Shown here: one piece after another, positions 1 through 64,000 of the stretch | Layout of the letters: each line of letters opens with the position of its first letter | Numbering within the stretch: the first letter of the stretch is position 1 | The notes under the pieces: model-generated | Databases searched by the model: none | What the model saw: only the letters and a program-made list of their open reading frames with translations | Told to the model about the DNA's origin: nothing | Source: Phytoseiulus persimilis | Taxonomy: Eukaryota > Arthropoda > Arachnida > Mesostigmata > Phytoseiidae | Assembly (NCBI GenBank): GCA_037576195.1 | Contig: CM075102.1 | Coordinates: 6,014,001 to 6,078,000 of the forward strand | Length of the DNA stretch: 64,000 bases | Direction: 5' to 3' | Made by a program: the position numbers and the translations under genes

Positions 1-1489
1 CTCAACCAAAGGTTGAAGCGACGCGCAGAAATGTGAACGCCAAGTCGGGACGCAGATGAGATTTGTTGATAAATGAACTGGATAGTACGAAGGATCGCCT
101 AAAGGAAAACGAGGCGATGATTTTCTTGGGGGTATGCTCCACCCCCTAGAGACAAAAAAAACGCTCTAGCACATAGAGATACTGTATCGATAGCGGTCAC
201 AAGGATTGAAATTTTCCCGAGTGCTCCCGCCTAAACTCCCCCTCAATTTATTCGCGACGGTCTTATCTTCAGCGCTCCGGAACGTCGACGGGCGGTGATA
301 AAATTGTCAAAGTACGATTTGCCCGAGGATTCTGTGTGTTCCCGATTCTACTTGGAGTCATCGGATTTGCATGAACAGGACTCGGGGACTTATGAGTCGC
401 ATTGTGATGGCGTTCACTTCCCGATTCACTTCAGATTATTCGGTTTCGGCGTGCATTTGAATCCATTGAAGACGGCCTATGTGGAAATTTTTCCTTTCCT
501 CAATGAGTCGTCACAGGTGGAACACAGTTTTGCAGGACGATCCACACACCCTATAACTTCTATCAATGGCCAATGTCCCTGTCCCGCACCGCCAAGATAA
601 TCACGGCATCATACCCGATCACACACAGAGCACGCGTGACCTGATTCTTGTTCAATGAACAGTTTGTGAAATTTCGCTGTCGCCGCCTTTTTTTCGTATT
701 CCAGGTCATTCGGCGTATCTATCATCTCATCACAGCTCTCGATCTCGTTCGACTCCTATTATGATAAATCTGTGTGCTCCTCGGCGGCATGCTGATTGTG
801 AGTGATCAGATTTCCTGTACTTACAGTCGAGTTTGAGCATCCGTTACCCGTATGCCTTGAGTTCGACTCGTTGGTGCTTCGGCGTCAAACGTCTTCTCGG
901 ACCGAGTCTTAGCAATTCGGTAAAAGTCATCCCCGTCCTCTCACGAATTCCGACACCACGGCTGCGTAGCTCTGGTCTGTCCTCGATACTCTCGAGATCA
1001 TTCGACCCTTTCACGTACCCCTTGCCACCGGAAACGAATGCCGGCATAGTCCTACGAGCTCCCGGAATCAATCTGGGACGAATGACCCGAGCGTGATCAA
1101 GGGAAGGGGGCGTCCGTGTACGCACACTGGATCGGACCAAATACATCGGAAGGCTCGATTCCCCGGACGCATAACTCCATACGCATGAGAGACCTACTGG
1201 CAATTGAATCCCCGAAGTCGATAACATTGGGATCCCTTGCTGAGTAAACTGGCACACGATTTTTTTCGGTCACCCCTTCTTTCTCCTCCTGCAAGATTTG
1301 GAAGCTTTTTTAATCTCATCCGCTGCTCGGGAATCGACTCTCAGTTCGTCAATCACTTTCCGGCATGACTATAACGCGAACTGATTTCCATCTAGAGCTC
1401 CAACATTATTCAGAGATGTTGCGAAGAATGAGCAGTCGAAATTCTAATCTGAGACGATGCTTTATTGGAAATTTCATAATAACCGCCCA
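1..1489. other. unassigned stretch
   Basis: No recognisable gene or element. The longest plus-strand ORF, 295-600 (101 codons), has no motif I know. Minus-strand ORFs around 844-1294 are low-information and overlap in several frames. No long repeat or terminal inverted repeat was noticed. It may be intergenic or intronic DNA of the neighbouring zinc-finger ORF, but nothing shows that directly. Confidence 0.4.
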
Positions 1490-2545
1490 TCAATACATGT
1501 GGCCGTTCACACCCGGATGCAAGTAAGTGCAATTCGGGCCGAGTCGACAGTTTCCAGCTTCGAAAAATTTGCACAAGGACCTCGGCGCGCGATGAGGATG
1601 TCTGCGTCCTCTCCTTTGCTCATGGTCTCGCCGGAGAGGCAGCATCGTGGAGTGAGGCGGTAACGACAGCGAGCCCTGGTTATTCCCTGATTTCGCACCC
1701 CGAAACTGAGGAACCAGACCGAAGGGAGGCGGGCTTGGCGGTGCTTCGGCACGCCTCTGCGCGGCGAGATACTCTTCGGTAAAATACTCCGGGATCCATT
1801 TTTGCGGAACCATCTGCGTCTGATGACTCCAATCAACGATAGAATGAGCTGATCCATAATTCCACAAACTTGCGGCCATCGCCAGTGAAGCACCGGCTGA
1901 CCCTCCGCCGAAATATTTAGCGGTCGACGGAACCTGTGAGTTATCCCGGAATGGATGTAGAGCCTGAATTGGAGAATTTGACAGAGTGGCAGGCGAAGCT
2001 CCTCCGGCCGATTCTTCCTCAGTGGAGTACTCATGAACCGATGGTACTCTCGCAGCTCCAAGTATCAGCGACAGTCGATATTCCATCTCAGAACCTTCAC
2101 GAATCGGCTCTGGTACTTTCAATGGAGCAGCTGGTTTGGACAAGAGTCTGGGTATTCGGTACCCCTGGGGTTGAGCGGTACCAGTGGCGATCGGAGCACC
2201 ATCCAGGGCGATCTTCCTGCTCTGTCTGGAGTCAATCGGATTTTCCCGGGCCGATACTCCGCTCCGCCGAGTCCTCGATTGTTGAGCGTTACCGAATCCT
2301 TTATGCAGTCTCCTCTCGTTTTTCGTCGGGCGATCGTCCGCTTCGCGTGGTGTGTCCGGAATCGGTCGTTTCGTTGCGATGCGTCCACACTTGCGCTCAC
2401 CTGAGGAAGGGGTATCGATCGCGCTCATTTTCTCACGTTCGGTTGAAGGAGCGGGACACACGCCTCGGAACTTCGGCACAGTTTGATAACTCAGAGAGCA
2501 CTTTCGAGATGCTCTTCCGACGCGATCCGACGAAGGAGTGAGCAC
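1490..2545 (-). CDS. CCCH zinc-finger ORF, ZC3H18-like motif at C terminus
   Basis: A 351-codon ORF whose last 28 residues form a CCCH zinc finger: Cys325-x7-Cys333-x5-Cys339-x3-His343, followed by HPGVN. CCCH fingers bind RNA or mediate RNA-processing contacts. The CKFF...GNC...C..xHPGVN pattern recalls the single finger of ZC3H18 (NHN1), a nuclear protein linking the cap-binding complex to RNA decay. The rest is Ser/Pro/Arg-rich with no domain I recognise, and the ORF stops eight residues after the finger, whereas ZC3H18 continues well beyond it. A GT lies inside the HPG codons, so an exon end is possible. It could be an exon of a real gene, a truncated copy, or a chance ORF with a good motif. 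Splice structure and the true start are unknown. Confidence 0.4.
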   Translation of the reverse strand: MLTPSSDRVGRASRKCSLSYQTVPKFRGVCPAPSTEREKMSAIDTPSSGERKCGRIATKRPIPDTPREADDRPTKNERRLHKGFGNAQQSRTRRSGVSARENPIDSRQSRKIALDGAPIATGTAQPQGYRIPRLLSKPAAPLKVPEPIREGSEMEYRLSLILGAARVPSVHEYSTEEESAGGASPATLSNSPIQALHPFRDNSQVPSTAKYFGGGSAGASLAMAASLWNYGSAHSIVDWSHQTQMVPQKWIPEYFTEEYLAAQRRAEAPPSPPPFGLVPQFRGAKSGNNQGSLSLPPHSTMLPLRRDHEQRRGRRHPHRAPRSLCKFFEAGNCRLGPNCTYLHPGVNGHMY

Positions 2546-3476
2546 CAGCGGAGGGTGCGACCGCTTTCAAGGTCTGATCGAGGCGGAGAGACCGGTGCGC
2601 TCGGGGGAGGGGCTGTGGTCACATGAATTCCTAATGCACATAGCGGAGATGCAACCCGGAATGCGAGAACACCCCGATTAATGCCAGGGGTGCCGACTGT
2701 GTGCTCGTATTCAGAGAAACCGGATGCTCATGGAATCGAATTCGCTAGAGAGCACTCTGTATGAAGATATCGATCAGATTGTTGATCGGATTCTAGATTT
2801 GCTCGGAATTCTTCAATGCAACCCCGGTAGAACGGATTGGGCTTCCCCAAACGAATCTCTGTCGCTGCCTCTCACGGACGACCTTTTCCCACGTTTCAAT
2901 AAGATTCCGTGCCGGAGAAGGGAGTCACTCTGAGGCTGAGAAACAGGCCTTCCGTGAGATTCTGAACCGTCAGTGTGATCGAACCGGCTCCACACTCCGA
3001 TGCTTGCAATCGATTCGATTCTATCCAGCTTCTCTCTTCAGCTTAGAGTACGACTAGATCGTCAGGATATGCAGCGGAGAGAGTTTCAATCGACTCGCAC
3101 CGAGGCATCGCTAATTTCCAGACCCACGGTTCTGTGGGAACGGTAAGTGAGAACCGCGGTGCGGAACCGCGACCAACGGCGGAAACGATAACGGCAATTC
3201 ACAAACGTGCCTCACTCTCATTTCATGAAACTCACTCAAGCCTGGAGTCAATTACAACGGGGCGCAAGCCTTCACAATATCCCCGTATCGCTCGGTCTCC
3301 TGATGACGCGTCACGAGTCGGCAGCGGACTATTTTCTGTCAATCCATGCTGTTTGCTTGAATGTTTTCCCAAAGAGCTCGTTGATCTCCCACGATTCGAT
3401 TCCCGAGTTTCAAAACACGGCAACAATGGGTGACTGCGTTTGGAACTTCAACTGCAATTGCATCTGCGGATCCATT
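2546..3476. other. unassigned stretch
   Basis: Only short overlapping ORFs on both strands (for example 2724-2933 plus and 3232-3426 minus), none recognisable. It is the left flank of the LINE inserted at 3487. Before the later inversion this DNA lay next to the Helitron N-terminal fragment now at 19227-20219, so part of it could be old Helitron sequence. I could not confirm that from translations. Confidence 0.35.
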
Positions 3477-3486
3477 GCCCCTAGCT
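3477..3486 (+). repeat. target-site duplication of LINE 1, left copy
   Basis: GCCCCTAGCT, repeated exactly at 6445-6454. It marks the 3' insertion boundary of the minus-strand LINE, directly before its poly(T) tract (poly(A) on the element strand). Confidence 0.85.
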
Positions 3487-6444
3487 TTTTTTTTTTTTTT
3501 TTATATCCATAGAGGTGGGAAATGCTTGATGCAGACCCGAGGCAGATGTTTCGCACTCGGGTACTGTGAGACTCGCAAACTCACTAAAACCCATCCTCTT
3601 TGCCGCGGAGAGGGGCCGGTATCCCGAAGTTTCTTCAGCTCCTCCCCGGGAGACTCTGAGGTCTCACTGCGTTATGGTAACTTTGTATCTACCTTGCTTC
3701 TGGTGTGTTATTGTGTTGTGCTGATGTGTTGAGGAGGAGTTCTCAGGAGGGTTCTCGCTCGTATTCTTCTTTTGAGTTTAGGATGGCTGACGCTAAGGAA
3801 GAGAATAAGTTCCAGTTTTGAGGCTGTTTTGTGATGTGTTCGATGAGATTTTCCGTGTTTACAGGGTTGGGGCCGAAGCATGCTACTCTGTGTGGGGAGA
3901 ATTTCGAGCAGTGAAAAATGGTGTGTTCTGGTGTGTCTTCGTCCCCGCTGCTACAGTGGACGCATGTAGGGGAGACCTTCTTGCCTATCCTGAAAAGGTA
4001 AGATTGAAAGGCCCCGTGTCCCGTGAGGAGTTGTGTCATGTGATATGTGAGTTCACCATGGAGTCTGTTGTACCAGAGGTCGATTTTGGGGATAAGCTTT
4101 TTTGTCCATTGTGCTTTCGTGTTCGTGTTGTCCCAAATGATTTGCCACTGCTGAAGGCAGTGGTCCTCGAGACTGAACGGGTAGTAGTCGTCGTTGCTGT
4201 TTTGGTTGGGAGCTAGCAGTCTTATGTGCCAGGGTATTGTTCTGGCTAGAATGAAGATTGCTTCTGTTGTCACTGTTCGATAGGCTCTGCAGATTCTAAG
4301 GGCTGTTATTCGTTGTGTTTTGTCTATTAGTTGTCTGTAGGTTCTGTGATGTAGGGAGGAGGACCATATACTGTGCGCGTAATTTGTGATGGACCATGCT
4401 ACTGATGAGAGGGTTTTTCTCCTCTCTTCGCCGGCGCCATGTGTTCGTGGCATGAGCGCTGAGAGTCGGTTTGAGATTTTAGTGGCTTTTTCGGTTGTTC
4501 GTTTGAGGTGTGTGTGGAAGCTGAGCTTGCTATCTATGTGTACTCCGAGATATTTGACATTTTTTCTGATGTTGATCTGTTGGCCTTCGCAGATGATGGG
4601 GAATGGCGTGATTTTATGTTTGCGTGTAATGTATATAGCTTCAGATTTGGATGGGGCGGTAGAGAGTGACCTGTGCCGTAGCCATTCGGATACGATTTCG
4701 AGGGACTCGATGGCCTTTTCGGCACAGTCTCTCTCGTCGTCACCCTTGGTGACCAGACAGATGTCGTCCGCGTATCCAATGATCTCAGAGTCGGATGGAA
4801 GTTGCGTTCTGAATAGGTCGTCGTACATTATGTTCCAAAGTGTGGGGCCTAAGATGGATCCCTGGGGAACACCGGCCGTCATTTCGTGCCGGATGCTCCC
4901 GCAGTTGACCCACCTGTCAGATAAGTAGCTGTTGAGGATGGCTTTGAGGTAATGTGATATGTCTAGGGATGAGATGCTGTTTTTTAAGGCGGTCCAGTTG
5001 ACTGAGTTGAAAGCGTTTTTGATGTCTATGAGAACTTCGAGGAACATTTTACGGTTTTGGCTGGCTTTTTTGAGTTCTAGTTTGGGACCCGATAGGACCT
5101 TCTCTATCGCCATTGTGGTGGATTTGCCTTCAATAAAGCCGAATTGGTTTTCGTGTAGCAGTCTTTTGTTGGATATTTCGTTTGTGAGTCTGTTGTAAAT
5201 GATCTTTTCGAAGGATTTTGAGAGTGTACTGAGGAGACAGATTGGTCTGTACGAGTTAGGGTGATCTTTCGGTTTTCCGTTTTTGTGTATGAGGGCGACT
5301 TCAGCGATTTTCCAGGTGGACGGGAAGTCGCCGTGTTTGATTAGTTTATCGACAATGACTTTGTATGCGCCTGGGAATTTCGTCATGATGATTCTTGTGA
5401 TTTTGGAGGGAATGCCGTCTTTACCTGGGGATTTGTTGCTTGGGATCTGTTTGGCTGTGTCGGTGATTTCTTGTTCGGTGATTTCGGGAAAGGTGTATTC
5501 TAGGGGAGCAGGGATGGATCTGTCGATGTTGTCGTGCGTTGGGAAAAGAGTCTGAATGGTTTCGTTCATTAGGTTGTCTGGAATCTGTGTTCGGGGGAGC
5601 CTGAGTTTATTCGCGATTATTTTGTATCCCATGTTCCAGGGATATTTTTCAATGACTTCGCATAGCTGGCGCCAGGATTCTTTCTTGGATTTGTTGATGT
5701 CGTGCTTGAGTCTGCATTTTTGTTTTTCGTATTCTGCTCTTTCATTGTGTCTGTCTTCAGGGTTTGCTCTGGTGAAGGCTCGTCTTGCCTTGAGGCACTG
5801 TCGCCTGGTTTACGCGACCCTGTCGTTCCACCAGTAGGAGCCTCGGTCTGTGTCTTTAGTGTAGATATTGGCTTTACGGCATGCTCTGTGTATGCTTTTT
5901 CCAAGCTGCTCGACATTATTAGGTTTGTACTTGCTGATGTGTTTGCTGAAATCCTGGAGGAATATTCTGATATCGATGTTTTGGTAGTTGTTTTTGTATT
6001 TGTAAGTGTTGCGGGTGTGTTGGGTATTGCGTGGGTTGTTGCCTCTGTTTGTTGTGGTTGAGAAATGAATGTACTTGTGGTCGCTGAGGCTGTCGAGCTC
6101 GGTGTCTATCCACCAGTCTGAGATGCAGCTTTCTGCGTTGGTGTTAGCCATTGTGAGGTCAATGTGTGATTTTTGGTTTCCCCTTTCGAATGTGTGTTTG
6201 TTGCCGTGGTTAACGATGGTGAGGTTGTTCGCTGCGCACCACTCAAGGAGAGTGCGACCTCTTCTGTTGGTGTAAAGGCTGCCCCATGCTGGGGATTCTG
6301 AGTTGAAATCTCCTGTCAAGATCGTGTTCGTGTTGGCGGGTTGTGCGTTGATGCTGTGTGATAGTTCGTCTACTGTGTCTTCAAAGTGTTCGTTGGAGGC
6401 GTTGGGTGAAAGATAGCAGCTGTAGAGGGCTGTGCTGTCCCAGC
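3487..6444 (-). mobile_element. LINE 1, 5'-truncated non-LTR retrotransposon (R1-like)
   Basis: A 2.96-kb minus-strand LINE. Its 3' end is the run of T from 3487 to about 3502, followed by a 3' UTR of about 240 bp (3503-3742), then the reverse transcriptase and the 3' half of the endonuclease. The 5' end is cut off inside the endonuclease at 6444, the usual result of incomplete target-primed reverse transcription. GCCCCTAGCT at 3477-3486 and 6445-6454 is the target-site duplication, so both ends are defined. The endonuclease and Cys/His C-terminal motif point to the R1 group rather than RTE or CR1, by pattern only. A mariner later inserted 10 bp upstream of its 5' end. Confidence 0.9.
3743..6444 (-). 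pseudogene. LINE 1 endonuclease-reverse transcriptase polyprotein, one in-frame stop
   Basis: Encodes the C-terminal part of an APE-like endonuclease (GDFNSESPAWGS near 6310, then SHIDL and SDH motifs) and, in the same frame, a reverse transcriptase. The frames are separated by a single TAA at 5810-5812; reading through it gives continuous, typical sequence. The 629-codon downstream ORF (3743-5632) has the catalytic YADD at residues 287-290, a VPQGSILGP motif near 255, and a C-terminal C-x2-C-x9-H-x4-C finger near residues 570-590. Its role would be nicking the target and copying element RNA in the nucleus. The stop and missing 5' end make this copy non-functional, but the RT domain looks intact, so the insertion is fairly young. 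It has no partner ORF1. Confidence 0.85.
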
Positions 6445-6454
6445 GCCCCTAGCT
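6445..6454 (+). repeat. target-site duplication of LINE 1, right copy
   Basis: Exact copy of GCCCCTAGCT at 3477-3486, closing the 5'-truncated LINE. Confidence 0.85.
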
Positions 6455-6986
6455 GCGAGGATGTATTGGGTGGATGCAAAAGTTCTGGGCCCCTAATTTC
6501 AATCGCTCATAACTCCGCTCCCGGGAGGCGCAGAAAGATGATGAAATAAATGAAATGAGCGGGATTGAGTCGGCTTTCAGATGGAATCAACCGCGACGTA
6601 TATTGAAGAGCACCGTGCTCACAGCATCGATTTTACTGGAAGGGTGGAAATTCGAAAAATCGCGATTTTGCAGTCCCGGCGAAACTAAGATTATGACCCC
6701 CTGTTTTCTCGTTCGTCGAAAAATAAGCGGTTTTAAAGAAAGGATTGAGCATTTTGGTCACGGCAAAGCGGAGATAGCGGCTCCCGAAGATTCGATTTTT
6801 TCGTGATTCTGTGGCGACTTTTTTTCCGCCGATTGAACGTCTCATGGATGGAATACGCTGGAATTTCTCTGGAAACTCTCAGAAGCCTCTCGGAAACGTC
6901 CTCTCAACGCTTTTCAGAAGAGATCTTAGAATCAGAGTCGGATTGTCGGAATCATTTTCGTCATCTCTAGCGACGGAAGACTCATT

Positions 6987-7433
6987 TCACTGCGACCCAT
7001 TCATCGGTATATACTCGCCAGTTGTTATCGACGGATTCTCGTTGAAGAGAGCAACCAAGTCGTCGTCACTCAGTTCGACAGGTCGGCCTGATCGTGCCTC
7101 ATCGTTCGGGTCCTGGTTGCTGTCTTGGAACTTGGCGAAGCACCTCTTCACTGTGGAAAGAGACGAAGTGGCTTCACGGAACGTGGGTTTCAATTGCTTC
7201 GTCTCGGCCGTTGAATTCCCCTTGAGGATCTCGTAGAGCATTGCGCTCCGGATCAGTTGATCTCGGGTGGCAATCCCGGGCTGATGGCTGGAGTTTTTGA
7301 AATTTTCACGTTCTTCCAGCGTATCCCATCCATGGGACCGTTCAACCGGCGGAAAAAGGGTCACCAAAAAAACAGAAAAATATTGAATCTTCGGGAGCCG
7401 ATATCTCCGCTTTGCCGTGACCAAGATGCTCAA
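6987..7433 (-). pseudogene. mariner transposase, N-terminal DNA-binding part only
   Basis: From about residue 57 the 148-codon ORF matches the paired helix-turn-helix region of mariner transposases: TRDQLIRSAMLYEILKGNS, then STVKRCFAKFQ, then DEARSGRPVELSDD and a final NENPS segment. This region binds the terminal repeats. The whole catalytic DD(D/E) domain is missing; sequence left of 6987 passes straight into the left inverted repeat. The first 50 or so codons overlap the right inverted repeat and are probably not real coding. It cannot catalyse transposition. Confidence 0.8.
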
Positions 7434-7664
7434 CTTTTTTTCTGAAACCGCTCATTTTTTGACGAACTCCATGTTTCCAAAGAGAAACCAGGGGGTCATA
7501 ATCTCAGTTTCGCCGGAACCGCAAAATCGCGGTTTTTCGAATTTCGACCCTTTCAGTAAAATCGATCCTGTGAGCACGGTGCTTTTAAAAGAAACCATCT
7601 GGAAGCCGGCTGAATTCCGCACATTTCGTTTATTTCATTCTCTCTCTGCGCTCTTGGGAGCGGA

Positions 7665-7672
7665 GTTATCAG
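7665..7672 (+). repeat. hAT copy A left flank; TSD partner is at 20260-20267
   Basis: GTTATCAG. It does not match the right flank of the same element (ATCAGAAA). It matches the reverse complement of the flank of hAT copy B at 20260-20267 (GTTATGAG) at 7 of 8 positions. This is the crosswise duplication pattern left by inversion between two opposed copies. Confidence 0.85.
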
Positions 7673-7689
7673 TAGGGCCCGAAACTCTA

Positions 7690-7800
7690 TGCACGAAAAT
7701 ATGCAAGAAATATGCACAGAATATGCACGAAATATGCACAGAATATGCACGAAATATGCACAGAATATGCACGAAATATGCACAGAATATGCAGTAAATA
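7690..7800. repeat. tandem ATGCAC-type subterminal repeats of hAT copy A
   Basis: About 14-bp units alternating ATGCACGAAAT and ATGCACAGAAT, six to eight in a row. Copy B has fewer units in the same place (about 22843-22910), which explains most of its shorter length. Subterminal repeats of this type are usual transposase-binding sites in hAT elements; that role here is inferred. Confidence 0.75.
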
Positions 7801-8300
7801 TGCGCAAAACATGAGCCGAATATGCGGGATATGCAGAATATTTTATGTTTACATCTGCACAGAAAATATTCGCTAGGTTCAGATTTCTGAGATGGCTCGA
7901 GATATTCCACGAGAGTGCAGCTTGTCGAGTGCAGTTCTTGCTATCAGATGCCTGGGGTCCGCCGATGTGAGCGGAGTTGAAGGTTTCGCGTCGAGTTCGA
8001 CTTGGGTTTGCGATGATGCAGTGAAGTTCATAGCTGAAGAATAGACCTTCCGAGGAGGAAATTGCTCAATGCTGAGACTGCGGGTGGATCAAGGACGAAT
8101 GACGAAGAAGCAGTAGAGAAATATGCATTCCGGGGAAGATAACTACGATAACTATTGGACTTTGTGCGGTGATGGAAAGTTCAGCCAACACACCTGTTGA
8201 TCACCTCATTTGTTGAGCCATCATCACCTCATGATGTCAAAAACTACTCAAGTTTGAAAGCGTAAATTCAGGTTTCATTCTCGAGGATCGACGAGATTCC

Positions 8301-9784
8301 TCATTGGTTACACAACACGACGATGTACTTCTTCAAGTTCTCGAACTCAAATGCTCTCCGATTGTCTCGCAGGAAGGATTTGAACCTTGAGAACGTGCGC
8401 TCAACTTCTACGGAAGTGATTGGGGCGTAAGTTAGCCTCGAGACGTCGTCCGCACTGAAAGCTTGAACGGCCTTCGAGATTTCTTCGCTGCATTCACCCT
8501 GCAGGGACCGAGCTACCAGACGTAGTTGCTGATATCCAGGGTTGTTCTCGAAGACTTTCACGGTCTTCTCGCGAACACCCAATAAACGCCGAGCCTTGAT
8601 GTTATTCATCGTCGCTCCAAAGTCTTCAATGATTGCCACGGCGTCGAGGCGGGACATGTCTCGAGTCTCAAGCCTCGTAATGAGTCCCGGTAAAGCGCCG
8701 AAGAAGGTCCGAATCGTCGCAAGTTCGGTTTTCACGGCGGGTATCCTTAGTATCTCCTGAGCCTTCGCGATAGCGTCGGCGTCGGTCGGATCAAGCTGAT
8801 CGCAGACGAAGCCGTGGATCTGTTCGAAGTTTTCTGCGTAGTACGTCGCGGCTTCAAGCCATGTGCCCCACCTTGTGAATATAGGAGAGGGGGGAGCGGA
8901 ATTTCTAGAGCCGCTCTGAACGCGACGATTAGGGAGGGGGCCTTCAAAAAGACCTTTTTGATGCTTGAAATGAGCAGATCAACGTTGGGGAAGGTCAGCC
9001 TGACTTCATCTGCAATTCTATGTAACCCGTGCGCTACGCAAGTCACATGGACCATTTTTGGAAACAGTCCTTGCAACGTACAAGCTGACTTCTTCATATA
9101 AGAGGCTGCGTCAGTTACGAAAAGGAGAACACGGTCGTGGTTCGTTTCTCCACGCCATCAAATTGATAAGCTGCGACAGAAAAGATGTGCGATTGTGGTT
9201 GAATTCGTCTTCTCTAATTGTTCGCACGCCAAGAGGTAACTCCTACTCGGCTCGTTCGGCATCAATCTCCCGACCAGTACATTGGCCACGTACCTCCCAC
9301 ATGAGTCGGTGGTCTCGTCGATTGAGATCCAGATCGGGGACTCTCCGATAGCAGATCTGATGCTTTCGAGGGTCTTGTCATACAGCGGCGACAAGTAACG
9401 TTCTCGTAACGACGTTGGACTAGGGACATGCTGGCCGGACCAGACCTCGAGGAAATTCTTCAAGGATTCGTTCTGGAGTTTTTCTAGAGGTATGTCAGCC
9501 TTCAAGAAAGCTTCGCATAACTCTCCGGAAAATTGTCTCCCTTGTGATTCACCTTCATTTGAGGACTGATCAGCCTGCCTTCTTTCGAGAGAAATTTGGT
9601 GGAGTCGCAGAGACTTCTCGTGCTTCTTCGTCGTCAGATGCTGTACGAGACTGAATCTTCGGGGTTTTTCAAAGGTTGTCGAGCACAGACCGCATTTGAT
9701 GGAGTCTCCAATGATGATGAAGAAGTCCGTGCCGAATTCTTCGACGAGACTTTCCAAGGTGCCTTCTCGTCTTTGCGTAGCCAT
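8301..9784 (-). pseudogene. hAT transposase (BED/CGGBP1-like finger), copy A
   Basis: Likely starts at the ATG at 9784 (MATQRREGTLES). An N-terminal BED-like finger C-x2-C-x14-H-x5-H (KCGLCSTTFEK...) resembles the CGGBP1-type fingers of this hAT group. The catalytic acidic motifs follow (SIDETTD, then FVTDAASYM), and the C-terminal hAT dimerisation block is present (APITSVEVERTFSRF...). The frame is broken by a TGA at 9158-9160 between SLSI and WRGE, and by a frameshift near 8780-8800. Exactly the same two defects occur in copy B. The protein would cut and paste DNA in the nucleus; this copy cannot make the full product unless by readthrough and frameshifting, for which I see no signal. Confidence 0.85.
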
Positions 9785-10374
9785 TTCCCGTTCGAAGCAC
9801 AAGCTCACTCTCCGAGTTCCTCCACGAACCGGGAGCTATCCTCGATGAGTCGTTCGCTGAGACAATGTTGCGAGATCCCTCTAGCGTCGTGTTCCGAAGA
9901 GTCTCTTTCTCGGAATCAATGTCTGTCGGAACCTCGACATTCGATAACGCGGTGTCAACATGCATGGTAAATGTGTCGTGATTCCCCACCTAATCACGAT
10001 GGACTATTGTCTGCGAGCATCCGGAACACACCAAGTCGGAATGTTGAAACTTCCGAAAGCACAATCTTCAGGGATATCCACATATGAAACTTGCGATCGT
10101 TCACTACGAACGTAAATCGAGCGCGAGATCATCAATCGAGAGAAGAGTAATCTGAAGAGTTGAGAGAAAAGTTTGTGTTGAAGCTGTTCCACGGAGAACG
10201 AATTCTGGGCGGAGTGGGAACGATCTTTCCTCGCAAATCGTCACTAGCATATAGAATATGCAAGTCGCATATTCGGCGTTAAAAATGCATATTTTATATG
10301 CAAACTGCTTTTTTTCTATGCAAAATATGCATCTTGCATGCTAAATATGCAGTTGCATAGATTTTTGGGCCCTA

Positions 10375-10382
10375 ATCAGAAA
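10375..10382 (+). repeat. hAT copy A right flank; TSD partner is at 22926-22933
   Basis: ATCAGAAA. Its reverse complement TTTCTGAT is identical, 8 of 8, to the right flank of hAT copy B (22926-22933). It is therefore the displaced partner of copy B's target-site duplication. Confidence 0.88.
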
Positions 10383-10449
10383 ACACAATGGAACAAGTGA
10401 AGATGAAACAAACAGGCATCGCGAGACCCCAAAGTGAAATGTTGACGGT

Positions 10450-11870
10450 GAGACGTCGGCTATACTCATCAGCATAATTCATTGAGCAATGCACACATAG
10501 CGACAGCAACAACGGGCAAAGCAGTGGTCGGGATAAACGGAGTAACTGTTCATGCCGCTTTCCGGCTCACTCCATCGAGACAAACGGCGCAACTTCCCGA
10601 AGCATTGCTCCAAACTCATTGCCATCTACTGCAAAACGTTAAATGTGTGATCATAGACGAAATAAGTATGTGCAGTTCACATGTTTTCCATTCGGTCAAC
10701 ACACGATTACAAGGAATGAAAGGCGAATACGGGAACAACTTCGGCGGTTTAGATTCGATCGCTTGCGGCGACCTTAAACAATTACCACCACTCAATGCTG
10801 CTCCAGTGTACAGCACTGTACAGAGATCTCTAGAAGGTAGAGCTGTTCGATGGCAATCGTTGGAATATTTTCCGCTAGTGAGAGTGATGGGGCAAACCGA
10901 TATCAACCTCTCCGCAGTGCTCACAGAAATCGGTTGCGACGAGAAAATAGATGCGCAGTAAACGAACATTGTCGAAGATTCCGTGCACTTTAAACTTAAT
11001 CTGAATGATGAGAGCCTCTGGTTCCGAATACTCGAAGAGTCGTAAGCACCGTTCTTCAGAAAGCGGACTGAGAATTGGTACAGCGTTGGCGTAGCATACG
11101 CGACGATTACGACGACTACAACGATAGGTAGAATACGATGTTTATTGAAGCAAAGTAAGCTGCTTATATATCCCATGGATCGGGGTTACATGAGAGGGTA
11201 ACTATAGACGTGCGCTTCCGTCAGGGACGCCGTACCATGGCCATCGGCTCGTCAGCCGATGTCGCTGTATGCTTGGCCGTCTGAGCGAAATATTACAACA
11301 AACATGTTCCAATCACGATTCCGACCGCAAGGTCGGTGTGACGATAACTTACACAGTGACGTAGTCCACCTCTTCTTCAACAACAAAGATGTTGAAGCCT
11401 ACAACAGAGACGCGGTTCCTACCACACCAACCACCGAGATGAGCATTGCGTCGGATTCTTACATGGGGTACAGGTCGGGGTGCATCGCATGAAATGTCAA
11501 AACACAGGCAATCTGCCGTACAGTATCACATCCACTGAAGGCTGTCCATGCATGCTAACAATGAGCATACATGTGGAAGATGGATTTGTAAACGAAGCCA
11601 TGGGCAAGTTACGTCACGTTGAAAATCTTCCAAGCTCGTGTGACGACACAGGTCGAAACGTGTATGGCTAGAATTCGACACCGACTATATAGGACGTCTG
11701 AAACGGTTGAAATACAGCCCCCGTATCCGCTCCAAATCAGAAGTTCTCAGAGAGCGATGGGTACCAATCGAATTACGATCAGCAAGTATAAAAGTACCAA
11801 CTAGGATAAAATGTAGCCGACTCCAATTTCCGCTCTTGTCAGCTTGCGCACTAACAATCCATACGGTACA
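10450..11870 (+). pseudogene. Helitron PIF1-like helicase, broken and truncated
   Basis: Superfamily 1 helicase motifs appear in order: ATTGKAVVGINGVTVHAAFRL (motif Ia region), VIIDEISM (Walker B) at residues 56-63 of the ORF at 10482-10961, GDLKQLPP (motif III), then after a break HLFFNNKDVEAYNRDAVP (near 11370), a VNEAMG motif near 11590 and QFPLLSACALTIH near 11850. Helitron helicases unwind DNA during rolling-circle-type transposition. The Walker A segment and the Rep nuclease are absent upstream. A stop at 10959-10961 and about 300 bp of foreign sequence separate the two halves, further frame changes occur near 11490 and 11700, and the protein stops just after TIH, where KSQG should follow. 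Confidence 0.8.
10965..11285. other. unidentified insertion inside the Helitron helicase
   Basis: Helicase homology stops near 10961 and resumes at SRFRPQ near 11310. The intervening DNA has no motif I recognise; it contains a short hairpin (CATCGGCTCG/CAGCCGATG near 11241). I could not identify clean termini or a duplication. Confidence 0.35.
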
Positions 11871-11871
11871 T

Positions 11872-11945
11872 GACATTTCGGCCCCGGACATTCCGGCCCC
11901 AGAATTTCCGGCCCTGGACTTTTCGGCCCCAGACTTTTCGGAGCA
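11872..11945 (+). repeat. degenerate tandem repeat, about 15-bp unit
   Basis: About five units of the form TTCGGCCCCGGACAT / TTCCGGCCCCAGAAT. It begins directly where helicase homology ends and is followed within 15 bp by the Tc1-like fragment, so it may mark a breakpoint or an element end. Confidence 0.7.
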
Positions 11946-11954
11946 CCTCGTTTG

Positions 11955-12340
11955 AAGCTTCCCGAGCGAGAAAGACGTCATATCGGAAATGTGGGGTGCT
12001 CCATACCTCCAAAACCTCGTGGTCCATTTTCCCCGACGAAAAAAAGTTCAACCTTGACGGGCCGGAGAGCAATTCAAGTTACTGGAGAGACTTGCGGAAG
12101 GAGCCTCAATCTTCAGCAAGTGGAACTTGGGCGGTGGCTCTGTCGAGCCGCATTCAGCAAGTGGGGCAGGTTTGTGTCGTGTCGTATGAACAGTGCAAGG
12201 CTACGTGCAAGTTTCAAAAAGAAGTTTACTACTGGTTCTGAATAATTTTGACGACGAAACCCTCATCCGCCAGCAGGACAATGCCTCTATACACACCAGC
12301 AGAGATACTTCAGCGTGGTTTCGTTCCGAATGGAAACTTC
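11955..12340 (+). pseudogene. Tc1/mariner-family transposase fragment
   Basis: PDEKKFNLDGPE with YWRDLRKEP near 12030-12100 is the region around the first catalytic Asp of Tc1-like transposases. IRQQDNASIHTS near 12270-12300 carries the second catalytic Asp. The reading frame changes at least twice between them, and no terminal repeats were recognised. It is a different family from the mariner at 6464-7672. A decayed internal fragment. Confidence 0.75.
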
Positions 12341-12364
12341 ATCCTCTCCAGCGAGTCAATAACT

Positions 12365-12610
12365 TATTTTCATTCGCCAGTTCTGGAATTTGATATCCTA
12401 CATTGAACTTGAATGGATGGAGAAAATCAGCCCAGAGAACCTATCTCTGTTCCGGGCCCCGTTCCGCACTAACGACGGCATCGAGTCCTTCAACGCCAGA
12501 CTGAAACGGATGGTCAAGAAAAATAATCCCGCAGTTTGAGATCTGATGGGTACTTTTGGAGCCACTATCTGGAGCCTTATTCGTCAATTTTCCATCAACC
12601 GCCATAGGCT
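12365..12610 (+). pseudogene. Mutator-like (MULE) transposase-type C-terminal fragment
   Basis: Reading from FWNLISYIELEW through LSLFRAPFRTNDGIESFNA, then RLKRMVKKNNPAV, a TGA at 12537-12539, then DLMGTFG. The pattern R-TND-xxESFN-x-L followed by (H/N)NP-x-(V/L)-W is seen in MULE/FLYWCH-linked transposase relatives; the TGA stands where Trp is usual. It is only about 80 codons. Assignment is by motif recall and moderately uncertain. Confidence 0.5.
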
Positions 12611-13195
12611 CATTAGATGGGATGTACATTGCTTCATAGCAGGGATCGGCAAACTTCTCCCGCTCGAAATATGCCCCGAATCATGGCACCGAGGCCCAAA
12701 ACTTGAAGTTTGGGTGACCTGGGCGAGATTCCTGACCGGCTCCGGGGCCCAAGTTTTCGGGTTGATTTCGCCGACCCCTGCTTTGGAGTACAGGCTTCAG
12801 CCATCATTAGTGACCTAATCTCCGCTTTGTCGCGAGATGCCCCTATCGATTTCATCAAATGTGACTCATGATTGATCCTTCAGCTGGCATATGTAAATTG
12901 TTCCAAGACGCAACTATCAACCAGGGAACCCACGAAGTAGAAGGGGTTGAACGGGTATTATCACGGCCAGGAGTCATCACTAAAGGAAACGAAAAGATCA
13001 TCCAGCAAAACTGGGATCTCTTAGCAACGGGCTACATCAGTCCCCGGGCGTTCATCGGGCGAATGAAATGAGTCGGCAGCTGTGAGCTCCTAAAAGGCCT
13101 GTAGAGGTTGTGACACACATCAATTATGACATTCCACCACGAAGTCTGACTCTCAAAGCATCGGTCTTTCATCAATAGCACATCTGCGTCGCCTC
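12611..13195. other. unassigned stretch
   Basis: No recognisable coding. A 67-codon ORF at 12868-13071 has no motif I know. It lies between the MULE scrap and the SENP-like fragment. Confidence 0.35.
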
Positions 13196-14677
13196 ATGCG
13201 TCATTTGAAGAGCCAGTCTTCGAAGCACCACATACTAGAGCAGTGGATGCGGAATAAAACTATGAACGATGGACATGATCACGGAGAAACCTCGCGGAGC
13301 CCATGTGATCACGATTACGCGCGACAAGCTTCACACGACGCGACCTGGGACGCAGAGCTCCATCAGTCGCTTAGAAGCCCGATCGCGAACCAAGGTCTCC
13401 TGGACAATCACCCTCAAGAGGTCGCCGCGTCCGAGGATATGACATCGAATCCTCAAATTCCGCCGATCAGTGCGGACATGAACGCGGTTATACACGAAGC
13501 TTTGATTAAGCCACCTGACAAAGTTCTCGCGCGCGTATCGAACCTACCCATTGCGCGCCGTGATCTGGAAACACTTTTGGGCCTCAACCTGAAGAAGAAG
13601 TTTACGGGTCCGTCCGACAACTATTTCAAAAAATTGAGGAGGCGGGGTTTTCGGGTGGGGGGGGGGGGGGGGGAATTCTCGGATCGACCCGACAACTCCT
13701 TGGTCGGGTAGTCTGGACCAATCTAAGAGCTTTTTGCCATCGAAAAATTTTCCGAATTCGGCTTCCCTGAGGAGTTACGGGCCGAAATGCATAGAAGACG
13801 CGATCTTGAGGTCAAGGTTGAAACGATCTTTCGTCCGCCTCAGAAATCCTGAGCTAGAAATCTGGAGTTGCCGGGCGTTTGAGCAGCATCCTATCCTGTG
13901 TCGACTTCGACAGTTACGACTTCGATCGGTCGACTTCAGAAGTTTGCCGACTGTTTTTTTGAGAAAACTTGAAAGTAAAGGCAATCTCTGATTTGCGAAA
14001 ATCGAGGACGAAAAGATGCGCCATCCTTCCAGCTATCGAATGCAAAAAAAAGTCCGGAATCGGATAATTTTTCACCGAATAATGAACAAAAGAAGAGAAA
14101 GTAAGAAAGTTCCCGACTTACGATGACCACCCTGTACTTGGAGCTCATCGTTAAACGAAGCACAGAGGTGACGCACCTCCCGAAAGTGTACGCCTCCGAA
14201 ACCTACTTCCTGGAGTGCTGCAGCAAACATGGTTACAACGATGTTCGGGAGTGGACTCGGCACGACGATATATTCGCCTACGATATTGTCCTGGTTCCCA
14301 TCTTCCGCAAAAATCATTGGAGCATGATTGTCATCGATATGCGGGACAAGGTCATCAAGTACATGGATTCTATGAATGGCCTCAACGATGAGTGCCTGCT
14401 GATGCTGTACAATTACCTAGAGGAAGAGCCAGCGGACAAGAAGAGATCTTGGCTCGGTTGCGATGAGTGGATGCTCGTTCACGTCAACGAAGTACCGCAG
14501 CAGCAGAATGGCTCTGACTGCGGAGTGTTCGCGCTCAAATTCGCGGATTTCGAAGCCCGGGACGCCTGGATGAATTTCAGCCAAATCGATATGCCGTATT
14601 TCAGACGTCGGATGATGTTTGAAATCCTTGAGTGCGCGATACTTCCGGCAGTTCATGGTGAACCGTTGAAAAACTAG
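13196..14677 (+). pseudogene. SUMO-specific protease (SENP/Ulp1) fragment, interrupted
   Basis: Two blocks in the same frame. The first (13196 to about 13590) ends with the start of a Ulp1 peptidase domain: IHEALIKPPDKVLARV, then LPIARRDLETLLGLN. The second (14123-14677, 185 codons) has the rest: DIVLVPIFRKNHWSMIVID with catalytic His65, YMDSMNG with Asp82, and QQQNGSDCGVF with oxyanion Gln127 and nucleophile Cys133. These enzymes remove SUMO from proteins or mature its precursor. About 530 bp separate the blocks, and the expected W-L-N-D segment of roughly ten residues is missing, so a simple intron does not restore the domain. The interruption contains a 17-bp G run. Most likely a disrupted gene copy or transduplicated fragment; an unusual intron structure is the alternative. 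Confidence 0.7.
13657..13673 (+). repeat. poly(G) run of 17
   Basis: A homopolymer within the sequence interrupting the SENP-like fragment. Length is likely to be unstable or unreliably sequenced. Confidence 0.8.
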
Positions 14678-16392
14678 TTTCGATACAATTTCGAGCTCTG
14701 TGATGAAATGTGATAACTGTTCCGAAGGCTCCCTGTATATTTGCCCATGGTTTGAGCTTCTGGAGTGTATACGTGACTTAATGGAACGCGATCATAGGAA
14801 TAGATATCCATATCTGTGTGTTCGATGACTGAGATCCCAGATCGCTCAATTGGCCCTCAAAGGAGTTTCAGGTCTCGACGAAACGACGGGAGGCAAAACC
14901 TGAGTCTCTTCAGCTCTGATTCCCGCTCTCTCGAAGTCTGAAGAAAGTCGCCGACCCGAACTCAACATTGCTTACTCGATTCTTCCACCATTTTGCGGGA
15001 ATTCGGCCCTCCATAGTCCACACCTCTCCTGGACGAGCTCTCGAGCAGGACAAGGGGAGGAAACTCGATGGGTGTAGGTAGCACTTCTTTAGGGGGATAC
15101 CGATACACTGTTGCCTCCCATCTGTGATGGCACTCTCCCCCGAAGATGGCACGTCGGAATCGTTCGGTCTGACGTTGATTCGGATGAAAAAACGATGTTC
15201 TCAGATTGCACTGGAACACCGTTCAACGTGATCCACTGGATCAAACCAGAGGATCGACCACGTTCCCGTCGGAATCGTCCAGTCCGGCGTGGATTCGGAT
15301 GAAGTAACGATGTGTGTCCAGCTACCGTGCTAGCGAGATGGCGGCGCTTGTGGTCGTGTTCAGCTGACGTAGTCTCAAGAACCCTCAACATTTCCAACCG
15401 CTCGTGCTCCAGCAGTCTGCGCGGGTGGTTCTCTCCCCCGTCAAGTTGACCGGAGAACGGCCATGTTTTTTCGAGACAGTGGCCGACTCCCCATGCGCGC
15501 GAGATTCTAGAGTTGGGCGAAGGTGAGAGGCGAAGAGCGACCTGGTTTCGAGTCGGACACGATGGCAACCGCACAGATTGCTCTTGAAGCCGCCACCAGT
15601 ATTCCGGAGAATAAAACTGAGGCAGAGATGAAAGATGGAATCTTGTTTTTGTTGAGAATAACCTCGCAATCGGAGGTCATCAAGTTCCTTTCCAAATCCA
15701 TTCTGGGTGAAGATGACACCTTTCTCCAAGCGAACAAACGAGAAACCTGGCCGCACCTGATAGGGGTACGATGGTGCCAGAAAGACGTGAAGGCAAGCTG
15801 TAGGCGAGAGTGCACTGGTAGGCTGCTCTTAAGGACATGTTGAGACCCTTTTCCATCAAAGAATTCAACGTGCAACAATATGTGCCGTTTACAGCTCAGC
15901 TGCGAAGTGCCGCAGATTTCGAATCAACGGCTGCCAGACTCGGTTATCGACGCATTCCCCGATGAAATCCCACATAAAATGCTCATCTGTATTTAGCACT
16001 CGATCGGATTCAAGCTGATGCTCATCAAGATCATGATTGATCCACCTTCCGCCTATCGCCCGCAACTGGATCTCTTCATTTCGCGGAGAGCCCCTGTCAG
16101 CCGTTTTGGTTCGTGAATACCGTCAAATCGATTGCGACTGGAGACCTCCTTCATCTAACGCATCGGCTGCCTGGGAGAGACCTAGGCTCCAGTTGACACA
16201 AACGGGTCCTGTGTGGGTCTACGGTTGCGAAGAGCCTTACGTTCGGGGATCGCCTACCGAGGATCTTTCAGATTGCAGGTTGAAGCTTGAAATATGTGCA
16301 TGAAATCCTGAGGACAACGAAGAATCTCGATACACATGAGCACCATGCACAGTCTCTTGCACCCGATGACCGCCGCCGTTAGGTGCCGTAAC
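14678..16392. other. unassigned stretch with a dispersed repeat near its right end
   Basis: Only short unrecognised ORFs, for example 15523-15843 plus. The segment 16055-16190 resembles 57220-57350 (shared blocks around ATCTCTTCATTTCGCGGAGA and TTCATCTAACGCA), so it belongs to a dispersed repeat of unknown class. A shorter related block appears near 58615-58660. Confidence 0.45.
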
Positions 16393-16394
16393 TA

Positions 16395-16515
16395 GACATC
16401 ATATTCCGTAGTACGGCAATTGAATTTCCGTACAAGGAAGTACGGAAATTGAATTGCCGCACTGGGCCGGTACGGAGATTCAGTTGCCGTACTCCGTTCT
16501 ACGGAATATGATGTC
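16395..16515. mobile_element. small palindromic MITE with TA duplication
   Basis: A 121-bp imperfect palindrome: GACATCATATTCCGTAG... on the left, and its reverse complement ending CTACGGAATATGATGTC on the right. TA flanks both sides (16393-16394, 16516-16517). The TA target fits a Tc1/mariner-mobilised MITE. It has no coding capacity. Confidence 0.8.
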
Positions 16516-17104
16516 TAGTCGGAATCGAGTTACAATTGCACGGGGGTTCGTGCTGGTCAAATCGGATTCCGAAAATCTTTTTGACTGCCGTTTGTTGCTT
16601 GAGCTTCGTCGTATTTCCGAAATCGTCAACAAGCGTGGAGTAAATGTCAGCCGCGACGTACTGCGAGATGTCACCACTGAACTTGAGCTGGATCAGCGGC
16701 ATTTCTAGAGAGTTTATGAGAATCGCGCGATCGAGTAGGTTTGCCTTTGCATATTTTTGGACGGTTGTTGCGAGCTGGCCCATCGCGCATTCGGAAACGT
16801 TTGGCTCCGCCATCAGAAGTATCTGGATAGACGTTCTTCACGGGACAAAGTTCCTGGCTCGGAGGTCGAGGCGATATGCCGCCAAGTTGGCCAGTCGGTT
16901 TCCAGAAGGAAGGTTTGACATGTTTCGAGTTTGTGCAACTTGGGGTGCGTTCAGCAGGGACGGAGTCGAGGAACGCGGGAGATCGGGACTAGGCGTTTAT
17001 AGACGACCAGCCGGCCTTTGGCCGACTGGAGTCGGCCGCGCTGTGCGCGGTTGGACGGCGTTCCGTGGCATCGAAACACCCTTCACTGAATCAGCATCAT
17101 GGTT

Positions 17105-17470
17105 TTGAAAAGTATGGTTAAATTGGTCTCGTGATCACTCCTCCAGATTCGGAGAAGTATGGTCAGATTGGTCTAGGAATCACCCCTCCAGAGTTGGAAA
17201 GTAATGGTCAGATTGGTCTCGGAATCACCCCTCCAGAGTTGGAAAGTAATGGTCAGATTGGTCTCGGAATCACCCCTCCAGAGTTGGACAGTAATGGTCA
17301 GATTGGCCTCGGAATCACCCCTCCAGAGTTGGAAAGTAATGGTCAGATTGGTCTCGGAATCACCCCTCCAGAGTTGGAAAGTATAGTCAGACTCGTACCG
17401 GAATCACCTCTCCAGACTCGGGAGAATATGTTCAGATTGGTCCCGGAGTCACCTTCATGTCTTCCAGAAA
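17105..17470 (+). repeat. 45-bp minisatellite
   Basis: About eight tandem units of 45 bp (for example GGTCAGATTGGTCTCGGAAT starting at 17206), the central ones nearly identical and the outer ones diverged. Because 45 is a multiple of three, two frames stay open through the array (repeating ITPPELES.. or SESPLQSW..). These are by-products of repeat length and not evidence of a gene. Inverted, diverged units of the same repeat recur at 18915-19025. Confidence 0.88.
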
Positions 17471-18479
17471 AAGTGCGGACAAACTGACAGACTAAGCCGA
17501 TTATATATAGTAAGGATAGGTCGAGGAGACGGGCGATGGATTCTAGGGAGTCGTCAGGTTGGGTGGACAACGGTATAGGGGATGGCGAGCGCAGAACTTC
17601 AAATTCACTGCTTTCGGAAGATGAATTGGTCATGAGTGAACGAATAATATTCGCAGCGACTGTCTCAATGTCAGCGTGTGCAGTGACTTGGTACCTGTGA
17701 TGCCAATATTGCGGTCTTTGGGAATGCCTGCCAAAGGGGACACGGAGCGGGTGGGCGTAACAACGACTCAAGAGACACCGGACACGAGTCGTGCGAGTGG
17801 AGGAATTACTCGTCGAGCTTCAAGTGCTGGTAACGTGTCGAGTTGGGTATTCCGGCTCGGCGGACCACTAGCAGCAATGGGCCAACGAATCTCACTGGAA
17901 CCTCATGCACAGGCACGCTCATAGTAGAGCACCAACTGACCGAGCAACGGATGAGAACGACTGTGCGTTATTCGTGCGACTATGGGGTTTATATGGGGTA
18001 CCTATAGCTGTGAGGGTTGATTCTCTCCTACCTAGCTGGTTTCCTATTGGTTGATTTCCATCGCCATACCTACGGATGTCCATGGTACTCACGACCATCG
18101 CTTCCTGCCCTCGATGAGGCTTCCCATGAAGCAAAACTGCGTACTAGTTCATTCTCCTTACGCAGCAGGGGCATCATGAGCTTGCAGTCCGAGGGCGTTC
18201 GGTTGTATGTTATTCTCTCGTATGTTGAAGCCGGCCTGTCGCCGGTAACCAGTTCCTAAAGATCTCTCTCGAGGACGCGGAGTACAGAATCCTCTCAGTC
18301 AGACCACGGTTCGACGGGGCGAAACACTGGGCTCGACACTATCGACAACGGGCTCCAAGGAATCAGATAACCAAAAACAGCAGTTGCGAGATACACATCA
18401 TTCGCTGAGGGTTCAGTTGCAGAGTTGGGATCTTCTTCCACTATCCAAAGCTGGCTTTCCTTCGCCCACATCACCTCGA

Positions 18480-18494
18480 GAGATTTCTGATCCC
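18480..18494 (+). repeat. SINE copy 1 target-site duplication, left
   Basis: GAGATTTCTGATCCC, repeated exactly at 18769-18783. Confidence 0.88.
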
Positions 18495-18768
18495 TTTTGT
18501 TTTCCGGCTGAACCTCTCAGCCAGCCCTCAGAAGTGTCCCGGAATCACCTTTCGGTATTGCTTCAGAAACACTCCCTATCGCCTCGCAAATCCCATTGCG
18601 GGCGGTGGGCTTGGGTCTTAAGATGGTTCAGATTCAATTCTGATATAAATTGAATCCTCTTTTTACCACTCAAGAAATTTGTTGTCCCGGCCGGGGATCG
18701 AACCCGCGATTGCTAGCTTAGCGTGGCACCCAAGGCGTTGGTTTATGCCACACGGCCAACGAGCCGGC
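18495..18768 (-). mobile_element. tRNA-derived SINE, copy 1 (full length)
   Basis: A 274-bp SINE in minus orientation. The tRNA-like head lies at the right end; its RNA polymerase III box B (GGTTCGATCCC on the minus strand) is at 18694-18704 and a box A-like TGGCCGTGTGG lies about 50 bp upstream. The body continues leftward to an A-rich 3' tail beside the left duplication. The exact 15-bp duplication shows LINE-type retrotransposition. Three more copies are at 44297-44572, 45022-45293 and 55370-55573, all in the same orientation. Confidence 0.88.
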
Positions 18769-18783
18769 GAGATTTCTGATCCC
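18769..18783 (+). repeat. SINE copy 1 target-site duplication, right
   Basis: Exact copy of the 15 bp at 18480-18494. Confidence 0.88.
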
Positions 18784-18914
18784 ATCAATAATTTACCACG
18801 ATCGGTGTCGAGGACCAGTGGAGCTACAGCGCCGATGAGGCAAAACATTGCGAAGCTTTTCTCAAGGCCTATCGAATGCTATAGGCAGCGGGTCGCGGTG
18901 ACCTCTTTTTAAGT

Positions 18915-19025
18915 CGAGGAGACAAGTCTGAGCATAGTTTTCCAAGTCTGAAGGGGTGATTCCGGGACCAATCTGAGCATACTTTTGGAAGTCTGGGAGG
19001 GTTATTCCGGGATCGATCTGGGGAA
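18915..19025 (-). repeat. inverted units of the 45-bp minisatellite
   Basis: About two and a half units; the reverse complement reads ...CCCGGAATCACCCCTTCAGA... and resembles the array at 17105-17470. The two blocks form inverted arms about 1.4 kb apart, with SINE copy 1 between them. Confidence 0.75.
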
Positions 19026-19226
19026 AAACCGCTTCTACTCATATTCAACTGCTGATATCTCGGCGCCGCAAATTCGCACCGGGATGAAACTTGCCGCGCG
19101 ACTAGAGGATGAAAATGAGTACCTTCAGCGACATCCAACTTGATTTGCGGGAAGCGACCGTGAACCATGTCGAACTTTCAAAAGCTATGGGCTATGAGTC
19201 TTTGAAAGCAAGATTATGTTCCAGCG

Positions 19227-20219
19227 TTGAACCGACAGAAAATTCCACATCTGGCAGCATACAATGGTTTCCGATACCCAGCAAAACCCGAAGATCTCCC
19301 CCCATTGAACGCAATCACCACTCGACTGATATCTCCACGATACCCCTACATGCAGATTCGCCGTCTTCGTCAGCCTTGCGGAGCCCATTCGATTGTGGGC
19401 CAGGTGATTAATGTTCCCGTCGATGTTCAACTCATGTTTTCATTTCTACCGCGTCAATTGAGCGAAGATCAGGCTTTCCATGTAGCGTTTAAGAGACGCC
19501 TCATCCATGAAAGCTCCGCCTAGGCGGGTTTGTTAAGTGGACGCGACGTGAAAGCCTGGCCGTACTACCTACAGACCACGCCGCTGTACGGATTGTACAA
19601 CATCGTGGTAGACTGGTCACAGTTTGATGATGCACCCGATGGCAGTCAACAACTCAAGCTGGAGAATGTCGGCGCCAACGGCGATGGAGACTTGCTCACG
19701 GCTCGGCATGAATTCCCGACACTCGGAACTCGGAAATCAATATTCGGCTCAAAAACGGAGATCCAGCATCAACGGACGTTTCCAACCCACCGAAATCATC
19801 CAAGAAATAGTTTCCGACTTGGGTATGAGAAACAGATCATCTATAGGAGGATTTGAACCTGTGATCCGCCATTGGCTCCGTTGAGACGCTTTTCACTTAT
19901 TCGCTTGTATGAGTGGGATCATATCCTCCTATAGATGCTCCGTTTCTCATTCCCAAGTCGGAAACTATTTCTTGGATGATTTCGGCTTGGAAACGTCCGT
20001 TGATGATGGATCTCCGTTTCCGAGTCAAATATTAATATCCGATTAGGAAATTATTTTCCGAGTTCCGAGTCTCGGAAATTCATCCCTACTCACGGCTAAT
20101 CAACGAACTGTCCATCGCAGTGAGGATAAGTACCTGGAAATTACTCCTGGTCAACAGTCCGTTCCATTGGGCTGCTTCTATGACGAACATGCAGAAGAAT
20201 TATCTTTCCCAGACATCTA
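19227..20219 (+). pseudogene. Helitron-type N-terminal region (DUF6570-like), interrupted
   Basis: Conserved segments: PLNAITTRLISPRYPYMQI and VGQVINVPVDVQLMFSFLPR in the first ORF (19227-19523), TPLYGLYNIVVDWSQF in another frame (to 19694), and after the MITE, YLEITPGQQSVPLG and AEELSFPDIY up to 20217. These are typical of the cysteine-rich N-terminal region upstream of the Helitron Rep domain. A stop at 19521-19523 and a frame change separate the first two parts. The MITE at 19704-20088 splits the gene so precisely that the frame is continuous once one duplication is ignored. It ends at the TA target of the displaced mariner end. It is probably not the same copy as the helicase at 10450-11870, because the order is wrong. 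Confidence 0.75.
19704..20088. mobile_element. Mutator-type MITE with 9-bp duplication
   Basis: A 385-bp non-coding element with imperfect inverted repeats of about 150 bp or more: CGGCATGAATTCCCGACACT at the left, and the right end, reverse-complemented, TAGGGATGAATTTCCGAGAC. The flanks are exact 9-bp copies, CTCACGGCT at 19695-19703 and 20089-20097. Nine-base duplications with long inverted repeats are the mark of Mutator-like transposition. It could be related to the MULE-like transposase scrap at 12365-12610; that is inference. Confidence 0.88.
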
Positions 20220-20267
20220 TTGGGTGGATGCAAAAGTTCTGGGCCCCTAATTTCAATCGCTCATAAC
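20220..20267 (+). mobile_element. displaced right terminus of the mariner at 6464
   Basis: The first 46 or so bases of the mariner terminus (TTGGGTGGATGCAAAAGTTC...) in plus orientation, preceded by TA (20218-20219) and cut by hAT copy B. It is the missing outer end of the right repeat at 7310-7672, moved here by inversion. Confidence 0.88.
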
Positions 20268-22925
20268 TAGGGCCCGAAAATCTATGCAACTGCATATTTA
20301 GCATGCAAGATGCATATTTTGTATAGAAAAAAGGCAGTTTGCGTATAAAATATGCATTTTTAACGCCGAATATGCGACTTGCATATTCTATATGCTAGTG
20401 ACGATTCGCGAGGACAGATCGTTCCCACTCCGCCCAGAATTCGTTCTCCGTGGAACAGCTTCAACACAAACTTTTCTCTCAACTCTTCGGATTACTCTTC
20501 TCTCGATTGATGATCTCGCGCTCGATTCACGTTCGTAGTGAACGATCGCAAGTTTCATATGTGGATATCCCTGAAGATTGTGCTTTCGGAAGTTTCAACA
20601 TTCCGACTTGGTATGTTCCGGATGCTCGCAGACAATAGTCCATCGTGATTAGGTGGGGAATCACGACACATTTACCATGCATGTTGACACCGCGTTATCG
20701 AATGTCGAGGTTCCGACAGACATTGATTCCGAGAAAGAGACTCTTCGGAACACGACGCTAGAGGGATCTCGCAACATTGTCTCAGCGAACGACTCATCGA
20801 GGATAGCTCCCAGTTCGTGGAGGAACTCGGAGAGTGAGCTTGTGCTTCGAACGGGAAATGGCTACGCAAAGACGAGAAGGCACCTTGGAAAGTCTCGTCG
20901 AAGAATTCGGCACGGACTTCTTCATCATCATTGGAGACTCCATCAAATGCGGTCTGTGCTCGACAACCTTTGAAAAACCCCGAAGATTCAGTCTCGTACA
21001 GCATCTGACGACGAATAAGCACGAAAAGTCTCTGCGACTCCCCCAAATTTCTCTCGAAAGAAGGCAGGCTGATCAGTCCTCAAATGAAGGTGAATCACAA
21101 GGGAGACAATTTTCCGGAGAGTTATGCGAAGCTTTCTTGAAGGCTGACATACCTCTAGAAAAACTCCAGAACGAATCTTTGAAGAATTTCCGCGAGGCCT
21201 GGTCCGGCCAGCATGTCCCTAGTCCAACGTCGTTACGTGAACGTTACTTGTCGCCGCTGTATGACAAGACCCTCGAAAGCATCAGATCTGCTATCGGAGA
21301 GTCCCCGATCTGGATCTCAATCGACGAGACCACCGACTCATGTGGGAGGTACGTGGCCAATGTACTGGTCGGGAGATTGATGCCGAACGAGCCGAGTAGG
21401 AGTTACCTCTTGGCGTGCGAACAATTAGAGAAGACGAATTCAACCACAATCGCACAGCTTTTCTGTCGCAGCTTATCAATTTGATGGCGTGGAGAAACGA
21501 ACCACGACCGTGTTCTCCTTTTCGTAACTGACGCAGCCTCTTATATGAAGAAGTCAGCTTGTACGTTGCAAGGACTGTTTCCAAAAATGGTCCATGTGAC
21601 TTGCGTAGCGCACGGGTTACATAGAATTGCAGATGAAGTCAGGCTGACCTTCCCCAACGTTGATCTGCTCATTTCAAGCATCAAAAAGGTCTTTTTGAAG
21701 GCCCCCTCCCTAATCGTCGCGTTCAGAGCGGCTCTAGAAATTCCGCTCCCCCCTCTCCTATATTCACAAGGTGGGGCACATGGCTTGAAGCCGCGACGTA
21801 CTACGCAGAAAACTTCGAACAGATCCACGGCTTCGTCTGCGATCAGCTTGATCCGACCGACGCCGACGCTATCGCGAAGGCTCAGGAGATACTAAGGATA
21901 CCCGCCGTGAAAACCGAACTTGCGACGATTCGGACCTTCTTCGGCGCTTTACCGGGACTCATTACGAGGCTTGAGACTCGAGACATGTCCCGCCTCGACG
22001 CCGTGGCAATCATTGAAGACTTTGGAGCGACGATGAATAACATCAAGGCTCGGCGTTTATTGGGTGTTCGCGAGAAGACCGTGAAAGTCTTCGAGAACAA
22101 CCCTGGATATCAGCAACTACGTCTGGTAGCTCGGTCCCTGCAGGGTGAATGCAGCGAAGAAATCTCGAAGGCCGTTCAAGCTTTCAGTGCGGACGACGTC
22201 TCGAGGCTAACTTACGCCCCAATCACTTCCGTAGAAGTTGAGCGCACGTTCTCAAGGTTCAAATCCTTCCTGCGAGACAATCGGAGAGCATTTGAGTTCG
22301 AGAACTTGAAGAAGTACATCGTCGTGTTGTGTAACCAATGAGGAATCTCGTCGATCCTCGAGAATGAAACCTGAATTTACGCTTTCAAACTTGAGTAGTT
22401 TTTGACATCATGAGGTGATGATGGCTCAACAAATGAGGTGATCAACAGGTGTGTTGGCTGAACTTTCCATCACCGCACAAAGTCCAATAGTTATCGTAGT
22501 TATCTTCCCCGGAATGCATATTTCTCTACTGCTTCTTCGTCATTCGTCCTTGATCCACCCGCAGTCTCAGCATTGAGCAATTTCCTCCTCGGAAGGTCTA
22601 TTCTTCAGCTATGAACTTCACTGCATCATCGCAAACCCAAGTCGAACTCGACGCGAAACCTTCAACTCCGCTCACATCGGCGGACCCCAGGCATCTGATA
22701 GCAAGAACTGCACTCGACAAGCTGCACTCTCGTGGAATATCTCGAGCCATCTCAGAAATCTGAACCTAGCGAATATTTTCTGTGCAGATGTACACATAAA
22801 ATATTCTGCATATCCCGCATATTCGGCTCATGTTCTGCGCATATTTACTGCATATTCTGTGCATATTTCGTGCATATTCTGTGCATATTTCTTGCATATT
22901 TTCGTGCATAGAGTTTCGGGCCCTA
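20268..22925 (+). mobile_element. hAT transposon copy B
   Basis: Near-identical to copy A but in plus orientation: TAGGGCCCGAAA starts at 20268 and TTTCGGGCCCTA ends at 22925. At 2658 bp it is 44 bp shorter, mainly through fewer subterminal repeat units. Its own flanks (CTCATAAC and TTTCTGAT) do not match each other; each matches a flank of copy A instead. Confidence 0.9.
20858..22341 (+). pseudogene. hAT transposase, copy B
   Basis: Same gene as in copy A: BED-like finger, SIDETTD, FVTDAASYM and the C-terminal dimerisation block. It carries the same in-frame TGA (21482-21484) and the same frameshift near 21780-21840. Only a handful of residues differ (for example TTNKHEK versus TTKKHEK, FREAW versus FLEVW). 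Shared lesions mean both copies descend from an already defective element moved by transposase supplied elsewhere, or have been homogenised by gene conversion. Confidence 0.87.
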
Positions 22926-23449
22926 TTTCTGATACGTGTCATCTCACCGCGAGATTGCGAGTTGGATAGAAACTTGCATCCAACAGTTGATTCCATGCCT
23001 CATACTCGAATTTGCCAATGTTTTCACCGAAATGCAGTTCGTTGGAACGCAAATACCCTCGAACACAATAGTTCAACAACAGAACGACTGCTGTGTCAAA
23101 ACTGACTCACAACAATCGCGCACTTCCCGAGGAACCCGTTCTCTCATACCGATTCGCAACCGAATGAAACGGTTATTTGTGCCGATTTTCCAGATTCTCG
23201 AGGGGGTAGACAAATGAATGCTGCAGACACATTTACGCTTGTCAGAACAACACCAAAATCTAATACAAGACTTCACCGTAAATTTGCAAGGTTTCAAGAC
23301 ACAACGGAGTCCTCTATGCTCGCCAGAACCGGAGTTGTACGGCTTCAAAAGCGTACAAATTCCGTCCCTCAAATGACGACGCAGTCCCAGACGGGTCCCT
23401 AGAAGTATTCGATAAAAACGTTTTCACGTTAAAAGATTTCTAATCAAAG
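22926..23449. other. unassigned stretch
   Basis: The first 8 bp are the hAT B flank TTTCTGAT. Short ORFs on both strands (22936-23217 plus, 23073-23372 minus) are not recognisable. Before the inversion this DNA continued into what is now 10375 onward, so it could be decayed Helitron sequence. Confidence 0.35.
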
Positions 23450-23689
23450 CTTCCAAAGACAGAGAGCTCCTCGCGGCGGTAGACGAAGTTGGAGCCGGCC
23501 CAACTTGTTCATTATCTCCCGATGCTGCCGATAGTCAAGAGAGACTCGGAGAAAAAGGTTCTGAAAGTCAGAGTCGTGAAGGACGCGGGCGCGCGCAGAA
23601 AAGACGAGGCAGCGCTCAACGACGTTTTCCACGATGGTCCAATTCTATTGCCGGACATATTCAAGGTCCTGCTGAGATTCAGAAGGGAT
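23450..23689 (+). pseudogene. Bel-Pao element 3, reverse transcriptase, 5' piece
   Basis: HYLPMLPIVKRDSEKKVLKV, then VRVVKDAGARRKDEAALNDV and HDGPILLPDIFKVLLRFRRD is the start of a Bel-Pao reverse transcriptase domain. It is cut at GGGAT (23685-23689) by Bel-Pao element 1 and resumes after 38748 with DEIAVVSDIERA in register. The gag, protease and 5' LTR of element 3 are absent, so the element is 5'-truncated near 23450. Confidence 0.85.
23685..23689 (+). repeat. target-site duplication of Bel-Pao element 1, left
   Basis: GGGAT, repeated at 38749-38753. Confidence 0.85.
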
Positions 23690-23997
23690 TGTCACGAATC
23701 GGATTCGGTGCGCTATTTCTAGGTGCCCATGCGGTGCGCTCTCGGCGCCTGCATGGTCAGAGATCATTCAAATAAACCCGCGGACAGCGCGGCGGTGAAC
23801 GACTGGTGCAAGAGGGTAAGGCCGCACGGCTGCGTCGTGTCGGCACTACTCTCAGTGAGATACCTACTTCCGGCGTGCCCACGTCGTGTCCTAAAAACCG
23901 GGGCCCGTTTCCTCGCGTTTTCCCCGTCACCGCTTCGCTGCCGCGTCCACCACGCGAAACCGTCTTTTCCTTGGTGTGCCCGCAGTGAGTTGTGACA
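23690..23997 (+). repeat. Bel-Pao element 1, 5' LTR
   Basis: Begins TGTCACGAATCGG and ends GTGACA, the standard TG...CA. AATAAA at 23771-23776 can serve as the polyadenylation signal. The 3' LTR (38456-38748) has a shorter segment near base 45-80 and scattered substitutions, so this element is older than element 2. Confidence 0.9.
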
Positions 23998-24000
23998 TTT

Positions 24001-24013
24001 TGGTGTCAGAAGT
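24001..24013 (+). promoter_or_regulatory. primer-binding site, tRNA-Leu type
   Basis: TGGTGTCAGAAGT, three bases after the 5' LTR, is complementary to the 3' end of animal tRNA-Leu (…ACTTCTGACACCA). TTTGAACC follows, so complementarity may extend toward the T-loop. It primes minus-strand synthesis. Confidence 0.65.
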
Positions 24014-24332
24014 CATTTGAACCCGCGGTACCACACCGCTTGGTTATCCGAAGATTCGTGCGACGTTTCGGTGAGCTTGCAAACTCAGTTCGGCTTCATC
24101 ACTCTGTCCCGGAATCGTTCACTCCCGTCCGGTCTCGAGCAAGTGGCTCATTCCGTGTCGTCATTTCCTGAGCCTGCCGTTTACGACGTGCAGCCTCGTG
24201 CAAGTGCCACAGAGCACCACGCCGCCTCAACCAAGTGGCGCTTCGCTTCTCGCCGGCGCTACTCTCGATCGATCGCGCTAATCTCGAAGAATCCTCGTCG
24301 TTCGCTCACCCTCTAGCGATTTTTTCTCGAAA

Positions 24333-26210
24333 TTGTCCTCCAACAGTGAACAGCAGCAAACAAGCGAGCCGGGACCTTCCCGTGTTCCTTCCAGCAAATT
24401 CACTAAGGACGACTCAATATTCAAAGATCTTTCCTCCATCCGAGCTGCGCCTTCGTCTGAGGACACTCAACTAGCAGAACTTCTTGATCAGAAGAAATTC
24501 GAGCGTCGTACTCTACTCGTAAAGTTGATGGGCATCAAGGACATGATCATCGATGTCGATGCAACGAAACTATCCCCGGAGCAAGTGAGCCAGAAACTCA
24601 CGGCTATGGGCCCCTTGTTCGAAGCGGGTGAAGCTGAGCTCGCCGTTCTGTCGGACGAGATCGACGAGTTGGCCCTGCGGCTAAGGCGTGAGGAACCTGA
24701 CGATAAGCTCGGTACTGTTCAGCACCGCTGTCGGTTGGCCGAAGCCAGGGTTTACTTCAACCAATTGAAGGATTGGGTGGCGTCATCGTCGCAGCAAGGT
24801 CGTTCTCGCGCGCACTCAGCGGAAGATGTTGAGAGCGTGAGTCGTTGGATCGCCTCGAGAGCACTCCCGTCAACCCACCACCGCAGCCTTCGGACGACGG
24901 TGTACGCTTCAGATACAGCTTCATGGACGCAGCTGGCCTGGCGCGGGATGGATCTGGTCAATGGATCCGAAATATTCAGAGCCAGCCAGCTCAACCAGCC
25001 CAGCAAGTCGCTCAGCAGCCACACATCCTCTCACCAGAGCGGCTGCCGTTCACGTCGGAGCCGCCGGCGTTTCCCATGAGTAAAGTCTACTTCCCGCCCT
25101 CGGACCCGAACCGCCGGTAGCACACAAGGCACCCCATCGCCTTTTCTGGCGTCACCAGCGACGTCGCAGTACCAGTCCCCCCCTCAGAACCTCCGAGAGT
25201 TGCGTCGCTTGGTCTTCCCGAACAGTTCAAGGCTTCGCAGCCTGAACTTATGGGCCAGCCTTACGGCGCTCCGGCTGCCAGTCGCCCAGCCGCGGATCTT
25301 GGTGGTAGAGCTAGGCAAGTTCCGGTGTTTTCCGGCGACGTCACGAGGTTCAGAGAGTGGCAGCAACTTTTCAAGATCTTCGTCGATGACACTTCGGCTT
25401 CTACCATCGAGAAGTTCAACATGCCGCTCACTATCCGGAAGAGCCAAAGACGCCGTTGCGCACCTGAACCGGGAAGACGGCCACTATCAAATCGCGAAAG
25501 GAATCCTGCAAGACAAGTTCGGCGATGGCAAGCTAGCACAGAAGGTCCACGTGAACGAGCTCATATCGCTCGTTGATCGAGGCCAGGTCTCAAACAACCG
25601 CCTCGAGTCGTTCTCGGACACGCTCAGCCTGCACGTTCGCGCTCTCATAGCCATGGGCCTCTCGTTTGCCGAGCTGACCATCATGTTGACCCAGCGCGCG
25701 CTACAATGCCTTCCCCCGGACCTTCGTGAGAAGTTCGTGAGGAAATATCGCAAGCAACGCCTTAACGATCCGCTAATGACAGAGCTGGAGTTTCTCATTG
25801 CCTTCCTCGAGCTAACAGTCAAAGACAGAAGAGAGGCCGAGTGGGACTTAAGCGCTGGTCGAAGAGATAGAAGGAGACCGCTTTCGGCGGGCCTAACGCT
25901 CGGCGGCAACGGCTCATCGCGCTTCAGAGCTCCCGCTCCTGCTTATCAGGCAATGAGATCGAATCATGCCTTCTTCTCTGCCACGGAGCCGTCAAAAATT
26001 CCTGTATCGCGAGCCTCCGCTGTCAACCAGTCGCGGCCGACTTCTCAGCAAAGACGCTCCCCATCCGACACCCGTCCGACGTCGCGAACAGGGACCAATC
26101 GCCCACCACCACGTCCGCCGACAGTCAACAGCCTGACGTCGAATCTGCGTCCATCGGCTTCTTCTCCTATCGCCTCCCAGAGGTTCGGCAGATCATGCAT
26201 CTTCCGCGAG
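24333..26210 (+). pseudogene. Bel-Pao element 1 gag (DUF1759-type)
   Basis: The gag frame moves. Codons from 24333 to about 24840 are in one frame (SSNSEQQQTSEPGPSRVPSS...), 24845 to about 25430 in a second with a TAG at 25118-25120 (…VPVFSGDVTRFREWQQLFKI, the DUF1759 start), then back to the first frame from about 25430 (LSGRAKDAVAHLNREDGHYQ...). Gag forms the particle that carries the element RNA. The C-terminal part is Ser/Pro/Arg-rich, and no zinc knuckle is left before the join to RNase H at about 26215. Confidence 0.8.
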
Positions 26211-27928
26211 GGCTCCCACGAGAGTTTCAGGTGCACAGCGGATGCCTCGCTTGAAGCTTATGGATGCGCCATTTACCTCCGTACCATCTATGATGGGCAT
26301 GCCGAGGCACGCTTGGTTGTAGCCAAAGCTCGGGTCACCCCTCTCAAGAGCCAGGGCTCCATCCATCGATACGAGCTCATGGGAGCAGTCATGGCTGTCA
26401 AGATTGCGGCACAGGTCAGGAAGTTCCTGAAGTCGGAGATGTCCGGAGTGTTTTTCTGGATAGACAACATGGCCTGCGTCGCGTGGATCCACGGTGGTCC
26501 AGACAGGTGGCTCCCGTTCGTCGCTAACCGAGTGAGAGCAATCATCTCGCTTTCGAATTCGGCAGAGTGGCGTTACATCAGAACTGCAGACAATCCTTCG
26601 GACATTGTATCCCGCGGCTCCGACATATCTCAATCCGACTGCCGCGCTCGGTGGTTGCACGGACCGGGGTGGATCTCGGACCCGGTCTGGGAAGCCCCAA
26701 CTCAGACGCTTGAAACCACAACGGAGGAGCTCAGGGCGGTCCCGGCTTCCGCCAGCTTTCTCTCCTTCCGTTTCATCTCTGACAATCCCGTCGACGATTT
26801 ACTGAACCCAGACCGTCTTTCGTCGTGGTTCGAGCTGCTGAGAGCTGAAGCCTACAGCAACCGGTTGCGCGCCTTTGCGCAACGCTCTGCGTGCCGCCGC
26901 TTCAAATCAGCGCTCCCGTCTCGCCGGGCCACTCTTCGTTCAGCGGCCAAGGGATAACTTCAGCTCTCTTCCGCCGAGTAAATCCAGGCCGAAGAGGATC
27001 TCATCAAGAGAATTCAGGGCAGGTATTTCTCCGCAGAGCTCTCCCTGGGTTGCAAGAACATTCCCAACAGCAGCCCTCTCGCTGAGTATCAACCTTTCAT
27101 GGACTCCGAGGGACTCATTCGCTGTAGAACACGTCTCGAGAAGTCGAGAGATCTTCCCTTCGACTCCAAGTTCCCGATTCTCATCCCCGGCAACGACGGT
27201 TGGGCTCGTCTGTTGATATTGTACGTCCATGCCAAGGATTGTCTCCACTGGGGCGGAGCTGCCATGACCCTCCAGGAACTCAGGAAACGCTATTTCGTCC
27301 TGAAGGCCCGCCGGTTTACGACCGCGGCCTTGAGATCAAGCCCCGGTTGCAAGAAATTCAACGCAAAGCCGGCTGCAGAGCCCACGCCGCCCTTGCCAGA
27401 ATTCCGCATAGAACAGGCGCCGCCGTTTTTCTTCTGCGGAGTCGACTTCGCGGGTCCTCTGTATTACAAACAGGACGATGGCCGGCGCGGCAAAGGATAT
27501 CTTCTCCTGCTCTCATGCGCCGTTACACGGGCGATTCACATCGAACTCACTACGGATATGTCAACGTTTGAGGTTCTGAGAGCGATCCAGAAGTTTCTCC
27601 ATCGCTACCCGTCGGCAAATAATATATTCTCAGACAATGGTGCCTCATTTCACCGAGCCAATTTGGAGATTCGCCTGATCTACGACAACATCGCCACCGG
27701 TTACGTCGCGGAATGGTTGGACCGTTCTCGTCTGACCTGGAAATTCATCACTCCAGCCGCTCCTTGGGTCGGCGCGTTCTTGGAGCGCTCTGTCGGAACA
27801 GTCAAGCGCTGCCTGCGCAAGGCGCTCGTAACTTGAACTCCGTACTTCAGGGATCTCGAGGTGATCGTCGCGGGAGTCGTGGCCGTGGTCAATCGCCGCC
27901 CGATAACCGCAGTCTCAACCGACCCTAA
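26211..27928 (+). pseudogene. Bel-Pao element 1 RNase H and integrase, fused to gag
   Basis: RNase H begins abruptly (ADASLEAYGCAIYLRT, VVAKARVTPLKSQGSIHRYE, DNMACVAWIHG) in the same frame as gag. Protease and reverse transcriptase were removed by an in-frame deletion, leaving a 585-codon ORF (25200-26957). Integrase follows in 27099-27836: zinc region with H..H and S-x2-C (Ser codon 27339-27341, Cys 27348-27350), core GVDFAGPLY, FSDNGASF and APWVGAFLERS. A TGA at 27834-27836 interrupts it and it is cut at TDPK by the Harbinger. It needs enzymes from other copies to move. Confidence 0.87.
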
Positions 27929-28157
27929 AGGCCCATTTACACTTGTTCACTCTGAATGATCCTACAGAATGAGCATACAGAGTGAAAGCGAGAATGTTCA
28001 TCCAAAGTGTTCATCCACTGTTTACACTTAATCATCCAAAAGCATGGCGCCGCCGCGCCGAGAGCACCGTTTGAAAGTTAGTCCAGCGCTGGCAGCAAGT
28101 CGGAAGGTCTAGCGAGTAGTCGGAAGACAAAACAAAGGACGCTGTAGGATCTCCGAA

Positions 28158-28673
28158 ATGCCTCTGCCAGTCACTACGGAAGAGATTGTCAGTGCCGGTG
28201 TGGACCTGATCGTCCAAGGTCTGATTCAGGATCTCACGAGCGAGCTGCAGAGAAAGCCTCGACGTCGACGACGGCGTTGGTGGGTCAAACCATCGGTCGC
28301 GAGGCGTGGAAAGCTCGGAGCGTCGTCGACCGTACTCCACGAATGGGCTAGAGAGAGCCCCGACGACTAACGCAACCACTTGCGAATGAGTGAGGATCAA
28401 TTTTGCTACCTGTTAGAGAAAGTGGCCCCTACCATCACTGAGAAAGACACGAAGTTCCGAGAAGCGATACCAGCAGGAACGAAACTGGCGATGACACTTC
28501 GATACCTCGCGACGGGGGACAGCTTCAGCACATTGAGTGCTCTCTATCGGGTGCCGAAGTGCACATTCTCCGCTTTCCTCCCGAAAGTGTGTCGAGCCAT
28601 CTACCGTGCCTTGGAAGATTTCATTCAGGTCAGTTCAGAAGAGAAGACACATAAAGGCTTTTTAAACCCGTAG
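28158..28673 (+). pseudogene. Harbinger (HARBI1-like) transposase, N-terminal part
   Basis: PRRRRRRWWVKPSVARRGKL, then a TAA at 28368-28370, then in the same frame MSEDQFCYLLEKVAPTI, DTKFREAIPAGTKLAMTLRY and LATGDSFSTLSALYRV. This is the conserved N-terminal half of HARBI1/ALP1-type transposases. The DDE nuclease half is not found; coding similarity ends near 28670, before Bel-Pao 2 at 28957. Confidence 0.85.
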
Positions 28674-28951
28674 GCGCACGGGATTTTGGTCCTTGGTACG
28701 GACTGTGGTGCATCGAGATCTCGTTTATTAGCATCATAACAGAACCTTGTCAAAGCATCGTGAGCTCTGTTAGGCCGTCCTCGGGTGGTGAGCTCCCGCC
28801 CGTCGATGGCGTATCGTCTCGACGCACGCGGCGCGCGATCGGGCCAGGAATGGTGTAAATGGGAGCCTCGACCGTCATTTGTGACATTCGTTCCGCCGTC
28901 ATTACGCGTTGCAGAGCGTCCATGCGAGCGACGGCTCTGTGCGCTGGCATG
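28674..28951. other. Harbinger internal sequence without recognised coding
   Basis: About 280 bp between the transposase remnant and Bel-Pao 2. A minus-strand ORF here (28750-28983) runs into the LTR and is not recognisable. Confidence 0.4.
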
Positions 28952-28956
28952 TTGTT
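28952..28956 (+). repeat. target-site duplication of Bel-Pao element 2, left
   Basis: TTGTT, repeated exactly at 35268-35272. Confidence 0.85.
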
Positions 28957-29196
28957 CGTCAAATAACCATGTCTCTTATCCAATGATGATCGCGTATTCC
29001 TAGAGCTCTCAAATACAATTCGAAAGCGCCGCCACCTCTAAGAGAAACGTGCAGAATAAACCCTCTCCAACAAGTGTGTGTGGAGCGAATGAATCGAGTG
29101 GCGAATCCATCGCGTTTTCCGTTCCCAAAAAGTAAAAACTCTCGCATGGTGCCCGCTATACGATAGGGAGTCCTAAGCACATAAGATTCCTTAACA
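28957..29196 (+). repeat. Bel-Pao element 2, 5' LTR
   Basis: A 240-bp LTR starting CGTCAAATAACC (the 3' copy starts TGTCAAATAACC, so the first base has mutated) and ending CTTAACA. AATAAA at 29055-29060 is a candidate polyadenylation signal. Confidence 0.92.
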
Positions 29197-29207
29197 TGGT
29201 GCCGTGA
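29197..29207 (+). promoter_or_regulatory. primer-binding site, tRNA-His type
   Basis: TGGTGCCGTGA immediately follows the LTR and is complementary to the acceptor end of animal tRNA-His (…TCACGGCACCA). Complementarity does not obviously extend further. Confidence 0.55.
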
Positions 29208-29274
29208 TTTGTGGAAACTGTACCATCGCGAGACTCCGTGTTCTGTTTGTGCGAGGCTCCGAAACTCCCCCGTC

Positions 29275-30597
29275 ATGCCGCCGAAACAAAAGAACACCCC
29301 GAAGCGCCCTGGAAAGCCGCTCGAGACGTTGAAAGCCAGTCGATCCAGATGTGGGGAGCAGATTGAGTCCCTGATTCGGCCTCTCGGTGACCTGGACGCC
29401 TCCAGTCCCGAGATCCCCGAGGGCCAGTCGGCAGATGCGCTCTCGATCCTGATCAAGGGAATCTTCCAGAAGGTCCAGACGCCCGACTGCGACATCACGA
29501 CGCATCCGGATTTCATCGATGAAGATCAGGACGGCGATGCCCAGGAGGGCGACGCATTCGAGCTTCGGGTGCTTCGGGCCACCGCGACGCTGGATGCTGC
29601 GCACAACAGGCAGCAGGCCAACATGGATGCGACCACGTTCTTCACGCCGCAAAGGCCAGCCGTTCGGTTTCGCCGGGAGGCGGTCGAGCCAGACGACTCC
29701 TCCGAACCAGCTCAGGCGGCCGAGGCTCAACCCGAGGTCATCATCCGCAATTCGCGAGAATTCGATGCGGCTCAGCGGCCGGAGGTATTCAAGGGCGACC
29801 GGCTCCGATTCCGGGCCTTCATGAAGGAGTTCGAAATATTCATCTCCAAAAATCCCCGAGCGTCGGACTGTGAGCGGCTGATCGCGCTCCGGAAGTTCGT
29901 GGCCGACGAGCCGAAGCAGTTGATCGACGCACTTGAGCTGACGGACGCCAGTTATCAGATAGCTCTCTCGACACTTCAGGAGAACTACTCGCGCGTCGAC
30001 GTAGATAAGGAGCGGTTGTTGACAGAGCTCCTGAATCTTCGCAAAATCGACAACCTCAACGACATCGTCGCGCTCAGAGGGCTGGTCATCAAGGTGCAGA
30101 CGAACACTAAAGTTCTCGAGAGTCTCGGCGTCCCCTTCAGCTCGCTTGCAGTAGCAGTGCAATCTTCACTGAACGCTGCTCTGCCGCCGGCTCTGCGTCA
30201 GACTTTCAGGCAGTGGCGGCGTGTCGAGCTATCGAATTCGCAAACACAGAGATCCACTCCTCCCGTGGCTCCATCGTCGGCATCGACGCCGTTCGCAAGA
30301 CAATCCGGGGCCACTCCGGCTTATCACTTGTTCGACGCCACCGCGGATCTTGATGAATCGAAACCCGGCTTCGGGGCTCCGGAGGCCGATCCAGTTCCCG
30401 AGCTTCGGCGCACCATCCGCTACATTCTGCTGCACCTGCGCGATTACGAGGACAGTGGCTACCTCGATGAGGCCCTGACGACGACGACCGAGAAAATTGG
30501 CGGCCAGACGACGAAAAGATCACAGAGCGCGAAGAGGATTACCGCGACCATCGCAGCCGCGAACAGCAGACCAAACCAGCGAACACAACTCATCTAG
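29275..30597 (+). CDS. Bel-Pao element 2 gag
   Basis: I place the start at the ATG at 29275 (MPPKQKNTPKRPGK); the frame is open from 29209 but the upstream part overlaps the leader. The central region FKGDRLRFRAFMKEFEIFIS, then ERLIALRKFVADEPKQLIDA and LPPALRQTFRQWRR is the DUF1759 capsid-type domain. The frame ends at a TAG (30595-30597). From about 30500 the natural continuation lies in another frame and holds Cys/His motifs of zinc-knuckle type (CGVCKSSQH...), so the last 30 or so codons here are probably frameshifted. Confidence 0.8.
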   Translation: MPPKQKNTPKRPGKPLETLKASRSRCGEQIESLIRPLGDLDASSPEIPEGQSADALSILIKGIFQKVQTPDCDITTHPDFIDEDQDGDAQEGDAFELRVLRATATLDAAHNRQQANMDATTFFTPQRPAVRFRREAVEPDDSSEPAQAAEAQPEVIIRNSREFDAAQRPEVFKGDRLRFRAFMKEFEIFISKNPRASDCERLIALRKFVADEPKQLIDALELTDASYQIALSTLQENYSRVDVDKERLLTELLNLRKIDNLNDIVALRGLVIKVQTNTKVLESLGVPFSSLAVAVQSSLNAALPPALRQTFRQWRRVELSNSQTQRSTPPVAPSSASTPFARQSGATPAYHLFDATADLDESKPGFGAPEADPVPELRRTIRYILLHLRDYEDSGYLDEALTTTTEKIGGQTTKRSQSAKRITATIAAANSRPNQRTQLI

Positions 30598-30599
30598 GT

Positions 30600-31105
30600 G
30601 TCCCGCGTCGATCTCAATCGAAAAGCGACTGGACATCCTGAGGAAACAGAGGAGATGCGAGAAGTCTTTCCGCACCATCCACTCAAGACAGGAGGAATGC
30701 AGGGGACCAAGAGCACCGTGTGGTGTCTGTAAATCGTCTCAGCACTACACGTCCATGCACGTTCCTGGGCGTTCGCCGAGTCCGTCGACTCCGGCGACAA
30801 CAGTGGTATCAAATGTCATCGGATGCATCGGTGAGTCCGAGGGTCCAACTGTCATGTTGACAGCACAAGCCTACATCCTCGACGGTGCACGACGGATTCC
30901 CGTCCGCATCTTCCTGGACTACGGAGCTGGACTGACGTTCATCTCGCCAAGTACCCGTCGCTTACTCATGAATGTCCGGCCGTTGAGCAGCAGGAGGATC
31001 TCCATCGATACCTTCAACAGTCAGGAGGAGTTTGTCGCCGACAGATTCCGAATCGTTCTTCAAAGTGCCCGTGAACCAAAGTCTAAGGTTCCCCTTTTTG
31101 CCTAA
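30600..31105 (+). pseudogene. Bel-Pao element 2 gag end and aspartic protease
   Basis: In the second plus frame, EKRLDILRKQRRCEKS and APCGVCKSSQHYTSMH are damaged zinc knuckles, followed by the protease: FLDYGAGLTFISPSTRRLL. Retroviral-type proteases have D-(S/T)-G; here the codon at 30920-30922 is TAC, giving D-Y-G. That should disable it, since Ser/Thr at this site is nearly invariant. The frame ends at 31105, and pol resumes in the first frame near 31150, so a small deletion or frameshift has occurred. Confidence 0.75.
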
Positions 31106-31188
31106 GGACGTGATTTCCCAGTCAACCCGCAAAATGTCCTCAACGCGGAGTCCCGCGAGCGGTCGAGGAGTTTGCCAGAAGTCATCCC

Positions 31189-34100
31189 TTGGCGGATGCT
31201 TCCCTCGTGACCGGCGAGGTGAGCGCTCCGCTGAGCATCATCGTCGGCTTGGATCAAATCTACCGCATTCTGTATCTCGAGGCTCCTAAGACCGTCAGCG
31301 GAGAATTGGTCGCGCTCAATAGTCGCCTTGGTTGGGCTGTCGGCGGCCCGATCTCCAACGCACAGACCGGGAGACGAGCCAGAGAAACCCAAGTGAACGC
31401 GGTGTGCTGTGTGGCCACCTTGTCTCAGCGGTCACAAGCACGTCAGACTGAATTTTCTTGCGCCACCTCTCGACCGGCTGAGCTTGTGGAGAGACTTTGG
31501 AATCTTGAAACCATCGGCATCCGGGAACCTGCGCTCTCATCATCGTTAACAGCCGACGAAGAATCGGCTCTCCGCCAGTTCATTGACACCGTCACGTACG
31601 ACGGCTCGTGTTACACCGTTGGACTTCCGAAGAAGCACTCCATTGAAAACCTTCAAAATAATCACGCAGTCGCTCTACGCCGTCTCCACAGCAAGTTGAA
31701 ACACCTGGAGCAGAACCCCGAAAAATACGCACGCTACCATCGAGAAATCATGACGTTCGTCCAGGATGGACACGCCTCCGAGATCGAAGCCTTCCCGGTG
31801 AGAGGCTCCTCTGAGGTCGACGGAACCTACTGGATGCCTCATCACGAAGTCATCACTCATACGGAATCCGGAGAACGTTGGCGTATCGTTTTCGATTGCT
31901 CGGCGAAAGAAAACAACCGGAGAGGACAGCAGAGGTTCACCTCGTTGAATGAAAACCTACTGGCCGGACCCAATTTGAACCCCGATCTCGTTACCATCCT
32001 CATGAACTTCAGGTTGCACAGGATCGCCGTCTCAGCAGACATAAAGACGGCTTATATCAGAATTCGGCTCCACGAGGCCGATCGCAGACTGTTCCGCTTT
32101 TTGTGGAGATTCCCACAGGAAGATCGCGTCAGAGCATTCCAGATGGAGAAGGTGACTTGGGGAGCAACATCCTCCGGCTTCCTCCTCGCTGCGACAATCC
32201 GTGAGCATCTTCGAAAGGTTGAGCCGGAGGTTGGTGAGCAGCTCGGTGAGCATCTATACGCTGATGATTTTGTCCAAAGTTTCCGGACCGAGCTTCAGGC
32301 CATCGACTACACGGATAAACTTCGGAGGGCATTGGGTTCTGCCGACATGTCTTTGGCGAAGTGGAAAACAAATTCAGAAGCGGTCACCGAACATTTGATC
32401 GACACCGGTGTGAATCCCTCAGGGTTCCAGTCGAATCAGGCCAACTTGTTCAGAGTGCTGGGCATTGCGTGGTCGCCTACGCCCGACACTCTGGGAATCC
32501 ACATTCCGCCAATGGATACTGGGTTGGATGCTCTATCAGCTGTGAAGAAAAGAACGGCGCTCAGCATCGTGGCGTCGGTCTACGACCCACTCGGATTCAT
32601 CCTTCCGTTCACGATCCGGGGCAAGCTGCTAGTCCGACAGCTTTGGTCCGCCAATCTGAGATGGGACGATGACATTCCAGAGAACCTGCTCTCGGACCTC
32701 CGGGAGTGGTCAAAAGAGCTTCGTGAGTTCCGAGGGTTCGATATATGCCGACATTACGCCAAGGGGAACAACGAGCCCACTAGCTACCACCTGCACGTCT
32801 TCGCTGACGCCTCTCCGGTCGCATACGCCTGCGCTGCGTACGTAGAATACAGATTCCCCGATGGCGAATCCTCGGCGTCGCTGATCATGTGCAAGTCCCG
32901 CCTGGCGCCGATGGACTCCTCACCATCCCTGCCCCGCCTTGAGTTGCTTGCGGCTCTAATCGCCGTCCGACTGAAGGAATTCATCGTGGAACGAATCAGC
33001 ATCCATTTCGAGACAATCCGGTTCTACACAGACTCGACAATCGCCTTCCATTGGATAACGGGATCCACCCCGGGTCAATGGAAGACATTCGTCTGCAACC
33101 GTATCCAGGAGATACAGCAGCACAGCTCACCAGAGGAGTGGTTTCATTGCGTCGGCGAGGAAAACATCGTTGATCTGGCAACGCGCGGAATTTCTGCTCA
33201 CACTCTCATGGCGTCAGCTGCTTGGTGGAACGGTCCAGCCTGGCTTCGGTTGCCTGTAGGCGCTCAACCGATCTCTCGTCCGCCGAGGCATGAGGCCAGT
33301 CTGGAGGCTGTTGATCGGGAGGTTCGTCATGTGGCTGCACCCGCGGTGGGTACAGGACGCACACCGCCGTTGGACCTGACCCTATTCGGCTCGGCAGCAC
33401 GCGCCGTCCGAGTTCTTGCAAATGTGCTTCGTTTCATCCGAGCGGTGCGGAAACAGCCACGGGCAGAGAGGGCCGAGCTCCACCGGGACGCCGAGGCAGG
33501 GATCATCCGAGCAGTTCAGGCTCAGCACTTCAGCAGGGAAATCGAGGCTACGTTCACCGAAACGAATCTTCCTCGCGGCTCAAAGCTTGGAGGTTTCAGG
33601 CTTTTCATCGACCGCAGTGGGGTGCTTCGAGCTAAAACTCGCCTGACCCAGGGACCCTTCTTTAGTTATGAGGAGAAAAATCCCATGGTCATACCGGGAG
33701 AGTCCCGATACGCCAACCTGCTTGTTTTGGACGCACACCGGGTGAACGCGCACTTCGGCGTCTCGACCGTCTTGAGCCAGCTCCGGCGGAGGTTCTGGAT
33801 CACGCGAGCGAGACAAATCGTCAAGATGATCCTGAACAGAAGCGTTGTTTGCAAGCGCCGTCAAGGCCGTGTTGCAGCTCAAATCGAGGCTCCCCTGCCT
33901 GAATCCCGCGTCGACATTATCTCCCCATTTCAGACGACGGGCGTGGATTTTTGCGGACCGTTCTACACACCTACCAGGGATGGACCGCAGAAGGCCTACG
34001 TGGCACTGTTTACATGTAGCTCGTCACGCGCAATACATCTCGAATTGACCCCGTTGCTTTCGACTCCGCAGACCCATTCGGCGATCCGTCGTTTCTTAGC

Positions 34101-34905
34101 GGAGCATCCGGCTTGCCTGCGATTTGTGTCAGACAACGGGCGCAATTTCGTCAAGGCGGCTACCGATATAAAGCGTCTCTTCAGATCCATGAACAACTCC
34201 GAGGTGAGAAATGTTCTCGAGGGCAGACTGATCGATTGGAATTTCAACTGCGCAAGAGCGCCATGGCATGGCGGCTTCTTCGAGAGGCTGATTGGCGTGA
34301 CGAAGGCTGCACTGACCAAAACGCTCGGCCGGAGCTTGGTCTCGTTCGAGGAACTTCGAACAATCATCAAAGAGCTGGCAGCCGTGATCAACGATCGACC
34401 CATCACCTACGTCGAAGTGAGTCCTGATTCCCCGTCACCGTTGACCCCAGCTCAGCTTCTACACGGCGGGCCGTATGTCCCGAGCCTAGTTAGTCTCCAA
34501 CCGCTCGACTCTCTGGGACCAAACGGCGCTGTGACCGGTAATGATCTGAGGAACATCGTGGTTGCTCGAACTAACCACTTCAGGGCGCTGTCGATGCGAT
34601 GGTACAAGGAGTACATCCTTCAGCTTCGCTCAGCGCAAAAGACTCGTGGACGACAATCCGAGGCTATCGCGCCCGGTGACGTCTGTTTGTTAAAGGGAGA
34701 CAAGCTGTCGCGCATCGAATGGCCTCTTGTGCGTATTGTCGAAGGCCATACCGGTCGGGACGGCAATACAAGAACGTACACGATCCGGACACCGAATGGA
34801 AGAACGACGCGCAGGGCAGCGCAACTCCTCGTGCCCCTCGAAATTGTCGAGAGCCCAAGAGCCCAAAGTCGACCAGTCGACGAATCTCCATCGGAGAACA
34901 ATTGA
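31189..34905 (+). CDS. Bel-Pao element 2 pol: reverse transcriptase, RNase H, integrase
   Basis: A 1238-codon ORF, the longest in the window. Reverse transcriptase has the catalytic YADD at residues 357-360. RNase H starts around residue 535 (HVFADASPVAYACAAYVEY). Integrase has a zinc region with H..H and S-x2-C (Ser885, Cys888), core Asp920 (GVDFCGPF), Asp982 (SDNGRNF) and Glu1032 (GFFERLIG), spacing D-x61-D-x49-E, and a C-terminal GDVCLLKGDKLSR...WPL domain as in other Bel-Pao elements. No stop interrupts it. The true protein would begin upstream as part of a gag-pol precursor; the first codon given is only the open-frame limit. Confidence 0.93.
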   Translation: MADASLVTGEVSAPLSIIVGLDQIYRILYLEAPKTVSGELVALNSRLGWAVGGPISNAQTGRRARETQVNAVCCVATLSQRSQARQTEFSCATSRPAELVERLWNLETIGIREPALSSSLTADEESALRQFIDTVTYDGSCYTVGLPKKHSIENLQNNHAVALRRLHSKLKHLEQNPEKYARYHREIMTFVQDGHASEIEAFPVRGSSEVDGTYWMPHHEVITHTESGERWRIVFDCSAKENNRRGQQRFTSLNENLLAGPNLNPDLVTILMNFRLHRIAVSADIKTAYIRIRLHEADRRLFRFLWRFPQEDRVRAFQMEKVTWGATSSGFLLAATIREHLRKVEPEVGEQLGEHLYADDFVQSFRTELQAIDYTDKLRRALGSADMSLAKWKTNSEAVTEHLIDTGVNPSGFQSNQANLFRVLGIAWSPTPDTLGIHIPPMDTGLDALSAVKKRTALSIVASVYDPLGFILPFTIRGKLLVRQLWSANLRWDDDIPENLLSDLREWSKELREFRGFDICRHYAKGNNEPTSYHLHVFADASPVAYACAAYVEYRFPDGESSASLIMCKSRLAPMDSSPSLPRLELLAALIAVRLKEFIVERISIHFETIRFYTDSTIAFHWITGSTPGQWKTFVCNRIQEIQQHSSPEEWFHCVGEENIVDLATRGISAHTLMASAAWWNGPAWLRLPVGAQPISRPPRHEASLEAVDREVRHVAAPAVGTGRTPPLDLTLFGSAARAVRVLANVLRFIRAVRKQPRAERAELHRDAEAGIIRAVQAQHFSREIEATFTETNLPRGSKLGGFRLFIDRSGVLRAKTRLTQGPFFSYEEKNPMVIPGESRYANLLVLDAHRVNAHFGVSTVLSQLRRRFWITRARQIVKMILNRSVVCKRRQGRVAAQIEAPLPESRVDIISPFQTTGVDFCGPFYTPTRDGPQKAYVALFTCSSSRAIHLELTPLLSTPQTHSAIRRFLAEHPACLRFVSDNGRNFVKAATDIKRLFRSMNNSEVRNVLEGRLIDWNFNCARAPWHGGFFERLIGVTKAALTKTLGRSLVSFEELRTIIKELAAVINDRPITYVEVSPDSPSPLTPAQLLHGGPYVPSLVSLQPLDSLGPNGAVTGNDLRNIVVARTNHFRALSMRWYKEYILQLRSAQKTRGRQSEAIAPGDVCLLKGDKLSRIEWPLVRIVEGHTGRDGNTRTYTIRTPNGRTTRRAAQLLVPLEIVESPRAQSRPVDESPSENN

Positions 34906-35024
34906 GTATATCAGAATTTAACACCCGTGTTATTACCCGGTTGCTTGTGATCTCATCTGTTTTACATTTAATGATGACCTCGGACGCGATCATTATTTCT
35001 TGAACCGCTTCCGGCGGCCGGGAA
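34906..35024. other. Bel-Pao element 2 3' untranslated region
   Basis: About 120 bp between the pol stop and the 3' LTR. A G-rich stretch just before the LTR (GGCGGCCGGGAA, 35013-35024) is the likely polypurine tract, although it contains pyrimidines. Confidence 0.5.
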
Positions 35025-35267
35025 TGTCAAATAACCATGTCTCTTATCCAATGATGATCGCGTAATTCCTAGAGCTCTCAAATACAATTCGAAAGCGCCG
35101 CCACCTCTAAGAGAAACGTGCAGAATAAACCCTCTCCAACAAGTGTGTGTGTGGAGCGAATGAATCGAGTGGCGAATCCATCGCGTTTTCCGTTCCCAAA
35201 AAGTAACAACTCTCGCATGGTGCCCGCTATACGATAGGGAGTCCTAAGCACATAAGATTCCTTAACA
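35025..35267 (+). repeat. Bel-Pao element 2, 3' LTR
   Basis: A 243-bp LTR, TGTCAAATAACC to CTTAACA, nearly identical to 28957-29196. Confidence 0.93.
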
Positions 35268-35272
35268 TTGTT
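35268..35272 (+). repeat. target-site duplication of Bel-Pao element 2, right
   Basis: TTGTT, matching 28952-28956. Confidence 0.85.
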
Positions 35273-35275
35273 CAA

Positions 35276-36257
35276 TTAAGCCGCGAGGCTGCTGCAGAAA
35301 TGGTCGTATTCGGTTGGCTGTCGTCGGACCGTCGCGATTTCGCGCAGTTGCGTGATGGCCGCAGCGAGTCCAGGAAGAACGGTCGTTGACGGACGCTTCC
35401 GCTTGCGGTCGGGATCTCGCGACTCAGCGGAGGCTGTGCTCCGTGGGAGCTTCGCGTCGTACACCGGCTGCTCTTCTTCGTCGGAGTAGTGTTCATCGTC
35501 AGCGGCCTCGGCGTCTGTGCAAGATTCCTCCTCGGTAATCACCGTTGCCGTGGGCTACGCGTTGTGGGAGTTCTGTGAGAAATTTCGGATTTACGAAAAG
35601 CCGCTCCCATTGGCTATCGAGACCACGGAACAGGTCGTGAAGACTACCTGTGCACTCCATTACTGACTTCGCGAGACGACGACGGCTGCCGCTCCGTACC
35701 TCCAGAGAGATATGTTAACTTCCGAGGATTGGGATGCGGGCCAACTTATTCCGGGGTCTGTGACAGACGGAGCCAGCGCAAGACTCAAAGACCTTTCACG
35801 ACACCCAAGCACGAACCATGCAAAATTGGCAACCAAAACTCGTCAAGAATATGCTGAACGATTCGTGACCATAGATACGGTTCCTTGGCAATGGAGTATG
35901 AATTGATGTCGCTGAGCGCCTCACCTTGCGCTCCCGTCATAGGCGAATCAGAAAGCTAATGCTTCGCCGCAATATGGGTCCCCCCTTCCGAGAACAAAAC
36001 ACTCACCTTCAGATTTGAAGTACTCGCTTTAGCCTGGCAAACGCCGCGGAGGAACGAGTCTGCTGCATCGAACCAAAATAATTTTGGCTTGAAGATGTCC
36101 GCCACGCCTGCTCCACTGCGTTCAGACTGTCGAATCTTTTTCCGTCCGACACCATGGATGCTAGCGCCCTGTCTCTCAGGTTTCTTTTATTGTACTCCGC
36201 ACTGCTGCTATTCCATAGAAGCTCGTTGTTACGATAGCTGTCTAGGAAGGCTGCCAT
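35276..36257 (-). pseudogene. Harbinger accessory protein with MADF and BESS-like regions
   Basis: The ORF at 36009-36257 starts with a MADF DNA-binding domain: MAAFLDSYRNNELLWNSSSA, YNKRNLRDRALASM. A second ORF in the same direction (35276-35542) is acidic, then basic, and ends AAITQLREIATVRRQ...YDHFCSSLAA, which resembles a BESS protein-interaction motif. Harbinger elements usually carry such a Myb/MADF DNA-binding partner that brings the transposase to the ends. The 466 bp between could be an intron or decayed coding; I saw no clear splice pair. Orientation is opposite to the transposase, as usual for the family. Confidence 0.65.
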
Positions 36258-36454
36258 ATGACTGTCTTGCCAACGGAAAGCAATTTTTTGTTTTTTCCTT
36301 CAGATTCGACAAAACCGTTATGCGATGCTCCGCAAAAGAGCGGGCTCCTGTTGAAGTGTAGAGGGCAGCGTGTAGTGAACGACGCGCTCCTCCAAAATTG
36401 CTCTAGACCAGAATCGTTTAATCGTTCACTCTGGATGTTCACTGGGTTAGGGTC

Positions 36455-37055
36455 CGCCAAGCCGAAAATTCGAACCCGAAACGCATGAAGCCGAAAAATC
36501 GAACCCGAAAAAACGAGCCCGAAAAGCATGAAGCCGGAAACCTCCTCTCCCAACGGCGGAGTGTTCGGGACTGGTTTGGCGGGATGGGATTTCTGTATCG
36601 TTTCGTCGATCTGTACCTTTGTGAGACTCATTTGGATGACACCTGCTGCGAAGAATCAGTGTTTCGATGCCGGTTTTCCCTCTTCGGTGGGAAAGAACAA
36701 GGTGTTGTAACAGCGTATTCTGCGAATAGTACTGGAGCTGGAGGTGGAGATTCCTCTTCAGTTCTAGCGAGTTGACCTCGGAAACTTCAATATTCGCGCT
36801 CAGCAGATTGCTTCCTGTAGCAGCTACACCTTCGCTCAGTTCGACCTAGGGACCGTGGATGTGGAACAGCGAAGACGTAAGCGAGGCAGAAGAAGTAGGT
36901 AGGCTGAGCATAACGAAGGTGCAATTCCTCCCCGCTAAGCCAGTCCCGACCGCTCCGCTGTTGGGAGAGGAGGTTTTCGGCTTCACGCTCTTCAACTTCA
37001 TGCTTTTCGGGCTCGATTTTTCGGCTTCATGCATTTCTGGCTCGATTTTTCGTTA
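36455..37055. repeat. foldback structure inside the Harbinger right end
   Basis: Left arm about 36455-36590 and right arm about 36930-37055 are reverse complements over blocks such as GCATGAAGCCGAAAA, ACCTCCTCTCCCAAC and TCGGGACTGG. Each arm contains short tandem units of the type CGAAAAATCGAACCC. The 340-bp spacer has no coding that I recognise. It may be a separate foldback element that inserted into the Harbinger, or an internal expansion. Confidence 0.7.
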
Positions 37056-37170
37056 TCCAGGGTATACACCGTTCACTGCGGACGAACGGGCAGTGGACGA
37101 CAGTTCACATTTCTCACTTTGGATGGAAACTCAGAATGATCATCCAAAGTGAACAAGTGTAAATGGGCCT

Positions 37171-37675
37171 TTACGAGCCACGGGCGCTGTCTGCGGCCAA
37201 CCTACTATACAGCAACGACGGTCACAAGTTCATTCCACAAACCACGGTCGCCCCGAAGTGTCGAGCAGGTGTGGGTGCCATCTCTTTTTCGAAGAGATGG
37301 TTATTCCAGCAGCGCATTTTGGCGGCTTTCTGGGAGAGATTCCGCTCCGAATATTTGGCATATCTTCGAACCGCGCTGCAGCATAGGCCAGTATCACAGC
37401 GTTCTCTCCGCGTCGGCGATATTTGCCTTCTCAAAGACGACGACAAATCACGCGCGTTCTGGCCAGTGGTGAGAGTGGAGCGTCTGCTCGGAAGCGCCAG
37501 CGACGGCCTCGCCCGCTCCTGTATCATCAGAACTTCAAACGGCAACAATCTCACGCGTCCGGCCAAACTGCTCTATCCTCTCGAGGGAGACAGCGCGGAT
37601 CTTCTCCACTATTCTTTCTCGATTTGTACTCGGGAGCGCGCGACATTTATGTATCGCATCTTTTTTTTTTGTTAG
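37171..37675 (+). pseudogene. Bel-Pao element 1 integrase C-terminal part
   Basis: Continues the integrase cut at 27928: EPRALSAANLLYSNDG, SKRWLFQQRILAAFWERFRS, EYLAYLRTALQHRP, then the C-terminal VGDICLLKDDDKSRAFWPVV domain and NLTRPAKLLYPLEG. Joining across the Harbinger gives an in-frame T-D-P-N-E-P-R junction like that of element 3 (GDPNEVGAL). Confidence 0.87.
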
Positions 37676-38455
37676 AGTTAGAGTTCCCGCTGTACAATAG
37701 TCAAGTCGATCGATACCTATTATGTTTGCACCAAACGAGCCGCTCGTTTACAGCGAGCGGAACGACTCTGTCACGCGGCATTTTAGGTCTATTCCCATTT
37801 AAGCTATTCAAATATCACGCGCACCGCATATTGGATCCCTGAACTCGCACAAACCTGTTCCCATCGAAGTAAGAGCGCTGTCTTCAAAAAGGGAACACCC
37901 ACCATCCAGCCCCGTTCCCCTCCACCTACACACCGCTTACGCGGTCCACGTCTCCTCGTCTTCGGCGTCATCCTCGGCGATCGTCACCGAGTCCCGCTCG
38001 CCAAGCGGGACCTTGAGCGCCCCGGCCCCCGCTCGGCACGGGCGGCATTCGCGGAGTTGCGCTGATCACTCATTGTCACTTCGAGGTCGGGCGCAGCGAG
38101 CGAAGCACAACGAAAAGAAAATCCGGCACTGGGAGTTCAACAGTCGCGCACGGACCACGTGCTCACCCTATAAAATTCAAGAGACTTGTGAGCCGGAGGA
38201 GGAGTCGACGTTCCCAAGCGCGCACGTCGCGACATTCGTCATTGTAATCCAACCTCCGATGTCGTCCCACTCATGAACCCGAGATTTCGCGCTTTGACCC
38301 GTTTGCGACGGATCAAGTGCCTTCCGGTATTGAATCTCGCTCAGAAAAGACATCACGCGATCGGAAACTCGGCCCGTTAGGGTGACAAGACCGTCCGGGA
38401 TCTTATGGAGCCCGCTCTTCTCAGGTTCAGAGGCGTCGATGTCCGCGCCGGGCAG
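37676..38455. other. Bel-Pao element 1 3' untranslated region
   Basis: About 0.8 kb between integrase and the 3' LTR, with no coding I recognise. Confidence 0.6.
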
Positions 38456-38748
38456 TGTCAAGAATCAGATTCGGTGCGCTAGTTCTAGGTGCCCATGTAG
38501 TGCACCCATTCAAATAAACCCGCGGACAGCGCGGCGGTGAACGACTGGTGCAAGGGGGTAAGGCCGCACGGCTGCGTCGTGTCGGCACTATCCTCAGTGA
38601 GATACCTACTTCCGGCGTGACCACGTCGTGTCCTAAAAACCGGGGCCCGTTTCCTCGCGTTTTCCCGTTTTTCCCTGTCACCGCTTCGCTGCCGCGTCCA
38701 CCACGTGAAACCGTCTTTTCCTTGGTGTGCCCGCAGTGATTTGTGACA
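38456..38748 (+). repeat. Bel-Pao element 1, 3' LTR
   Basis: TGTCAAGAATCAG...TTTGTGACA. Matches the 5' LTR apart from a shortened segment around 38492-38512, a 7-9 bp insertion near 38665 and scattered substitutions. Confidence 0.9.
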
Positions 38749-41586
38749 GGGATGAGATCGCGGTGGTGTCGGACATTGAGAGAGCATTAGCCTAAGACTA
38801 AATTCCTGCAATACAGGATCCGCCCCGAACACCGCACCTTCCTAATATTTTCCTGGGCCCCGGGAATTAGCAATGATCCGCGGGCGCCGAATCGTAGAAT
38901 TTTCTCCCTCGAGCACTACGCTCGATTTCGGGACATCAGCGTCGCCATTCATTCATTCATTGCGCTGGGTTGACTTACCATATCAGGCACCTCGCGCAAC
39001 AACACCCAGACAAAGCGCACCTTCTGGAAGACTTGGAACAACACTTCTACATGGACGATCTGGTCTTCACAGTAGATTCAGAAAACGAAGGCGCGGAATG
39101 TTTCAATTTCATGTTCAGGGCGTTCCAGACGGGAGGCTTCAGGCTGCGGAAACGGGCAGCGAATAGCTCAGCTCTAGGTCGAGAGTTAAAAAGATCGCTC
39201 AGCGACCCAGATGTTCAGGTCGCCTTCGATCAGGAGGATTCCAAATTCCTGGGAATAGGTTGGAATCAGGAAACAGATCAACTTCACATAGACGTTGCCC
39301 GTCGAGAAGGACGATCCTGAAGAGCACGGCACAGATTTATGTTCCCCCCGGATTCATTTCTCCACTCACAGTCAGACCGAGGATACTGCTACAAGCTTGC
39401 TGGAAACTAAAACTCGATTGGAACACAGAGCTGACGGGAGACATTCATAGAGAATTCTTAGAAACTACGGACGCGCTCAAGCACGCGCAGGATTTTCGTA
39501 TACAACGAAACATAAACACAAACGAGCGCCACGTCACCCGAGAACTGCACGTGTTTTGCGACGCGAGCCTGTCGGCTCTCGGATGTGTGGCATACATCAG
39601 AGAGATGTCGAAACGCGGCTCTGCGCAGATCTTTTCCGTCGCCTCAAGAGCGAGGGTGGTTCCAATAAAATCGAACTACTCGATCCATAAGTTAGAGCTT
39701 GTCGGGGCAGTCATGGCGGCCAGAATGGGGTCGAGGATCAAGCAGTGTCTCAATTATCACTTCGAATCGACCCCTTACTGGTCCGACAACTCCCCGACGC
39801 TACACTGGATCGAAGAGTCCCCAGACAGACTGAAAGTTTTCGTAGCGAATAGAGTGGGAGAAATTCAATCCCTGACAGCGACGCTGGATTGGGACTACGT
39901 CACCTCCGCGGAGCAAGCATCGCGTCAGAGGAACACAGTTCCATGTGGCTTAAAGGGCCGAGTTGGCTAGCGGAGAACGGGCGGCCAAAAGAGCACTCAC
40001 TGAACAAGTTCTTTGAAAGCGAAGTAGAGTCAGAGAGGAAAGCGGTTAGCATGTTGACGGTGGAGCGAAGTCAACCAATATTGGATGGCTCTCGATTATA
40101 ATCTTGGAGCGTGCTGGTCAACAGTACGGGGCGAATCCTCGGGTGGCTTCCAAGCCGCTACTCGATAGCGAGGCAATCCCCGCGGGATGCTCCGGTTTCG
40201 GCAACCGAAGTATGGAGAGCAACGATCAAATTCATCCAAGCTCTCCAAAAAAAGCCAGTTTAGGGCAGAACTAGATTCAGAATGTAAGGAAATCCCGAAA
40301 GAAAGCAAGCTGTCCAAATTGGCACCGTTTCTGGACGGCCAGGGATTGATTAGATGTCGTTCCAGACTAGAACGCGGCGAAGAGTGGGGATATGATGAAA
40401 AGTATCCAATCGTGCTATCAGGGGAGGCGCACGCCGTTGGGCTGCTCCTCAGGTTTTTCCATGAGAAAAAGTGCTTCCACGTAGGCGGCGTCGCGGCAAC
40501 ATTGAGCATGTCAAGGAAAAAGTACTTCATCCTCGCGGCGCGCAAGGCAGTCGAAGCAGTCCTCAGAGACAGTAAAGTTTGCATGTTGTTCCGGATCGAA
40601 GCGGCAGCGGAGCCAGCGCCCCCGATTCCGAGCCCCAGGCTGTCAACAGAGCCTCCATTCACGGTTTGCGGAGTAGATCACACGGGACCAATCAGCTATA
40701 GACTCCCAAGCGGAGATCTCGCCAAGTCGTACATACTGCTATTCGTGTGCTCGAATCCGAGAGCAGTCCAGCTACAATTGGTTCCGGACCTGTCAGTCAA
40801 TTCTTGCTGGCGTTGAGAAATCTCTTGAGCCGATTCAGCGGAACCACCAGAATCAGGTCCGACAACGGGCTAGCGTTCGTCAGAGCAGCCAAAGAGCTGA
40901 AGATAATCTTCGAACACGTCAAGTCGCCAGCCGTTCAGCACCACCTAGCTTCCGCAGAAATAGAATGGGAATTTATCACAGCCAGAGCCCCCTGGCAGGG
41001 CGGATGCTGGGAACGCTTAGTACAGTGCGTGAAGAGACCACTTGGGAAGATCTTAGGTAGAAGCTCGTTGCCGTTCCGGGTGCTAGAAACAGTCTTGGCA
41101 GAAGTAGAGGCGATGGTCAGCCAGAGACCGCTCACGGCAGTCCAGGGCGATCCCAATGAAGTTGGCGCTCTCTGCCCAGCGTATCTCCTCTACGGCTACA
41201 GAGCCAAATAGGGTCTCCCGGAAACAAGGATAAAAGCGAACGACCGCGAAGCGGCGACTTCAATAGTTTACTCAAAGCGTTGGCGGCAGCAGCAGTTGAT
41301 TCTGCGCGCGCTGTGGAGACGGTTCCGGGGAGAATATCTGTCCTACCTTCGTTCCGCGCACATTCGGCCACCGGCGGCCCGCAGACCGATAGCGGTGGGC
41401 GACGTTAGCCTCCTTAAGGACGCAAGTCCTTCGCCAGCGCACTGGCCGTTGTGTCGCGTTCTCAGTCTTTCCGGCGGTGAGAGAACGGATCGACGCAAGC
41501 GATCCTGCCTAATCAAGACGGCCACAGGCCAAACTCTAAATCGACCAATACAACTACTATTCCCACTTGAAGTCCAGCCGATCTAA
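38749..41586 (+). pseudogene. Bel-Pao element 3 pol remainder: RT, RNase H, integrase
   Basis: Begins with the second GGGAT and reads DEIAVVSDIERA, the direct continuation of 23689. It then hits a TAA and loses part of the reverse transcriptase. It resumes with HFYMDDLVFTVDSENEGAE (catalytic YMDD, near 39050), RNase H (HVFCDASLSALGCVAYIRE, 39545 on), integrase zinc region with S-x2-C (Ser 40571-40573, Cys 40580-40582), core GVDHTGP, then after a frameshift near 40790 RSDNGLAF and APWQGGCWERL, and the C-terminal VGDVSLLKD domain to 41586. At least four frame breaks and a stop at 41209-41211 make it the oldest Bel-Pao of the stack. Confidence 0.87.
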
Positions 41587-42578
41587 TACTATAACGCGAG
41601 GCGGCATTAGTTAGCTCGTGGAACGAAAAGGCGATCATCCACCAGCATAAATGAACATATATATTGGAGAAAACAGGAGTATATACACAACTCACACAAA
41701 CGGGGAGAGATTTCGGTGACGGCCTAATCCCATTCCATACGCGTCCGTCTGGCTTTCGGCGTCGCGCTGCGTTGGGGCGGGCGGTGACGGGCCTGGGTCG
41801 CGGGAGCATCCGGCGAGCGGTTCCGATGGGAGGTCCGGAACCGGTTCTACTTTCCACGCCTGGAGCGCCCTGAACGGGGGCGGCACCGGGCTTCGAGTCC
41901 GGAATCGCCGCGTATCGCACGTTATAATACGGACCGTATTCCCGGAAATCAGCCTTATTCCGTACTACGGGGTGCAGGGTCTACTCAAAACCAATAGGTT
42001 GGAAAACTTGCTTGCCGCTTTTTCGAGAATCGTGCTTCCCCCCCCCCCCCCCCCCCCCCCCCCCTCGAACTTCCCCGGCTTCTGATCGTGGGAGGTGGGC
42101 CTGTCCGTCTTCAGTTATCGGGTTAATCAGTCACTACTTGAAATAGCCTCTGAGTTCTGGAAGCTCATTCCTGTTCGCCGCAGGTTCCTGGTCGGCGAAC
42201 GAACAAATGGTTGCGTTCGTGAACAAACCTTTCCCTTGCGCTCTTCCATGATCGGGATTCTCCCACAAGCTAAGGGGAGCCAGAGTTTGCCGGTGAGATC
42301 CGGTTGCGTGGCTGCTACTTCGGGGCATGTCGCCCTGGACCCAACTCTCCATCTCTGGATTGTATATGACTTTTGCCTACGTGTTGGGCAGTGGAATGAG
42401 AGGCAGAATACTCGATCGAACATGTTTTGTTTATTGAATCGAGGTAGAACAAAGGCGATACATGTATTTATTCTGGCGACAATAGCAGAGCGGAACAGCC
42501 GCCGACTCTCTTCTGGGTAGGTTCGCAGTTTCCGTATTCGCGGCCTCACTCGCGAGAGACGCCCTTGTCGATGCTTCT
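41587..42578. other. unassigned stretch with a long poly(C) run
   Basis: Probably begins with the 3' untranslated region of Bel-Pao 3; no LTR was recognised. A run of 27 C lies at 42038-42064. ORFs at 42095-42520 plus and 42127-42615 minus overlap and are not recognisable. Confidence 0.45.
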
Positions 42579-42776
42579 CTAGGAATCTGCGTCGAGTGTC
42601 TCCATTAGCATACACCGCATCCTGGTGTCAAAGTCTAGCTCCGCAACCTGCGGCACGGTGAAGTGAAGTGTATCCCGGATGAGGCAACGCGGGACGATTC
42701 CGTTCTCCTCCCCATCCAGAACGATCTCTCCGTCGAGGAGGGTGATGAACGGAAACCGCCCGAGGTTACACCCCAC
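42579..42776 (-). pseudogene. mRNA capping enzyme (guanylyltransferase)-like fragment
   Basis: A 65-codon ORF reading FPFITLLDGEIVLDG, then VPRCLIRDTLHF and AELDFDTRMRCM. This matches the part of the guanylyltransferase domain of metazoan capping enzymes around motif III (LDGE) and the following P-R-Y-L-I-Y-D-I and C-D-F-N-x-R-L segments. These enzymes add GMP to nascent RNA ends in the nucleus. The lysine motif upstream and the OB fold downstream are not found nearby, so it is an isolated exon, a captured fragment or a pseudogene. Confidence 0.6.
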
Positions 42777-43005
42777 TAAACACGCCCGGAGGAAAGCGCA
42801 TTTCTGCGCTGGAATCGACTATGCCTACTCCCAACAAGCAGCCGCGTGCGCCAGAAGATCGTCGAAAGGCCACTACCCCGGTGGCCCCCGAACAAAAGCC
42901 ACATTGTGAATTCCTACAAACTAATATCCTTGGTACGCGGGTGCCTATTAGGCGCGGCGGAGGGCGAGTCAGCCCGCGTCAGAGTAGCTCCTGCACCTCG
43001 AAAGG
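42777..43005. other. no recognised content
   Basis: A short stretch between the capping-enzyme-like ORF and the mariner fragment; no motif seen. Confidence 0.35.
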
Positions 43006-43210
43006 TTACCCACCCCCGCTGTAGAGTATCCACTTTTCATCGCCGGTTATCAGTCCCTTCAGAAATGAATAATTGGCGTTCTTCCGGAGGACATTGTGGT
43101 ACGTATCCACACGTCTTTCGAGTTGGCGATCAGTGAGACCATGGGGCAGCCAAATATTCTTCAGCAGCCAGCTTGATAGAGGCGATTCCAAATGGTTCCA
43201 TGAAGACTTC
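43006..43210 (-). pseudogene. second mariner transposase fragment
   Basis: LPHGLTDRQLERRVDTYHNV, NYSFLKGLITGDEKWILY is the segment leading into the first catalytic Asp (TGDEKW) of mariner transposases. A frameshift near 43170 separates it from an upstream F-x-x-x-I-W-N-x-L-x-x-A segment, and the frame stops at 43006 soon after the catalytic Asp. It belongs to a different copy from the one at 6464. Confidence 0.8.
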
Positions 43211-44296
43211 CGTATACTTTCCGATTCCTTTGGTAGTCAGGGCGGGGTTCAAAGTTGCCGGACCGATGATTTCGTCGGGTTCCGTAACTTGTGGTCATCT
43301 TGTACTAAGCTTATCTTCGAGGCCTTGAAACGCTAAAACCACTTTCTAACCATAGAACTTTGAGGAGCATTCTCCCCGTGAACTGCACATATTCTTCGAG
43401 TGGTCTTCGCTGCATCAAAGCCTTCGCGGTAGCAGAACAACATGATACGTCGAAAATTCTGCTTTTGGTCCTCAATCGCAAATTCTTCCGAATCTCACAA
43501 ACTCGACGATGCAAGCCTGGATATGGGAAACGGAAACTATCCACAACTCCCTGAAGCCCCACTCCCTCCGCTGCTCAGCTGCTGGAAACTCTGAAGACAA
43601 CTCTTCCGTTGTTTATTGCTTCCAGCAAGCGGAGAGCTTTGCCGAGGTAATCCTCTGTGGGCCAGGAAGGCCATGGCCCCCTCCAAAACTTTCCGATAAT
43701 ATTGGGAAGGGTGGGTTTAATATCACTTCGATGGACGACATTGTTCCGCAGAGATTCTGTGTTATCAGTAAAATATTCGCAGGTTCGGAAACCATGCTGA
43801 TTGCGTCATGAAAAACTCGTGACGATGATCATCATCATCACATACTTGCTCCCCTCCCCCTTCGAAAAAAGCTGGGTACGCCCCTGCCCGAGGATCGTAT
43901 GATCAGCGTCGTCGTCAACGCTGGCGTCGCCCAGGGTGCGAAGCGGCGAAGTGGCTCTCCCTGTGCGGTGCAAATATTGCTGGAAGTTCCCATCACCTGT
44001 GTTGTGTGAAGGCATAGGTCGCCGAAGTCCCTTCCGTACCAGTCCTTAATACTTGCGATGCATGAGTAGGTCCACCCGAGGGTATCTTTGCGTCAATTCC
44101 GTTTTCACCTACGCCTTGGATTCTCTCTATTAGGCCGATTGCCTCTGCAGCATCACCACTGATTATCGTTATCACCCCGTTCTCCACTATGCAGAATTTT
44201 TGCATGACCTCCATTCCGCGGTGTGCCAGTGCAACTGTGATGCACTCTCCGGTCGGATATTCGTCTCGCAAATATTGAACAATATCATTGTGGTTC
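43211..44296. other. unassigned stretch
   Basis: No recognised element. The minus-strand ORF 43993-44271 (92 codons) has an even amino-acid composition that could be real coding, but I do not recognise it. Confidence 0.35.
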
Positions 44297-44572
44297 TTTG
44301 TTTTCCGGCTGAACCTCTCAGCCAGCCCTCAGAAGTGTCCCGGGATCACCTTTCGGTATTGCTTCAGTAACTCTCCCTATCGCCTCGCGAATCCCATTGC
44401 GGGCGGTGGGCTTCGGGTCTTGAGATGGTTCAGATTTGATTCTGATACAAATTGAATCCTCTTTTTACCACATAAGAAATTTTTTGTTGTCGGCGGGGGA
44501 TCGAACCCGCGATTGCTAGCTTGGCGTGGCACCCAAGGCGTTGGTTCATGCCACACGTTCAACGAGCCGACT
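44297..44572 (-). mobile_element. tRNA-derived SINE, copy 2
   Basis: Full-length member of the family at 18495, same orientation, with box B and tRNA-like head at the right end (near 44503-44572). No clear target-site duplication was found. Confidence 0.82.
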
Positions 44573-45021
44573 AAGTCAGAAGCCTAACAAGCCAAACGAG
44601 CTGCGACGCAGCACCCTACGTTCTGTCTCGAATCGCGCCCCAATGCATCCAATGCATTCATTAGAATCTGAGCCGTGTGGATCGGAAGCCGAAACTCACC
44701 TCGTAATTCGAGCTGCGGGAAAATGCGAGAGACGGCGGGTGTCGAGACTTGCCCGAGGTAATCCGGCTACTTGAAGACTCCATGTTCGCACAGGCATTTC
44801 AACATGTAGTAGAGCAAAGCCGCTCCGGTGAGCACTCTGAATATGCAGCCAAAAATCTCGCCCACTAATACCCAGGTAGGCGACATCTTTTGAGGGCGGA
44901 ATGTACTGTTTCGATGGCGCCCGCCGATTGTGTCACGGTCACGAATGCAAGGGAAGGTTCGTGCATGTTGCGTAATGCGCATGTGGCGTCGAGACGCGGG
45001 CGAATGGATTCCACAGAAGCT
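44573..45021. other. unassigned stretch between SINE copies
   Basis: About 450 bp without recognisable coding. The last 15 bp (45007-45021, GATTCCACAGAAGCT) are the left target-site duplication of SINE copy 3. Confidence 0.5.
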
Positions 45022-45293
45022 TTGTTCTTCCGGCTAAACCTCTCAGCCAGCCCTCAGAAGTGTCCCGGGATCACCTTTCGGTATTACTTCAGTAACACTC
45101 CCTGTCGCCTCGCAAATCCCGTAGCGGGCGGTGGGCTTGGGTCTTAAGATGGTTCAGATCCAATTCTGATATAAATCAAATCCTCTTTTTACCACATAAG
45201 AACTTTTGTTGTCGGCCGGGAATCGAACCCGCGATCGCTAGCTTAGCGTGGCACCAAGGCGTTGGTTTAGGCCACACGGCCAACGAGCCGACT
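45022..45293 (-). mobile_element. tRNA-derived SINE, copy 3 (with 15-bp duplication)
   Basis: Full-length SINE, minus orientation. GATTCCACAGAAGCT flanks it at 45007-45021 and 45294-45308, exact over 15 bp. Confidence 0.88.
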
Positions 45294-45308
45294 GATTCCA
45301 CAGAAGCT

Positions 45309-45949
45309 CAGTGTTCCATATCACAGATTCTCGAACGCGATCGAGCCACCAATTCTCTGATCAGTCACTTAGCGAGCCAACATCTTAGCTACCAACCGCA
45401 ATCGCAGAACTCTGATCCTCAAGTTCTCGGGGGCAGACCGCTTGCTACTGAGTCTCCCCGGAGCCCAGATTGGCAGAGACCCCTTCCCGTTCTCCATGCC
45501 CGCGTTGCCTGGGGAAAATCGCTAGCAGATTCGCGATCCGCTGTCACCCGAAAGGACAAGCCGGGGAACCCGCTCCAGTGGCATCTAGAGCAATATCTGT
45601 TTGTTCTCGGGAAACTTCCATAACAATAATCGGATCGGCATGATTCGGTTGAGTCGGATCGGTTGAGATTGAGCCAGAACGCAAGAAATGAATCGCAGCC
45701 AGGAGGCGCCTCAGCAGAACCAGAAGGCTCACCAGCATAGACCCGACTTTTGTTCAGCAATATCAGAAGACTCATGCCGAGAGTAAAAAAACGTATCACA
45801 GGAGGATCATCCAGGCAAAAAATCAATGCTGTTAGGAACTCGTCGACACGCTCAGACACGACCTGTGGGGACTTCCATTCAAGATAGTCCGAGATAAGGT
45901 GGGACGCAATACACTCCCGCCTCACGACAGGAGCCATCGACAAAGCAGT
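45309..45949. other. unassigned stretch
   Basis: A 178-codon minus ORF (45419-45955) is not recognisable. No repeats noticed. Confidence 0.35.
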
Positions 45950-46240
45950 TAGCACCCTCTGTGGCGGACAGTTTACTGATTAAGTGAAGACACTGGGGTG
46001 ACTGTAGCACTCGTGGAACTTGTCCGCGCACGGGAGCGAGTTGTTCTCGTCTGCCCGCTCGGCGGTCTCGAGGGAGCGTCTCCGTGGCGTTGACTTCGGA
46101 GTATTCCGTCGGATTCTGTATGACGTCATGACCGCCAACCGAGGCCCGTGCTGGATGAACCGATATTTCATTGCGTGAAAGCTGCCTTGGGTCTCCCGTG
46201 GCACAATACATTGACATTAGGTAAATCGTTGGAGCTATAG
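45950..46240 (+). repeat. inverted repeat arm, partner at 53915-54150
   Basis: Shares blocks GTGGCGGACAGTTTACTGA, AAGTGAAGACACTGGGGT, GCCAACCGAGGCCC, AAAGCTGCCTTGGGTC and TAAATCGTTGGAG, in the same order, with the reverse complement of 53915-54150. This arm has about 50 extra bp in the middle. Confidence 0.85.
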
Positions 46241-46470
46241 TGAGGTCTCGCCAACTTGGACTTCACAAAATTAGAAACCTTCGCTAACTTATGACTTAGA
46301 CCCGATCCCACGACAGTCTCGCAACTTGTACCGCATGAGTAATGTTCATCTGATGTCTCATTCATAACTCGGAAAACTTCCGCTATCCTCTATCTCGGAC
46401 TCAATTGTTCTCTGGCTTGGAGTCCGCGACAGCCATCACAGTTTGAGATTCTTCGTTGAAAGCTTGTACC

Positions 46471-49400
46471 CAGTGGCGTAACAAGGCTCTGTGGCGCCCG
46501 GGACGGTCAACGAAAATGCCCCTCCCCCTCCTGGTGTCATGAAACATCAGCCAGAATTACATCAATGAAACATCGAATGTGTTGATTCGGCCAAGGGTAT
46601 TTATTATCCAAGCTTCAAAACTGAACCTTCCGAGCTTTCATGATCGCGAATTCGTTGATCGCATCGTCCATATCGATGTTATTCGAGATTTCATGCTCGA
46701 TCGACAGGATCGCGAGGTTTGAGAGCCGTAATTGGCTCATGCTGGAGCGGAGATAAGATTTGATCAATTTCAACTTCGAAAAGCTTCTCTCACAGCTCGC
46801 CGAACTAATGGCTACGGTAAGAAAGAGTCGGAGAGCTATGACGATATTTGTGACGCAGATGTCCAGATTATACCTCTTGATAAACTGCAGGAGCTCCAAA
46901 GGCCCCCCATCGAGCATCGAGCTCTTCTCCTCTGCCGGACAGACTTTCACAAACTCCTGAATTCGTCCCCGCTCGACTAGGAACTCCGTTTTGTCGATGT
47001 CGACCGGAAGGACCGTTAAATCGTACGGAGAACTTCCACTGAGGAGTTTTGTGGGTTTCAGGAAACCGAATTTAGCGTCCAAGTCCTGCATCTGCTGAAA
47101 CCTCGACAGGATTTCCTGAGTGATCCTGTCGATGCATGAATACATTTCGCGGGTGATTTCTTGCTCGAAGGTTAAATTGGCACTTCCGGAAAAATCGTTG
47201 AAAGGTCTTTAAGACTGTCGCCGACGGCGAGCTGGAACTTCAATGCTCAGCTCATCACAAAGATTTCTGGCGAAAGTCACCCCCGTCGTAACGATCACTT
47301 CACGGGAGTCGCTGAGCCATGTTTTCAGAGCTGATAGTTTCAGAGCGCTGTTACGTAGGTCGATACCCCGCTTTTGTAAATAGCGCTGAGTATCGTTTAT
47401 TTCGCGAAAAACCTCAGACCAGAAACCCAGATAGCTCAGGAAAGAAAATGACTGCAATGACCTCAGCAAGAGAATGGCCTCTGACCGCGTTGTGGTATTC
47501 TCGTTCGCGGCGGTCAGTTCGTCGAGAACGATTAAAATCTTCGCGAAGTGATTTTTCATCACGGAAACTGCATCATATCGTGCACTCCATCGAGTTTCGA
47601 TCGAACGTCGCACGACCTGCTTGGTGGCAGCGATCAGCTTGCTCAAGCGAATAGTGGAGGACGAGAAGGAAACGAAAATTCGCTCCACTGTCCCAAAGAA
47701 GGTGATTGAGCCCACGGATTCTGCGACAGCATGGACGCCTGCTAAGTTCAAGGAGTGATTCGTGCATGCCACGAACTGAGCCTCAGGATTGATGCTCCTT
47801 AGGCGCGCTTGCACGCCATTGTACTTGCCAGCCATCACGGCTGCGTTGTCGTACGCCTGGCCACGACAGTCTTGTATGTCGAGGCCGTCGCCTTCAATCT
47901 TAGTCAGAATCAATTGCGTTAGGTCCTCGGCTGTTTCCCCAGCCGCTCCTATGAAGTCAATGAATGATTCGACGACGGTAATATTGGGTCCGTCGATTTT
48001 CACGTATCGGAGAACCTGACTTATTTGGTCTTGACGGTTGAATCGAATATCATACAGTGATATTTCGCTTCTTTGATTTGCTGTATAATTTTTCTCCGGG
48101 CCCGATTCCCAAGGAGTGATATTATTTCATTCTGCACAAGCGGCGACATGTAAGATGTTTCGATCTTTCTGCCGAGTCTCACCTTGATCAGGTGCTCACG
48201 TAAAAGCGGGTCATAGGTCGATAAAAGTTGTGAAAGCCCCAGAAAATTGCCTTTGTTAGCTGTGGTATCATCGTCAATGCTCTCTCGATGACCCCGCAAA
48301 GCGAGATTATGCCTGGCCAGATATTTTATGACTTCGAGAAATCGCGACAAAAGATCTCTCCATTTCTTTTCTTCGGATCGATTAGCCCGCTGAGCTGCTT
48401 CGTCGATGGTGGTTCGACCTAAGATATTCATTTCAAGGGTCTTCCATGTTGTGAAGGATGTGACATGAGAAGGAGAGGCCTCGTACTCATCTTATTTCGG
48501 ATTGAGCTTCCAATACTTATTGAAGCCATGCTCGGAGCTGAATCCTGAATCTGTTGGATTGACACTGTTGTATTCAACTTGCAGCAATAGCAGAAGAGAG
48601 CAGCTTTGTGAGGGGAATACATTATCCACGTGCGGAGAACCTTCTCGCTGTTGGTCAGCTTTCGGAAGAACCAGTCCTTAGAGAGGTGTCGTACGATACC
48701 TTTCGTGGAAGCACCCGATCTCTTGACGGCAGCAAAATCACTGTCAATGTGTTGCACGACACGAGGACCGATTCTTATGAGGGACACCCTCAAAGAGTGC
48801 GAGATTTCCACGGGCCATAAACCAATGTCCGACGTATCTCGCATTGACGCCTCCCTGGGCTCCTCTGAATCTGCATGGGGCAATTCCATGACACTCTGTT
48901 CTGAATTTTCGTCGTCAGCGATCATTAGCCAGTTGGAGTTGTTTGAAGTTTCTGTCGTTGAGAATTCCCGGTCAACACGGTCTTGTTTTTCGAGTCGAGC
49001 ATCAGAGTCCGTGGCTTCGACTCGAATCGGTGTCTCATACGGAGCATTCCATGACTCGGTTGAAGCGGGTTCTCGAGGCCCGGGATCTTCCAGTCCGAGT
49101 CGATCCGACTTCGTGGCTTCCATGCGCTCCTCAATGGGTGTTACGTTCGGTGGAAGACACGAAGATGCAAGCTTCGTGGTTCCTGGGTTGTCGAATTCAC
49201 TAACTTTGAGTCCGGTCGATATTCCCGAGTCAAGCTTGTCGTTCGTTGTATCATTCATCGTATCGCTCAAGCTGCTCCCTCCAGAACGTTCTTCCGCTGT
49301 CGCTCGACCGTCGAAGTACCTGAGTAAAGACCCTCTGCTTCGATCCATTTCTTCATCCCTGCATTTCTTCATCTTCCGGTACTGGGCCCCACTGGGTCTG

Positions 49401-50162
49401 ATTCGCTTCATTCTTTAACAACGCCAAAAGTTAGAAGGGACTTCTCATCGATCGACTGACTTCAGGTTGGAGGCTCCTGCATTCGAAGGAGGCAGACCGC
49501 AGACCGAATTTTCAATGTACTTCCATGGACAAGTTGATTCACGTTGTTCTCCCTACGCGATCTCTTTGATCGGAAGGTTCCTCCAATGGCGAGTTTCTCA
49601 TGCGCAGGACATTTTTCCGAACTCAAGGATCTTTTTTACGCGGGATTTCTATTGTGACCAACAAAAACTCCAATCACCTGAGTCTGCCGCTGGCCTTCTT
49701 CAGTTCGAGTCCTTTCTTCTTGCTTTCTTTTTCCACCTACTTTCGAGTAGCTCAAGGAATTTTGGTTTTGTGATTCCTCGGTGGATCTCGGATTGAACTT
49801 CCGATCTAACGCTAACTGCAGCCGACCCTTTCCCTGGCCTCAAACGGCTTCCGTTGGAGGCTGCGTGGCCGTTGGAGACATCACGAGACTAGAGGTTCTG
49901 AGCGCTTATCCTCATGAGATATCGCAGCGCCGCGCTCATTCTCAATCTCCGCGACGGAGAAGTTTGAGTCCCCGTTTGCGCCAAGCCCGACATGCTGTCC
50001 TTCGGCGTTAGTTTGTCCCGGACAGGGACGTCCCCTGTCTCATATGAGAATCCGAAGTTACCCACAACAGAGAAGAGCCGAAATCGGCGCCCCCTGTATT
50101 TCTCGGTCAGGTGGCGCCCGAGGCGGTCCGCCCCTCCGCCCTCCCCCCTTGTTACGCTGCTG
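46471..50162 (-). mobile_element. hAT element of ZMYM1/TTF-finger type (element C)
   Basis: The left end is CAGTGGCGTAACAAGG at 46471. The right end, reverse-complemented, is CAGCAGCGTAACAAGG ending at 50162. Both are followed by GC-rich sequence sharing GGGCGCC. A transposase pseudogene lies inside on the minus strand. The 8-bp flanks (CTTGTACC and CACACGGC) do not match, so the right limit or the insertion history is uncertain. Confidence 0.65.
46615..49411 (-). pseudogene. ZMYM1-like hAT transposase with TTF-type finger
   Basis: Four pieces in order on the minus strand. 48428-49411: long N-terminal part ending with a TTF-type region (RTWIMYSPHKAALFCYCC). 48021-48431: WRDLLSRFLEVIKYLARHNL, FDSTVKT, the DUF4371 start. 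47209-48003: GQAYDNAAVMAGKYNGVQAR and ACTNHSLNLAGVHA. 46615-47145: the C-terminal dimerisation block ISSASCERSFSKLKLIKSYL. Frameshifts separate the first three, and a TAA at 47209-47211 separates the last two in the same frame. Intact relatives are transposases or domesticated nuclear proteins; this copy is dead. Confidence 0.85.
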
Positions 50163-51424
50163 CACACGGCCAACGAAATATCATTCGAGTTGGCATCCGT
50201 TCGACTCCCGGGTGGTTTTGAAGAAATGACCAGCCGTACTCTGCCTTTCCCGATTCTCACAATCACCTTCCACTCCCTCCAGCGATACCGGGGATACCGA
50301 TAGCTATGATTTAATCCTCCAAGTTGAACAAATTCACGATCGCCCGAAAGCGACGACTTGGCTCAACATAGCACGGAGCTGAGAGAAGAGATCGGGAGGG
50401 CGATGCAGAGACTTCGCAGAATCCGTGAGTCGAAGGAGCCGAATGCGTATCCATGATCCTCGGAATCCAGACCCTTAGAGCCCGAGGAAGACACACAGGC
50501 GCACGGGCTTCGAAATCGATGAGCCGATGCAGTGGCGTCCCGCTGGTATATGTTGATCAGCATTTTCCACAAACCACGATTCCGCACCAGGCGACATGAG
50601 CCCCGGTATGCCACTGGGTTGACATCTGCCTGAGACGCACACGCATGTACGTGTGTTTGCGCATTCAACAGAGTACACGTCGAGCGCCGCTGGACAAAGA
50701 AGGGAACGTGTTGACTTGGAAGCTCCAGAGCCCGGAGTCGCTAACCCGTGGCGAGAATCAAAATGTGCTCGTAAGCGATGTACCGAGGACAGTGGACTGA
50801 TCCGAGTTTCTACAAAGAAGATGGGGTCCGCTCGACGATTCAGTTTGATAATAACCTGCCTGCGTCCGCCCCGTGTTCGACCGGACGTTAGTAACGATCA
50901 GGGAGCGGGGCCACTAATCAGCGCAGCAAGTCGACTGGGTCACGGCGTCAACTGGGTCATGCCGTCAGGTGAGCCATCGCGATGCGCCGTCGTATCAGCA
51001 GACGAGCCTGAATATTCCGTATGATCCATTCTCTGGAACAGAAATCAGGGGTATCCGTGAAAGGGTGCTCTTATCATCTTGGGGTCGTCACACGGGACAG
51101 CTCTCTCGCTTTGGTCGGGAGGTATCATTGGCTAACGCGGCGAAAATACGAGCTCCAATGTTAAAGACGCCAGACGAACTGGCGGAACACAAACTCCACA
51201 TGAATCGGGATCTCATAGAGTTCGCGCAAGCTTCAAATGCCTCGGAATCACGGCACAGCTTCCGCATGATCCAACGAACAACTAGTTTACCTGCTCGCGA
51301 GGACAGCTATCACGATGACTTGTCTTGGCGAGCGCGCAAAGTTGTCGAAAGCTCAACTCGCGCGATATTCGCGTTTTTTGACCGCGACAAAATAGCGGCC
51401 CCCGTCACAATCACTGTTGTGATC
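50163..51424. other. unassigned stretch
   Basis: Overlapping short ORFs only. A 213-codon plus ORF (50969-51610) runs into the next hAT element and has no domain I recognise. Confidence 0.35.
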
Positions 51425-51432
51425 GTTATCAT
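51425..51432 (+). repeat. target-site duplication of hAT element D, left
   Basis: GTTATCAT, repeated exactly at 52330-52337. Confidence 0.9.
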
Positions 51433-52329
51433 TAGAGATAGGGGTTTCAGGCACTCAAGAACTCGAAAAAAGGCAGGCAGAAAGACATTGAAACTCCCGG
51501 AAAAAGGCACTGAAAATCCACAAAAAAAGCATTCACACTTGCTGAAACAGGCGGCGAAAATGTTGGGAGGGGCGTTAACACTTCGGAGAAAGGGAGCCAT
51601 ATTAAGATGATGGAGGTGAAAGCTTGAACCTTGCTAATCCTGCAGCTCCTTATTGCACATTGGAGCAATATGGAGCTTGGCATTGTCCGGAGTCTACCGA
51701 TATCTGCGGTCTGAGAGCAGAGACTCGAAGCGAGAAAACGACCGCTCTACATTCACACTGACTAAAGGGGCAAACTCAAACGACGCAAGATCGGTTGGCG
51801 AAGGAATCGAGAGCTCAGCGCTCATATCGTTCCCTTGACTCAGTGTGTTTGGGCATCGCGAAAAGTTGAATTCCTGTGAAACGACTGTTGAGAAAGAGTT
51901 GAAAAGCGAGCTGGATCCCAGCCGGCACGGCGTGCTAAAAACAAGAGCAATAGGCAGGGTCGGATTTGAGAAATCGTCGCGCCTGGGCTGGGAAAAATTT
52001 GCCGCCCCATGCCAAAAAAAAAATTGCCGCCGTGAGTTAATCGAGCGCGCGTCGAACCTGCGCTTACGAGATCGAGGACGCGGACATAAGCGATCCTCGG
52101 AGCGAATGAAGCATGCGCTATTTCGAGCAATGGCAAAATGAGCGCGATCCACATATTGTTGTACTTTCCCAAAGATCTGAATTTCGGATTGACAGGCTTG
52201 TTCCATGTATTTCTGAGTCCTTAAAATCGACAAATAGGCAGAATTCCAGACGAAACGTTGAAAGGCAAAACAAAGAGATATAGGCAGTTTCAGGCATTTA
52301 TGGCATTGTGCCTGAAACCCCTATCTCTA
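51433..52329 (-). mobile_element. short non-autonomous hAT (element D)
   Basis: An 897-bp element with perfect 22-bp terminal repeats starting TAGAGATAGGGGTTTCAGGC, and a perfect 8-bp duplication GTTATCAT. A remnant of the hAT dimerisation block survives on the minus strand at 51694-51840, so it is an internal-deletion derivative of a coding hAT. Subterminal AGGCA-type motifs recur near both ends. Confidence 0.9.
51694..51840 (-). pseudogene. hAT dimerisation-domain remnant
   Basis: FEFAPLVSVNVERSFSRFES, LLSDRR is the conserved C-terminal hAT motif, the only recognisable coding in element D. Confidence 0.8.
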
Positions 52330-53914
52330 GTTATCATGATGATAATCATAAGACTGGGTATGCTCCCCCCCCCCTGTGATCTTGCCGTAATCATGGGTCT
52401 TTTTTAGAACAGGATTCCGGGGGTGGTTGACACGCAGTCGGAGTTTTCGGGGTCGCAGATCCTAATTCAGGAGTTAGTTCTACTCGATCTATCCATCCTT
52501 ATGAGAAAGCCGTTATGCCCAATCGGTCCGGGTATTGACAATCCCTGCTGCTAACATAGCCATCACTGGAAACAATACTATCCGTTCCCAGCATGCCGAT
52601 ACCCTCGTTCGCGTAGTTGTGCTACTCGATTTTCACTAAGAATCAAGTTTTCTGTGGAGTCAACCAGAGAGACACGTGCTACTCTCATGAACGCTAGCTC
52701 AAGATCAGGGCGTTCCCTGATTTCTCTGATCAGAGCAACGGGACACGCGGAGTAGATCGAGTTGACTGTTCAATCGTTATCCTCAGCTAATGGTATTGAG
52801 ATTTGTAGAAGCAACGGTTGAGCATCTCGGAGCACCTCCCGTTATTCGAGATTTGCATCGCTTAGCCGGTTCGTTTTTGGCGCGTTCATCATGGTCTCGT
52901 GGGAAAATGATCGTTCACCCTCCGCGCTGGACGGGGGTGCCTTGTTGAATTCCCTGGAGAGGGCTCAGATGGGCTCGCAACGGAGCAGCATGACGAAATG
53001 GGTGTCCGGGTCGTGGAGATACTGCCACGAAAGGTTCTCTGCGGCGTCATATGGGGGGCCCTGTGGTCGACTACGATGATGCTGCTGACACCTCCATGGG
53101 GTCTACGTCGGAGACGATTCTTCGATCTACGTCTGCTGATTTTTCCAACTGACTCCGGCGCCACAGCACTTGGCTACAACCGATTCATGGAGAGTCGCCA
53201 GCCCTCGATGCTGCTCTTCCCTCTGGAAGATTTTCGACGCTCTCACGCTCCATGACCGCGTGTTCGAGAGACTTCAACGACTCTGACAGAAGAGTGTGTC
53301 GGGTCGGAACCGCGTCTTCGCAGGCCCGTTCCAGTAGGGCGTGCCTGTTAATGATATATTAGTCGCGTTTTTCGCCGATTCCTCAGGTTTCTCGGGAGCC
53401 GGGCAGTATTTGCAGAGCGAGCAAGCGCGAGTAAGACAACTGCTTGTACGGCTACAGTTGAACTGAATCGCTTCTCTTCATCATTATCACCTTGACTCGT
53501 CAGGTGTGATCAACGATTTTCGTATCAGGAAGGATGAATCGGGGAGAACCAAGACTAGCATCGTGATCACTATTCCCAAAAACCTCCGACCACGTTTAAA
53601 CCGCTGCCAGAATCTTGGTTTCCAAGGGAATCGGATGACGACGCCGGAATTAAAATAATGAATCTGGCCTCCACAACGAATTTCGCGTTAGGATGAACAG
53701 ATCGAGGGAAACGAATACCTGAATCGTGCTCAACGACCCCGAAAACCCCCGACTACGTCTCAACCGTTCCAGAAATCCTGTTTTTGAAAAAAAAACTATG
53801 ATAAGGATATGATGACGGCATGATTGTGGCAACCGGAGGCTCCCCGTTAAGCTTGGAGCAGCTCGCCACACAATACACACACTAACATGAGAATCGGGGA
53901 GACACGGGTCGGCG
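52330..53914. other. unassigned stretch
   Basis: Starts with the right GTTATCAT duplication (52330-52337). No recognisable coding or repeats; short C runs near 52365. Confidence 0.35.
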
Positions 53915-54150
53915 ATAGAAGACCCATCTCAGATATATGACTCCAACGATTTACTTGATGTCGATGTATTCTGCCACGGGGGACCCAAGGCAGCTTTCAA
54001 TCAAGAAAATATCGGTTCATACAGCATGGGCCTCGGTTGGCTGTCATGACCGCGAACGGAATCCGTTACCGTCCGCGGAAAAGCACTACGAGTGCTAGAG
54101 TAACCCCAGTGTCTTCACTTGGTCAGTAAACTGTCCGCCACAATGAATGT
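53915..54150 (-). repeat. inverted repeat arm, partner at 45950-46240
   Basis: Reverse complement of 45950-46240 over about 235 bp with indels. The two arms enclose 7.7 kb including hAT elements C and D. Confidence 0.85.
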
Positions 54151-55358
54151 AATCACAGTAGCTGGGGGTCATAATCATAATCACAAACATGATTATGATT
54201 TTATCCGACACCGGCTGAAAGCTCCGTCAACGCGAACTGGCTTGCATGGGGCACTCACGAGGCGAGCGAGGACCTCCCAAGAATCAGGGTCCTATTTGGA
54301 TCCCGAGGCTCGGCGTCTCCTAGCAAGAAGTCATCAAATGCCCCGGAGTACTTTCGTACGCCCGTTTCGCTTTCCGCGCCATCACGCGGCACAATGACGT
54401 GGAGAAAAAGCCGAGGGACCTAGAAGGCCCTGCGGTTTTGTAAGCGTGATCTACAACCACAAACTGATCGATGCTAATATCAGGATGGCAGAGAACGACA
54501 CAGTCATCATCGAATCCAAAAATCATCATCATCGGTATGTTCATAAACCCAACCGAGTCATCGCAGAACTTCCAGCAGAGGCTGACCACAGCCTTGTTCG
54601 GTGAGACATCCCAACGATTCTCTGCGGAGATTTGAGCGCACACATCAACGACGAAGCTTCAAAGCGGACATCTTTCCTCGTAGGAGGTCTGAACAACTGG
54701 GGAATGTGGATAGCCACTGGCAGATCTACACCGACGTTCATTTCGCACAGAAGGAAATCAGTCATAGATACGTTCGCCGTAAACCGAGCCGCTGACTGCC
54801 TGGGATCACAGAGCCACCTCAGGTTTTACGGAACAACCCCACACATACCCATGGCCCAAAGATTGAGATCCGAGCGTCGAGCGCCGTACCAAGGGGAAGG
54901 AGACACACAGGGAGCTGAACCAAGACGCTCTCTTGGTAGGACACCGGGGAATCGCGATGAAAAACGGAGACCTCGAGATCAGCATCGAGGACACGAGTTC
55001 TAGCATAACTGACCTCATAAGAAGCACCATCGCCACCAGACAGGAACGGAGCTCGAAGCCTTGGTTTGGCGAGGACTGCTACCACGCTCAGAGAAGCGTG
55101 CGATCGGTGACGCAGCTCGCCATGACCGGACATACCGACATGACCGCATTACATCACACGAGAGCCGCCTACAAGGAGATGCTGAGGCAAGAGAAAGAGC
55201 AATTCGCAGAACGAAAAGAATTTCAGCTAATTAGCGAAGCTCTGAAACATCCGTATCGCTGGCTGAGGAAGCAGAATGCAAGAGGTATCTGGCCCATCCC
55301 AGCAGATCAACTGGTGAATCACTTCGCTCACCTATACCCAAGCACGAACACGATTCCA

Positions 55359-55369
55359 CCCGAGATCCC
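55359..55369 (+). repeat. SINE copy 4 target-site duplication, left
   Basis: CCCGAGATCCC, repeated at 55574-55584. Confidence 0.82.
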
Positions 55370-55573
55370 TTTGTTTTCCGGCTGAACCTCTCAGCCAGCC
55401 CTCAGAAGTGTCCCGGAATCACCTTTCGGTATTGCTACAGTAACACTCCCTATCGCCTCGCAAATCTCATTGCGGGCGGTGGGCTTGGGTCTTAAGAGGG
55501 TTCAGATTTAATTCTGATATAAATTAAATCCTCTTTTTACCACATAAGAAATTTTTGTTGTCGGCCGGGGCCG
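55370..55573 (-). mobile_element. tRNA-derived SINE, copy 4 (5'-truncated), inside LINE 2
   Basis: Same body as copies 1-3, but it ends just where the tRNA-like head begins, so box B is lost. It is flanked by an exact 11-bp duplication. Its insertion into LINE 2 shows that the SINE was active after LINE 2 had inserted. Confidence 0.87.
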
Positions 55574-56819
55574 CCCGAGATCCCGAGCATGGCATGGGTT
55601 CGGAACGCAGCAGAGACCTGGGAGATTGAACAGCTCGAATCTCAGTGGACTACGGCGGACGTTTTCGACGCCATCAAGGACCCCCCGAGAAACAAGGCAG
55701 CGAGACCTGACCAAATTCCGAACGAACATCTGTAGTAATGCGGAGCGCTGATTCCACTCATCACGAAACTCCTTAACAACCGTCTTGAGAAAGGAGACAT
55801 CCCAGTCGAATGGAGAAACTGTGAACTTGAGATCATTCCCAAAGGCAAGGGAAACCCACTGGAACCCACCTCATGGAGAGGAATCGCGAAGCGGAACGTC
55901 CTCAGCAAACCTGATCTATCATACCTGATCAGCGAGGCGTTGACCGACTCTCTTAAATTCAACAACGTCATTCCCGTCATCCCTGAACAAGCTCCCCGAA
56001 ACGATCGCCGGAAGACATGACCTGGTCTCCTATGCCTTGTAAGCGGATGAAGCGGTCCCAGTGTCACGCTCGAGAGCCCAACTTCAGAAAGCAATGAAGA
56101 CTCTGAACAGCTACTTGGAAGCAAATGGACTTGTCATGAATGTATCGAAGACGAAACTCGTAAAATTGAGAAGAGGAGGCCCCAAAGCCGAGGGAGACGT
56201 ATTCAAGAGTGAAGATGCCCGCATCGAGAAAGTGAGGTTTTTCTTCTACCTCGGAATCGAGCTGCCAAGAGACGGAACGAACCTCGCTGAACACATCGAA
56301 CTGAGGCTGAGGGAGAGGAAGATAGCATTCAGCTGAATCCCGCCCCCGAACGAGCTATCTCCAATACAGCTTATCTGGGGAAATCTCACCCGATCACAGC
56401 TAGAATCCTTTGACGAACTCAGAGCAGCGTGCGTCAAGCTGGCCCTATCTGCGCCTATGAACCAAGAACAGACTCGTCTTTCCTCTGGGAAACACAGACA
56501 CAATGACCGAGACTCTGCTCACGAATTTTGGTCTCCCGTTGACCACGGCACACCAAATACAAGTCGAAAGCTGAAAGCGATAAAGAGACGCCATCGATCC
56601 AGCATTCTACTCTTGCCCTGCAATGACATTAGATTGGTGGAAAGTGCCGAACTTCAAGAAGGGACATCGCTCCACCAGAGGAGGAGCACACTGCTTCCAC
56701 CGCGCCATATGCAACAAAAAGACCAGACACGAAAATTGTATTTGCACACCTTGTAGTGAAAGATGCTCGCAATACCGTTTTTGTGTGTGCAGTTGTGATC
56801 AACTATCCGCCTGTCGCCT

Positions 56820-57050
56820 CCCACAATCTGCAGATTGTCCGGGTCGGGTCTGAGCAAGAAGAGCACGGTTCGAAGCTGCCGCCCGAAGGAAAACTCTGCC
56901 GGGGACTTCGCATAGAAACCAGGGGTGCTCCTGTATGTCTGAAGCATTGTCTGCACAGCCATCTCGCTGTTCCCCTCCCTCCGCAGTTTCTTCCAGCTCC
57001 TCTTGAAGATATCCACGATTTGGAATGAACCGCCGATCGAGGGTCTTGTC
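56820..57050 (-). pseudogene. Ty3/gypsy-type integrase fragment
   Basis: DIFKRSWKKLRREGNSEMAV, QTMLQTYRSTPGFYAKSPAE and FSFGRQLRTVLFLLRPD is the region after the catalytic Glu of Ty3/gypsy integrases (the Y-R-S-T-P ... SPAE-x-x-F-GR motif). No other gypsy domain or LTR was recognised. Weakly similar, more decayed coding may lie at 61230-61400 on the plus strand. Confidence 0.75.
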
Positions 57051-59974
57051 TGATGGCACTGAGGTACAAGATGTTCAGCCTGGCGCCAGACTGAGGCTGA
57101 CCAGGACTTCCGTATCTGGGGGCGGGGCCGGTTCCCATTTCTCAGAAAATTTCTCCACATTCAATGCCCATTCAATGTGGTATACCCTTTCCTGAGCCAG
57201 GGCCAGTTGAGCACGCAATACTCCCACAAAATCTCTCCATTTCGTGGAGGGCCGCTGTCAGCGAAAAACATCAAATCCATAGCGTCGGAAGACCTCGTTC
57301 ATCTAACGCAGCTGTGGCGTACGGATGGGCCCTAGGCTAGACTCTCTGAGTCCAGCACAATACCTCCATGTCACACAGTGAACACATTACACATGGGAGT
57401 TAGAGCAGTCGAGTAGTTTTCAGAATGAAGTATGCGTTGTGTTCAAGTTACATCTTGACGAATAAGCTCAAGCAGAGCTGCAAGTGTTCAATACATGAGA
57501 AGGTACATCTGCACTGGGTCCGTCCGGTGATGCGTGGTCGCCATCGGCTGGCGTGCAGATTGGATACGCAGCTGCTTCGTCTCCACGTTTCTCGAGAGTG
57601 GCGCCTCACAACAGCTGACAAGAGCCCGACGGCTCATGGCATCCGCATTCCTGAAATAAAATGTTTTTGTCGGAACCAACGTCGCCCGACGAGTTCTGTT
57701 GTCCAAGATCACTTTACTAACCGCTACCGAGCCGGGCCTTCAACCCGGGAAATACGAGAACGCGAAATCATCATCGGAGAATATCTATTCTCGTTCCTCA
57801 CCCGCCGGTAGGCGACCAAAGGGACTCAGTGCGCGATATCACCTCCAAGAAACGAAATCAGACGAGTCTTCATTTGCTCAAGCAGGGATGTGAGCCACAG
57901 CAGCGATGGCCACCGGGGCGCCATCAAGAAATTTCAGGGGGCCTTGCGAGCATAACTCCCAAACTGACCGCCGCGGAAATACTTGTGCTTTGGTTCAGGT
58001 CTGCCCTGGATCACGAAATTATCACTGAGAAAACACGGTCAGGCGCCTTCGGGCAGAGAGCGTTGGAGACAATACTCGGGCTACTCCACAGTGGGCGAGA
58101 ACCAATTCCTGATGAGATCAGAATTTTGGCAGGCAGTTCCCCAAAAGATTGACGCTTCGCTAAGAATGCGAGCCGCCAGAGGTGAGCCGTGGATTGCTGC
58201 GCGTTCGAATTTTATTCCGTGCGCTGCTCATCCATTATATTCATTCAAGTGAGACTCCTCACCGATATTTACAGCCACGGACGAACTGATAGACGAGAGA
58301 CAGAAGAAGGGTGTCTGATATATTCCGAATGCTTTTTGAGGACTTGTCATCACATCGATGAAGCCACGATTCCGCGACATTGCGTAGAACCAGCGACAAT
58401 CATATTCGAGTCCAGATTTGAGCCTCTGTTCAAAGTTTCTGTAGTTCCTGCCCAATTATGTACGATATTTTCGCTCAATTCAAAAATTTGCACAGTATCG
58501 ATTGGAGGTATTCGTCAATGCTCTGATACAGTAGCTTCCTTCCTTTTTCTTTGAATGGTTTCGCAGGAATGTTAGAAATCTACAGGGGGCACGGAGCTCT
58601 TTAGGTTGGCCACCGCTGATCTAACGCACCGGCTGCCTGTGAGAGCGCTCGGAAGGAGATCAGGTCCCAGGATGCTGTCCCAGAATGACAAGTTACATGC
58701 GGGCTTTCAGACCACTCTACCGGCTGGAAAAATCGGGTCTGATTCCGCCAGAGCCTCGCTTGTGATCTTGTTGATGCGCAACTGCATCGAGCAGTTGATC
58801 TAGTTTTTTGAAGCTGGAAAAATTGAAAGCAAAGAAGCCCTCAGAGCTCTGTAGCGGAGATTTCATCGAGCTGGGCATGTTTTCCACTATTCATAACTTC
58901 AGGAAAGAAAAAGTTCAGGGATGCAACCTTGCTAATTTAGGACCTTGACGTAGACTTTTTCAAACCACGCTCCTCTATTTCTAGATTGAAGGTTTCACGT
59001 TCTTCTCGTTCTTTCGCCCTGCTTGGAACCGGCTGTCTCCGTTTCCGCCTCAATGAAGAGCGTGGAAATTTCCACAATCACCTTCCTATGGCGCCGCTCA
59101 TTCAACTCTCCAGCGCGATTTCCAGAGAACTCACCGTGATTCTCCCTAGGATATGATCGTATCAACCGACGGTTCTTTCACGATCTCCCAATTTTGAAGT
59201 CAACTCATACATGGAAGAACGAAAAAATTTCAAGTCGAGATTCTCCTCACTTCAGGCGTTTGAAGGTGATATTCATTGTTATGAGAAATCATCGGGAACG
59301 CGATGCACCACTGCTCAACACACGTCTCGCCTCGAAACATAATCATAATCCCGATACGATGATCATGAGAAGGAGGATTCAAACGATGCGACAGGCGTGT
59401 GCAGATCAATACGTACGGTCCCCGAGAATCAACCTCTTGAACACACTTGAACCACCTCTTTTCCAACATCTTTGACCCGCGCATGACCCGATCATGAACC
59501 GCGGACAACACCCTCAGCGTCGAACGACTGCCGCTCCCAATGGGGAATCTTGGAAGGCCGCAACGCAGCTGATGAGGGGCATCAATCAGGACTAGTAACT
59601 CCACCTCACGAGGGGGCAGCAAGCTGAGGGCGCAAGGAATCGAAGTTTTCTCAATCTGTTCGACTGCCCAGCGGGAACAGGATGATGGCTGAGAACTGTA
59701 ACAGTCCTGATGATTCAAGTATCATATGCAATGAGCATGAACCTGTTCCCAGCTCCGAGAATCTCTTCCGATTCCTAACCATACGCATTTTGTGCGGGAT
59801 GAAGGGAGGGGGGCGCGTTCCCGGAATTCCATCCCGAGTCCGGCTCGAGTGAGATATTCCACTGCTTATGTTGAACTCACAGAAAAAAAAAAGCCAAGAA
59901 CAAATCTGAGAATCGCTCTTTATAGCCTCGATTCAATTCAAGTGAGGAGACACCCGGATTCCGACGTTACATAA
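57051..59974. other. unassigned stretch with dispersed repeats
   Basis: 57220-57350 matches 16055-16190, and 58615-58660 matches part of it. The 107-codon plus ORF 57829-58152 is not recognised. Nothing else could be assigned. Confidence 0.4.
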
Positions 59975-59976
59975 TA

Positions 59977-60876
59977 CGGTGGACTCCGCTTAATGGTTGC
60001 ACCGGAGAATCGTATCATGCGCTTACTCGGATCAGAAGTCGAATTCCCCGATCCTCTCCATAGGACACGCTCCGGTTTATCGGAACAAGGTTCCGCTTAT
60101 TCGGATCATTTCATCACGAGCGGAATTTCCCTAAAAATGAAAGAATGAGAAGTTTCCGCGATGGGGAACGCGTAGCCGAAGGGATCACTTTGTCACAGTC
60201 ACGAGAGCTTGTCCGGTTCCAAGGTGTCACCATTGAAACTCTACCCGTTTTCTCGAACAAAGAGATCGCACGTATTCCGATCTGCTTACAGCTCAAAATC
60301 TCGAGACATTCTTGTCGGTTGACGATGATGTTCAGTGCTCCTCTTCGGTAGAACCTCACGAAGATGAGATCGTCCGAGAAATCGCGGCGAAACAGGCTAT
60401 GTGACTCCGCTTCAGGAAACGGAGATACGGAAAAGCCTGTAGTTGTGCATTAAGCTGAGCGAAGTATGGCACTTCGTCAACGGTTTTTCATGCAAGATTT
60501 TGATGCTTGAAGGAAAGTCCGCGAAGGTCTTCAGTTTGTGACGACCTCGTTAGTAGAGTCTCGAGGACGAAGAAGAGACGGATCTGAATAGATGAATTCT
60601 TCGTCACGCACTGGAAGTCCAATCGCTGTCAGATATTCCATCAACTCGTATGTTCAGCGAGAGCTTCATCGTGTTGCCTTAGGTTTCGCATCCCGGGAAC
60701 AATGAGCCCAAGCACCCAAAGAGCCATTCGTGATCTCTTAAGGAGGATAGAAACATGATTGGCGAAAATCGAGTTTCAGGGTTACGCTTCCTCTATTTTC
60801 CGTTTAATCGGATCCTCCGCCTAATTGGATCAGGATGGTCTGGTCCCGATGTGTACCGACCAAGCGGAGTCCACTG
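59977..60876. mobile_element. pogo/Tigger-like non-autonomous element
   Basis: A 900-bp element between TA dinucleotides (59975-59976, 60877-60878). The left end is CGGTGGACTCCGCTTAATGG and the right end, reverse-complemented, is CAGTGGACTCCGCTTGGTCG. The outer 15 bp match except one base, and CCGCTTATTCGGAT-type motifs recur inside. TA targets and CAGTG-type ends fit pogo/Tigger elements. No transposase could be read with confidence, though EDEIVREIAAKQAM near 60360-60400 recalls the acidic C-terminal tail of such transposases. Confidence 0.65.
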
Positions 60877-60878
60877 TA

Positions 60879-62461
60879 AGGCGCGTTCGCTGGGACGACG
60901 GCGCATCTTCATGGCTTCCTGGCGGCTTGGTCCAATCGACGGTGTGGCGCGGTCGGCGGCTAAGCCCAATCGACGGGCTGGGGTCAGGTAATGTGAACCT
61001 ACCAATCAGAAGTCGGGAGCAAGGCTGTTATCGTTTCAAACGAATGCGACTTGGGAGCTCAGGCGAAACGGGCATTCATATGCCTTCATGGGCGGAGTAG
61101 GCATTTACAGGCGGAACAGGTTTCCATGGGCAAACATGCGTTGCAGACAAATGAACCACTCTCGGTTAAAAAAGCATCAGCAGACAGGGGGGCTGTGGGC
61201 AGGATAGGAATCACAGCAGTGTATCCCGGAACTCGATCGCTGACGACTTCACCTTGGACTGTCCTGCTTACCACGATCCCAGAACCGGGATTCTATGTCA
61301 AGGCTCTACGCGACTTCCCCTTTGATGGAGCTCCTCGTCGTCCTTTGGCGGTATGGATGAAGCTGCGAGCATTTTCCAGAATGTCTGGGGTAGTCGACAG
61401 TCTCCGTTCCAAGGATCTGACACATTCTGTAGTCGATGAACGTTGAATTCTCCCCACATAACGTCTCCTTCACAACTTCCAAAGTGAGGAGATCAGATGC
61501 TGGGGACACTCAATGAGACACCAGCAGATTATTCCATTTATTTGATATACGCACGCACAGGGTCAAACTAGAATTTCCTAATGCATGGGTGTCTCGTTCC
61601 TGTTCCTCGAGTTGCCAGGCAAACTACCTAATTGTGAGCTACGAACAATGACTCGAAGGACTGCCCAGAAAGTACTACTGGTCACAGGCCAGAGAGAGAG
61701 AGAGATGTCGGAGTTGATCCTGGCCTCTCTGCTGAATTATGAGCGGCGAAGCTGAAACTAACTGATTATTACAGCGCCTCGTGGGATAACTATTGTTTCG
61801 TAGAGTATCACTAACCGGGATCGTGACTATAAGTCATTGATCGGTTTACAGACATCACCTATCACATTTTGTTGGGGCGATGATGGGTCCTCCGCTGCTC
61901 GTTGTTCCCGTGGCCTCGACGGCCTGCGAGAGTTCTTGAATAGACACAATTCCTTGAATTCGTCCAGACACGTGGGTGTTTGCAAGCTTTGATGCTGTTG
62001 ATGCCGAGTGTCCACGTGATAGAGGTGCTCCTGTGAAACGTTGGGGGAGGTGGGTGAATAGTTGAGTCTGTGTTCTTTCTGGCCTGGCTACGTGGATCCG
62101 TGATCGCGATTTTGTTGTACAAATGTACCCGGGTCCGAATCACACGAGGATTTTCAGCCGGTGTTGTTGCTGTTCTCTCCCAGTTGCGCTTCCTCGGTGG
62201 TGTATCCATCCGTGGCCTTTTGCACGGGATTCGGGACTTTGCGAGTCCGTTGTCGTTCTGTTCCGGTGTCACCGCCGGGTGTCGGAGCGACATAACTATT
62301 CTGGATTCGGTTGTACCACTGGGAACTACCGCAAATTACCGTTGGTTGCGTAGGAATTGTGTCATGTCTCGCGTTCCGATCCGATAGGTTCTGGACTTGA
62401 CTCCTCCGATGCAGGTTGCTGGTTCCCATTCGAGAGAGTAATCGTGAGGTTGAACTCGGAC
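60879..62461. other. unassigned stretch
   Basis: Minus-strand ORFs at 61862-62293 and 62154-62429 are rich in Pro, Thr, Arg and Asn and could be a decayed LINE ORF1, but nothing diagnostic is visible. Confidence 0.35.
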
Positions 62462-62779
62462 AGTTTCTTCAGCGGAGATCGGTGGTAGCGACTTCGCTTC
62501 CCCATCATACGTCGCTGTCGCCGTTCGGTTATCTGCTGTGTCACTTTGTCCGAATCCGGAGTCTTAGGGCTTCTGGTTTCGTATATCAATGACGCCAGTC
62601 TTCGTCCCAAGAATTTTCCGGCTGGGGCATCCCTCCAGCTAGAGGAGTCAGTCTCCATTCGAGAAGAGCTTCTGAACCCGGCCGAGGTGTACCGCTGGTC
62701 AGAGTCTGTATGAAGTGCTCCCAGTCGACCCTATAAGCTCGATAAATTTCGCGTCTTCCTGGGCCAATCCGCTGCCGTT
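62462..62779 (-). repeat. direct repeat, copy 1 (partner 63512-63842)
   Basis: A 318-bp block about 93 percent alike to 63512-63842. Both contain an open minus-strand segment (ETDSSSWR.APAGKFLGRRLA...). Together the copies flank the LINE 3 fragment. Confidence 0.88.
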
Positions 62780-62796
62780 TGGTAATACCCGGTTTA

Positions 62797-63494
62797 TTAA
62801 CGGGTACCGGGGGAAACACGGTTAAATCGACCAGAGAGTCTCCAGCGAAAACTATTCGATACAGTGTTGTTGAGGGCCCTCGGTATAATGAAAAGTCGCC
62901 GATACCGGGTCTCCGTAACACGCGTAGGAAAAAAATTCCTAGTGAAATTCAGGCGCTGGATAGAGTGCGCTAGCTTGAGATCCTTGTCATCGAGGAAATC
63001 ATGCATAGGAGGGAGAGAGAGTAAGTCAGGGGACGGACGGCATTTGCGAGCAGCCCTCCTAAGGAATTTGCGTTGGAAGCGCTACAAGGCATTAACGGAT
63101 CCCCTTAGTCGAGGCCGCCAGACCTCCGACCCATACAGGAGAGAGGGGAGTACAAGGGACTCATAGGCCTTAAGATAGACTACAGGGATTCTACAATCAA
63201 ACGCTCGAAGTACAAAGTTAGCAGTTCTCCCTGCCCTCGCAATCGCAATATAGATGTTAATCTCAGGCTCAAGGTCAGAAGTGAAGTTGACACCAAGATC
63301 CTTCACTTGAAGAGCCTCCGGGATGGCTTCACCAAGGACATGTAAGAATGGCGGTCGTCGTGAAGAATGTGAGTAGCAGCAGATATAGAGGAAGATATCA
63401 GAAGATTCCAGCGATGGGCCCAGTCACCGATATTGTTCAGCGAGAGTTTGAGTGCATCCCGCGCACCGGGCCTAGAGAAATCAGCGAATATCAT
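62797..63494 (-). pseudogene. LINE 3 reverse transcriptase C-terminal fragment
   Basis: On the minus strand: MIFADFSRPGARDALKLSLN, NIGDWAHRWNLLISSS (catalytic FAD(D) with the second Asp lost), then in another frame KDLGVNFTSDLEPEINIYIA, RAFDCRIPVVYLKAYESLV, LPSLLYGSEVWRP, and a tail DKDLKLAHSIQRLNFTRNFF. This is the typical end of a Jockey/CR1-type reverse transcriptase ORF. It starts abruptly beside direct repeat copy 2, so the 5' part is missing. Confidence 0.78.
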
Positions 63495-63511
63495 TCTATC
63501 GAAGATAGGAG

Positions 63512-63842
63512 AGTTTCTTCAGCGGAGATCGGTGGTAGTGTCTTCGCTTCCCCATCATACGTCGCTGTCGCCGTTCGGTTATCTGCTGTGTCACTTTGTC
63601 CGAATCCGGAGTCTTGAGGCTTCTGGTTTCGTATATCGTTGACGCCAGTCTTCGTCCCAAGAATTTTCCGGCTGGGGCTTCCCTCCAGCTAGAGGAGTCA
63701 GTCTCCATTCGAGAAGGGCTTCTGAAGAAAGTTCTGGAACCCGGCCGAGGTGTACCGCTGGTCAGAGTCTGTATGAAGCGCCCCCAGTCGACTCTATGAG
63801 CTCAAGGAATTTCGCGTCTTCCTGGGCCAATCCGCTGCCGTT
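63512..63842 (-). repeat. direct repeat, copy 2 (partner 62462-62779)
   Basis: A 331-bp block, differing from copy 1 by a 12-bp insertion (GAAAGTTCTGGA, near 63727) and about 20 substitutions. The ends are not TG...CA. Confidence 0.88.
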
Positions 63843-64000
63843 GAGTTTCAACGAGGGCTCTGCGCCGCTTCACGGGTTCGCTGCCGCGTCGGTGCGCGGA
63901 GACAGACAGCGCGCCGCCAGGCGCTGCAAGCTGATCGCAGCGCGTCGCTGCGCCGCCGCTGCATGAATCGATAGAAGGCGCTCTACAGATTCGAGCCCGA
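63843..64000. other. GC-rich window end
   Basis: High in GC with repeated GCGCCGC motifs; no gene recognised. Confidence 0.4.

Follow-up and report, generated by a model that had tools for sequence, protein, structure and literature searches.

A 9.9-kb segment of the Phytoseiulus persimilis genome probably inverted by recombination between two opposed hAT transposons

The window analyzed here is a stretch of 64,000 nucleotides (C2:6014001-6078000) from one assembly, comprising 181 Mb in 127 contigs. Two hAT transposons lie in it in opposite orientations, where they form an inverted repeat with 99% identity. The copies and the segment between them are as follows.

7673..10374, minus strand: hAT copy A, 2702 bp, with broken transposase frames on the minus strand
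20268..22925, plus strand: hAT copy B, 2658 bp, in the orientation opposite to A
10375..20267, no strand assigned: segment of 9,893 bp between the opposed hATs A and B, very probably inverted

The terminal inverted repeats of the two elements are short, with TAGGGCCCRAAAMTCTATGCA at each end, and differ in length between A and B. The read-through protein matches PF04937 (DUF659; E 5.7e-12, 46 bits against a cut-off of 34.7), which is also carried by the 120 homologues listed of 501. PF05699, the C-terminal dimerisation domain, appears in the C-terminal piece at E 0.065, below the cut-off; it has no listing for the read-through protein at E 0.1, and is present in some of the listed homologues. 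Among the 120 listed of 501, the named homologues come from arthropods and one nematode, and the first named belongs to a phytoseiid mite, Galendromus occidentalis (48% identity, 86% covered). Searches of PDB sequences with two transposase pieces as queries returned nothing useful. DUF659 we take to be a marker of hAT transposases, and we assign A and B to the hAT superfamily on their 8-bp duplications, short terminal repeats and DUF659/RNase H-like transposase core.

The four 8-bp flanks of A and B read as follows.

7665..7672, plus strand: A-left flank, GTTATCAG, putative half of A's original duplication
10375..10382, plus strand: A-right flank, ATCAGAAA, putative half of B's original duplication
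20260..20267, minus strand: B-left flank, CTCATAAC, minus-strand reading GTTATGAG, putative other half of A's original duplication (7/8)
22926..22933, plus strand: B-right flank, TTTCTGAT, putative other half of B's original duplication (8/8, inverted)

Seven other hAT copies have both flanks fully readable (L002, L003, L005-L008 and L068), and each of the seven is bordered by its own perfect 8-bp duplication; the duplications of L067, L069 and L070 agree as far as they are printed (5-6 left-flank bases each). Neither A nor B contains such a full match. Instead, the flanks match crosswise as reverse complements, at 8 of 8 positions between A-right and B-right and at 7 of 8 between A-left and B-left. 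A first-pass annotation of this DNA had reported both facts, with flank coordinates and letters that all proved correct on re-reading, and had proposed that the segment was inverted by recombination between A and B. The single mismatch between A-left and B-left counts against an inversion. Position 7670, in A-left, is C here and G in all 13 other mariners read there; the C is the derived base, one base of the A duplication having changed.

The target preference of these hATs is strong, with sites resembling NTNATNAN, and because of it the probability of a chance duplication match is far above 4^-8. Five of the 45 pairs formed by ten independent duplications match at 7 or 8 of 8 positions, one pair perfectly, when pairs are scored in the better of two orientations and with three of the ten duplications read from the right side only. 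Under a position-weight model, the probability of an 8/8 match is 3.7e-3 and that of 7/8 or better is 4.1e-2, giving 1.5e-4 for both together, compared with 6e-9 for uniform bases. The matches reported in the first-pass annotation are real, but their weight was overstated. We regard the crosswise duplications as good evidence without being proof; the tests on flanking sequence lift the case far beyond chance.

The first of these tests concerns the site of hAT B, which lies in a Helitron.

10375..10969, plus strand: Helitron H1 beyond the hAT B insertion site, comprising the flank and a PIF1 helicase piece
22926..23434, minus strand: Helitron H1 on the other side of the hAT B site

The 509 bp to the right of B are a repeated Helitron-like sequence with 50 matches. 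We read 11 of these loci (L030-L040) besides the window's own, paralogues standing in for alleles here and at the second site. In 10 of the 11, the sequence found to the right of B adjoins that found to the right of A, in the orientation it has after flipping 10375-20267; L039 is the only locus without that adjacency. In L032, about 16 bp resemble the A-right sequence before the similarity is lost; it picks up again with a shift of about 27 bp. The 8-mer site is single-copy in the H1 paralogues, with identical letters in L038 and one or two base changes in the others. In one paralogue, L040, the PIF1 helicase piece (10452-10961; PF05970, E 8.9e-17) is found together with both flanks.

The site of hAT A involves a second Helitron, two mariners and a unit of a tandem array.

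1..3486, no strand assigned: tandem array unit, one unit of the C3:24.76-24.84 Mb array, between mariners m0 and m1
3487..6444, minus strand: non-LTR retrotransposon with reverse transcriptase, sitting in the array unit; a second copy is on C4
6464..7672, minus strand: mariner m1, with TA at 6464-6465, truncated on the right by hAT A, and a Mos1-type HTH
19206..20217, plus strand: N-terminal coding part of Helitron H2, with DUF6570, ending at the m1 TA
20218..20267, minus strand: right end of m1, TA plus 48 bp, probably displaced by the inversion
C2:6012645-6012806, minus strand: continuation of H2, left of the window

By its TA target, terminal inverted repeats and Mos1-type HTH (PF17906, 26.8 bits, cut-off 24.1), m1 classifies as a Tc1/mariner element. 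The 48-bp mariner end missing beside A had been reported to lie beside B at 20218-20267, and it does: 13 of the 19 other mariner loci are readable here, and each of them runs on into a similar end (four of the remaining six were printed from the opposite arm, and two alignments stop early). After the flip m1 is complete at 1,247 bp without the TA, close to the 1.25 kb predicted. The part of the mariner claim that did not hold is that m1 is a lone insertion; it is the right-hand member of a two-mariner block.

Upstream of 20217, H2 matches DUF6570 (E 3.2e-13) in a coding part that a foldback repeat splits around 19713-20073. The frame ends ...EELSFPDIY at 20217, where L064-L066 run on ...IYYGVARQFRQGVKVTPFQ. 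The continuation, FGVPRQCRPGVHVTPFQ..., reads from C2:6012806 on the minus strand and lies directly left of m0, a mariner of m1's type with an internal deletion, located at C2:6012805, just outside the left edge of the window. The minus-strand sequence left of m0 reads FGVPRQCRPGVHVTPFQVVTTEIRRRDRRG..., the in-frame continuation of H2, and matches three relatives over 54 aa at 61-63% identity (E 4e-17 to 5e-18, for a 3-kb stretch searched); a stop follows after 46 codons beyond the TA, and the frame test rests on these 46 codons. With its foldback insert and stop, H2 is a decayed copy.

In the C3 array units, the m1 mariner insertion has a right neighbor that differs from H2. The empty site of the array mariner insertion is aligned across in 13 loci (13 of 37 rows, the other 24 being one-sided: 22 array units, the window itself and one elsewhere). 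Given the H2 continuation beside m0, the block of m0, array unit and m1 is a single insertion in H2 flanked by TA, and m1's two neighbors come from different places because m1 closes a two-mariner block around the array unit. H2 is whole only if its end at 20217 abuts the right end of m1, and the flip is therefore required.

A further test comes from the two hAT copies themselves, which share one long identical stretch.

7850..9184, minus strand: putative recombination tract of A, matching B at all 1,335 bp
21458..22792, plus strand: putative recombination tract in B, identical to the tract in A

This is the longest identical run in the pairwise comparison of 12 copies. A and B show 0 differences in the 1,335-bp tract and 20 in the 1,323 bp outside it; were 20 differences spread uniformly, a run this long would have a probability of about 2e-5. 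In the tract region, the other pairs drawn from the first eight copies differ at 8-24 positions. When the 45 pairs of ten copies are ranked, leaving aside the two divergent copies L069 and L070, A/B is the top-ranked pair within the tract and number 16 over the remaining sequence. States private to A and B all fall inside the tract (5 sites with eight copies, 4 sites with twelve). We interpret the tract as a mark left by recombination between the two copies, and the contrast of 0 with 20 differences implies that their last exchange is much younger than both insertions. The tract could also be a later, non-crossover conversion. A search for a reciprocal swap between the halves of the two hATs left the halves unassignable, since comparable sequence on one side of the tract amounts to just 133 bp and carries few markers.

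Taken with the flanking sequence, these results make it very probable that 10375-20267 was flipped by recombination between the opposed hATs A and B and that the order seen today is derived, as first proposed. The flip restores two duplications, a whole mariner, a continuous H1 and the H2 frame, and both the H1 paralogues and the H2 frame fit the flipped state. Both restored sites are complete, with no loss or gain of sequence, which is the outcome that ectopic recombination predicts. What is decisive lies outside the duplications, namely the H1 adjacency, the H2 frame and the A/B tract.

An assembly error would yield exactly the same crosswise pattern if the true order were the flipped one and the wrong flanks had been joined through the 99% inverted repeat. 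Long stretches of identity are prone to such misjoins, and the 1,335-bp core itself could stem from consensus building. However, the window contains no N, and hence no marked scaffold gap at the breakpoints, so that any error would lie within a contig; moreover, four contigs of 28-55 Mb suggest long reads, which would usually span 2.7 kb. We consider a misassembly unlikely.

A hybrid-element insertion, in which two sister copies of hAT A act as one element and insert into H1, would produce an inversion together with a fresh 8-bp duplication at H1. As described in PMC2775673, its predicted outcome is nearly that of ectopic recombination, save that the copies are identical. Here A and B differ by 1.5% outside the tract, more than either differs from L003, and their terminal repeats are unequal in length. 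At four of the 20 sites of difference (9404, 9444, 10114 and 10366) both states are present in other family members, and for this reason A and B look like independent insertions; the divergence outside the tract rules out that they are copies of one insertion. A hybrid element is thus a very improbable source of the inversion. Reversed-ends transposition, in which the facing ends of two directly repeated hATs insert into H1, one side is inverted and the DNA between the hATs is lost, would need only one 8-bp match, is known for Ac elements in maize (PMC9910405) and gains from the C3 array copies and 13 empty-site paralogues showing that m1's home right neighbor is not H2, but it is scarcely credible here: deletions or duplications are described for aberrant transposition at separate sites (PMC2775673) and none is seen, the supposedly lost H2 neighbor is present left of the window as the Helitron-like sequence beside m0, and both H2 and m1 are whole once the segment is flipped, which refutes this route unless the H2 match is wrong.

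The sequence supports an ancestral order with hAT A in the right terminal repeat of m1, the right end of m1 abutting H2, and hAT B inside H1. The nesting suggests that H1 and H2 came first, followed by insertion of the mariner block into H2 and then of the retrotransposon into the array unit, which may have come before or after hAT A and the inversion; last, hAT A would have entered m1 and hAT B entered H1, before the inversion. A and B, opposed and 9.9 kb apart, would then have paired and crossed over by non-allelic homologous recombination, at a point inside or adjacent to 7850-9184. The crossover would have flipped 10375-20267, swapped the hAT flanks and left the 1,335-bp identical conversion tract.

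How the mariner block reached H2 is a separate question. There is about an even chance that the two direct-orientation mariners and the enclosed C3 array period jumped as a unit into H2, the composite later gaining the retrotransposon and hAT A before the inversion split it. In its favor, H2 is in frame across the entire TA-flanked block. The array unit is about 95% identical to the C3 array over 1982-3486 and 90% over 1-477. Compared with full-length array copies, m1 is 92-93% identical and m0 88-89%, and m0 and m1 are 89% identical to each other. Also in favor of the composite, of 49 sites that set the array mariner apart from 11 others, m1 carries the array state at 20 and m0, which covers 39, at 15, with 14 common to both. 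The array state is in neither m0 nor m1 at 28 of the 49 sites (8 where m0 has no letter). The uneven divergence from the array and the 28 missing array-type sites count against a single clean jump.

Two other origins of the block were considered and rejected. In one, m1 is a chimera produced by mariner-mariner recombination; its array-type markers run to 7532 (7644 under a looser criterion), leaving scant room for a crossover, and the chimera is unneeded because the H2 continuation was found left of m0. In the other, an array-derived circle integrated into an unrelated mariner in H2, which predicts that m0 or m1 is largely of non-array type, while array-type states span both (6523-7312 in m0, 6523-7532 in m1); this route would be viable if the earlier mariner of H2 were itself of array type. 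Judged by title, none of the 12 papers listed of 23 found in a literature search reports a natural mariner-flanked composite, from which we make no claim of absence. If true, the composite would be a natural Tc1/mariner macrotransposon moving several kb of array DNA, and less ordinary than the inversion itself.

The study of Drosophila buzzatii inversions with which we compare this locus comes from Delprat and colleagues. It attributes inversions 2j, 2q7 and 2z3 to ectopic recombination between Galileo copies, and gives as the signature of that process opposed and chimeric copies with swapped duplications, a sequence neither lost nor gained, and a target present once where the chromosome is uninverted (PMC2775673). 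Like those inversions, ours has opposed homologous transposon copies, a trace of recombination within the copies, and no deletion or duplication, and it shares exchanged target duplications with 2z3; paralogues point to a single-copy target (10 of 11 at H1, and H2 in frame across one TA). Unlike them, the elements here are hATs and not Galileo of the P superfamily, the segment is 9.9 kb, the ancestral order comes from paralogous transposons of the same genome and not from uninverted chromosomes, and reciprocal chimerism is not assignable.

Reversed-ends transposition of Ac/fAc in maize loses the DNA between the elements. The maize events, as described in PMC9910405, resemble ours in the hAT superfamily, the inversion and the 8-bp endpoint duplications. 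They differ in mechanism, and no DNA between the elements was lost here. The inversion-linked element of Lyttle and Haymer in D. melanogaster is reportedly hobo. Their 1992 work is cited for transposon-linked inversions in that species in PMC12368964, which itself describes hAT-derived MITEs at inversion breakpoints of Atlantic cod and proposes ectopic recombination. Breakpoints with hAT-type repeats are common to the cod and to our locus, although the cod case, as presented there, is built on MITEs accumulated in tandem. The main text of PMC12368964 contains none of the terms 'target site duplication', 'TSD' and 'gene conversion'.

The mechanism is thus already known in other animals, and the present case is unusually well documented within one genome. 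Duplication matches alone can mislead where a transposon's target preference is strong. Older transposons, used as broken rulers, allow the ancestral order, the likely mechanism and the relative age to be recovered from a single genome. Exchanged duplications, paralogous empty sites and an identical tract could together be scanned for genome-wide, and such a scan could count small TE-mediated inversions without population data.

One unit of the tandem array on contig C3 is enclosed by two mariners in direct orientation, one (m0) lying just left of the window and the other (m1) inside it. Mariner, array unit and mariner together form a single TA-flanked insertion (C2:6012805-6014000, covered by loci L071 and L072, and window 1-7672) within the Helitron H2, and this two-mariner block is a candidate composite mariner. 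The array itself occupies C3:24764655-24844126, with several units at a spacing of about 5.36 kb. The units that were read share one and the same mariner insertion, which breaks an open frame, and the empty site of that insertion is found in paralogues at 13 other loci. Other features in and around the block and the inverted segment (10375-20267) are as follows, in window positions.

3487-6444, non-LTR retrotransposon with reverse transcriptase, within the array unit
7850-9184 and 21458-22792, identical tract of 1,335 bp common to the opposed copies hAT A and hAT B
14105-14677, Ulp1-type protease frame (PF02902, E 2.6e-31), within the inverted segment
17059-17418, 45-bp minisatellite
19700-20100, foldback repeat inside H2
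25080-27836, BEL/Pao-type LTR retrotransposon frames (Peptidase_A17, E 5.1e-19)
28996-29200 and 35065-35271, near-identical direct repeats (98-100%), 6.07 kb apart

The non-LTR retrotransposon inserted 19 bp from the TA of mariner m1, and contig C4 carries a copy of it at 97% identity. The direct repeats are possibly the LTRs of a young element. Many copies of the foldback repeat occur across the genome. Sequence similar to the minisatellite is present in some of the array loci and some of the Helitron loci.

As judged from ten other copies (L002, L003, L005-L008 and L067-L070), hATs of this family strongly favour targets of roughly the form NTNATNAN; the same 8-mer occurs in the duplications of L008 and L070, in the latter as the right copy.
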